A stretch of DNA of 40,025 nt, from assembly GCA_021789975.1 (NCBI GenBank), contig JAJYIT010000037.1, forward strand, positions 1 through 40,025, given 5' to 3'. The notes under the pieces were generated by a model. The model had not been told where the DNA came from. It did not search any database and was given only the letters and a program-made list of their open reading frames with translations. Below, in pieces: positions 1 to 40,025 of this stretch (its first letter is position 1; each line of letters starts with the position of its first letter). Source of the DNA: Bacteroidota bacterium. Lineage in GTDB: Bacteria; Bacteroidota; Ignavibacteria; Kryptoniales; JAKASW01. Made by a program: the position numbers and the translations under genes.

Positions 1-45
1 CCGGAGGGCAAAGACGATCTGCTGCTCTGTGAATCGTTTCTTCAT
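1..45 (-). CDS. IS3-family transposase OrfA, N-terminal 15 codons
   Basis: The minus strand reads MKKRFTEQQIVFALR from the ATG at 45 and runs off the window edge. This is the standard opening of IS3-family OrfA proteins (M-K-K-x-R-F-T-E-x-Q-I), the start of the helix-turn-helix domain that binds the element ends. GGAG stands 10 to 15 bases upstream. Only the N-terminus is visible, so whether the transposase is intact cannot be judged. Confidence 0.7.
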   Translation of the reverse strand, partial: MKKRFTEQQIVFALR

Positions 46-123
46 GTCCCGTGATCTCCATTCTGTTCGTGAAAATTTACTCACTTTTTCTCTCTCAAAA
101 TGGACCAAGATACGGGGGGCACA
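1..123 (-). mobile_element. IS3-family insertion sequence, left end (partial)
   Basis: The minus strand begins at 123 with TGTGCCCCCCGTATC, a plausible terminal repeat starting in TG, followed by about 78 bases of leader and then a transposase OrfA start at 45. This leader-plus-OrfA arrangement is what IS3-family elements show at their left end. The rest of the element lies outside the window, so neither the right end nor the target duplication can be seen. The exact boundary at 123 is inferred from the TG and the G-rich tip. Confidence 0.6.
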
Positions 124-501
124 ACCCAAACTTCGTTCCTCAGAAGATACAGCGTTTGTCACGTTTACGAATTCTGTGTCCCATGTAGAGGGCGTGTCCC
201 AGGCGTGTGAAGTTGGGATACCGGAGGTCCGTCATTTTGTCTTACACTTCATGGGTGTTCCTTTGCAGTATCAATCTCACTTCTTGACTACGCGAGCTTC
301 CAAAGTGCATCCTGGTGGATGGTGACGCATGGGAAGACCTACTCGTCTTGCTGAAGGTACCATTGTCGGTTGACGAAGCGCACTTTGAATTACCCAATCT
401 CTTTCGTAACCTAATGACGCTAACGTGCGGCCTGATTTGTGAGCATATTCAATTAACCGGTAAATTCGTTTTCCGCTGGACTAAGAATGTGGAGGATCGT
501 T
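124..501. other. Intergenic stretch without a convincing gene
   Basis: Short open frames exist on the plus strand (one from 315 runs into the next gene in another frame) but none has a ribosome site, a recognisable domain or typical composition. It holds the flank of the IS3 insertion and presumably the promoter of the gene starting at 502, which I could not pick out. Confidence 0.4.
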
Positions 502-1866
502 ATGTTGAAGGGTATCTTTACTTGGCTGATAGTTTCGTGCATCTACTTTGGAATGAATGCTGCCGTCTGGGCCCAAGTGTGGGTGCTGCAGGCAAATCCG
601 ACAAATGGAACAGCGAATGTCCTTAGCGGTGGGAAGATCCAGTTTGTGAGTTCAACAGAGGGATGGATATCAACGAGCAGGGGAAATCTTTTGCACACTA
701 CCGACGCCGGTAATAGTTGGTCCGTCGTGACACCGTTTCCCTCCGATACAGTCTGGAGCTTCGCTGATCCGGCCGTCACGATGAGCTGGGTCAATCAGAC
801 ACATGGATGGAAAATAAATGGGATCGGAACGACTTTTGGCCGAGGCTACGGAGCCGTGCTCCACATGACAACAGATGGCGGAGCTACCTGGCAGAAGAAG
901 GTAATGTCGACGACAGCAGGCGACGCGGGATTAGAGGTGCAGTTCATCGATGAAAACACAGGTTGGGCTCTCATCTATAACCTCGATAGCGCAACCGCGC
1001 TTTTTCAAAAGAGTACAGATGGCGGGAATAGTTGGGTTACGCCCACTCACGACACTGTTGGTATTTTCTCTTTCGTAGATGCAGATAACGGCTGGTCGAT
1101 TATGAATACCGCCTCGGAGGATACCTCCATGTTGATCAATCACACGACGGACGGAGGTATCCATTGGGTCGCCCAGTACACCGATGTATCAGCCGGAGCA
1201 TTCAACGCGATACAATTCACCGACTCTAATAATGGCTGGGTTGTTGGTGGCGAGGGTAAGATTCTGAAGACAACCGATGGTGGCACCACTTGGTTCAAGG
1301 TTACCAATACCGGCATAGCTCCACAATCGAAAAGTAAATGTCTTTTCTACCTAAATGCAGATACCGGTTGGATCGGCACGAACGACGGCATACCGAATGA
1401 AAATCCCGACAGAGTAGTCCTGCACACAACCGACGGCGGTGCAAACTGGACCACCAGTTACAGGACGCAAAACGATAGCAGTGCAGTCTTCAGCATTTTC
1501 TTCTTGGATGCAAACAATGGTTGGTTCACGGGTGACTATGGACGCATTGAGCATACGATCAATGGAGGAACTGAAATAAAGGGCAACGGAAGAAGGGTCC
1601 CTGATGTTTTCTCCTTGTACCAAAACTATCCTAACCCCACTAACCCAACAACAGCAATCGCATACGACATACCCAACCTCTCGTTTGTTACTCTCAGAGT
1701 CTACAATGTTCTCGGGCAACTCGTCGAAACTCTTGTCAGCAGTTACAAGCAATCAGGCCATTACCAGGTAACATTCGACGGATCTTCACTGCCAAGCGGA
1801 GTTTACTTCTACAGATTGGAAGCAGGGAGTTTCGTGCAGGTAAGGAAGTTAATGATCTTGAAATAG
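502..1866 (+). CDS. Exported YCF48/BNR-repeat protein with T9SS sorting domain
   Basis: The product (454 residues) has a signal peptide (MLKGIFTWLIVSCIY... ending AVWAQ), then a beta-propeller-like region with at least six T-T-D-G-G-x-x-W motifs spaced about 50 to 60 residues, as in YCF48-like and BNR/sialidase-type repeats. It ends in a type IX secretion C-terminal domain (YQNYPNPTNPTTAI, VLGQLVETL, SGVYFYRLEAG, final K). Such proteins are exported to the cell surface; the propeller may bind ligands, but no catalytic site is evident. I chose the ATG at 502 and not the in-frame ATG at 487, because GGAGG ends six bases before 502 and lies inside the longer version. Substrate and role are unknown. 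Confidence 0.85.
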   Translation: MLKGIFTWLIVSCIYFGMNAAVWAQVWVLQANPTNGTANVLSGGKIQFVSSTEGWISTSRGNLLHTTDAGNSWSVVTPFPSDTVWSFADPAVTMSWVNQTHGWKINGIGTTFGRGYGAVLHMTTDGGATWQKKVMSTTAGDAGLEVQFIDENTGWALIYNLDSATALFQKSTDGGNSWVTPTHDTVGIFSFVDADNGWSIMNTASEDTSMLINHTTDGGIHWVAQYTDVSAGAFNAIQFTDSNNGWVVGGEGKILKTTDGGTTWFKVTNTGIAPQSKSKCLFYLNADTGWIGTNDGIPNENPDRVVLHTTDGGANWTTSYRTQNDSSAVFSIFFLDANNGWFTGDYGRIEHTINGGTEIKGNGRRVPDVFSLYQNYPNPTNPTTAIAYDIPNLSFVTLRVYNVLGQLVETLVSSYKQSGHYQVTFDGSSLPSGVYFYRLEAGSFVQVRKLMILK

Positions 1867-1868
1867 TA

Positions 1869-1891
1869 TCAAATGATCCTGGGTCATTTGA
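1869..1891 (+). terminator. Hairpin just after the T9SS gene
   Basis: TCAAATGA (1869-1876) and TCATTTGA (1884-1891) form a perfect 8-bp stem with a 7-base loop, starting three bases after the stop codon. No T-run follows, so this is a terminator-like or RNA-stabilising hairpin and not a classical intrinsic terminator. Confidence 0.45.
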
Positions 1892-2366
1892 CATAAACAA
1901 GATGGAGCACTCACAAATCAGAGCTAAGTGGTATAAGGTCAAGATACTGCTTGACAACTGATGTGGAGAGTCTGACGATGCAAGAGATCATATCGACATC
2001 GTCGAACTCAGTAGAAAGAAGTCTGACAGCCCGGCTTACCGGCAGGGGGCGTTAAAGATCTGATTCGCGTGATTCGGATTGGGAAAATAGAATTCGTGCG
2101 TTTCTCAGCCAGAGGCTGATGAGCCAACGGCTCAGTGGTAAGTCCTTTCCTAAGCCAAAGTAGCCCACTACCGACATTTCAGTGGCGTCCTAATTTATGC
2201 TTTGCTGAAACCGCGGAGATCGCTAAGGTACGCTAAGGATCTTTTAGCGATACAGAACTTCGAGATCCTTGCGATCATGGCAGTTCATTTACTTTTCTTC
2301 TTTGAAGTGAGATTCAAATTAGGGCACTACAGACATTTTATTATATGCTTTTCCGGTTTGCACATA
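1892..2366. other. Intergenic region with several small inverted repeats
   Basis: No gene recognised. It contains paired hairpins at 2105-2134 and an inverted repeat ATCGCTAA (2219-2226) / TTAGCGAT (2244-2251) that includes a tandem CGCTAAGG. The sequence becomes visibly AT-richer towards 2300, where the orphan minus-strand gene ends. Confidence 0.4.
2105..2134. repeat. Two abutting 15-bp hairpins
   Basis: TCAGCC-AGA-GGCTGA (2105-2119) is followed without a gap by TGAGCC-AAC-GGCTCA (2120-2134). Each is a perfect 6-bp stem with a 3-base loop, and the two are near-copies of each other. They could also pair with each other (GGCT/AGCC across the junction). The function is unknown; REP-like elements or a stacked RNA structure are possible. 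Confidence 0.5.
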
Positions 2367-2888
2367 TTAAGGAGAAATTAAAAATGATTTGGGATTTTGC
2401 TTCCTTTCCAAGATGGATTTGCTTTTTGAAAAGGCTAATGCGTGCAACTGTTGTATCGTATCGCGTTTCAATTCAGGAAACGGTTCGTTTTTGTCGGAAG
2501 AGCAAAAGAAATGATTTGAATCCTTCTCATACAAATAGAATTCATGCTCTTTACACAAGGGCATATCTGCGATGTTTCCGTTATTATAAACTTTCCATTT
2601 TAGCCCTTCAAAGGGCATCAGAAACCAATCCCGTTTTTTCTTTTCTGTGTGTAATTCCATTGCGATATGAACGGCCCAAATTAAGCTTATCATCCATACC
2701 AATACTTCCAATATTCCTACTACCTGCCATTTTATTATTAGATGTTGGGATACGTTGTGTACGCCATCCCAAAACCGATACCAGAATAGGAGGACGATCA
2801 CTATTAGATATGTGGGAGGATTCTTTATCAACAGGAGAAGGAATCGGCCGCCCTGCATTAGGATTTGTTTTAATTTTTCTATCAGCAT
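2367..2888 (-). CDS. Orphan AT-rich membrane protein of unknown function
   Basis: The product (173 residues) has two hydrophobic segments near the N-terminus (around residues 20-40 and 55-80), then a soluble tail with W-K-V, P-L-C-x-x-H and a later F-C, which could be a small zinc-ribbon-like or Cys/His site. I do not recognise the family. The start at 2888 is chosen because AGGAG stands eight bases upstream; an in-frame ATG at 2966 lacks such a site. The overlapping plus-strand frame at 2345-2947 is judged a shadow: it has no ribosome site and improbable content. The gene is much richer in A and T than its neighbours and stands alone and antisense, which suggests recent acquisition. Confidence 0.6.
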   Translation of the reverse strand: MLIEKLKQILMQGGRFLLLLIKNPPTYLIVIVLLFWYRFWDGVHNVSQHLIIKWQVVGILEVLVWMISLIWAVHIAMELHTEKKKRDWFLMPFEGLKWKVYNNGNIADMPLCKEHEFYLYEKDSNHFFCSSDKNEPFPELKRDTIQQLHALAFSKSKSILERKQNPKSFLISP

Positions 2889-3083
2889 TGATTTTTCTCC
2901 TAATTGTGGTGGCAATATGGAATTCTTGGCCTTTGAATTCAAATTAAACAAACGGAATATGTGCAAATCGGAAAGGCATATTTTATTAAATTTGATTTTT
3001 CATTTGTTCTGTTTTAGATTTGCCCCAGTTGTGAACAACTTGAAAGTCGTTTCATGAGGCTGTTAATAAGTAGAGGTTAGAAG

Positions 3084-4382
3084 GTGGATGATTTTAGACA
3101 ACTTCAAGAGGAAAATGGGAGTCTAAAGCGCGCCGTAGAAGAACTGTCTATTCTAAATGAGTTGGCGACGGCAATCGGCGCGGTCGTCGATTCTGAAGCA
3201 ATCATCCGAAAAATTATCAGTCGGTCTCTCAAAGCGGTCAATGCCGAACAGGGGACAATCACTCTCGTAGACGACCAGCCCAGTCAGCCTATGAAGACTC
3301 TTATCCGAACGATGGCAAGTTCTGCCGACCACGATCAGTTCCATTTCGACCAGGCTCTGCTAGGCTGGATGAATCTGAACAAGAAGCCGCTAATGGTAAA
3401 CAGCCCCGCCACCGACGAAAGATTTCGAGGCGTTCCATGGAACGAATCTATAAAATCAGTACTTTGTGTCCCGATGCTGGTGCGTTCCGCCCTCAAGGGT
3501 GTCCTTTCGGTTTACAATAAGAAGGGTGGAAATGGGTTTACGCAAGACGATCAGCGTCTGTTGGCGATAATTGCAGCGCAATCGGCCCAGATTGTAGAGA
3601 ACGCCAGGCTGTATGAGGAAGAGCGTTCGCTTATCAAGATGCAACAGGAGCTTAAGCTCGCCTCTCAAATTCAAGCAGATCTTTTGCCGAAAGGTTCGCC
3701 TCAACTCGAAGGCTATGAAATTGCAGGTGCCACGTTTCCAGCGAGAACTATCGGCGGTGATTACTTTGATTTTATTCCGGTCGAGGATACGAAAGTTGCG
3801 CTGTGTCTGGGCGACGTCTCAGGTAAAGGTCTGACTGCCGCACTTCTTATGGCAAATCTGCAGGCGTCACTTCGGGCCCAAACCTATCTCAGTGCTTCCG
3901 TTGAAGGGTGCGTATCGAGAGTCAACCGACAACTTTACCAAAGTACAAGCCCGGAGAAGTTTGCCACTCTCTTTTTCGGCATACTGGATACATCAGACCA
4001 TTCGCTGACTTACTGCAACGCAGGTCACGAGCCCCCGATTATGATCAGGAGGAACGGAGAGATGCTTCGTCTGAAAGATGGTGGAACGGTGGTCGGGATC
4101 ACGGATGACTTTCAGTTCGAGGACTCCAGCGTGTGTTTCCAACCCGGCGATGTCCTCGTTATTTTCTCCGACGGCGTCACTGAGGCGATGAGTAGCGAGC
4201 GAGAACAATTTGGCGAAAACACCCTGACTGAATTATTAAGGACCAGCACCGTTTCTGCTGCAGACAAAATTGTTGAGAAGATTGTTACGGCGGTTAGAAA
4301 GCATGCCGGCGATGCTCCGCAGCATGATGATATTACCGCTGTGGTCGTCAGGCGGGAAATGGTCTCGGGGGACTCTCAATAG
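3084..4382 (+). CDS. GAF domain SpoIIE/PP2C-type serine phosphatase (RsbU-like)
   Basis: The product (432 residues) opens with a short coiled coil, followed by a GAF sensory domain (about 25-175), a linker helix (YEEERSLIKMQQEL), and a PP2C/SpoIIE phosphatase domain (about 195-428). The metal-binding acidic motifs are present: G-G-D-Y-F-D, G-D-V-S-G-K-G, S-D-G-V-T-E and D-D-I-T-A-V. Enzymes of this type dephosphorylate anti-sigma-factor antagonists (STAS proteins) in partner-switching systems. The start is GTG at 3084, with AGAGG seven bases upstream. It lies 98 bases before a Ser/Thr kinase gene on the same strand, suggesting joint expression and opposing activities. No STAS or RsbW partner is visible in the window. 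Confidence 0.9.
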   Translation: MDDFRQLQEENGSLKRAVEELSILNELATAIGAVVDSEAIIRKIISRSLKAVNAEQGTITLVDDQPSQPMKTLIRTMASSADHDQFHFDQALLGWMNLNKKPLMVNSPATDERFRGVPWNESIKSVLCVPMLVRSALKGVLSVYNKKGGNGFTQDDQRLLAIIAAQSAQIVENARLYEEERSLIKMQQELKLASQIQADLLPKGSPQLEGYEIAGATFPARTIGGDYFDFIPVEDTKVALCLGDVSGKGLTAALLMANLQASLRAQTYLSASVEGCVSRVNRQLYQSTSPEKFATLFFGILDTSDHSLTYCNAGHEPPIMIRRNGEMLRLKDGGTVVGITDDFQFEDSSVCFQPGDVLVIFSDGVTEAMSSEREQFGENTLTELLRTSTVSAADKIVEKIVTAVRKHAGDAPQHDDITAVVVRREMVSGDSQ

Positions 4383-4480
4383 ATCAGCACGGCTCCTGTC
4401 GGGCGCATCATTGGTTTAAGAGCAGGGGCTGAAATTGTTTTGGCGTAATCTTCAAAGCAGGATCGAAAGGAAATATTTCG

Positions 4481-6772
4481 ATGGCCGGGAAAACCATTTC
4501 TCATTACGAGATTCTTGACAAGTTGGGCGAGGGCGGCATGGGCGTAGTATACCTCGCTCAAGACATAAAGCTGGAACGCAAGGTCGCCATAAAGTTCCTG
4601 CCGCGTCACATCTCGGCGGACCCCGAAGAGAAAGGAAGGCTTACTGTTGAAGCAAAAGCTGCCGCCTCATTGAACCATCCTAACATCTCCACAATTTACT
4701 CGATCGAAGAGGTGGATGACGATATATTCATCGTCATGGAATATATCGAGGGGAAGGAATTGAAAAGGCTCATAAGGACAGGGAGCGCCTCGTCTATTCC
4801 TGTTAACGATGCAATCAGCTACTCAAAACAGATTGTCGAAGGGTTGGCGGCTGCCCACAAGAAGGGGATAATCCATAGGGACATAAAATCATCCAACATA
4901 ATGATCACAGATGATGGCATAGTAAAAATAATGGATTTCGGTCTGGCAAAGGTGAAGGGCAGCGCTCAGTTAACAAACGTGGGCTCCACCGTGGGGACAA
5001 CGGCCTACATGTCACCCGAACAAGCGAGCGGGAAAGAGGTTGACTATCGCGCAGATATTTGGTCTTTCGGTGTTGTGCTCTACGAAATGCTCACCGGGAA
5101 GATGCCGTTCCGAGGAGATTATGATCCGGCAATAATATACAAGATACTGAATGAGGAACCAGAACCCGCCGCAGGAATTGACGATCGATTGCAGCACATA
5201 ATCAGCAAGTGCCTTGCAAAGGACCCTGATGATCGTTACCAGAGTGCGGGAGAAATTGCTGAGGAACTGGCGACAGCTAACAAAGGCAGCACACCGAGAA
5301 GATTGTCAAGGCTTCCATGGATGATTGCGGGAGCGGCGGTGATGGTACTTGCAGTCGCACTTTATTTCCTCCTTGCTACCCCAAAGACTGTGAAAGAAAC
5401 GAAGGAAATTAAGACAATTGCAGTCCTTCCATTCGACGATCTCAGCCCAAAGAAGGACCAGGGATATTTCTCTGATGGACTATCGGATGAGCTGATAAAC
5501 ACACTTGCAAAGAACCCGATGCTGAGGGTGACCGCTCACACCTCTTCATTCTCTTTCAAAGGAAAGGGACTCGATATCAGGACAATAGCCGCAAAGCTAA
5601 ACGTAACCAACATACTCGAAGGAAGTGTTCAGAAAGAAGGTAACTTGCTTCGTGTATCAACGGACCTGGTAAATGTGCGAACTGATGCCACACTATGGTC
5701 CAATACTTATAACGGAACGATGGCCAATATCTTCTCATTACAAGATTCGATTTCCGGCGCGGTTGCTGCTGCTCTTGATGCAGCACTGCTAGGCAATAGT
5801 AAATTGGCTCCCGAGCAGAAAACGGATCCGCAAGCTTACAATGATTACCTCCTGGGAGAACACTTTTTCACTCTGAGTGGCAAAGAAAACTTTGAAAATG
5901 CCGCCAAGTATTTTGAGAAAGCAGTGTCAATTGACTCCAGCTATGCGCCATCGTGGGTGGGGTTATCGAGCGTACACGAAGCTCAAGCTGAACAGGGTTA
6001 CGTCCCTACCGACGAAGGATACTTAGAAGCCCGGAAGGAAGTAAGAAGAGCCATTGAAATCGATCCTAACCTTTCCAGCGCCTACGCACAATTGGGAAGG
6101 ATAAAGATGGTTTATGAGTGGGATTGGAGTGGAGCGGATAAGTCTTTCAACAAAGCTCTTCAACTTGAGCCCGGAAATGCCGTAGCAATTGGCAGCACCG
6201 CTCTTCTGAAGGCAGCGCTCGGGAAATTCGATGAAGCAATAGCACTTCTTCACAAGTCTGTTGCGATCGACCCGTTGAGAACTATAGGTTACCTGGATCT
6301 CGGCGCGATTTCCTGGTATGCGAAATTGCCCGACGAGTCAATAGGCTACTTAAGGAAATGTCTGGAGATAAACCAGAAGTATCATATGGCTCATCTGTAC
6401 ATGGGGTTTGTTTATCTTGAAAAGGGAAATCCCGATTCGGCTCTGACGGAGATGCTGAAAGAAAATGAACCTTCGTGGGGGATGCAAGGCCTCGCAATAG
6501 TCTATTATGCTCTTGGGAGGAAGGAAGAATCAAATCGTGTTTTGGCAGAATACATCAAGCAATTCAAGGAGAGTGGCGCGTTTCAAATTGCAGAAATATA
6601 CGCCTTCAGAAACGAAAAGGATGAAGCTTTCCGATGGCTGGAAAGGGCATACGACCAGAGAGATCCCGGTCTTACCCTGATGGGGGGCGATCCGCTATTG
6701 AACAATATCGTCAATGATCCACGATATGCAGTTTTTTTGAAAAAGATGAAATTGCCACCGTCGGGAGGATAA
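4481..6772 (+). CDS. Transmembrane Ser/Thr protein kinase with TPR sensor region
   Basis: The product (763 residues) has a complete Hanks-type kinase domain: glycine loop G-E-G-G-M-G-V-V-Y, lysine in VAIKF, catalytic HRDIKSSN, D-F-G, and YMSPEQ. A transmembrane helix follows at about 279-301. Outside the membrane come a TolB/FlgO-like alpha-beta domain (IAVLPFDDLSPKKDQGYFSDGL, about 320-440), as found in many kinases and adenylate cyclases, and then several TPR repeats to the C-terminus (about 450-740). All residues needed for phosphotransfer are present. A ribosome site (AAAGGAAA) precedes the ATG. This architecture is frequent in FCB and acidobacterial genomes; the signal and the substrate are unknown. 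Confidence 0.92.
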   Translation: MAGKTISHYEILDKLGEGGMGVVYLAQDIKLERKVAIKFLPRHISADPEEKGRLTVEAKAAASLNHPNISTIYSIEEVDDDIFIVMEYIEGKELKRLIRTGSASSIPVNDAISYSKQIVEGLAAAHKKGIIHRDIKSSNIMITDDGIVKIMDFGLAKVKGSAQLTNVGSTVGTTAYMSPEQASGKEVDYRADIWSFGVVLYEMLTGKMPFRGDYDPAIIYKILNEEPEPAAGIDDRLQHIISKCLAKDPDDRYQSAGEIAEELATANKGSTPRRLSRLPWMIAGAAVMVLAVALYFLLATPKTVKETKEIKTIAVLPFDDLSPKKDQGYFSDGLSDELINTLAKNPMLRVTAHTSSFSFKGKGLDIRTIAAKLNVTNILEGSVQKEGNLLRVSTDLVNVRTDATLWSNTYNGTMANIFSLQDSISGAVAAALDAALLGNSKLAPEQKTDPQAYNDYLLGEHFFTLSGKENFENAAKYFEKAVSIDSSYAPSWVGLSSVHEAQAEQGYVPTDEGYLEARKEVRRAIEIDPNLSSAYAQLGRIKMVYEWDWSGADKSFNKALQLEPGNAVAIGSTALLKAALGKFDEAIALLHKSVAIDPLRTIGYLDLGAISWYAKLPDESIGYLRKCLEINQKYHMAHLYMGFVYLEKGNPDSALTEMLKENEPSWGMQGLAIVYYALGRKEESNRVLAEYIKQFKESGAFQIAEIYAFRNEKDEAFRWLERAYDQRDPGLTLMGGDPLLNNIVNDPRYAVFLKKMKLPPSGG

Positions 6773-7252
6773 GCTAATTAAGCCTTTTTCGGATTACCTT
6801 TGGTTTTTGGATGCCGGACGGAATCCTGAACGCTGAATCCAATCTCGTGAAACAATCCTTGCTTAGATCTAAATACTCCTTAATCCTCGGCATTTCAATG
6901 GTTAAGTCGCTTTTGCCATGGGCCATTCGGTATACCCGAAGTGGCAACCTGAAAACGAGAACGTTTTTGCGCATCGACATGCTTCACGGAGCCATACCTT
7001 CCGAATGCAGAGTCTCACCGGTAAATACTCCGAAATCTCCCGGTCCTTTTCTTGTGACGCCGTTACTCCTTAGCCTGATCTCAAGTTCCCTCACATCGCT
7101 ACCGCGCTCAACGCAAGATACATTCTCCGAGAACTGTAGGTATCGTTCTGGACCTCTTTCTTGGGGGACGTCAAAGGAAATTAAGTCTGCAATCTGACTC
7201 TATTCGGACTCCTTGGACTTTCCCGGACATAAAAAGAATTGTACCCCTTTGT
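6773..7252. other. 480-base gap without a confident gene
   Basis: Open frames exist on both strands (plus 6811-7197; minus 6774-6980 and an ATG-less frame over about 6986-7198). None has a ribosome site plus recognisable content. The ATG-less minus frame reads like protein and could be a remnant, but I could not name it. Confidence 0.35.
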
Positions 7253-7281
7253 TTGGACTTTCAAGGCAAACATAGTATAAT
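7253..7281 (+). promoter_or_regulatory. Promoter of the Ehr operon
   Basis: TTGGAC (7253-7258) and a perfect TATAAT (7276-7281) are separated by exactly 17 bases. The -10 region reads TATAATTG, which also comes close to the Bacteroidota-type TAnnTTTG element. Transcription would start near 7288, leaving a leader of only about 14 bases before the ATG at 7302, with no clear Shine-Dalgarno sequence, so the first gene may be translated almost leaderless. Confidence 0.65.
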
Positions 7282-7301
7282 TGTCGCATTGTTTTTGACA
7301 G

Positions 7302-7988
7302 ATGGAACTGAAGATAAAAGACATTGTCGGGCTGCTGCAGGTAAACGAGAAGACAGTTTACCGCTGGATCAAAGAGAAGAAGATACCCTGCTATCGCATC
7401 AACCACCAGTATCGGTTCAACCGGGCAGAGATCAACGAGTGGATACTCAGCAATAGAATAGAGCTGTCTTCGTCACTGATAAACCTCGGCCTCGCGGATC
7501 ACAATTTGCCGAGGCTGCTGGAGAAAGGTGGGATAGTACCGTCGGTGCCGGGTTCCAGCATCGTAGAGGTTATTACCAATGCGGTCGAACGGATACACAC
7601 TCCCCAGGGCCTGAAGAAAGAGGACATCATTCTCGCGTTGATGCGCCGCGAAGAATTGATGCCGACAGCAATCGGGAGAGGCGTGGCGATTCCTCACCCG
7701 CGCAACCCTATCGTGACTGATCCGAAGAACGCCAGCATCTCGATTTGCTACCTCGATCATCCGACAGATTTCCGCGCGCTCGACGGGCAGCCGGTTCATA
7801 CGCTCTTTATTCTGTTCACCGCCACGCCGCGCATGCACCTCGAAGTCCTCTCTAAGATTTCCCATCTCTGCCAGAACGATCTCTTCCTGGAAAATCTAAG
7901 CTCGAGAGCAACCGAGGAAGAGGTGATGAAATATGTGCGCGAGAAGGAAAAAGAGTGGCAGACGAAGGAGCGGGCAGGGAATGATTGA
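7302..7988 (+). CDS. HTH-PTS EIIA fusion regulator (excisionase-type HTH)
   Basis: The product (228 residues) carries an excisionase/MerR-like helix-turn-helix at residues 1-50 (VNEKTVYRWIKEKKIP ... YRFNRAEINEWI) joined to a PTS EIIA domain of the PtsN type (about 80-220). The phospho-accepting histidine is kept in GVAIPHPRNP. No sugar-permease genes follow; the downstream genes encode a Hyf-like membrane complex. The fusion therefore probably couples the phosphorylation state of a nitrogen-type PTS to transcription of this operon, or autoregulates it. It is the first gene after the promoter at 7253-7281, and its stop overlaps the next start by eight bases. Role in regulation is inference; domain identity is clear. 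Confidence 0.85.
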   Translation: MELKIKDIVGLLQVNEKTVYRWIKEKKIPCYRINHQYRFNRAEINEWILSNRIELSSSLINLGLADHNLPRLLEKGGIVPSVPGSSIVEVITNAVERIHTPQGLKKEDIILALMRREELMPTAIGRGVAIPHPRNPIVTDPKNASISICYLDHPTDFRALDGQPVHTLFILFTATPRMHLEVLSKISHLCQNDLFLENLSSRATEEEVMKYVREKEKEWQTKERAGND

Positions 7989-9963
7989 TTTTCTCGCCGG
8001 TGCTGCCCTGATATTTGCGGGAGGCTTCGCCGCAATTTTTGTCGTCGAAAAGGCAAAGGCGTGGGCGTTTTTCGTATTCGCCGCGGCTGCACAGTTATTC
8101 ATCCTTCCTCCCGCCTTCGGGACACTCCTTAACGGCGGTCAGCTCGTTTTGCCCGTCCATTTCTCCGGACCGATCGGCACGGCATACCTGCGACTCGATC
8201 CGCTTGCTGCACTGTTCGCTTCGGTGACTTCGGTTGGTGCACTCCTCACTTCGATTTATTCAATCGGGTACATGAAGATGTACCGAGGTCAGCGGGCTGC
8301 GCTCTCTTCGTATTTCTTCTTCGTCGGAATGATGTCCGCGTCGATGCTTCTCGTGGAGGTTACACAGAACGTGATACTCTTCCTCATCGTGTGGGAAATA
8401 ATGTCCGTCTCTTCGTTCTTCCTCGTGGCATTCGAAAACGGGGATGATGAGGTCCGCAAGTCGAGCCTTTACTATTTCATCGCGATGCAGGCGGGCGTCG
8501 CATTCCTGATCGCTGCCTTAGCATGGGCTTCGGCTGCTTCCGGTTCGCTCGACTTCTCTTCATTTGCTGCCGTGCTGTGCAAACACGACTCCGTGTCGAT
8601 GCTTCTTTTTGTCCTGTTTTTTGTCGGCTTCGGGACAAAAGCCGGCATCGTCCCGATGCACACCTGGCTTCCAAGGGCGCATCCGGCTGCGCCGACCGGT
8701 GTCTCCGCGCTCATGTCGGGAGTCATGATAAAGACCGGCATTTACGGTATACTGAGAATCCTGCTCCTCTCGGGAATCCCGGATTACAGGCTGGCTTACG
8801 GGGTACTTGTTGTCTCGGTCATCACTGGAATTTTCGGCGTCATGAACGCAATAGCGCAGCACGACATCAAGAGGCTCCTCGCGTACCACAGCATCGAGAA
8901 CATTGGCATAATCGGAATGGGCATCGGGGTCGGTATGCTGGGGCTTGTCTACAACAATCCGCTGATCGCGATGCTCGGTTTCTTCGGCGCGGTGCTCCAT
9001 GTCGTGAATCATTTCACATTCAAAAGTGTGCTCTTCTACGGAAGCGGCGTCGTCTACTCGCAAACTCACACGAGAAACATGGACAACCTCGGTGGACTGA
9101 GTAAATACATCCCGCTGACTTCTCTGATGTTTCTCATCGCTTCTCTGGCGATCACCGGCCTTCCGCTCTTTAACGGATTCATCAGTGAGCTCGCTATTTA
9201 TCTCGGCCTGGCGAGAAGTTTTTCGGAAGGCTCAATCGCCATGGTTGTCGCCGCACTGTTCGGATTTTCAGGACTGGCCTTCATCGGAGCGATGGCGCTT
9301 CTGTGTTTCACAAAAGTATACGGCATCTGTTTTCTAGGGCTACCGCGCACGAAGTATCATGTCGAACCAAATGAAAGAGAACGGACCCTACTCGTACCGA
9401 TGGGGATCCTGACCGTTGTCATCGTGGGGATAGGTCTGCTTCCATGGCTTACAATCGACCTGCTGAAGAATGTGGTAATGGAATTCGTGCCTTCTCTCAA
9501 TCCCGATCAGTTGGTCCCTTTGACCGGTATCTTCAGGACGATCTCTGGCGCACTTGCCGCTCTGATCGGTCTGACCGGCCTCTTTTTCGGACTTAGAGCG
9601 TTTCTGTTGAGAAAGCGCAAAGTCTCCAGATACAAGACGTGGGACTGCGGCTACCAGGTCGGAAGCAGCCGACTTCAGTACACGAGCAGCTCCTTCGCGC
9701 AGCCGTTCCTTCATCTCGTCGCGGAACTTGTCCCACAGAAAATCCATGTCGAGAAACAGCCGGTCTTATTTCCCGAGGAAGCTTCGCTCGAAAGTCACAC
9801 GCAGGACCTTTCAGAGAGGTACATATTCAGACCCTCGATCGGCATCTTGAACAAATTCCTGAATCTCTTTTCTTGGATACAGAGCGGAAGGATGCAGCAG
9901 TACATCATGTACGGTCTGGTCTTTCTTGTTGTTCTTCTCATCTGGATTCTGGGGATCAAATGA
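7981..9963 (+). CDS. hyfB: HyfB-like proton-pumping antiporter subunit (NuoL/Mrp family)
   Basis: The product (660 residues) is a many-helix membrane protein with the proton-antiporter core, including FGTKAGIVPMHTWLPRAHP and S-A-L-M-S-G-V-M-I-K-T-G-I-Y-G. These are conserved in HyfB/HycC and NuoL/M, where lysines and a glutamate form the proton path. Length matches HyfB. The start at 7981 (inside the previous stop, preceded by GGGCAGGGA) gives a normal hydrophobic N-terminus (MIDFLAG); longer upstream frames begin with an unlikely basic stretch. It probably forms the distal proton channel of an Ehr/Hyf-type complex together with HyfF-like and HyfE-like subunits. ATGA overlap with the next gene indicates translational coupling. 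Confidence 0.9.
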   Translation: MIDFLAGAALIFAGGFAAIFVVEKAKAWAFFVFAAAAQLFILPPAFGTLLNGGQLVLPVHFSGPIGTAYLRLDPLAALFASVTSVGALLTSIYSIGYMKMYRGQRAALSSYFFFVGMMSASMLLVEVTQNVILFLIVWEIMSVSSFFLVAFENGDDEVRKSSLYYFIAMQAGVAFLIAALAWASAASGSLDFSSFAAVLCKHDSVSMLLFVLFFVGFGTKAGIVPMHTWLPRAHPAAPTGVSALMSGVMIKTGIYGILRILLLSGIPDYRLAYGVLVVSVITGIFGVMNAIAQHDIKRLLAYHSIENIGIIGMGIGVGMLGLVYNNPLIAMLGFFGAVLHVVNHFTFKSVLFYGSGVVYSQTHTRNMDNLGGLSKYIPLTSLMFLIASLAITGLPLFNGFISELAIYLGLARSFSEGSIAMVVAALFGFSGLAFIGAMALLCFTKVYGICFLGLPRTKYHVEPNERERTLLVPMGILTVVIVGIGLLPWLTIDLLKNVVMEFVPSLNPDQLVPLTGIFRTISGALAALIGLTGLFFGLRAFLLRKRKVSRYKTWDCGYQVGSSRLQYTSSSFAQPFLHLVAELVPQKIHVEKQPVLFPEEASLESHTQDLSERYIFRPSIGILNKFLNLFSWIQSGRMQQYIMYGLVFLVVLLIWILGIK

Positions 9964-10883
9964 TGCCGAAAGCGGTAGCAGAAATCGTAATCGTTATTTC
10001 GCCTTTGTTCTTCATCGGCTTGATATCGAAAGTGAAGTCCCTCTGGGCAGGAAGAAAAGGAGCGCCGGTGCTGCAGCCGTATTATGATTTCTTCAAGCTC
10101 ATGGGCAAGGGCGAAGTAATCAGCACGACGACTTCTCCTGTCTTTAGAATAGCACCGTCAATCGGCATCGCAGCCACTTTCTTTGCGTTGACGATCATCC
10201 CGATTCCGGTTTTCGGATCGGTCATACATTTTGAAGGAGATTTCGTCCTCTTTGCATACCTTCTCGGACTTTCCAAGTTTCTCATGGTGCTTGGCGCGCT
10301 CGACACCGGCAGCAGCTTCGAAGGAATGGGTGCGAGCAGGGAAGTCACTTACTCCACGATCGTAGAAACTGCGTTCTTCATAGTGATCGGTTCGCTCGCA
10401 CTACTGACACGCCATTTTTCCTTCGAGACTATATTTGCTTCCGTGAACCTTGCTTCGGGCTTCTCGCCGCTCGTGAAGATACTTCTCGTGGTATCTCTCT
10501 TCATAATGCTGCTCGCAGAAGGGAGCCGCGTGCCGGTAGACGATCCGAACACTCATCTCGAACTGACCATGATTCATGAGGTGATGGTGCTCGACTATTC
10601 CGGCCCGGACCTGGCTTTCATTCAGTACACGGCATCGTTGAAGATGACGATAATCTCGATCCTGATAGCCGATCTCCTTGTGCCTTCTTCGCTGGCGCTC
10701 ATTCCGGCGTGTGCGCTCTCCGCATCGATCGTGGCTCTCGTGTTCGTTTCGGTCGGGGTCGTCGAATCGCTCATCGCTCGGTCCAGAATTTCCCATATCC
10801 CGCAGTTTCTTTTCCTTATGACCACACTCTCGCTTACCTCGTTTGCGGTCGTGGCGTTCTTTCTCTTCGGGATAATCAGATGA
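9960..10883 (+). CDS. hyfC: HyfC/NuoH-like membrane anchor subunit
   Basis: The product (307 residues) is a NuoH/HycD-type membrane subunit with about eight helices. Family signatures are visible: P-V-L-Q-P-Y-Y-D near the N-terminus, S-F-E-G-M-G-A-S-R-E in the middle, and R-V-P-V-D-D-P-N-T-H-L-E-L-T-M-I-H-E, whose acidic residues line the proton entry under the hydrophilic arm. This subunit connects the membrane part with the HyfG/HyfI-like peripheral arm. Start ATGATG at 9960/9963 overlaps the previous stop; which of the two is used cannot be decided. Its stop overlaps the next ATG. Confidence 0.9.
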   Translation: MMPKAVAEIVIVISPLFFIGLISKVKSLWAGRKGAPVLQPYYDFFKLMGKGEVISTTTSPVFRIAPSIGIAATFFALTIIPIPVFGSVIHFEGDFVLFAYLLGLSKFLMVLGALDTGSSFEGMGASREVTYSTIVETAFFIVIGSLALLTRHFSFETIFASVNLASGFSPLVKILLVVSLFIMLLAEGSRVPVDDPNTHLELTMIHEVMVLDYSGPDLAFIQYTASLKMTIISILIADLLVPSSLALIPACALSASIVALVFVSVGVVESLIARSRISHIPQFLFLMTTLSLTSFAVVAFFLFGIIR

Positions 10884-11515
10884 CAAGCATACTGATAATA
10901 CTTCTCGGCACCACGATGCTGTATGTTTCGTCCGTAAGCAGGATCGAAGCTTACGTGAAGACGCTGGCGGCGCAGGGCTTTCTTCTCTTTCTCCTCGTGA
11001 TGGTCGGCGTAAAGGAGATGAGCGGGCTGAACATCGCGTTTCTTGTTTTCGAGACGCTCATCGTCAAGGCGATTGTGATCCCTTATTTTCTGCTGAAGGT
11101 GATTCGTAAGAACGAGACTCCGCGCGAGATCGAACCTTATATCTCACAGTTCTATGCGCTTCTTGTGGCGACCGCAATTTTTGTTTTCGGGTTCGTCGCT
11201 GCATTCTGGGCGGCCCGCACCGGTAGCGACATAAAGCCTCTCTACTTCGGCATTTCCATAGCGATGATGATGCTGAGCCTCTTCCTCATCGTCAACCGGA
11301 AGCGGATCATCACGCACATCCTCTGTTACATGATGCTCGAAAACGGGATATTCCTCCTGTCTCTCTCCGTGGCAAACGAGCTCCCCATGCTCGTGAACAT
11401 CGGAGTGCTTCTCGATCTGTTCGTCGCCATCTATCTCTTTGCAATCTTCTTCAACAAGATCAACGAAATATATGATGGAAGTCATGTCGATGTCCTGACG
11501 GAGCTGAAAGATTGA
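10880..11515 (+). CDS. hyfE: HyfE-like membrane subunit (NuoK-related)
   Basis: The product (211 residues) has about six hydrophobic helices and matches HyfE in size and character. The family sequence A-Y-V-K-T-L-A-A-Q-G near the N-terminus and H-I-L-C-Y-M-M-L-E-N-G in the second half are kept; the E-N-G motif resembles the NuoK glutamate used in proton transfer. It starts at ATG 10880 within the previous stop (ATGA) and lies one base before the next gene. Expected role: membrane linker between the HyfC-like and antiporter-like subunits. Confidence 0.87.
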   Translation: MTSILIILLGTTMLYVSSVSRIEAYVKTLAAQGFLLFLLVMVGVKEMSGLNIAFLVFETLIVKAIVIPYFLLKVIRKNETPREIEPYISQFYALLVATAIFVFGFVAAFWAARTGSDIKPLYFGISIAMMMLSLFLIVNRKRIITHILCYMMLENGIFLLSLSVANELPMLVNIGVLLDLFVAIYLFAIFFNKINEIYDGSHVDVLTELKD

Positions 11516-11516
11516 A

Positions 11517-12983
11517 ATGATTACCCTCGTCTTTATACTTCCGCTCGCATTCGGGCTGATAAGCTTTGTCTTGAAAAGAAAGTTTGTCAACCGGGCTGCG
11601 CTTCTCGGGTCTGCCGCTATCTTTGTCGCGGTCACGCTTCTGGTTTGGCTGAGAATCGAGTGGACGTGGCTTCCGAATTGGTTACTCGTGTTTTTCAGAT
11701 TTGACAGCATAGGTCTCTTCTTCTTCGCTGTAATGGCGATCGTTTTTGCGGGAGTGTCCTTCTACAGCCTTTCATATTTCCGTGAACATAATCTCACCGC
11801 GCGTCAGGAGTCGGTATATATTCTGGAAATGCTCGCCTTCGTGGTGGCGATGGCAGGCGTAATACTTGCAACAAACCTCGCTCTTCTCTGGGTATTCGTC
11901 GAAGCGACTACCCTGACGAGTGCGCTGCTCATATACTTCGAGAAGAAGAAATCTTCGCTCGAAGCAACCTGGAAATATATCTACATCTGTTCGGTCGGTA
12001 TCGCGCTCGCATTCGTCGGGATAACAACTCTTTCAATAGGGAGCGAGAGTATCGGATCTCTCTTCTTTAATGACCTGTACCTTCACGCATCGGAGATTAA
12101 CCCGGTGTGGCTGAAGCTTTCCTTTGCGTTCCTGTTCGTCGGGCTTGGGACAAAAGTGGGTGTGGCTCCCATACATGCCTGGCTCCCCGATGCACACTCC
12201 GAAGCTCCGTCGCCGGTGTCCGCGCTCCTCTCGGGAACGCTGCTCAACTCAGCTTTCCTCGGCATACTTCGCGTGGAGGAGATTCTTGTTCGCGCTGACC
12301 AGCAGACGTTCTCAAATATAATACTCCTCCTCACCGGGTTTCTTTCGCTTCTTGTCAGCGCGGTCTACATGCTTCGGGTGAAAAATTACAAGCGGATGCT
12401 GGCATACTCGTCTGTCGAGAACATGGGAATCATGTTCATCGGTGTCGGACTCGGCCAGCCCGGCCTCTTTGCGGCGATGCTCCAGACAATGGCGCATTCT
12501 TTTTCCAAGACCTCACTCTTCCTCACTTCGGGCAATATTCTTCATAGATACGGCACTAAGAAGATCGAAGATGTCCGCGGATTATTGAAAAGGGATCCTG
12601 TCACAGGCTGGATTTGGATCGTGTCGTTTCTCTCGATAATCGGCATCCCGCCCTTCCCGATTTTCATAAGCAAGTTTTTTATCATAAGGGCGTTCTGGAC
12701 AAACGGCGAGGGATGGCTTGCCCTCTTGTTTTTCCTTTTCATCGTCGTCGTGACTTTCGGAATGGGGAACGCAGTCTTCAGGATGGCCTTTGTCGACAGC
12801 GATACTGAAAGTACAGGTTCCGTGAAGCTGGCTTTGTCTGCGTATCTGCCTCAGATCGTTTTGTTGGCAGTGCTGGTGGTAGTCGGGATAAACATGCCGA
12901 ATCTTATCAATGAGATGTTGAGCAATGCCGCCGCATTCATTTCAAGCGGTCCGGCCGCGGCGGTCAAGGTGGCAGGAAAATGA
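11517..12983 (+). CDS. hyfF: HyfF-like proton-pumping antiporter subunit
   Basis: The product (488 residues) is a second NuoL/M/N-type antiporter subunit of HyfF length. The conserved segment G-L-G-T-K-V-G-V-A-P-I-H-A-W-L-P-D-A-H-S-E-A is present, as are the E-A-T-T-L-T-S-A acidic helix and K-R-M-L-A-Y-S-S-V-E-N-M-G. With the HyfB-like protein the complex has two antiporter subunits, so it could move several ions per turnover. Its stop overlaps the start of the hyfG homologue (ATGA at 12980). Confidence 0.9.
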   Translation: MITLVFILPLAFGLISFVLKRKFVNRAALLGSAAIFVAVTLLVWLRIEWTWLPNWLLVFFRFDSIGLFFFAVMAIVFAGVSFYSLSYFREHNLTARQESVYILEMLAFVVAMAGVILATNLALLWVFVEATTLTSALLIYFEKKKSSLEATWKYIYICSVGIALAFVGITTLSIGSESIGSLFFNDLYLHASEINPVWLKLSFAFLFVGLGTKVGVAPIHAWLPDAHSEAPSPVSALLSGTLLNSAFLGILRVEEILVRADQQTFSNIILLLTGFLSLLVSAVYMLRVKNYKRMLAYSSVENMGIMFIGVGLGQPGLFAAMLQTMAHSFSKTSLFLTSGNILHRYGTKKIEDVRGLLKRDPVTGWIWIVSFLSIIGIPPFPIFISKFFIIRAFWTNGEGWLALLFFLFIVVVTFGMGNAVFRMAFVDSDTESTGSVKLALSAYLPQIVLLAVLVVVGINMPNLINEMLSNAAAFISSGPAAAVKVAGK

Positions 12984-14485
12984 ACGGCGCTGAAGAAATG
13001 AGCTGGCTCGAAACAAGGAACCTGCAATCTGTCGCACTCGGCGAGATACCGGTGCATCCGATCGAAATGCTGAGACGGCACGTCATCGACAGTGTCGCGG
13101 CAGGAAAGAGGCTTGTCCAGTTCTTCGGTGACCGGACCGACAGTGGCGACACTATATACGCGGTACTTGCCGATGATAATGCATCGAGACTGTATATCGC
13201 TTCTTCGTTGCTTCGGGGGAGGAAGAGTTTTGCCTCGATGACTCCTGAAGTTCCTGCCGCTCACCTTTTCGAAAGGGAGCTGTACGAGGAGTTCGGTATC
13301 GAACCTGTCGGCCATCCGTGGCTGAAGCCGCTCCGGAAAGGTATACCGGGAATAGATGAGAACGAGGACCAATACGGGTTCTTCAGCATGAAGGGCGAGG
13401 AGGTGCATGAGGTCGGGGTTGGACCCATACATGCTGGTGTAATCGAGCCCGGACACTTCAGGTTCTCCTGTCACGGCGAGAAAGTGTACCAGCTCGAGAT
13501 CAAGCTTGGCTTCCAGCACCGTGGAGTGGAAGAGCTGTTTGTGAGAAACGCAAGTCGTCCCATTTATCTCGAGAAGCTGGCGGAGTCGGTAGCGGGCGAC
13601 ACCGTTATCGGACATGCGGGTGGATTCATCCGCGCATATGAATCGCTTGCCGGGACATCTGTCCCCAGGAGAGCAAAGGTAATTCGCACGGTAGCGCTCG
13701 AGCTTGAAAGAATAGCGGTTCATCTTGGAGACCTTTCCGCTCTTTCGGGCGATGTGGCATATCTAACGGGAAATTCCGTGTTCGGTGCGCTGCGGACAAA
13801 GGTCATAAACACGACGATGGCCATCTGCGGCAATCGTTTCGGAAGGGGATTGATGAAATTGGGAGGCGTCGATTTCGATTTCACGCCCGACCTGCACGAT
13901 CGAATCCTGGACACGATTAATAAACTGGAAGACGATGTTGCCCTCGCGTCAGAGGTGCTGTTTTCCTCGGCATCCGTTCTCGAAAGATTCGAGAAGACAG
14001 GCGTGGTCAGCAAGGAAACCGCGACGGCCATCGGGATGGTCGGTCCCGCTGCCCGCGCAAGCGGCGTTCCGGTCGACGTGCGCTCGGACCATCCGTTCGG
14101 TGGATTCGAGTTCCTTGCCGTACATAAGCTGACGCTTCCAGGCGGAGATGTCTTTGCCAGAGCATATCTAAGGTTCATAGAGATACAGCAGTCGTTAAAG
14201 ATTATCAGCGAACAGCTTGGCGGATTGACTGTGGGTCCAGTCAGGCAGACGGCGGGTTTACCCGCCGCCGACCGCATAGTCGTTTCGCTTACGGAAGGCT
14301 GGCGCGGCGAGATCGCTTACGTCCTAATCTCAGACAGCGAAGCAAATATCAGAAAAGTGAAAGTCAAAGATCCCTCGTTCAACAACTGGTTCGCACTTTC
14401 GCTCGCCGTGCGCGGGGAGGGAATCTCCGATTTCCCGCTGTGCAATAAGAGCTTCAACCTCTCATATTGCGGGTTCGATTTATGA
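12980..14485 (+). CDS. hyfG: HyfG-like large subunit lacking NiFe ligands (Ehr-type)
   Basis: The product (501 residues) joins a NuoC-like domain (about 1-155) and a NuoD/hydrogenase-large-subunit-like domain (about 165-501), as in HyfG and HycE. The alignment anchor V-P-R-R-A-K-V-I-R-T-V-A-L-E-L-E-R is clear. Where hydrogenases have C-G-I-C, this protein reads A205-G-D-T208; where they have D-P-C-x-x-C, the C-terminus reads N-L-S495-Y-C-G498. All four nickel-iron cysteines are thus gone (Cys497 is one position off). No C-terminal processing peptide follows. Loss of both motifs defines the energy-converting-hydrogenase-related (Ehr) complexes described in Geobacter. The protein probably acts as a quinone- or ferredoxin-linked scaffold and cannot make or oxidise hydrogen at a NiFe site. 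Confidence 0.88.
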   Translation: MNGAEEMSWLETRNLQSVALGEIPVHPIEMLRRHVIDSVAAGKRLVQFFGDRTDSGDTIYAVLADDNASRLYIASSLLRGRKSFASMTPEVPAAHLFERELYEEFGIEPVGHPWLKPLRKGIPGIDENEDQYGFFSMKGEEVHEVGVGPIHAGVIEPGHFRFSCHGEKVYQLEIKLGFQHRGVEELFVRNASRPIYLEKLAESVAGDTVIGHAGGFIRAYESLAGTSVPRRAKVIRTVALELERIAVHLGDLSALSGDVAYLTGNSVFGALRTKVINTTMAICGNRFGRGLMKLGGVDFDFTPDLHDRILDTINKLEDDVALASEVLFSSASVLERFEKTGVVSKETATAIGMVGPAARASGVPVDVRSDHPFGGFEFLAVHKLTLPGGDVFARAYLRFIEIQQSLKIISEQLGGLTVGPVRQTAGLPAADRIVVSLTEGWRGEIAYVLISDSEANIRKVKVKDPSFNNWFALSLAVRGEGISDFPLCNKSFNLSYCGFDL

Positions 14486-14503
14486 GTCAATCGCAGGAGT
14501 GAA

Positions 14504-15262
14504 ATGCTGGACTTGCTCAAGCTAAGAAGGAAACACGGAAGTCAGGCGATTCCCGACGTAGTGAACGCGGAGCTGATGGAAAGCCATCGGGGGTTTCCGG
14601 TTATCGACGAAACGAAGTATCCTGGCGATTGGCAAAGCATAGTAGATATCTGTCCGACCGGGGCGATCTCGAAGGAGCCTGTCTCAATTGACCTCGGTAA
14701 GTGCATCTTCTGCGGCGAGTGTGAGAAATTATCGGGCGGTGCCGTCAGGTTCACCAACATACACAAGACCGCAGCATCGGACAGAAGACATTTGATCGTC
14801 GCCTCTGGATCTGAATACGACAGCTATCGTGAAAATGCTGTCGAGGTTAAGAGAGAGATACATAAACTCTTTGGCCGATCGTTGAAGCTGAGGCAGGTAT
14901 CAGCCGGCGGATGCAACGGCTGTGAAATGGAGCTGAACGCCTGCAGTAACGTCAACTTCGATATGGGAAGGTTCGGGATAGATTTTGTGGCATCGCCTCG
15001 ACATGCGGACGGAGTTGTGCTGACAGGTCCCATCACAAAGAACATGGCCCCGGCTTTGATGGACGCTTACCAGAGCATCGGTGATCCGAAGGTTGTGATT
15101 GCAGTCGGAGCCTGCGCGATAAGCGGCGGGGTTTTTGCAGAATCGGCTCAGATGAACAGATCATTTCTCAATGATGTCAAAGTCGACCTCTATGTTCCCG
15201 GCTGTCCGCCGCATCCGCTTACTTTCATAAACGGTGTGCTTGAATTTCTGGGAATATCGTAG
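14504..15262 (+). CDS. Ferredoxin-NuoB (HyfI-like) fusion subunit
   Basis: The product (252 residues) has an N-terminal ferredoxin-like part and a C-terminal NuoB/HyfI part. The ferredoxin part keeps one four-cysteine set, Cys50 (in CPTGA) with Cys67, Cys70 and Cys73 (CIFCGEC); the other CxxCxxC set normally found in HyfH is missing, so one [4Fe-4S] cluster is expected instead of two. The NuoB part keeps its cluster ligands Cys137, Cys140, Cys204 and Cys234 (GGCNGCE, GACA, PGCPP). It would pass electrons between an external carrier and the cluster next to the HyfG-like subunit. AGGAG precedes the ATG. It closes the operon; no hyfA, hyfD, formate dehydrogenase or hydrogenase-maturation genes are present. 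Confidence 0.88.
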   Translation: MLDLLKLRRKHGSQAIPDVVNAELMESHRGFPVIDETKYPGDWQSIVDICPTGAISKEPVSIDLGKCIFCGECEKLSGGAVRFTNIHKTAASDRRHLIVASGSEYDSYRENAVEVKREIHKLFGRSLKLRQVSAGGCNGCEMELNACSNVNFDMGRFGIDFVASPRHADGVVLTGPITKNMAPALMDAYQSIGDPKVVIAVGACAISGGVFAESAQMNRSFLNDVKVDLYVPGCPPHPLTFINGVLEFLGIS

Positions 15263-15743
15263 GGAACCACCGGTTTTCACCCTCTGCAAAGATCTACGAA
15301 ACTCGTGAAATCATTTTTCCCACAGCTTGATTTCAACCCTGTTCGAGTCGTCGCCGCCGTCCGGAGCCGGCCGACGCAACAACTCGAATAGATTAACCAA
15401 GAGAAATCAACAGGCCAGGGCGGCAGATCACACTGATCGGCAGACAGTGTAGAGGCGGTGTTCATCTTAAACGTACCGGAAAGAGCGAAGGGTAAGGAAC
15501 CATACACAAGAAGTTCAATGCTACGGTTCATGCCATCATGTACTTTACCAGATCGAATCGTAACCCTCCATCCGGAGAGCGGATCTCCGACCTCAGATTT
15601 ATATACAGATCAAAAACACTTCAATGATGGCACTGAGCACGCTTTGCGAAAGTGTCGGTGCAATTCCGGATCATTCATATACAATAGCCACTCGCGTCAT
15701 GCCGATTTGAGAACCCTTAAGTCGATCTACAAGGTGAGAACTC
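15263..15743. other. Intergenic region after the Ehr operon
   Basis: No confident gene. A minus-strand tail ending at 15297-15299 reads like the end of a protein (PAPDGGDDSNRVEIKLWEK), but its open frame is only about 32 codons and has no start. It may be a fragment or chance. Confidence 0.35.
15306..15335 (+). terminator. Hairpin downstream of the Ehr operon
   Basis: TGAAATCA (15306-15313) and TGATTTCA (15328-15335) form a perfect 8-bp stem with a 14-base loop, 43 bases after the operon's last stop. The stem is AT-rich and has no T-run, so termination is only suggested. Confidence 0.35.
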
Positions 15744-16472
15744 ATGAACAAGAAAAACTCGGTGGTTCATGCGATAAGTGTTCTTCAACTTGAGGGCGAC
15801 CACAAAGTCTCGAAATCGATTGGCATTAAGCTTCGAGAAGTGAAGTCTCACATACCGGTAAAGGTAGCCGAAGAGTATAAACAATTTCTCAGTGCCAGCA
15901 AGTCGGGGAATTTCAATCTTATCATTTCCGATTTATCCACTCGCCAGGCGGACCTTAGAAGAGCACTGGAGCTGAGTAGAAAGAAAATGCCGGACTTTCC
16001 GATTGGTTTCGATCTCTAAGCCGGCGAAAAAGCAGGGCGGGGGGCAGATACCTTCAAGACATGCATCGGGTCACATTCTTAAGTCAACCCTCGAGCTTTT
16101 GCCGTCGACTGTCAATCGAGTCCTTTCAGGATCCGAAGAGAATTCGGTTGACTGAGGAGGCGCGCGCTTCCGCCCTTGAGGATCTTAGTGCGAACGGCGA
16201 ATGACGGAGAGAATGCCATCGCAACATTCCTTCATCACAGAGACATCAAGCTCGTCTTTTCTTATATTGGACTTCCCAAGATTGGCGGCATCGACTTGTC
16301 CGAGACTTTCAAGAGACTGAACCCGGAAGTGAAGATAATTCTAGCGAGTGGATTCATAGAAACTGAAGAGAAGCAAAGCATGTTGAAGCAAGGTGTGAGC
16401 AGGTTTGTCGAGAAGCCATACAAGATGAGCCAGGTCCTCTAAACTATCAGGGAAGTCCTCGATGAGAAATAA
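15744..16472 (+). pseudogene. Decayed hybrid histidine kinase: two receiver remnants
   Basis: From the ATG at 15744 (AAGGTGAG upstream) the frame encodes the first half of a receiver domain with its aspartate in LIISDLS, and stops at 16019. The continuation is found one frame over at about 16018-16155, where HILKSTLELLPSTVNRVLSG matches the last strand and helix of such receivers. After 16155 the sequence jumps to a second receiver (from about 16176: DGENAIATFLHHRD, KIILASGF, FVEKPY). In that copy the phospho-acceptor aspartate is tyrosine (FSYIGLP), and a TAA at 16440-16442 precedes the normal tail TIREVLDEK, which ends at 16472. The PAS and kinase parts expected between the receivers are absent. 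This is therefore a gene with a frameshift, an internal deletion and a nonsense change. Confidence 0.7.
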
Positions 16473-16636
16473 GAAGATTACGGCCGTTGACGCCGGACAT
16501 ATTTCTCGTAATGATGTGCTTTTCCGGGGCTTCGTTGCCACAAAGACGCTGATGTTTCTTGACACATTGCGAAATGTCAAAGGAGGAGCTAAAAATTCTG
16601 GATGTAATGAATTAGATTCCATAAAAAGAGGAACCC

Positions 16637-17221
16637 ATGAAGCGCATAAACCATCTCAGTTATTTGTTGCTCCTGTCTCTTTTCCTTGTTCTGCCCCCGG
16701 CAGCTTCCGCCCAGCAAGACAAGGTCCGGCTAAGCCTTATGGCAAGCGTCATGCAGAGACTGGGAGTAAATACAGATATCACCATTGTTTACAGCAGACC
16801 CGGAGTAAAAGGGAGAAAGATATGGGGTGGACTCGTTCCGTATGGCATGGCTCCTGGAAATAAGGAGTCAAAAGGAAAGCCATTTCCCTGGCGGGCGGGC
16901 GCCAACGAAAACACAACCATACAGTTTAGCAAAGATGTCCTCGTTGAGGGCCATCGACTGCCGGCGGGTAAATATGGCCTCTTTATGATGCCCGGGAAAA
17001 AAGAGTGGATCATCATTTTCAGTAAGAACAGCACAGCTTGGGGAAGCTTCTCCTACAACCAGGCGGAAGACGCTCTGCGGATAACCGTGACTCCGGTTGA
17101 AGCGCCGCACATGGAATGGCTGATGTACGGTTTTGATCATCTCGCAGGAACTTCTGCGATTGCTTACCTCTGGTGGGATAATCTGAAAGTGCCGTTCAAG
17201 ATCTCTCTGCCAAACCAGTAA
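16637..17221 (+). CDS. Exported DUF2911 protein
   Basis: The product (194 residues) has a signal peptide (cleavage expected after ASA, before QQD) and then matches the DUF2911 family: V-Y-S-R-P-G-V-K-G-R-K-I-W-G-G-L-V-P-Y-G near the start, W-R-A-G-A-N-E-N-T-T-I-Q-F, P-A-G-K-Y-G-L-F-M-M-P and W-I-I-I-F-S-K. The fold is an exported beta-rich domain common in Bacteroidota; its function is not known. GAGGA lies five bases before the ATG. It stands alone between a pseudogene and a convergent signalling operon, and a strong hairpin follows its stop. Confidence 0.9.
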   Translation: MKRINHLSYLLLLSLFLVLPPAASAQQDKVRLSLMASVMQRLGVNTDITIVYSRPGVKGRKIWGGLVPYGMAPGNKESKGKPFPWRAGANENTTIQFSKDVLVEGHRLPAGKYGLFMMPGKKEWIIIFSKNSTAWGSFSYNQAEDALRITVTPVEAPHMEWLMYGFDHLAGTSAIAYLWWDNLKVPFKISLPNQ

Positions 17222-17243
17222 TCTCTTGAGATACTCACACTTG

Positions 17244-17282
17244 CCAGGACTTCCGCAAAGGCTCAAGTCGCGGGAGTCCTGG
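17244..17282. terminator. Strong hairpin between convergent genes
   Basis: Positions 17244-17256 pair with 17270-17282 (13 bp including one G-T pair; loop 13). It lies 22 bases after the DUF2911 stop and 70 bases beyond the stop of the minus-strand operon, as expected for a bidirectional terminator. No T-run is present on either side. Confidence 0.6.
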
Positions 17283-17352
17283 GAAGGTTGATCACCATTC
17301 CTCGTTTTCTCGCGAGCCGTACCATGGTACACGCTCGGGGACGACTTTGGCT

Positions 17353-18588
17353 TCAATCTTCATCTTCGTTCAATTGTACAGAAACAGGAGAAGAAATTGG
17401 ATCTACATTGCCCCATTGGCTAAGAAGCTTGCAAGTGGTCTGAGTCAGGGTTAAGTTCTTTTTTAGAATCTGCTCTCCATTTTGAGTGACTAAATCCTCA
17501 AGCAAAACCATTCCGACCTTGAGCATGTCAACCGGAAGTTTGATCTCTTTCCCTTCGTTCAGTCGAGTTGGTTTCACTTCGAGAAGTCTGTTTATCAAAT
17601 CCACGTCGTAATAATCCGTCCTTTTCTTCATCTGCTCAAGGACTTTTGGACCGCGGAAATTGCCCGTGCTTAGAGTCTCAAGGTCTATAAGAATTCTCAA
17701 AATGCGGGAACCGAGCGGTAGGTCTCTCCCTTTTGCTCTGCTTTGGGACGGTTCACCATCGCCGTTGAATTGCTTTTGCATCAACAACAGGATGTTGGCG
17801 ACCCCCTCAAGCCTCGGAATGTCTTTCAGCAGGTACGCCGCAAGGAGATGGTGGTTTTTTGCTGCCGGATCATGGCTTACTGTGCCGATCCCTTCTTTGT
17901 TAATACGGAATTGTACGAGCGGCGGGAGAAGGACGAGGCCGAGATTGAATAATTCAAGCGCCTGGTTGATTTCCCAGTTCTCCTTTTGACTGATCTCAGG
18001 CATCATTTTCAGGATGGCATGTCCCAATTTCCTGACTCGGAGATTTTGTGCTGCCACTTCCTCACCAACGGAGGCAGCCACGTCGCTGAGTATTTTCACA
18101 ACGCCGGTCACCGTACCGTCGAGAAGAAGACGAAGTGTTTCGTTCTTTTGCTTCAATTCATCGAGCAGAAACCTCCTCTCGGCTGCCAGGTTGAAGCGAT
18201 CTATGAGATCGCCAACTATCGGGCGAACTTGATTGTCCTCCCAGGGCTTTGAAATATACTGGATGATGCCGCCATCATTAATTGCACCCTTGACCGCTTC
18301 CATGTCTGCATATCCGGTTACGAGGACGCGCATGGTTTCCGGCGAGGTCTCTGCAACTTCCCGAAGCACTGCGACTCCGTCCTTGCCGGGCATCCTCTGA
18401 TCCGAGAAAACGACTGCGAATGGTCCGGTCGATTTGAGAATCTCTTCGATCATGGTCGAATCGCTGAGAGTGTGGACTTCTGTTTTCTGATTTCGCATAA
18501 GCGACCTGAATGAGAAAAGCAAGTTCTCTTCATCGTCGACGTAAAGGACCTTACGGTTTTGTACAAACTCCGACATTTTCTTATCCAT
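17353..18588 (-). CDS. Response regulator with degenerate HD-GYP output domain
   Basis: The product (411 residues) has an intact receiver domain at about 12-130 (VLYVDDE, phospho-acceptor in VVFSDQRMPG, lysine in ISKPWED), a linker helix and an RpfG-like HD-GYP domain. In that domain the catalytic sites are lost: the HD pair is F-N in LFNLGLVLLP, the later H-H-E is M-Q-K, and G-Y-P is replaced in QFNGDGEPSQ. The fold landmarks (DLPLGSRILRILIDLETL) remain. Cyclic-di-GMP hydrolysis is therefore unlikely; binding or partner interaction is more plausible. The ATG overlaps the stop of the preceding HDOD gene by eight bases (ATGGATAA), so the two are coupled. It is the last gene of the operon. Confidence 0.85.
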   Translation of the reverse strand: MDKKMSEFVQNRKVLYVDDEENLLFSFRSLMRNQKTEVHTLSDSTMIEEILKSTGPFAVVFSDQRMPGKDGVAVLREVAETSPETMRVLVTGYADMEAVKGAINDGGIIQYISKPWEDNQVRPIVGDLIDRFNLAAERRFLLDELKQKNETLRLLLDGTVTGVVKILSDVAASVGEEVAAQNLRVRKLGHAILKMMPEISQKENWEINQALELFNLGLVLLPPLVQFRINKEGIGTVSHDPAAKNHHLLAAYLLKDIPRLEGVANILLLMQKQFNGDGEPSQSRAKGRDLPLGSRILRILIDLETLSTGNFRGPKVLEQMKKRTDYYDVDLINRLLEVKPTRLNEGKEIKLPVDMLKVGMVLLEDLVTQNGEQILKKNLTLTQTTCKLLSQWGNVDPISSPVSVQLNEDED

Positions 18589-19777
18589 CGTTTGAGGTTT
18601 GGGAGTCTTCAGTCATGCCCAGTATTGTCCGCCATTCCGGCACCAGTGCGAGAAGCGACTCATCATGCGGATAAGCGTCTTTGGGATCGCCGATGAGCGT
18701 GGCAAGCTGAATGATCTTAACGTAATCCGTCGATGCTTCTTGACTATGATGAGACCTTACGATGTCCACTATTTCAGACGGGAAATTCCAATTATCCAGG
18801 ACAGCTGCTCCAACTCTCTCATGAGAGCAATTATCAAAGACTTTGAGCCCGGCTTCGCGGGCCGAGATGTTTTGATCCTGCACCGTCTTCTAAAAGACGT
18901 CGAACATTTCGGGTTTGAGGCAGATCCTTGCGTATAGGCCTATGTCTTGAAGGAGCGACGCGACGTGCGGGATGTATTTATTCTCTACTCCCGGCCAACG
19001 GGCGGCAATCTCTTTTGCGATCATCGCACGGCGAACTGCGGTTAGGCTCATTTCCTCTATCAAGCCAGCGTAACGTTCAGTGACCTTGGATGAGTAGGAT
19101 TGAAAGGCTTCGAGAGCCGTAACTACGGATGAAACGTAGTCAAGCCCGATGAAGAGGACTGCTTGCTTTACGCTCGAAACTTTCTTTTGTATTCCCAGAT
19201 GGACTGAATTTGCGACTCTGAGGAGCCTTGCAACAAGCGAGGGATTCCTTTCAATCTCTTCGACAATCCTTGACAGAGGTGCGTTCATGTCGCTCAGCAT
19301 CTGGTTCAGTCTCTCCTGAAAGAGAACAGGTGAGGGAATATCATCGAATCCTGTTAGGATGTCTGTGGATTCCTGAATCTTCAACGGAGCAAGGGAGTCG
19401 ACATGTTTTGAGATTAGCTGGGTGAACTCAGAATCTTCCCAGGGTTTATATATGAAGTGGTTTATCAGCCCGGTCGAGAGAGCCAGGAGAACTATGGACT
19501 TATCCTCGAATCCACTCATCAGAATACGTTTTGCTGATGGTGCTGCCTTCATTACTTCTTTCATGAATTCCAGGCCGCTGGATTCATTGATTCTTAAATC
19601 GGAAATAACGATGTCCACGCGGGAAGTGCGCACCTGTTGTAGTGCCATATTCATAGAGGTAAACAAGTTGAACCTGTAAGGATACTTGCGAAACAAGCTC
19701 TTTATGGAAGCAAGAATCGCCAGCTCATCGTCAAGGATCACTATTGTGGGTTTGTCGGTGTTCTGGTCGGTTGTCAT
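18581..19777 (-). pseudogene. Receiver-HDOD response regulator with in-frame TAG
   Basis: Residues 1-295 (from the ATG at 19777; in-frame ATG 19807 and TTG 19810 are alternatives) comprise a receiver domain (VILDDE, IVISDLR, IYKPWEDSE) and most of an HDOD domain. A TAG at 18892-18890 stops it after PEMFDVF. The same frame then continues without any shift for 102 codons (KTVQDQNISAREAG ... CSHERVGAAVLDNWNFP ... SHH) and supplies exactly the missing end of the HDOD domain. The complete length of about 398 residues would fit the family and resembles the neighbour. One base change (for example CAG to TAG) explains it. The operon is otherwise intact. It may be a recent pseudogene, a truncated but working protein, or a sequencing error. 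Confidence 0.8.
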
Positions 19778-19793
19778 GGCACGGCTTTTCGCT

Positions 19794-21164
19794 TCATAAG
19801 TTCCCATCAATGGGAAGAGTGACAGTCATCTTGGTCCCTTTGCCGATTTCGCTCTCAACATTTATGGATCCCGAGTGTTTCTCAATGATCGTTGCGGAAA
19901 CCCATAATCCAAGGCCCGTCCCTTTTCCCACCGGTTTGGTTGTGAAAAATGGGTCGAATATTTTTGTGACCAGTTCCGCTGGAATCCCGTTTCCCGTATC
20001 TTCCACTTCCACGAATACTGATGAATCTTTGGTACCGGTCTTTACTGTTATCTTTCCTTTTTCCTCGATTGCCTGGGCGGCGTTTACGAGAAGATTCACG
20101 AATACCTGCTTCATTTCGCCGATGTTGCACACGACAGGAGGTATCTCCCCATATTCTTTCTCGACCGTCGCTTTGTATTTTATTTCATTCCAAACAATCG
20201 AGAGAGTGTCCTCTAATGCGGCATTCAAATCTGCCTCTGCAACGTTCCCTTCCGACAAGTGCGTGAAACCCCTGAGCTGTTCGACAATTCTCTTTATCCT
20301 AGCAGCTCCATCACGGGTGTGCTGCATAAGTACTTCGAAGTCTACGACAAGAGATTCCATATCTGAATCTCTTTCGCGGTTTTCTATCGACTCAACCATG
20401 GCAAGAAACTTGGGCTCAGTCCTGACAGCTTCTCCGAGCGACCTCCATACTTTAACTGCAGTGACGAATTCGTGGAAATATTCGTCGAAGCGGTTCAGGT
20501 TGCTATTGACGAATGCGAGAGGGTTGTTGATCTCATGAGCGATACCTGCGACCAGCTGGCCTATTGACGCGAGTTTCTCCAACTGAATGAGGCCCCGCTG
20601 CATTTGCTTCATTTCTTCTATCACTCTTTCGAGTTCCACGTTCCTCTTCTCCAGCTCAATCTGGAGAGTCTTCCTTTCCCTTTCCTTCGCGTCACGATCG
20701 GTAACGTCATGCATGACGAGCAATAACTCTATCTCTGAGTCATTGAATAGAGCATTTGCCGTTGTCTCTTTGATCCTCCAGTCCCCGTCAGTCCTACGAA
20801 ACCGGAAAGACAACTCTCGTTGGCCGCAGCTTTCTCTCATCTCTTTGAGGACCGCTTTAACTTCAGGAGCGTCGTCGTGATGAACGTAGGATAAGAATTC
20901 CTTTCCAATAAGCTTCTGGGGATCTATTCCATCCTGTCGAAAAGACCCGCTTGCATATAGGCAAATGTTGCTGGCGTCAAGCCCGGTGATTAAGTCTGAG
21001 GCACTTTCGGAGATCAGCCTGAATCGTTCCTGGCTCGCACGGAGATTTTCCGCGGTTCTCTTGAGTTGTGATATGTCGATAATGGATTTCAGTCCACCCT
21101 CTTCCTGACCTTCCGAATCCAGCAGTCTTCTATTGGATACGTGCAAGTTCGTAGGTCTAATCAC
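19794..21164 (-). CDS. PAS-domain sensor histidine kinase
   Basis: The product (456 residues) has the tail of a PAS/PAC domain (1-38), a full PAS domain (about 42-160), a coiled coil, a HisKA domain with the phospho-histidine in GIAHEINNPLAF, and a HATPase with N box (VNLLVNAAQAI), D-T-G-N-G-I-P and G-T-G-L-G-L. It is probably soluble. The start GTG at 21164 is weakly supported: the frame is open only three codons further up to a TGA, there is no good ribosome site, and the protein begins in mid-PAC. The N-terminus may therefore have been lost. Its end overlaps the next gene if that starts at 19807 or 19810. It probably phosphorylates the two response regulators downstream. Confidence 0.85.
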   Translation of the reverse strand: MIRPTNLHVSNRRLLDSEGQEEGGLKSIIDISQLKRTAENLRASQERFRLISESASDLITGLDASNICLYASGSFRQDGIDPQKLIGKEFLSYVHHDDAPEVKAVLKEMRESCGQRELSFRFRRTDGDWRIKETTANALFNDSEIELLLVMHDVTDRDAKERERKTLQIELEKRNVELERVIEEMKQMQRGLIQLEKLASIGQLVAGIAHEINNPLAFVNSNLNRFDEYFHEFVTAVKVWRSLGEAVRTEPKFLAMVESIENRERDSDMESLVVDFEVLMQHTRDGAARIKRIVEQLRGFTHLSEGNVAEADLNAALEDTLSIVWNEIKYKATVEKEYGEIPPVVCNIGEMKQVFVNLLVNAAQAIEEKGKITVKTGTKDSSVFVEVEDTGNGIPAELVTKIFDPFFTTKPVGKGTGLGLWVSATIIEKHSGSINVESEIGKGTKMTVTLPIDGNL

Positions 21165-21754
21165 TATATGTTCTCAAGCCGTTGTTGGACTTTTCTCTCT
21201 TGTTTCCTTGTCGTCCTCGGAATTGTCACAATCCCGTCCCAACCAGTGATAATTTGGCAACTCATTATTTTCCTACTGTATTATCGGAATTTCCGACGAT
21301 CTCTGAAGGACAACGGAGACGTAAATGGAATACTTCAAAGTGAGCCACTACCGGATGTCGGCAAAACTTATTTTTCTCATGAGTTCCGGCTAAAATTAAC
21401 GCAACAATAATATGTCGGTATGTTTAAATGACGGGTACACTTTCCAAATATATTTCCAACACGTATTTCCTTCTATCTCTCATTCTTTGGGGTGGAGCTA
21501 ACGAGCGCTCCCTGCGGGAATGAGCCCTTTCATATAGATTCGAGACACAGTGCCAAAGCACTAGATTGAGCAGCACCAGCGTGGCTGGGGATACTTGGTC
21601 TTCAGCTCAATAGGAAACGGTCGCTGATAGTCATTCATAATCTCTTGTTGTCGCTAATAGTGCTTCCAATAATTACGAATGACAACCAATGACTCTTTCA
21701 AGATGACCACCAATGACTAAGAATTACTTTTCACATTAGAAGAAGAGCACCAGA
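21165..21754. other. Divergent intergenic region with short direct repeats
   Basis: It separates the minus-strand signalling operon from the plus-strand T9SS gene and must hold both promoters. A plus-strand frame (21141-21410) and a minus-strand 33-codon frame (ending near 21166) have no recognisable content. Short direct repeats occur in the last 140 bases. Confidence 0.4.
21620..21718 (+). repeat. Two pairs of short direct repeats upstream of the T9SS gene
   Basis: GTCGCTGATAGT (21620-21631) recurs as GTCGCTAATAGT (21650-21661), 30 bases apart. ATGACAACCAATGACT (21679-21694) recurs as ATGACCACCAATGACT (21703-21718), 24 bases apart. The pairs lie 37 to 135 bases before the start codon and could be regulator-binding sites or chance duplications. 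Confidence 0.4.
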
Positions 21755-24700
21755 ATGAAAAACTCTTACCATTTCAACCACTTATCCCTTTTTACCCTTA
21801 TCTCCTATACCTTTGTACCTTTGCTTCTCCTCGCCTGTACTTCGGCTTTTGCCCAGACAGCCGTTGCACCTTCAGGCAGCGGAACGGCTTCTGATCCGTA
21901 CCAGATTGCAACATTAAGCAACCTCTATTGGGTTACGCAAAATTCCAGTTCGTGGGGCTCATATTTCAAGCAGACCGCAGACATCGACGCATCCGCCGAC
22001 ACCACCTGGTCATTAGGAGCAGGATTTACTCCGATTGGTGGGGGTGGAACAAGCTTTACCGGCCTGTATGACGGAGGTGGACATACGATTTCCGGTTTGT
22101 ACATTTCCCGAAGCGGAACTCAAAACATTGATATGTTCGGCTATACCCAGGCAACCATAAGGAATATCGGGCTCGTCAATGAGAATATCAGTGGATATAT
22201 AAATGTCGGTGGACTCATAGGAGGAACCGATTACAGCAGCGTGAGCAACTGTTACACTACCGGAAGCGTTAGCGGCAACGGTTTTGTCGGCGGCCTCGTG
22301 GGCTATGCGTCGTCGGACGGTTCGAACAGCTTGATAACCAATAGCTATAGCACGGCAAGTGTCTCTGTAATTACTGTTAGCGGCAGCGGGGGGTTTGGTG
22401 GGCTGGTGGGCCTGAATACGTATATTTTTGGAGGCAGTGCCTCGATAACCGATAGCTACAGCACCGGAAGAGTCAATGCCGGTTCTGGCAGTTTGTATGT
22501 TGGCGGGCTTGTTGGCGAGAACGATTTGGGCACAGTCACCAACTCCTTCTGGGACGCGACGACTTCCGGCAAAGGTGGAAGTGCCGGCGGCACCGGCGAG
22601 CCTACCGACAGCATGAAAACAGAATCGACATTTACGAGCCGCGGCTGGGATTTCGATTCGACCTGGGCGATTGGTACTTCCATGAACAACGGGTATCCGG
22701 GATTACTGTGGCAGGCCGGCTATACGGCTCCTCCGGCACCGACACTCGCATCACCCGCAAACAATGCAACTAATCTGCCGACAACCGATACCCTAAGGGT
22801 CATTTCCGCCACCGGAGCGGAGGGCTATTCGTGGCAGGTCTCGCCGAGTGCGGCTTTCTCATCTTTCATCTACTATGATTCGACCGCCGGTATAGGCGAT
22901 ACCGTTCACGTGGTAAATCTAACAAATGGCACCCGGTACTACTGGCGGGTATTTGCGTACAATTCTATAGGAGCAAGCCCGTTTGCTGGACCGGATTCGT
23001 TCACGACTATCGTGGCTGCGCCGCCGGCTCCGGTTCTCGCCTCACCAGCTAACAGATCAACAGACCTTTCACCGCAGCTCGTGCTGGAAGTCATGTCGGC
23101 ATCCGGCGCGTCGGGCTACCGCTGGCAGGTTTCTCTCAACTCCGTTTTTTCTCCAAATGTTATCGATGATTCCACGAGCGGCATCGGGGACACTGCCAAC
23201 AGTGTGGCTTTGATTCCGGCGAGGAAGTACTACTGGCGAGTACTTGCGTACAATGTCGGCGGTCAGAGCGCATATGCAAGTCCTGACTCTTTTACAACCA
23301 TGGCAGTCAGTGGCCATCCTGAACTTGTTTATCCTCCGGACAATGCGCAGGACATACTTGCCGACACGGCGGTCTTCAAATGGAACCCGGGCTACTACGC
23401 AACGAGTTACATCTTCCAGCTCTCTAAAAGCTCTTCGTTCTCTTCATACGTTGTCAACGACTCAAACATCGTGGACACTTCAGAGATTGCGACAGGACTC
23501 ACCAATTTGACGAAGTACTACTGGCGTGTGAGCGCAAATAATCTTTCAGGTACCAGCATATTCGGTGTGGACTCATTCACTACAGTTCCCGCGCCTCCAG
23601 CGTCGCCGGCCCTTGCCTTTCCCGGCAATGGCGCAATGAGCCAACCGGCAAACACGACGCTGAAAATAGATGCTGCGTCCGGGGCATCGGGATATCATTG
23701 GCAGATTTCCGTCGACTCTTCATTTGCATCGATGGTTCTGAACGATTCAACGAACGGCGCCGGGGATACGGCACATGTCGTCGCACTTGCTAATGGTAAG
23801 TTGTATTATTGGCGGGTACAGGCGTACAACATTGGCGGAGGGAGTCCGTATGCTGGACCGGATTCGTTTGCGACAGTTGTAGGTGCGCCATCTGCACCGA
23901 CTTTGGCATCCCCAATGAACAATGCAGCGAACCAGCCAATTGAACTTGCGCTGGAAATAGATCCGACGGGCAATGCGACAGGTTACAATTGGCAGGTGTC
24001 CACCGATCCGGCTTTCCAGTCGACCGTCGTCAACGACACGACGAGCGGTGAAGGAGACACCGCACAAGTAGTCAACCTTCAGAATAACACGAAGTACTAC
24101 TGGCGGGTAGAAGCATTCAGTGTCAGTGGAGCCAGCGGATTCGCAAGTACCGATTCGTTCACAACTATAATTGGTATTCCGACTTGTGTGTGGCCCCCGG
24201 CGAACGCTTCAAACTTGCCCGCGATCCTTACTTTGAAAATCAATCCGGAAGGCGGAGCCGCGGGATATCAATGGCAAGTCTCAACAAGTCCGACATTCTC
24301 AACGATGATAATCAACGATTCGACGAGGAGTGCCGGGGACACGTTAATGTCGGCGACTTTTGTGGCCGGCATCAAATACTACTGGCGAGTAAGGGCTTAT
24401 GGCACTTATGGTGCGAACTCGTTCTCGGGTATAGACTCATTTACCGTAATGACTGCGCCTGCTGCACCGCTGCTTGCGTCACCGGCAAACAATTCGGCAT
24501 CTCAGCGGGCGGATAGCTTGATACTGAAATGGAATCGAGTTGACGCGGACAGTGGGTACATATGCGAGGTTTCGACCACCCCATCGTTTACATCATCACT
24601 TGCAGTGAAAGACACAACGAGAGATACGACGCTTGAAGTAAGCTCATTGAAAAACCTGACCAAATACTACTGGCGAGTGAGCGCATATAACGCCGGAGGG

Positions 24701-25366
24701 ATGGGGGCTTATTCTTCAGTTGACTCATTCACAACCATCATTGCGGTGCCTTCTGCACCAACGCTTGCATCACCGGTTGGAGCAACTGGTGAGCCTCGCA
24801 GGGCGACATTGCAGTGGAGGCCTTCGATTGATGCAAAGACGTATCATCTTCAGGTTGCCACGGCCGATTCGGTTGACAGCCTTGGCGGCTTCCTGGGAGC
24901 ATACGTTGCGTTCGATACGACGGTTTCCGACACTGCCGTGAGAGTATGGACTCCTCTTGCGGCCAAGACAGAATATTATTGGCACGTGAATGCGGCCGAT
25001 ACGGGAGGAACAAGCGGTTATTCTGTCACGGCAAGTTTCACAACCGGCACCGGTGTAGACGGGATCGATGATGTTACCGGAGCGCCAAAGTCGTATGCTC
25101 TTTACCAGAACTATCCTAACCCGTTCAACCCGAGCACCACTATAAGTTTCGATTTGAAAGAGCCTTCTATGGTGACGCTGCAAATATATAATGTGCTTGG
25201 TCAGAGTGTGGCACACTGGAACTACGGGATGATGAATGCAGGAAGATACGATAAGGAAGTAAACCTGTCGGAGTTTGCCAGCGGTGTATATTTCTACAGG
25301 CTTCAAGTAGTCGGGATGAAGGGTGAGAGGTTCGTGTCTGTCAAGAGGATGATGATGCTGAAGTAG
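21755..25366 (+). CDS. Large surface protein: GLUG repeats, eight Fn3-like repeats, T9SS sorting domain
   Basis: The product (1203 residues) starts with a signal peptide (about 1-33, cleavage after AFA). Residues about 35-315 contain GLUG-type repeats (GGLIGGTDYSSVSNCYTTG, GGLVGYA, GGLVGLN, GGLVGEN), a right-handed beta-helix often seen in adhesins. Eight fibronectin-III-like repeats of about 95 residues follow, each with A-P-x-L-A-S-P at its start and Y-Y-W-R-V near its end. The C-terminus is a canonical T9SS sorting domain (YALYQNYPNPFNPSTTISFD, NVLGQSV, SGVYFYRLQ, final K). It is probably a secreted or surface-attached adhesin or matrix-binding protein; no catalytic domain is visible. AAGAAGAG precedes the ATG. 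Confidence 0.92.
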   Translation: MKNSYHFNHLSLFTLISYTFVPLLLLACTSAFAQTAVAPSGSGTASDPYQIATLSNLYWVTQNSSSWGSYFKQTADIDASADTTWSLGAGFTPIGGGGTSFTGLYDGGGHTISGLYISRSGTQNIDMFGYTQATIRNIGLVNENISGYINVGGLIGGTDYSSVSNCYTTGSVSGNGFVGGLVGYASSDGSNSLITNSYSTASVSVITVSGSGGFGGLVGLNTYIFGGSASITDSYSTGRVNAGSGSLYVGGLVGENDLGTVTNSFWDATTSGKGGSAGGTGEPTDSMKTESTFTSRGWDFDSTWAIGTSMNNGYPGLLWQAGYTAPPAPTLASPANNATNLPTTDTLRVISATGAEGYSWQVSPSAAFSSFIYYDSTAGIGDTVHVVNLTNGTRYYWRVFAYNSIGASPFAGPDSFTTIVAAPPAPVLASPANRSTDLSPQLVLEVMSASGASGYRWQVSLNSVFSPNVIDDSTSGIGDTANSVALIPARKYYWRVLAYNVGGQSAYASPDSFTTMAVSGHPELVYPPDNAQDILADTAVFKWNPGYYATSYIFQLSKSSSFSSYVVNDSNIVDTSEIATGLTNLTKYYWRVSANNLSGTSIFGVDSFTTVPAPPASPALAFPGNGAMSQPANTTLKIDAASGASGYHWQISVDSSFASMVLNDSTNGAGDTAHVVALANGKLYYWRVQAYNIGGGSPYAGPDSFATVVGAPSAPTLASPMNNAANQPIELALEIDPTGNATGYNWQVSTDPAFQSTVVNDTTSGEGDTAQVVNLQNNTKYYWRVEAFSVSGASGFASTDSFTTIIGIPTCVWPPANASNLPAILTLKINPEGGAAGYQWQVSTSPTFSTMIINDSTRSAGDTLMSATFVAGIKYYWRVRAYGTYGANSFSGIDSFTVMTAPAAPLLASPANNSASQRADSLILKWNRVDADSGYICEVSTTPSFTSSLAVKDTTRDTTLEVSSLKNLTKYYWRVSAYNAGGMGAYSSVDSFTTIIAVPSAPTLASPVGATGEPRRATLQWRPSIDAKTYHLQVATADSVDSLGGFLGAYVAFDTTVSDTAVRVWTPLAAKTEYYWHVNAADTGGTSGYSVTASFTTGTGVDGIDDVTGAPKSYALYQNYPNPFNPSTTISFDLKEPSMVTLQIYNVLGQSVAHWNYGMMNAGRYDKEVNLSEFASGVYFYRLQVVGMKGERFVSVKRMMMLK
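22730..25050 (+). repeat. Tandem Fn3-encoding repeats, period about 285-290 bp
   Basis: The segment TACTACTGGCGGGTA or a close variant recurs near 22940, 23230, 23520, 23808, 24095, 24380, 24670 and 24975. Similarity between units is clear at protein level and partial at DNA level, so the array is old enough to have diverged. Confidence 0.75.
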
Positions 25367-25389
25367 GGACATTTGTCCTCCCAGTTTAC

Positions 25390-25432
25390 CTGGAAACGGA
25401 GTTGGAGTCTAATAGCTTCAACTCCGATCCAG
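25390..25432 (+). terminator. Long hairpin after the T9SS gene
   Basis: Positions 25397-25407 pair with 25416-25426 (11 bp, one G-T pair, 8-base loop). The flanks CTGGA (25390-25394) and TCCAG (25428-25432) extend the stem after a small bulge. It begins 24 bases after the stop and has no T-run. Confidence 0.5.
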
Positions 25433-25647
25433 GAAGAAGGCAGAGCCCGGAAGGGGCAAGGTGGACAATTGGAAAAGAGGCAACGAAGGAAGTCGGCACA
25501 TTCGTGAAGGACTTTGATATAAACTTTCCCGGTGTGAAGGCAAGATACGTAGAAGTCGATTCGATCTCGCGTAAGGTTTGTCCTCTGCGGCATCTTGGTG
25601 CCGGACAGAATAGTTGGATATTTGTCGACGAGATCGTGGTGAAATGA
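25402..25647 (+). pseudogene. C-terminal remnant of a GH20 beta-N-acetylhexosaminidase
   Basis: The open frame of 81 codons ends FPGVKARYVEVDSISRKVCP, then HLGAG, SWIFVDEIVV and K. This closely resembles the conserved end of many bacterial GH20 hexosaminidases, whose discoidin-like tail has A-R-Y-V-R-V, V-C-P-x-x-H-P-G-A-G and W-L-F-x-D-E-I-V-V. The catalytic domain and any start are missing; the preceding sequence is the terminator region of the T9SS gene. It appears to be what is left after a deletion that joined the two. Its presence beside GH89 and GH38 genes suggests that the locus once had a third exoglycosidase for N-acetylhexosamine-containing glycans. Confidence 0.65.
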
Positions 25648-25663
25648 GAGATAGTGCGGCAAT

Positions 25664-25685
25664 CCGGGATCTTGTTTTCTCCCGG
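25664..25685 (+). terminator. Hairpin after the GH20 remnant
   Basis: CCGGGA (25664-25669) and TCCCGG (25680-25685) form a 6-bp GC-rich stem with a 10-base loop, 17 bases after the remnant's stop. It was probably the terminator of the former GH20 gene. Confidence 0.45.
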
Positions 25686-25963
25686 TGTAATGTAACGTAA
25701 AATCCCCTGTTCTAATTCTTGAATGTTCGAGCCAAAGGACCTGGAGGAAAGTATTCCTAAGAAATCCATCCTGCGAGCCCGGAATCCAAACGAGTTCGAC
25801 TTACTAAACTTCCTTTCTACGGCACTGCTCTTCTCCTTTTGAGAAATGTATCTCCACTTTGTAAGTAAAACATGTCGATACTGATTTGTGAGTCGGCGAG
25901 TCAAATGGAACCGGGTTTGAATGATTCATATCTAACAAGTAGATTAACGTAGATGAATCGCAA

Positions 25964-26764
25964 GTGATGCTGCAGGGTAAGATATTCGACATAAAGAGGT
26001 ATGCACTCCATGATGGCCCCGGTATCAGGCAAACCGTTTTCTTTAAAGGGTGTCCGCTTCGCTGCTGGTGGTGCCACAACCCCGAGAGCCAATCCATAAA
26101 GACAGAAATCATCACGAGAGAAATGAAGCTCGACGGAGATTCTTACTACGAGGATGTGCCGGTGGGCCGTCTGATGACGGTAGATGATGTGATGGCAGAA
26201 GTATTGAAGGAAACGGTTTTCTATGATGAGTCGGGAGGCGGCGTCACTTTTTCGGGAGGCGAACCGCTCCTTCAGGCTGAATTCCTCAAGGCACTCGCCG
26301 CCGAATGCCGCAGGGACAACATCCACACCGTTTTAGACACGTGCGGATATGCAAATCCGGAAACAGTCGACTCCGTCGCCGATCTTATCGACCTGTTCCT
26401 GTTCGACATAAAACTGATCGACGAGGAGCGACATCGGGAATATGCCGGGGCATCGAACCGAATCATTCTCCAGAACTTGCGCCGCCTCGCCGCGAACGGA
26501 CATAAGATCATCATTCGGTTCCCAGTTATTCCCGACATCACCGATACGGATGAGAATATCGCGGGACTCATCGGTCTTCTGCATTCGATCCCATCTATGA
26601 ATGAAGTGGATCTTCTCCCGTATCACTCGATAGCAAATCATAAATACCTGCAGTTTGAGATGGAAAACAAAATGAAAGATGCTCAGCCTCCTTCCGATGA
26701 GCGCATGAACATGTTGAAGGAGCATTTTGAGCAAAATGGCTTCAGCGTGAAAATCGGAGGATAA
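25964..26764 (+). CDS. Glycyl-radical enzyme activating enzyme (radical SAM)
   Basis: The product (266 residues) is a radical SAM protein with the cluster motif C-P-L-R-C-W-W-C, preceded by the family signature HDGPGIRQTVFFKGC, and SAM-binding segments SGGEPL and DTCGY. It would cleave S-adenosylmethionine to install the glycyl radical on the enzyme encoded two bases downstream. Most activases of non-pyruvate-formate-lyase enzymes carry a ferredoxin insert with eight extra cysteines; this one has only a short linker (residues about 45-70) with no cysteine, so it resembles the pyruvate formate-lyase activase. The start is GTG 25964 or ATG 25967; neither has a clear ribosome site. Confidence 0.92.
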   Translation: MMLQGKIFDIKRYALHDGPGIRQTVFFKGCPLRCWWCHNPESQSIKTEIITREMKLDGDSYYEDVPVGRLMTVDDVMAEVLKETVFYDESGGGVTFSGGEPLLQAEFLKALAAECRRDNIHTVLDTCGYANPETVDSVADLIDLFLFDIKLIDEERHREYAGASNRIILQNLRRLAANGHKIIIRFPVIPDITDTDENIAGLIGLLHSIPSMNEVDLLPYHSIANHKYLQFEMENKMKDAQPPSDERMNMLKEHFEQNGFSVKIGG

Positions 26765-26766
26765 GT

Positions 26767-29130
26767 GTGAGCGAAAGAATCCAGCGTCTGCGAGAACAAA
26801 GTCTGAATGCTATAAACAGAATATCACCCGAGCGTGCTGTGCTCGTCACGGAGTTTTACAAAAGTGACATCGCGGAATCGGTTTCGGTTCCTGTAAAGCG
26901 GGCATTGGCATTTCAATACATCCTTGCCAACAAAAAGATCTGCATCAATGACGGAGAGCTCATCGTCGGCGAGCGCGGCCCGGCACCAAAGGCTACCCCG
27001 ACTTACCCGGAAATATGTCTCCATTCACTTGAAGATCTTGATACGCTCGACTCACGTCCCAAGGTCTCATTCAAGGTCGATGACGAAACGAGGCGAATCT
27101 ACAAAGACCTGGTCATTCCTTACTGGCAGGGAAAGACAATCCGCGAGAAACTTTTCTCTTCGGTCGATAGCCAGTGGGTAGACGCGTACGAATCCGGGCT
27201 TTTCACAGAGTTTCTGGAGCAGCGCGCGCCGGGGCACACCGCCAACGGCGGCAAGATCTACCGGAAGGGCATGCTTGATCTCAAAGAAGACATCAGACAT
27301 TCGATCGAGGCGCTGGATTTCTTCAACGATCCGCACGCGTACGAGAAACGTGAAGAGCTCAAAGCGATGGACATCGTCGCAGACGCAATAATCATGTTTG
27401 CCGGGCGTCATGCGGACGCGCTTGATCAGCTTGCGAAGAAGGAAAAGGATGGTGTACGAAAGCGAGAGATGGAAGAGATGGCTGCAATCTGCCGCCACAT
27501 CCCGGCCCATTCGCCGCGCACTTTCCACGAGGCGCTGCAGTATTACTGGTTCGTACATATCGGCGTTATCACGGAGCTGAATCCGTGGGACTCGTTCAAC
27601 CCCGGACGGCTCGATCAACATCTTTATCCGTCCTACAAGAATGGACTCGAATCGGGGACGCTCACCGAAGAATGGGCGAGAGAGCTTCTGCAGGCGTTCT
27701 GGATAAAATTCAACAATCATCCTGCACCGCCGAAAGTTGGAGTCACGGCGGCGGAAAGCGGCACGTATACGGATTTCGCCCTGATAAATCTCGGCGGCGT
27801 CAAGGCTGACGGCTCGGACGCGGTAAACGATCTTACATTTCTCATACTCGACGTCATCGAAGAGATGAGAATCCTTCAACCAAGCTCCATGATACAGGTG
27901 AGCAAGAAAAATCCCGACCGGTTTATAAAACGCGCCGCCAAAATCATTCGAACAGGATTCGGCCAACCGTCCGTCTTCAACACCGATGAGATCGTCCAGG
28001 AGCTTGTGCGCCAGGGAAAATCATTGGAAGATGCCCGGAACGGCGGAGCGAGCGGCTGCGTCGAAAGCGGCGCCTTCGGCACCGAGAGTTATATACTCAC
28101 GGGATATTTCAACCTGGTGAAGATTTTCGAAATTACTCTGCACAACGGCGTGGACCCCCGCACCGGAAAGGAAATCGGAATTCGCACGGGCGATCCGACA
28201 ACATTCACTACGTTTGATCAGCTTCTTCAGGCGTTCAAGAAGCAGGAAAACTATTTTGCGGACATAAAGGTCAAAGGAAGCAACATCATCGAGCGGCTTC
28301 ACGCCGATTACCTCCCGGTCCCATTCCTATCTGTCCTCATCGATGATTGCATCACGAAGGGAATCGACTACAATGCGGGCGGCGCAAGGTACAACACGAA
28401 CTACATCCAGGGAGTCGGACTCGGCAGTCTCACGGACATCCTCACTTCCATCAAGTACAACGTTTTCGATAAGAAGAATTTCACGATGGGTGAGCTGATG
28501 AATGCACTCGACGCAAACTTCCAGGGATATGAGAAGCTCCGTGCGGATTTGGTCTACCACACACCGAAATACGGGAACGACGACGACTATGCCGATGAGC
28601 AAGCAGTCAGGATATTCGATATCTTCTACGACTCTGTCAACGGCAGACCGAATACGAAAGGCGGAGTCTACAGGATCAACATGCTTCCGACGACCTCACA
28701 TGTCTATTTTGGCAGCGTGACGTTGGCAACTCCGGACGGCAGAAAAGCGCACGAGCCTCTCTCGGAGGGCATCTCGCCCGTGCAGGGAGCGGATACGAAA
28801 GGGCCGACAGCAGTTGTCAAATCCGCGTCGAAGATCGACCATATCAAGACCGGCGGGACGCTGCTCAACCAGAAATTCTCCCCGCATCTGCTTGATTCCG
28901 ACGATGGCATCAGTAACCTGACCTCTCTGATCCGGAGTTACTTCAGGCTGGATGGCCATCATATTCAATTCAACGTCGTGACAGCCGAAACGCTGCGCGA
29001 TGCTCAAAAGCATCCGGAGAAGTACCGCGATCTGATCGTCCGCGTGGCCGGCTATAGCGATTACTTCAGCGACCTCGGCAAAGAGCTCCAGGACGAGATC
29101 ATCAGGAGAACGGAACAGCAGAGCTTCTAG
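26767..29130 (+). CDS. hypD: Glycyl-radical enzyme, probable trans-4-hydroxy-L-proline dehydratase
   Basis: The product (787 residues) has the thiyl cysteine in SGCVESGAFG (Cys431) with Glu433 and the glycyl-radical loop RVAGYSDY (Gly762). Comparing with residues I recall for Clostridioides difficile HypD (His160, Asp278, Ser334, Phe340, Cys434, Glu436, Tyr450, Thr645, Gly765), this protein has the same amino acid at each position with a constant offset of three: His157, Asp275, Ser331, Phe337, Cys431, Glu433, Tyr447, Thr642, Gly762. The predicted reaction is anaerobic dehydration of trans-4-hydroxyproline to 1-pyrroline-5-carboxylate, which ProC would reduce to proline; no proC is in the window. 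GTG start, GGAGG six bases upstream. The symbol is unrelated to hydrogenase-maturation HypD. Confidence 0.87.
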   Translation: MSERIQRLREQSLNAINRISPERAVLVTEFYKSDIAESVSVPVKRALAFQYILANKKICINDGELIVGERGPAPKATPTYPEICLHSLEDLDTLDSRPKVSFKVDDETRRIYKDLVIPYWQGKTIREKLFSSVDSQWVDAYESGLFTEFLEQRAPGHTANGGKIYRKGMLDLKEDIRHSIEALDFFNDPHAYEKREELKAMDIVADAIIMFAGRHADALDQLAKKEKDGVRKREMEEMAAICRHIPAHSPRTFHEALQYYWFVHIGVITELNPWDSFNPGRLDQHLYPSYKNGLESGTLTEEWARELLQAFWIKFNNHPAPPKVGVTAAESGTYTDFALINLGGVKADGSDAVNDLTFLILDVIEEMRILQPSSMIQVSKKNPDRFIKRAAKIIRTGFGQPSVFNTDEIVQELVRQGKSLEDARNGGASGCVESGAFGTESYILTGYFNLVKIFEITLHNGVDPRTGKEIGIRTGDPTTFTTFDQLLQAFKKQENYFADIKVKGSNIIERLHADYLPVPFLSVLIDDCITKGIDYNAGGARYNTNYIQGVGLGSLTDILTSIKYNVFDKKNFTMGELMNALDANFQGYEKLRADLVYHTPKYGNDDDYADEQAVRIFDIFYDSVNGRPNTKGGVYRINMLPTTSHVYFGSVTLATPDGRKAHEPLSEGISPVQGADTKGPTAVVKSASKIDHIKTGGTLLNQKFSPHLLDSDDGISNLTSLIRSYFRLDGHHIQFNVVTAETLRDAQKHPEKYRDLIVRVAGYSDYFSDLGKELQDEIIRRTEQQSF

Positions 29131-29164
29131 TAGCACACACTCAACTGGGATTTCAGAGCAGTAA

Positions 29165-29314
29165 TGCTTTGACGAATCTCTTTTGCTGTATTTGCTTCTC
29201 ACTTTACGGCTTAGCGCCGACCGGCAGTTACTTCGAAGAGGCATCGACGTGATTGAGAAGCCTTCCACGTTCACGTCTCTTTCCGCAGAGGTCCGGAAGG
29301 TGATCGAGTTCTGA
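29165..29314 (+). pseudogene. Possible C-terminal tail of a receiver domain
   Basis: The open frame ends RRGIDVIEKPSTFTSLSAEV, then RKVIEF and a TGA at 29312-29314. The E-K-P and the following helix resemble the last strand and helix of response-regulator receivers. The preceding codons are hydrophobic and unlike the family, and no start is visible. This identification is tentative. Confidence 0.35.
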
Positions 29315-29394
29315 AAGACTGGCTGCACTCATCGAAGTTGGTGGCAAAACAGGAAAGACCCATAACACAATAAGACTAGCGCGAAGGAAGAGTC

Positions 29395-29475
29395 ACGAGC
29401 AATAACATTGAGGGAAAGATTGTCGTAAGAACGGGAGCCAGCAGCGGGTTGGGGGAGGCGGCAGCCCGACATCTG
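29395..29475 (+). pseudogene. N-terminal remnant of a short-chain dehydrogenase/reductase
   Basis: After GAAGGAAG, the frame reads (ACG)-SNNIEGKIVV-R-TGASSGLGEAAARHL. The T-G-A-S-S-G-L-G motif is the nucleotide-binding turn of the SDR family. The start codon appears to have changed from ATG to ACG (29395-29397), an arginine replaces the usual isoleucine before TGASSG, and homology ends after 28 codons with a stop at 29491-29493. The rest of the gene is gone. Confidence 0.65.
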
Positions 29476-29994
29476 AGAATCTGCATTATCTGAGGAGTTC
29501 TCCCCGGCACGTCCTCGCTGCGGTCTATCTTGGAGTCGCAGCCCGGTTTATTATACATCCACTCTTTCCCGAAGTAAGACTGTCTCACCAGCAGCATGTC
29601 GCGCTCTATCTCGAATTTTTCCGTCGAATCCATCCACGCGCGACATCAGCTAATTCCCAAAATCTGCAGGAAGATGGATGTCTTGTCCTATTTTCCAAAA
29701 CCGCGTTGCTTGGTTTTTCTTTTGTTAAATGAACCGAATGCGTACATTAGTGAACGACCTGAAGTGCGTGTGGTTCTTGAAGTACTAGATGATATACTCC
29801 GCCTTCCACGAGGATGGCCAACATTTCACTACAAATGATCGAATCTGAGGTCCCTTTTTCAACGCGAGCGCTTTTCTTGCCATGTGTCCATAACCGTAAT
29901 CAAGTCTTCCTTGTACTATCGGTTTCCGCGATACAGGAATACCAGCTTGATCTCCACCCCATCTACTATTGAAACAACCCAAGGAGAACCCTGA

Positions 29995-32181
29995 ATGAAG
30001 AAACTCTTTCTCTTGACAGTTCTTGCCTTTGTCTTTGTACATGGTCCGGATTCGGGGGCGCAAACCCTGCCGTCACCACCTAAAAATGAGTTTATCTCCG
30101 CTGCTTACGGCGTGATCGGGAGAGTGCTTCCCGGTCACGAAAGTAATATTCATTTTCGCTTAATGAACGGACCGACCTGGCGTGGAAATGATGCTTTTGA
30201 AGTGAACGCCGCCGGCGGGGTAGTTACAGTGGAAGGCAACAGCGCTATCGCCCTTTCCCGAGGAGTCTACTACTACCTACGCCACGCCGTACACGCACAA
30301 TTCACTTGGGAGGGCGAGCATATCGACCTGCCTACGGTTCTTCCGGATTTTCACTCGGGCAAGATTGTCTCACCGTACAAGTACAGACTTTATTATAACG
30401 TCTGTGCATTTGGATACACAACAACCTTTTGGGGATGGAAAGAGTGGCGCAGGGAAATCGACTGGATGGCACTCCATGGAATCAACATGCCGCTCGCAAT
30501 GACCGGGCAGGAAGCAATTTGGCAGAAAGTCTGGGAAAGACTCGGCCTAACGAAAAGCGAAGCGACGGACTATTTCACCGGACCTGCATTCCTGCCATGG
30601 AACAGGATGGGAAACGTCGACAGGTATCAAGGCCCTCTCCCGCAGCGATACATCGAAAGGAGCGAGGTGCTTCAAAAGAAAATTTTGAACCGGATGCGGT
30701 CTCTTGGAATGAAGCCCATTGTTCCCGGGTTCTCAGGATATGTGCCTGAAGCTTTAAGAAAAGTGTACAGAGACGTCCACCTAATCACAATGAAATCGTG
30801 GGGCGGCTTCGAACCGGCGGACGGTACATATATGCTTTCCCCGCTCTCGAAACATTTCGTTCAGATCGGTAAAATGTTCATACGTGAATACCGGAAGATC
30901 TACGGCTACACTCATTTCTATCTTGCCGACGCGTTCAACGAAATGACAGTCCCGGTTTCCGAGAAATACCGGTATAACCAACTCTCCGAATTCGGAAAGG
31001 CGATCTATCGATCTGTTGCCGCGGGAGATCCAAAAGGCATCTGGGTAATGCAGGGATGGCTGTTCAACAATGACAGGAAGTTCTGGGACAAGCCGTCGGT
31101 GAAGGCTTTTCTCCAGCAAGTTCCCGATAATCGCATGATTATCATCGACCTCGCGAACGAGTCATTCCATGGATGGAAACAACTCGATGGGTTCTTCGGC
31201 AAGGAATGGATCTATAGTATCATTCATGATTTTGGCGGCAGGAATCAATTGTTCGGCAACCTTCCGTTTTATTCGAGTGACCCGATAAAAATGCTATCTG
31301 ACCCGAACCACGGGAAGATGGTCGGATTTGGGATCTCTCCCGAGGGTATCGATCAAAATGAAGTGGTATACGAACTCCTGACCGACATGGGATGGATCGA
31401 CAAACCGTTGGATCTCAATAAGTGGATCTCGAATTATTGCATGTCAAGGTATGGCGCATATCCGGAGAATATGAAACTTGCCTGGCAGAATCTCCTGAAG
31501 CACGTCTACTCAAATCAGATGGGCGGGCCACTCTACTTTTATCAGCATCTCCCTATGCTGGAGCATTATAATAGTGGGCTTGCATTTCCGGATTTCGATA
31601 AAGCGGTCGGTCTCTTCCTGTCATGCTCGCAAGCACTGAATGGAAGCGGGCTTTATCGAGACGATGCGATGGAGATCGCCGCACAATATGCGAGCCTGAC
31701 GGTAGATTCGTTGCTCAACCGTGCAGTCACCGCTCAAACGAAAAGTGAATTTGCGAAACGTGACAGCGCGTTCGCCGATGCCTTCGCACTCCTCAGGAAG
31801 ATTGATTACTTGTTGAGGGCTCATCCACTTTTCAGGCTCAAGCGTTGGGTGGATCTCGCCCGAAAGTGGGGAAGCACTCCAGAACAGGACGATTACTTCG
31901 AAAAGGACGCCAAGCTCCAGGTCACCGTCTGGGGAGGCGGACCCGGGTTATCCGAATATGCTGCGAAGGAATGGAGCGGGCTCATCGACCGGTACTATCT
32001 TAAACGATGGGAAAAGTTTGCAGATAGTCTCGAGCATGGGACGAAGTACGACATTCTGAATTGGGAAATGAAGTGGAACAACACACCGATAGAACATTTT
32101 GATGCTGCCAGGCCAAGCGACCCTGTAAAGTTCGCAAAGAGACTCGTCGCCGATTGTAGAAAGATTCTTGATAAGAATTGA
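29995..32181 (+). CDS. Exported alpha-N-acetylglucosaminidase (GH89, NAGLU family)
   Basis: The product (728 residues) has a signal peptide (about 1-22), an N-terminal NAGLU domain, the TIM-barrel core and the C-terminal helical domain. Landmarks are YYNVCAFGYTTTFWGW, WMALHGINMPLAMTGQEAIW, the acid/base glutamate in HFYLADAFNE (Glu316) and the nucleophile glutamate in GISPEGIDQNEVVYEL (Glu450). Such enzymes release alpha-linked N-acetylglucosamine from heparan-type chains or gastric-mucin-like glycans. There is no T9SS domain, so it is probably periplasmic. AAGGAGA precedes the ATG. The stop lies 22 bases before the GH38 gene, so the two probably form an operon. Confidence 0.92.
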   Translation: MKKLFLLTVLAFVFVHGPDSGAQTLPSPPKNEFISAAYGVIGRVLPGHESNIHFRLMNGPTWRGNDAFEVNAAGGVVTVEGNSAIALSRGVYYYLRHAVHAQFTWEGEHIDLPTVLPDFHSGKIVSPYKYRLYYNVCAFGYTTTFWGWKEWRREIDWMALHGINMPLAMTGQEAIWQKVWERLGLTKSEATDYFTGPAFLPWNRMGNVDRYQGPLPQRYIERSEVLQKKILNRMRSLGMKPIVPGFSGYVPEALRKVYRDVHLITMKSWGGFEPADGTYMLSPLSKHFVQIGKMFIREYRKIYGYTHFYLADAFNEMTVPVSEKYRYNQLSEFGKAIYRSVAAGDPKGIWVMQGWLFNNDRKFWDKPSVKAFLQQVPDNRMIIIDLANESFHGWKQLDGFFGKEWIYSIIHDFGGRNQLFGNLPFYSSDPIKMLSDPNHGKMVGFGISPEGIDQNEVVYELLTDMGWIDKPLDLNKWISNYCMSRYGAYPENMKLAWQNLLKHVYSNQMGGPLYFYQHLPMLEHYNSGLAFPDFDKAVGLFLSCSQALNGSGLYRDDAMEIAAQYASLTVDSLLNRAVTAQTKSEFAKRDSAFADAFALLRKIDYLLRAHPLFRLKRWVDLARKWGSTPEQDDYFEKDAKLQVTVWGGGPGLSEYAAKEWSGLIDRYYLKRWEKFADSLEHGTKYDILNWEMKWNNTPIEHFDAARPSDPVKFAKRLVADCRKILDKN

Positions 32182-32203
32182 CAACGTGTAAAAGGAGGTT
32201 ATG

Positions 32204-35200
32204 ATGAAAGGCTTTTCGGTATTGCTGCTGCTGACATGCGTATCGAGTCAACTGCGCGCTCAGACTGGACCGGTTCAATTGCCCGAGACATTCTACAGCG
32301 GGTATGAACGGACTCTGCGCGGCGGCGGGTTCATCTATCATTCCCCTGACCCGTCTGTCAATTCATCAATGCTTGTTCGTTCCGTGGACTCCACAGACTA
32401 TGTTGAATGGATGACCGCCGAGGTGCCTTCGAATTTTGACGGACGTTACGCTTACTTCGCATGGATGTTTGGAATAAATGTGACACCGAATAGCCACCTT
32501 TTCTCTTTGCTAGTTAACGGGAAGAAGGTACTCCAGTTCAGCAATCCTGAGTTGAGCAAGAAGATCAGCTGGATGGTCGAAGGCACTTCAGGAGTAGAAC
32601 TCTCCTTTGTTCCTACAATGATTGATCAGTACAACGATCTGATGGGATACGCAGTGTTGAAACTTCCGCTCCAGTTGGTCGAGCGGGGGAAAGGACAGGT
32701 TCTGCAAATACACGGCCAAAGCGACGGGAGTCAGGCCTGGTACATGACGTTCGAGTCCCCGATCCGGGAGGAGCTAAGTGCCGAACAGGTGCCCGCCATT
32801 GTCAGGCACGATGGTAAGCAGTACGATCTCATACAATTTATGGCGACCCATCTCGGAAAAACTGCCAAGACGGCAGTTGAGTTGAGCAACGGAATGAAAC
32901 AAAACGTAGACGTGCATCTCGGTTATAATTCGTTCCTCGTTAGAATTCCGATCGTGCGGCAGGCCGGAACAATCATCGCTAAGATGGAACTTGACGGGAA
33001 AAAGTTGAGCAACACATTTTCAGTCATGCCGATACGCGACTGGACAATTTACCTGGTGGAACATACCCATACTGACGTCGGCTATGCGGAGCCACAGCAG
33101 GAGATCATGCCCGAACAGCTCCGATATATCGATTATGCGCTCGACTATTGCGACAAGACAGATTCCTATCCTGCCGATGCGCAATTCCACTGGACGTGCG
33201 AGACGGCATGGGCCGTCCAGCAGTATCTTAAGACGAGACCAAGATCACAGGTCGAAAGACTCATGAGAAGGATAAGGCAGGGACGGATTGAAGTGACGGG
33301 CATGTATTTGAACATGTCCGACCTGGACGACGAATCAACATTGGCCGGGACCATGAAGACCATCCGCGATTTCAGGAATGCCGGAATCGATGTGACCTCT
33401 GCAATGCAAGACGATGTCAACGGCGCCGCGTGGTGCTTGGTGGATTACCTGACAAGTGCGGGGATAAAATATTTCAGCATGGGTGAGAACCCGACACACG
33501 CCCTCAGGCCATTTCGGATTCCGACTGCATTCTGGTGGGAATCGCCGTCCGGAAAGAAAATACTCGCCTATCGCGGCGAACACTATCAGTATGCCAACGG
33601 GCTCGGGATACTCGGTCCGTTAGCGCCATTCAGGAATGCATTGTTTAGCTATCTGAACAGTTTGCAGTCGAAAGGGTATGCGATGAACGAGACAATGCTC
33701 CAGTTTAGCGGCTATTTCACCGACGACTCGCCGCCGTCTATAAATGCCTGCAATCTGGTTAGGAAATGGAACGACGAGTTCGAGTGGCCGAGGCTGAAAC
33801 TCGCAACAGTTGGCGAGTTCTTCAAATCGGTGGACGATCACTATGCTGCTAAGCTGCCAACATATAGGCTGGCGTGGCCCGATTGGTGGACAGATGGCGC
33901 GGGGTCATGCGCGCTCGAGACCGCATACGTCCGGGACGCACAAGCCGGCTACATCGTAAATCAGGGACTCCTTTCTATGGCGCAATTCCTCGGTGCGACG
34001 ATCAAGCCCGATGCGCTCAGAGCTATGAGCACAATAGACCACAATCTCATATTCTTCGACGAGCACACTTTCGGTGCAGCTGAGAGCGTGAGTAACCCGC
34101 TATCGATGAATGCGACCGTACAGTGGAACAACAAGGCTGCTTACGCCTGGACGGCAGTTAAAGAAAATGGCGTATTCAGGCAGGCATCTCTCGGGCTGCT
34201 CCGTCCTTATATATCGAAGCTTAAGATGCCAACGATAGACGTGTTCAACACGATGAACGTCGAGCGATCGGGAGTCGCGCGATTCTTTGCGTATGACAAC
34301 ATCCTCCCGCCGAACAAGGAGATTGTAGTCCTCGACGCCTCGGGCAACAGAGCGCCGATTCAAGTCTCGAACTCAGGCCCTGGAGGAAATTACTGGGATC
34401 TCTATGCTAAGGATGTGCCGCCCTTCGGATACAAGATCTACAAAATCATCGTTGAGGACAAACCAGCTCCAGAGGTTGTTGAGCGCGCTTTTGACGGGAC
34501 TTTAGAGAACCAATATTACACTCTTAGAATAGATAGTGCAAAAGGTGGAATAGTCAGCTTAATGGACAAATCGGGTAACCTTCAGCTCGTGGATCCGAAG
34601 GCACCATGGGAATTGGGACAATTCATTTATGAGAGAGTGAAGAATACAGGGTTTATCAATTCCGCGCGGTCAGTGCCGTACGATCCGAATATGTTCACAC
34701 GCACCAGCTTGACGAAAGTACGTCTGGGGAAGGTAATCCGCGGCCAGATTTGGACGAGCGTCGATATAACCGGACAGGTGAGGGGGTGCGCCACAGGGGA
34801 TGGAGTGACATGCCAGGTCAGGCTTTACAAGGATCAGAAGAAAATTCAACTTGTCTTTTCGATGGTGAAGCAGCAGGTGTTTAAACCGGAGGCTGTCTAT
34901 GTAGCCTTCCCCTTCAAGTTGTCCGACAGTCACATAGCATTTGAAGTGCAGGGTGGCACTGTAGTGCCTGGAAAGGGACAGCTTCCCGGAACGGCATCCG
35001 ACTGGGATGGCGTCCAGAATTTTGCCGCGGTGCGCGGCCAAGGCAATCAGATAGTTTTTGTGAGTCCTGAGGTGCCTCTAATGCAATTCGGTGATATCAA
35101 TACAGGGAAATGGCAGGAGAGCGATCACGTCGAGAAGCCATACATCTATTCATATGTGCTCAACAACTATTGGGACACGAACTTCCCGGCAGCGCAGGAA

Positions 35201-35593
35201 GGAGGTCTTAGATGGAGGTATGACATCACTTCAACATCGGATACTTCGAAGCAATTCGCGACGAATTTTGGTTGGGGGATGCGTGTTCCGCTCACGGCTG
35301 CTCTCCGACCGGGAGGTGGTGAGTCAACAAAAATTGAATCGGGCTCATTTCTCGATTTCGGCTCCAGCAGTCTTCTTTTGGTATTCGCGCGGCCGGCGTG
35401 GGATGGAAAAGGCGTGGTACTATGCTTGAGGGAAGTTGAAGGTAAGGAGACTACCCTGAATGTTCGAAATCTTGTGAAGCATAAGCCAGGTACGCATGTG
35501 TATGAAGTGAACTCGCTCGAAGAGAATCCGCGAGAAGTGAAAGGGAAAGTCGGTTTCGATCCTTATCAGGTTAAATTCCTGATGCTCAGATAA
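32204..35593 (+). CDS. Exported GH38-family alpha-mannosidase-like protein
   Basis: The product (1129 residues) has a signal peptide (ends at about LRAQ), a beta-rich N-terminal domain (about 25-275), a GH38 barrel (about 280-600), a helical middle domain and a large beta-sandwich C-terminus. The zinc site is visible in EHTHTDVGY (His287, His289, Asp291), the probable nucleophile is Asp373 in NMSDLDDE, and a further histidine is in DEHTFGA. I recognise the family and not the exact linkage; alpha-mannosides are likely. The start at 32204 is preferred over 32201, because AAGGAGG then has a five-base spacing. It probably works with the GH89 enzyme in the periplasm on glycoprotein glycans. Confidence 0.87.
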   Translation: MKGFSVLLLLTCVSSQLRAQTGPVQLPETFYSGYERTLRGGGFIYHSPDPSVNSSMLVRSVDSTDYVEWMTAEVPSNFDGRYAYFAWMFGINVTPNSHLFSLLVNGKKVLQFSNPELSKKISWMVEGTSGVELSFVPTMIDQYNDLMGYAVLKLPLQLVERGKGQVLQIHGQSDGSQAWYMTFESPIREELSAEQVPAIVRHDGKQYDLIQFMATHLGKTAKTAVELSNGMKQNVDVHLGYNSFLVRIPIVRQAGTIIAKMELDGKKLSNTFSVMPIRDWTIYLVEHTHTDVGYAEPQQEIMPEQLRYIDYALDYCDKTDSYPADAQFHWTCETAWAVQQYLKTRPRSQVERLMRRIRQGRIEVTGMYLNMSDLDDESTLAGTMKTIRDFRNAGIDVTSAMQDDVNGAAWCLVDYLTSAGIKYFSMGENPTHALRPFRIPTAFWWESPSGKKILAYRGEHYQYANGLGILGPLAPFRNALFSYLNSLQSKGYAMNETMLQFSGYFTDDSPPSINACNLVRKWNDEFEWPRLKLATVGEFFKSVDDHYAAKLPTYRLAWPDWWTDGAGSCALETAYVRDAQAGYIVNQGLLSMAQFLGATIKPDALRAMSTIDHNLIFFDEHTFGAAESVSNPLSMNATVQWNNKAAYAWTAVKENGVFRQASLGLLRPYISKLKMPTIDVFNTMNVERSGVARFFAYDNILPPNKEIVVLDASGNRAPIQVSNSGPGGNYWDLYAKDVPPFGYKIYKIIVEDKPAPEVVERAFDGTLENQYYTLRIDSAKGGIVSLMDKSGNLQLVDPKAPWELGQFIYERVKNTGFINSARSVPYDPNMFTRTSLTKVRLGKVIRGQIWTSVDITGQVRGCATGDGVTCQVRLYKDQKKIQLVFSMVKQQVFKPEAVYVAFPFKLSDSHIAFEVQGGTVVPGKGQLPGTASDWDGVQNFAAVRGQGNQIVFVSPEVPLMQFGDINTGKWQESDHVEKPYIYSYVLNNYWDTNFPAAQEGGLRWRYDITSTSDTSKQFATNFGWGMRVPLTAALRPGGGESTKIESGSFLDFGSSSLLLVFARPAWDGKGVVLCLREVEGKETTLNVRNLVKHKPGTHVYEVNSLEENPREVKGKVGFDPYQVKFLMLR

Positions 35594-35601
35594 TGCCTTA
35601 C

Positions 35602-35623
35602 GTCAACAGGCATCCTGGTTGAC
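35602..35623 (+). terminator. Hairpin after the glycosidase operon
   Basis: GTCAACAGG (35602-35610) pairs with CCTGGTTGAC (35614-35623), nine base pairs with a one-base bulge and a three-base loop, eight bases after the stop. No T-run follows. Confidence 0.5.
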
Positions 35624-35821
35624 CTATTGAAGGGAAGCCACGTAAGAACAGTAAGCAATCGTGGCCGGGAAGATGGAACCATTGTTTCTACATCAGAGTG
35701 ATGGACATGGATTTCAATAGGATGTGAGCGCGTCAACACTCTGTTACGCTCTTTCGCTAATTCAGCTCATAATCGGAATGATATTTATAAGTAATCGCTC
35801 ACACGCCAACAGGATGATAAT
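35624..35821. other. Spacer upstream of the arsenic-operon scar
   Basis: No gene seen. If the scar was once an ars operon, its promoter should lie here (around 35755-35820), but I could not identify a clear operator. Confidence 0.3.
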
Positions 35822-36019
35822 ATGGAAAGAAAACCTACTGAAATGAGACAGGAAGAGATAAAGAAAGCAGTTCTCTGAATAAATTCCGGGGAAGCGTTTG
35901 CGTCTGTGATCTGCCCGCTCGTGGAAGTGCCGGTCCTGATAAGCCTGGTGAACGTTGCGTTATGGTTCAAGGAAGTTTACTTAGCAAAAGAACCCGATGG
36001 CGAAGCATCCCCTCAATAA
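35822..36019 (+). pseudogene. Arsenic-operon scar: arsM-like start fused to acr3 end
   Basis: ATG 35822 opens MERKPTEMRQEEIKKAVL and stops at 35876-35878; the pattern E-E-I-K-K-A-V is typical of the first residues of arsenite methyltransferases (ArsM). The same frame continues after the TGA as [20 protein letters not shown], then [10 protein letters not shown], which is the conserved last transmembrane helix of the Acr3 arsenite-efflux family (usually [20 protein letters not shown]), and ends with TAA at 36017-36019. A deletion seems to have removed the bodies of both genes. The Acr3 part is secure; the ArsM part rests on 17 residues and is tentative. Confidence 0.65.
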
Positions 36020-36041
36020 AGAAGGGGCTCTTTTCCCTTCT
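36020..36041 (+). terminator. Hairpin directly after the acr3 remnant
   Basis: AGAAGGG (36020-36026) and CCCTTCT (36035-36041) form a perfect 7-bp stem with an 8-base T-rich loop, immediately after the TAA. It is presumably the surviving terminator of the arsenic genes. Confidence 0.55.
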
Positions 36042-36097
36042 AATATCAATGTCAATTCGGATGCCGGGCATTCTTGACTTTTGCTAGATGGGTCGCT

Positions 36098-36526
36098 CTA
36101 TGTTTTCTCCCATTTTTCAACATCTCCTCTCCTAACGACAAAAATGGGGTGGGGGTCAGGCGCGTCTACGGACACAAGCAAAGATAGCCGATCTTTGTTC
36201 CTCGCTTTGAGTTTTTTTCGGAGATGGTTCATCTCGTAACTTAATTGACCCGATGATACGGGAATTTTTCCGAGCTGTTTCATCTTGCCTAATTTTCGCT
36301 TGTCAAAGGAATAACCACTGCGATTTGCTTCCTGCCAAACGAAATAGAGGTAGGCGTTGATGGATAAGACTGGCGATTGTCGAGCCAGGAAACGAGCTAG
36401 TTGAGGATGATGTTTGTAACCTTTAGTTCTGCCTTGAAGAACTCTCTTTGCAAGGAGTGCCTCACGCCAAAGTGCCACAAGTCCAACCGAGTCCAGGTAT
36501 TTCGGGTGAATGCTCCAGAGTCGCAT
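36098..36526 (-). CDS. Pyrimidine-dimer DNA glycosylase family protein
   Basis: The product (142 residues) matches the bacterial branch of the pyrimidine-dimer glycosylase/endonuclease V family (Pyr_excise): MRLWSIHPKYLDSVGLVALW, then REALLAKRVLQG, GYKHHPQLARF, and a Y-L-x-x-V-W-x-E-A helix with R-G/S-Y-x-F. Family members repair UV damage. T4 endonuclease V uses Thr2 as its N-terminal nucleophile; this protein has Arg2, as bacterial homologues of this branch generally seem to, so the catalytic mechanism cannot be assumed. No strong ribosome site is seen before the ATG. It stands alone. Confidence 0.8.
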   Translation of the reverse strand: MRLWSIHPKYLDSVGLVALWREALLAKRVLQGRTKGYKHHPQLARFLARQSPVLSINAYLYFVWQEANRSGYSFDKRKLGKMKQLGKIPVSSGQLSYEMNHLRKKLKARNKDRLSLLVSVDAPDPHPIFVVRRGDVEKWEKT

Positions 36527-37108
36527 AATAGTTTTTCCAGGGTTCCAATAGTCGTATTGTCGGTTGTAGCTACTCGTATGAAATTTACATTCTCTTTGTC
36601 TAAGAAATCAAAAGGCGGGAAAGGGTGTTCGATTTGCGATCGGATGACTCGGATCGACAGATGGCAAATTGCCACCCTCGGTCAATTTCACCAATACACA
36701 ATATATAAAAGTACGAAGTGAGATAGATATTTCAACCGACGCTGGGAAGAGACATTACATCGAATTTGAATTTAGAGCGCACAGAAGTTCGACTTACTAG
36801 GAAAACGGGACTTGCTTATATTTCTTTCCTCGATAGTGAGCCCGTAAGGAGGCTTAGAATTATGCTGAACCAGATGCGTTTTGGAGAGAGTAGTCCAGGC
36901 AAAAAGAGGTGAGAGGCTAACAAGATTGGCGATGCAGAGCAATGGCAGCTCGACGCGGTTTGAAAACAGACGAGCGCGACTCCCCAGCGGCATTGGGTTT
37001 CGGGCAAGTTCCATTGAGGCTCAGTCTCTGAAACCTGGCGAAATAAATTCCATGAGAGTACGCACTGCTGTTGCTTTGCTCTCATCAACCGAACGTGCAA
37101 AGGAATTG
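36527..37108. other. Intergenic region without recognised genes
   Basis: Several overlapping open frames occur on both strands (for example minus 36816-37118, plus 36401-36721), but none shows a domain or ribosome site. The segment 36690-36880 is AT-rich. Confidence 0.35.
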
Positions 37109-37513
37109 GTGCTCCCATTTAGATTTGCGCTACTTGTCCTTTCTGCTTTGATCCTCAACGGTTGCGCACGCTCAGAACATCCGGTCGAAAGGAACTTATC
37201 GGGTAGGTGGACAGCTATTGATGGCTCTGCGACACTCGTTTTGAACCAGTCTCTGAAAGATACGTCGGTTGTTGGTTACGGTCTCATCAAAATGAATGGG
37301 CCAACTACTCAGGTGGTTGACAGTCTGCTACTGCGCGGTACGTACCAAAATGAAAAACTGAATCTCACCTTTCTCGCACAGGTGGGCAATTTGTGGCCGA
37401 TTGGATTTGTTATCGGCAAATACTCTCAGAAACGGGAACGAATCGATTGTACTTTTAAGAACATGGTACATAACATCAAGTGGCATACTGATCTTCGCTT
37501 TCAGAAAAATTAA
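37109..37513 (+). CDS. Small lipoprotein of unknown function
   Basis: From the GTG at 37109 the product (134 residues) begins with an ideal lipoprotein signal (MLPFRFALLVLSALILNGC) and the acylated cysteine followed by ARSEH. AAGGA lies four bases upstream. An in-frame ATG at 37052 would add 19 residues and make the signal peptide unusually long. The mature part has S-G-R-W-T-A-I-D-G and a beta-strand pattern (YGLIKMNGPTTQVVDSLLLRG) that suggests a lipocalin-like or beta-sandwich fold binding at the membrane. I do not recognise the family. Confidence 0.6.
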   Translation: MLPFRFALLVLSALILNGCARSEHPVERNLSGRWTAIDGSATLVLNQSLKDTSVVGYGLIKMNGPTTQVVDSLLLRGTYQNEKLNLTFLAQVGNLWPIGFVIGKYSQKRERIDCTFKNMVHNIKWHTDLRFQKN

Positions 37514-37516
37514 CCA

Positions 37517-37534
37517 TGAACGTCAATACGTTCA
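37517..37534 (+). terminator. Hairpin after the lipoprotein gene
   Basis: TGAACGT (37517-37523) and ACGTTCA (37528-37534) form a perfect 7-bp stem with a 4-base loop, three bases after the stop; CTTTGACTTG follows. Confidence 0.55.
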
Positions 37535-38684
37535 CTTTGACTTGACATTCATCGATGCCTGAAATACTGCTCTCGTGAGCAGCGGATTCTTGATCCACGA
37601 CAATTTCCAGGGGGCTGGTTATGAAATACTTCTTAGGGTTGGCTTTCCTCGTCCACGAGAGTGAAGGACCGATCGGCCTTTATGCTGTCGATTAGATACC
37701 GCCAATCTACCGATCTCAACGCGTCCCTTTCCCATTCGCACCAGTGCAGGCATCCATGCTCGTCAACCCTTTCCGGTCGGGAGATCTGAGACTTGCTTTC
37801 GATGCGAGTGTGCTCGCGACGTAAAGTCTGAGAGGCAGCGTCTATCTCGAACAAGCTGGCCAACTGAGTCAGCCCTTTTCTGCATGCATAATCACCGGAC
37901 TATAAGTGGGATGGTGACCATATATTCCGCTGATAAATTCTGGTCTGATTTACAGTCGGAAAGTCTCTTCGTCACTGAAGGTTGAATCTGGTAATCTCTT
38001 GCCAGGGACGAAATCCCCCGCATCGAGAGGGGGAGTCCTCTGCAAAGCCCGGCGACAACATCAGGGATACATAAGGCTGTAACAGTTTGAAAGACGGCAC
38101 GCATCGCGTTAGATTTTCCAAAGATTAAATGCGGCGCCGAAGCATGGAAAATCAATTGCTTGTAATTAGTCTCGGTACAACCGGTCGGATGGGGCTATCT
38201 GTCCCGGACGTAATTGGAATAATCCTTTCCCTTGCCGTAATCGGGGTCCTCATTACATTGTGCAGGAAGAGTCGTGTTCAGGAGCCTTCAGCGTTTTGTG
38301 AACCTCCACCATGGATGAGGCACTTCTTGCATTGGGATACAAAAAAGTAAGTGGGTAGACCGCTCCGCAAAATCAGGTAAGATTGCAAGTTGGACGCTTC
38401 CCGTTTAACTTGCCTTGGCAAACCTATCATTAATGGAGATGTTGGATTCCGAATGAAGTCCATTTGCCAAAGTGCACTGCTGAAGCCGGACGCCAGGTAG
38501 ATTTGGATAAAGGGTAATGCCACATGATTGCACAAAAAGATCGACGCGATCCCAAATTCAGATCAGGTTTCGTTCAGCCATGTTAAAGTAGTAGCGCAAA
38601 TCAGGTATTGATGTCGGCGAGACCAAGAAATTGCTGGGCAAGAATTGTGCAAGGCCGACCAATGCACCATAAAAGGAGACCGTC
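37535..38684. other. 1.1-kb region without a confident gene
   Basis: A minus-strand frame at 37633-37863 (76 codons, TTG start, C/W-rich, ending WRYLIDSIKADRSFTLVDEE) may be a degraded gene. A GC-rich hairpin TCCCCC (38014-38019) / GGGGGA (38029-38034) with a 9-base loop stands between it and the frame at 38144. The last 330 bases before the protease gene hold nothing I recognise. Confidence 0.35.
38144..38350 (+). CDS. Possible small single-helix membrane protein
   Basis: A 68-codon frame contains one clear hydrophobic helix (VPDVIGIILSLAVIGVLITL) followed by basic residues (CRKSR), a normal membrane-anchor pattern. There is no good ribosome site and no family resemblance, so it may be chance. 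Confidence 0.25.
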   Translation: MENQLLVISLGTTGRMGLSVPDVIGIILSLAVIGVLITLCRKSRVQEPSAFCEPPPWMRHFLHWDTKK

Positions 38685-39899
38685 ATGAAAATCAAATTAC
38701 TGTGTTGCTCTTTTTTCTTTTCTCTGGTCTTTTCCATAATGACAATCTTTCCGCAAGCGGTTTCATGCGCGACTCATCCCGCAAACGGGAGCGACGGCCC
38801 AAAAGGCTCGCTACTTCTTCTCCGGTTCCCCACTCTTTCAAAAGACAAAATCGCTTTTGAATATGGGGGTGAACTTTGGGTAGTCGATCGAACAGGAGGT
38901 ATGGCCCATCGACTCGTCACGGGCATGGATCTCTTGGCGACTCCCATCTTCTCTCCAGACGGGTCGATGATTGCCTTCACCGGCACTTATGACCATAACA
39001 CTGATGTCTACGTTGTTTCCTCGCGAGGTGGTGAACCTACTCGATTGACTTACCACCCTGGACCGGATGTGGCAGTCGGCTGGACCCCTGACGGCAAAGA
39101 CGTCCTTTTCAGGTCGCATTGTTATAGTGACACGGATCCTGATCGTCTTTTCACCGTACCTGTGACTGGAGGGTTCCCGAAAGAGTTGCCGCTTGCGATG
39201 GCTGAAACAGGTTCTTACTCTCCGGATGGATCGCGGATTGCCTACGTGCCGACATTTCAGTGGGAGCCGTTTTGGAAGGGGTATCGTGGAGGTCAAACAA
39301 CCCCGATATGGATTGCAACCCTTTCAAACTCCAGCGTTGTCAAGATTCCTCGTGAAGATGCCAACTACAATGATCCCATGTGGGTCGGTGACGAGATCTA
39401 CTATCTTTCCGATGAGGACGGGCCGATTACGCTCTTCTCTTATGACCTGAAGTCTCAAAAAATATCGAAGTTGATCGACAACAAAGGATTCGATATTACT
39501 TCCGCGTCTGCCGGGCCAGGTGGAATAGTCTACTCACAGTTCGGTCAGATCCATATTTACGATTTTGCCACGGGCAAATCGCATCCTGTCCCGATTACAG
39601 TTGCAGGAGACCTTCCTCAGCTTAGACCTCGGTTTGAAGATGTTGCAGGTCAAATTACCAACTACGATATCTCACCAAACGGCGTCAGGGCTGTTTTCGA
39701 GGCACACGGCGATATTCTTACGGTTCCAACCAAACACGGTAGCATCGAGAATCTTACAAGTAGTCCGGGAGTCGCTGACCGTGGTCCGGCATGGTCCCCG
39801 GACGGAAAATGGATCGCACATTTTTCCGACAGAGATGGCGAATACGATTTGTATATCCGCAGCCAGGATGGGGTCGGTGAACCTAGGAAGATCACTTTA
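38685..39899 (+). pseudogene. Tricorn-like S41 peptidase, truncated by an IS
   Basis: The first 405 codons encode a signal peptide (about 1-29) and a six-bladed TolB/tricorn-type beta-propeller (repeats such as F-S-P-D-G-S-M-I-A-F, W-T-P-D-G-K, Y-S-P-D-G-S-R-I-A-Y, W-S-P-D-G-K-W-I-A). This is the N-terminal half of exported tricorn-like proteases, which normally continue with a second propeller, a PDZ domain and an S41 serine-protease domain for a total near 1,050-1,100 residues. At 39900 the reading frame enters an insertion sequence and stops after 13 foreign codons. AAAGGAGA precedes the ATG. The product should be inactive as a protease. Confidence 0.85.
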
Positions 39900-39903
39900 T
39901 GTT

Positions 39904-39949
39904 TTTTCCGCCTGAAAACTGAACACTTTTCCGCGTGAAAATTGCACAC
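39904..39949 (+). repeat. Tandem 23-bp terminal repeats of the IS21-like element
   Basis: Unit 1 (39904-39926) and unit 2 (39927-39949) both begin TTTTCCGC, share TGAAAA at positions 10-15 of the unit and end in ACAC. They match at 20 of 23 positions. Repeated terminal sites of this kind bind the IS21 transposase. Confidence 0.7.
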
Positions 39950-40015
39950 CTATAGAGTCTAACTTTCCTCTCAGAGAGTACAGGAAAATGGACAATCTGA
40001 GAGGAGCAAAGATAG

Positions 40016-40025
40016 GTGATTGCAA
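40016..40025 (+). CDS. Possible start of istA transposase
   Basis: A GTG at 40016 stands nine bases after GAGGAG at the expected place for the first gene of an IS21 element. Only three codons are in the window, so identity is inferred from position alone. Confidence 0.3.

Follow-up and report, generated by a model that had tools for sequence, protein, structure and literature searches.

An Ehr-type operon from an ignavibacterial genome: a predicted ion-translocating complex without a NiFe site

The window analysed here is a 40,025-nucleotide stretch of a bacterial contig, and its operon at 7302-15262 (+) joins the membrane arm of a hydrogenase-4 complex to a large subunit whose NiFe cysteines appear to be missing. 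What could such a complex do, if it is not a hydrogenase? The original prediction, made from the sequence, was that it is an ion-pumping machine of the Ehr (energy-converting hydrogenase-related) type which has lost its first active site. The genes, in order, are:

7302..7988, forward strand: regulator with HTH_17 (residues 3-51; PF12728, 1.1e-13) and PTS EIIA-type (PTS_EIIA_2, residues 72-214; PF00359, 2.9e-25) domains, the first operon gene
7978..9963, forward strand: HyfB-like antiporter subunit of NuoL/M type (NF005086, hydrogenase 4 subunit B, 4.1e-151, under the curated cut-off); its gene and that of the regulator share 11 bases
9942..10883, forward strand: HyfC/HycD (NuoH-like) membrane anchor (PF00146, 8.7e-33)
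10874..11515, forward strand: HyfE, with a NuoK-like C-terminal part (NF008556, 9.9e-21; PF00420, weak)
11517..12983, forward strand: HyfF-like antiporter subunit of NuoM/N type (NF005044, 1.1e-102)
12980..14485, forward strand: NiFe-less large subunit, EhrL, with 30 kDa and 49 kDa domains
14504..15262, forward strand: small subunit, EhrS (Fer4 and Oxidored_q6)

Antiporter-like membrane subunits and a NuoH-like anchor stand together in this one operon, as in Ehr. All seven genes are under purifying selection, with dN/dS of 0.06-0.13. When about 80 loci were compared, no conserved catalytic partner gene adjoined the operon, and no neighbouring gene family of any kind recurred outside close relatives.

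The large subunit and its relatives

EhrL was aligned with E. coli HycE (7z0s_E), the HyfG proteins of E. coli and Proteus, and Pyrococcus MbhL, using pairwise, profile and multiple alignments. The NiFe cysteine positions of HycE and HyfG are occupied by A205 and T208, which align at CGIC, and by S495 and G498, at DPCxxC, exactly as had been predicted. Displaced CxxC pairs, which would have spoken for a hydrogenase after all, were searched for elsewhere in EhrL and none was found. The protein ends where hydrogenases are cleaved in maturation and where HyfG runs on into an extension, and it has neither the two NiFe CxxC motifs nor the C-terminal maturation extension of group 4 NiFe hydrogenases. 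As far as the sequence can tell, NiFe catalysis is excluded for EhrL by its missing ligands.

Across 82 relatives C (39) and A (35) predominate at position 205, position 208 is S or T in 81, and positions 495 and 498 are S and G, respectively, in all 82. The adjacent residues G206, D207, Y496, D500 and L501 are invariant in the same set. Since the same replacements recur beside invariant neighbours, the four former NiFe positions do not vary at random. The pocket has a signature of E156 (invariant in relatives), GD[ST] at 206-208, R442 and a C-terminal NKSFNLSYCGxDL, and it keeps the hydrogenase proton-path residues E156, H248, E401 and R442. The AlphaFold model of EhrL (pLDDT 86) is closest to HycE (7z0s_E; Z 45.9 over 482 residues, rmsd 2.6, 26% identity), and the 49 kDa subunits of complex I also match its fold closely (Z about 42). 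At the sites of the complex-I quinone ligands, Nqo4 His38 on the beta1-beta2 loop and Tyr87, EhrL has the hydrogenase-type residues E156 and G206; the host genome's own NuoD copies retain the complex-I motifs there.

In a 60-row tree all 42 NiFe-less sequences fell into a single clade (100/100) apart from the active Hyf/Hyc and Mbh enzymes, placing the window's large subunit outside both the active group-4 hydrogenases and complex I, with E. coli-type Hyf/Hyc as the sister group. By its gene order, cysteine losses and place in the tree the operon encodes an Ehr complex (a name that comes from Geobacter), an assignment made against relatives from Melainabacteria, Spirochaetes and Lentisphaerae, lineages whose complexes are called Ehr in papers. 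The original prediction had proposed this match and named such a tree and displaced CxxC pairs as checks on it, and on both counts it stood.

A further NiFe-less clade (99/99) joins Ehr at 100/100. Four of its members lie directly 3' of fluoride riboswitches, and genes for enolase, inorganic diphosphatase or crcB occur in the same neighbourhoods. Among genes linked to fluoride riboswitches, only exporters are more common than Na+/H+ antiporters (PMC11139923). Some of the riboswitch-linked genes of the present kind are named formate hydrogen lyase in papers, and the missing NiFe site suggests that some of these cannot be that enzyme. No match to the fluoride riboswitch RF01734, or to any Rfam family, was found in the window at the gathering threshold, nor was a riboswitch found in seven further Ehr-type loci; the fluoride link belongs to the sister clade, which has a different gene order.

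Fe-S clusters and the ion path

The N-terminus of EhrS is a half-ferredoxin, with the inner cluster only (C50, C67, C70 and C73); the cysteines for the outer ferredoxin cluster are missing. The N2-type cluster has C137, C140, C204 and C234 as ligands, and its motif, GGCNGC, has the CxxC spacing of hydrogenases and not the tandem CC of complex-I NuoB. All eight cysteines were present in 78/78 members of the first set of relatives, and both clusters were retained in 143/157 rows of a larger small-subunit set. The exceptions differ from one lineage to another. Proteobacterial members have N2 only, the ferredoxin domain having gone. Six distinct relatives have lost the N2 ligands, ie five genomes in four genera of the window's class (D-[A/C]-D-N in their place) and Meiothermus (T-D-E-S), which keep the inner cluster and the pocket motif. 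No single Fe-S cluster is universal across the family. On these alignments the Fe-S content erodes in differing directions by lineage while the pump stays.

The membrane arm had been described as a conserved pump, and its residues agree. Conserved positions are E140, K221, K298, K349 and E404 in the HyfB-like subunit, E129, K213, K292 and K331 in the HyfF-like subunit, and E142, E193 and E207 in HyfC/HycD, the last three in every group compared. With few exceptions the ion-path residues are common to Ehr, Hyf and two NuoL/M copies from the host's own genome, and nearly all are kept in the three complete N2-less operons and in Meiothermus. This conservation suggests that the arm is ion-translocating.

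Regulator and genome context

The EIIA domain of the first gene has its active-site histidine, His132, in AIPHPR, and this residue is invariant in 5 aligned copies from diverse phyla. Among loci with enough flanking sequence the HTH/EIIA gene heads the operon across phyla, the exceptions being Melainabacteria and the N2-less loci. An EI of PtsI length was found in 23 of the genomes behind the 25 loci with the EIIA gene and in none of those behind the 14 Melainabacterial loci that are without it, an association owed for the most part to a single clade; PtsI also occurs in three N2-less genomes that have no EIIA gene beside the operon. The regulator would probably set expression of the operon according to its own phosphorylation by way of the PTS proteins EI and HPr. 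One upstream element may be its target:

7215..7260, forward strand: candidate operator in which GGAC[AT]T occurs three times (7215, 7225 and 7255), a short distance before the regulator gene

Upstream regions of the ignavibacterial lineage (13) contain 20 GGACWT boxes against 2.2 expected (maximum 8 in 500 shuffles), for a motif that was picked after viewing the sequences, and 9 loci of other phyla showed no enrichment. Its role as an operator is suggestive only. An operator common to the HTH proteins of all phyla was sought and discarded; the k-mers were AT-rich and barely exceeded shuffles, the GGACWT cluster being confined to the ignavibacterial lineage.

The absence of hydrogenase-maturation and formate dehydrogenase genes nearby holds for the window, which showed neither hyp nor fdh genes. 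The extension of that check to the whole genome gave the opposite result: hypA, hypB, hypF, hypD and hypE lie on one contig (C3), so genome-wide absence of hyp is no argument here. These genes are accounted for by a separate NiFe large subunit on another contig (C33). HypD is absent in 36/50 genomes carrying the complex.

The host also carries MqnA-type menaquinone genes. Four Ehr genomes had no match to the UbiA family, MqnA or MenD, a result to be read with MAG incompleteness and possible quinone scavenging in mind. In gut Gastranaerophilales with the complex the sole UbiA-like gene is an orphan, and weak MenA-like matches, whose neighbourhoods were read, fall far below the NCBIfam cut-offs. 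A MenD-like match in genome G035 reads as an acetolactate synthase, and presence of UbiA alone was rejected as a test of quinone dependence because it is too broad. Complementarity with Rnf was also considered; Rnf is absent in the window's lineage yet occurs in Spirochaetes with Ehr, and no rule follows.

Proposed function and comparison with known systems

We lean towards the reading that the complex translocates ions using electrons from ferredoxin, in the service of ion or pH homeostasis, and is neither a hydrogenase nor a complex-I-type quinone reductase. The HyfB-C-E-F arm, with its intact chain of ion-path residues, would be capped by two subunits, the large one without NiFe and the small one with two clusters: the inner, N6b-like [4Fe-4S] cluster of ferredoxin type, and another of N2 type. 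The donor would be a low-potential carrier of single electrons, for which ferredoxin is the simplest candidate; it would dock on the inner cluster, left exposed with the outer one gone. Electrons would then pass to N2 and on to the emptied pocket, and their arrival may drive or gate ion movement through HyfB and HyfF. On this reading H+ at a NiFe site is not the acceptor, and a quinone held in the manner of complex I is an improbable one. For the cell the complex would serve homeostasis of ions, pH or the proton-motive force rather than H2 chemistry, as suggested by the sister-clade members behind fluoride riboswitches, their enolase, diphosphatase and crcB neighbours, and the Na+/H+ antiporters that are likewise riboswitch-linked.

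The premise of electron transfer in the original prediction suits the window's copy, which keeps the inner cluster and N2, and suits some relatives less well: with N2 lost in the five class genomes and Meiothermus, and the ferredoxin domain in Proteobacteria, the core function may lie elsewhere than in a conserved step of electron transfer. The N2 losses, with inner cluster, pocket motif and nearly all ion-path residues kept, and the lack of any universal cluster would suit a redox-independent or redox-gated cation/proton antiporter with an Mrp-like HyfBCEF arm, in which the large and small subunits cap the arm for structure or sensing and the Fe-S cluster is a switch, not a wire; isolated antiporter modules of complex I do conduct protons without redox input (PMC11496545). 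A purely structural cap, however, would not need the two clusters that the window's copy and most small-subunit rows keep, and the proton-path residues of hydrogenases are retained in the pocket; we hold this explanation to be doubtful, while giving it some weight. Ferredoxin:quinone oxidoreduction as in photosynthetic NDH-1, the main example in the original prediction, fares worse and seems unlikely. The fold match to the 49 kDa subunits and the host's menaquinone genes are in its favour, but the quinone His and Tyr are replaced by Glu156 and Gly206, N2 lacks the tandem CC, and the complex occurs in genomes where genes for quinone biosynthesis were not detected (subject to the limits given above).

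Little can be said for a sulfane-sulfur (polysulfide) reductase like MBS, which likewise has no NiFe chemistry, has no quinone ligands and works with its proximal cluster (PMC7684303): that enzyme needs a loop three residues shorter and a three-Cys proximal cluster, whereas EhrS aligns with MbhJ without gaps and keeps four Cys, and the Glu invariant here as E156 is absent in MBS. Equally improbable is the idea that the complex forms the membrane portion of a joint formate dehydrogenase and Ehr assembly, as put forward for Margulis- and Saganbacteria (PMC6349859); the link there is indirect, and by that paper's own account only a proposal, and no gene family recurs beside the operon outside close relatives. 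That the complex is a NiFe hydrogenase, active or simply decayed, can practically be dismissed, despite the host's hyp genes, which its other NiFe large subunit explains; the four ligands and the maturation extension are absent, HypD is missing from most genomes with the complex, and purifying selection and invariant replacements speak against decay.

A broader interpretation, possible though we would not call it probable, is that Ehr complexes in general are ion pumps or antiporters with optional electron transfer and not oxidoreductases. Lineages would have separately dropped NiFe, the outer cluster, the ferredoxin domain or N2 while the arm and the remodelled pocket stayed, the architecture of complex I having been turned to ion homeostasis and placed under various controls, EIIA in the window and the fluoride riboswitch in the sister clade being examples. 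Ehr occurs in many phyla, including gut bacteria, nitrifiers and mycobacteria, and because some lineages have lost the electron wiring yet kept the pump, its function can now be put to the test. Nature supplies variants on which the hypotheses differ, namely N2-less and ferredoxin-domain-less forms, genomes without detectable quinone synthesis, and loci behind fluoride riboswitches. Ion pumping by the N2-less forms would mean that a complex-I fold can do its work with no electron wire, which bears on redox-ion coupling in complex I itself.

Ehr has been reported from Melainabacteria, Margulisbacteria, Saganbacteria, Nitrospira, Sulfobacillus, Mycobacterium and ammonia-oxidising archaea (PMC6349859, PMC10284858, PMC4378227, PMC10432482, PMC6728331). 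The window's copy shares with these the HyfB/C/E/F-type arm and a large subunit without NiFe CxxC motifs, and differs in its half-ferredoxin small subunit and EIIA-HTH first gene, neither of which we found described. The sister clade (Burkholderia, Caballeronia, Mycobacterium branderi) has the same arm and a NiFe-less large subunit, but the order is C-E-F-L-S-B, the fluoride riboswitch lies upstream, other pocket residues are present and, in the copy inspected, the 8Fe ferredoxin domain is full. E. coli hydrogenase-4 (Hyf) and FHL-1 (Hyc) share the membrane subunits, and HycE is closest to the EhrL model; they differ in their active NiFe site, C-terminal extension, separate Fe-S subunits and maturation genes. 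MBS of Pyrococcus resembles the window's complex in its kinship to complex I, in a pocket that holds no NiFe and in being fed by ferredoxin, and differs in the three-Cys proximal cluster on a shortened loop, in two retained former NiFe Cys and in having no pocket Glu. Complex I and photosynthetic NDH-1 have homologous 49 kDa and 20 kDa subunits, NuoH and antiporter subunits, whereas the quinone His/Tyr, tandem-Cys N2, NuoEFG and a separate NuoI are all absent from the window's operon.

Operon and large subunit

The source genome (4.70 Mb in 85 contigs, of which the window is C19) is closely related to some Ignavibacteria-like Bacteroidetes MAGs. The energy-converting hydrogenase-related (Ehr) operon of the window is:

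7302-15262, in order: HTH_17/PTS-EIIA_2 protein, HyfB, HyfC, HyfE, HyfF, large subunit (EhrL), small subunit (EhrS)

This order was constant over about 80 loci. No recurring neighbour gene was found beside it outside close relatives, and gene-neighbourhood support for a pairing of formate dehydrogenase with Ehr (PMC6349859) was absent from the same loci. As originally noted, no hyp or fdh gene was found within the window. Elsewhere in the genome, hypA, hypB, hypF, hypD and hypE are present on C3 (hypD assigned by HMM, the rest by reading their ORFs) and a separate NiFe large subunit is encoded on C33. HypD is missing from 36 of 50 genomes bearing an Ehr complex. The window's own genome also carries nuo genes in two places, C2 and C9 (L103, L104), one locus being nuoBCDEF and the other nuoABCDHJKLM-like; the NuoD of C9 is strongly unlike that of C2. 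Other genes in the window, recognised by reading or by eye, are:

487-1866 and 21755-25366, secreted-looking proteins whose C-terminal tails resemble those of type IX secretion
25964-29130, putative glycyl-radical-enzyme activase and PFL-like glycyl radical enzyme
29995-35593, genes resembling glycoside hydrolases

EhrL was aligned with HycE (7z0s_E), MbhL, Nqo4 and the HyfG proteins of E. coli and Proteus. The residues said to replace the NiFe cysteines, A205/T208 and S495/G498, do fall exactly on the NiFe ligands. EhrL ends three residues past G498, where HyfG runs on into an extension; hydrogenase maturation cleaves at that point. G206, D207, S495, Y496, G498, D500 and L501 are invariant in 82 relatives, and position 208 is Ser/Thr in 81 of them. 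Compared with two close relatives, dN/dS is 0.06-0.13 across all seven operon genes. Decay of the operon is ruled out by the conservation at and around the replaced positions and by the purifying selection on all seven genes.

The AlphaFold model of EhrL (pLDDT 86) has HycE as its best structural match (Z 45.9, rmsd 2.6, 482 residues); the 49 kDa chains of complex I come next (Z about 42 over about 350 residues). By alignment correspondence, the proton path of formate hydrogen lyase (FHL; residue set from PMC9474812) is partly kept, as E156 (the beta1-beta2 Glu), H248, E401 and R442; its canopy Asp is Asn in 74 and Asp in 8 of the 82 relatives. The positions of the complex-I quinone His and Tyr are Glu and Gly. 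By these residues, the pocket is hydrogenase-like minus the metal, not complex-I-like.

A maximum-likelihood tree (IQ-TREE, LG+C20 PMSF) built from 60 large subunits groups all 42 NiFe-less rows in a single clade (100/100), separate from its sister, the active Hyf/Hyc enzymes (100/96), in agreement with the original assignment to Ehr. Mbh and a CxxC enzyme from the window's own phylum lie outside both, and NuoD forms a group of its own.

Iron-sulphur clusters of the small subunit

A ferredoxin domain is fused within the small subunit, and all eight of its cysteines are present in, among others, Variovorax and some Spirochaetes. The window and its near relatives have lost the outer cluster, all four ligands included; the ligands of the inner cluster (C50, C67, C70, C73) and of N2 (C137, C140, C204, C234) are invariant. 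From the NuoI ligand pattern we take the retained inner cluster to correspond to N6b, adjoining N2. Of the 157 rows compared for this subunit, which include a few duplicates, 143 keep both clusters. The ferredoxin domain is missing, leaving N2 alone, in Rhizobium, Bradyrhizobium, Azospirillum, Cupriavidus, Burkholderia pyrrocinia and Methylocalor. With the inner cluster intact, the N2 ligands are replaced by T-D-E-S in Meiothermus; the window's own class has five genomes, from four genera, with D-[A/C]-D-N in their place:

L122/L189 (G058:C31)
L160/L190 (G368:C110)
L161/L191 (G369:C116)
L162 (G365:C23)
L207 (G669:C123)

At least two losses of N2 are likely, because the N2-less copies of the window's class nest in the window's family in the 60-row tree and Meiothermus branches separately, on a long branch. 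As the losses differ by lineage, no Fe-S cluster is common to the whole family. Nearly all of the key Glu/Lys residues of HyfB/HyfF and of the acidic residues of HyfC persist in Meiothermus and in three complete operons that lack N2.

Several genomes or plasmids carry more than one copy. G365 has a normal EIIA-linked copy on C22 besides the N2-less one, and Allomeiothermus silvanus pMESIL01 has two near-identical operons (L145, L197), both of the T-D-E-S type. Variovorax sp. PBL-E5 plasmid 3 bears a pair of Hyf-like operons separated by about 3.4 kb (L143 3956-19479), and an uncultured-bacterium MAG has two tandem sets of Ehr large and small subunit, which come from different sub-clades (L037 252-2024).

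Possible link to the phosphotransferase system

The HTH-EIIA gene heads the operon in Ignavibacteria, Caldithrix, Brevinematales, Omnitrophota, Spirochaetes, Lentisphaerae and FCPU426 loci and is absent from Melainabacteria loci. Its phospho-histidine, H132, is invariant in all five aligned copies. PF02896 matches in frames of about 580-630 aa were counted as EI and those of about 900 aa as PPDK. EIIA and EI occurred together in 23 cases, EIIA alone in 2, neither in 14 (all Melainabacterial) and EI alone in none. The rule holds in one direction only, since in three N2-less genomes with EI the operon has no EIIA gene next to it. In the ignavibacterial group, a GGACWT cluster upstream of the operon is a candidate operator, the motif having been picked post hoc. 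The Ehr operon of Burkholderia pyrrocinia too has a PTS element in its vicinity, an HPr-like phosphocarrier gene (L153 256-519) about 3.3 kb upstream.

Electron acceptor and probable role

The composition of the complex, the missing NiFe site, the conserved pocket and ion-path residues and the cluster inventory are read from the sequences; our proposal builds on these. Ferredoxin would be the electron donor, the complex would translocate ions, the PTS may control the operon, and the role would be homeostatic. We lean, by a modest degree, towards an ion translocator that redox chemistry drives or triggers and whose acceptor is not a quinone. A redox-independent antiporter, with the ion path working uncoupled from electron transfer, seems less probable. 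The ferredoxin-quinone reaction originally offered as an example is not favoured, given the Glu and Gly in EhrL and the Ehr genomes with no detectable quinone genes. No over-cut-off match to either MqnA/D or MenD was found in 28 of 50 genomes, where MAG incompleteness or a divergent MenD is possible, and four of these (G019, G028, G039, G041) also gave none to the UbiA family, incompleteness again applying. Gut Gastranaerophilales have a single UbiA-like gene (about 50-75 bits versus MenA-type cut-offs of 102 to 346), with no men/mqn genes beside it in three neighbourhoods read; scavenging of quinone precursors is a further caveat for all of these genomes. MBS-type chemistry is likewise disfavoured, because EhrS differs from MBS in having the loop length of MbhJ and four Cys (PMC7684303).

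The Ehr family is already known, its function being stated in the literature as unknown or only proposed. No earlier description of the N2-less forms, the EIIA link or the relation to the following clade was found in the open-licence PMC literature. A sister clade of NiFe-less Hyf-like complexes, encoded on plasmids of Burkholderia, Caballeronia and Mycobacterium branderi, is immediately preceded by fluoride riboswitches:

L151 4392-4462
L198 3600-3673
L199 3863-3933
L200 3971-4041

Annotated records place enolase, inorganic diphosphatase or crcB genes near these complexes. At the B. cenocepacia and B. multivorans loci there is in addition a DUF190 gene, which Pfam marks as PII-like in B. cenocepacia, together with inorganic diphosphatase, crcB and further fluoride riboswitches alongside. 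The reported targets of fluoride riboswitches include formate hydrogen lyase (PMC11139923, PMC2864571). If the same genes were meant, the sister-clade complexes cannot be that enzyme, because their large subunits are without both CxxC motifs. This setting points to ion and pH homeostasis, at least in that branch.
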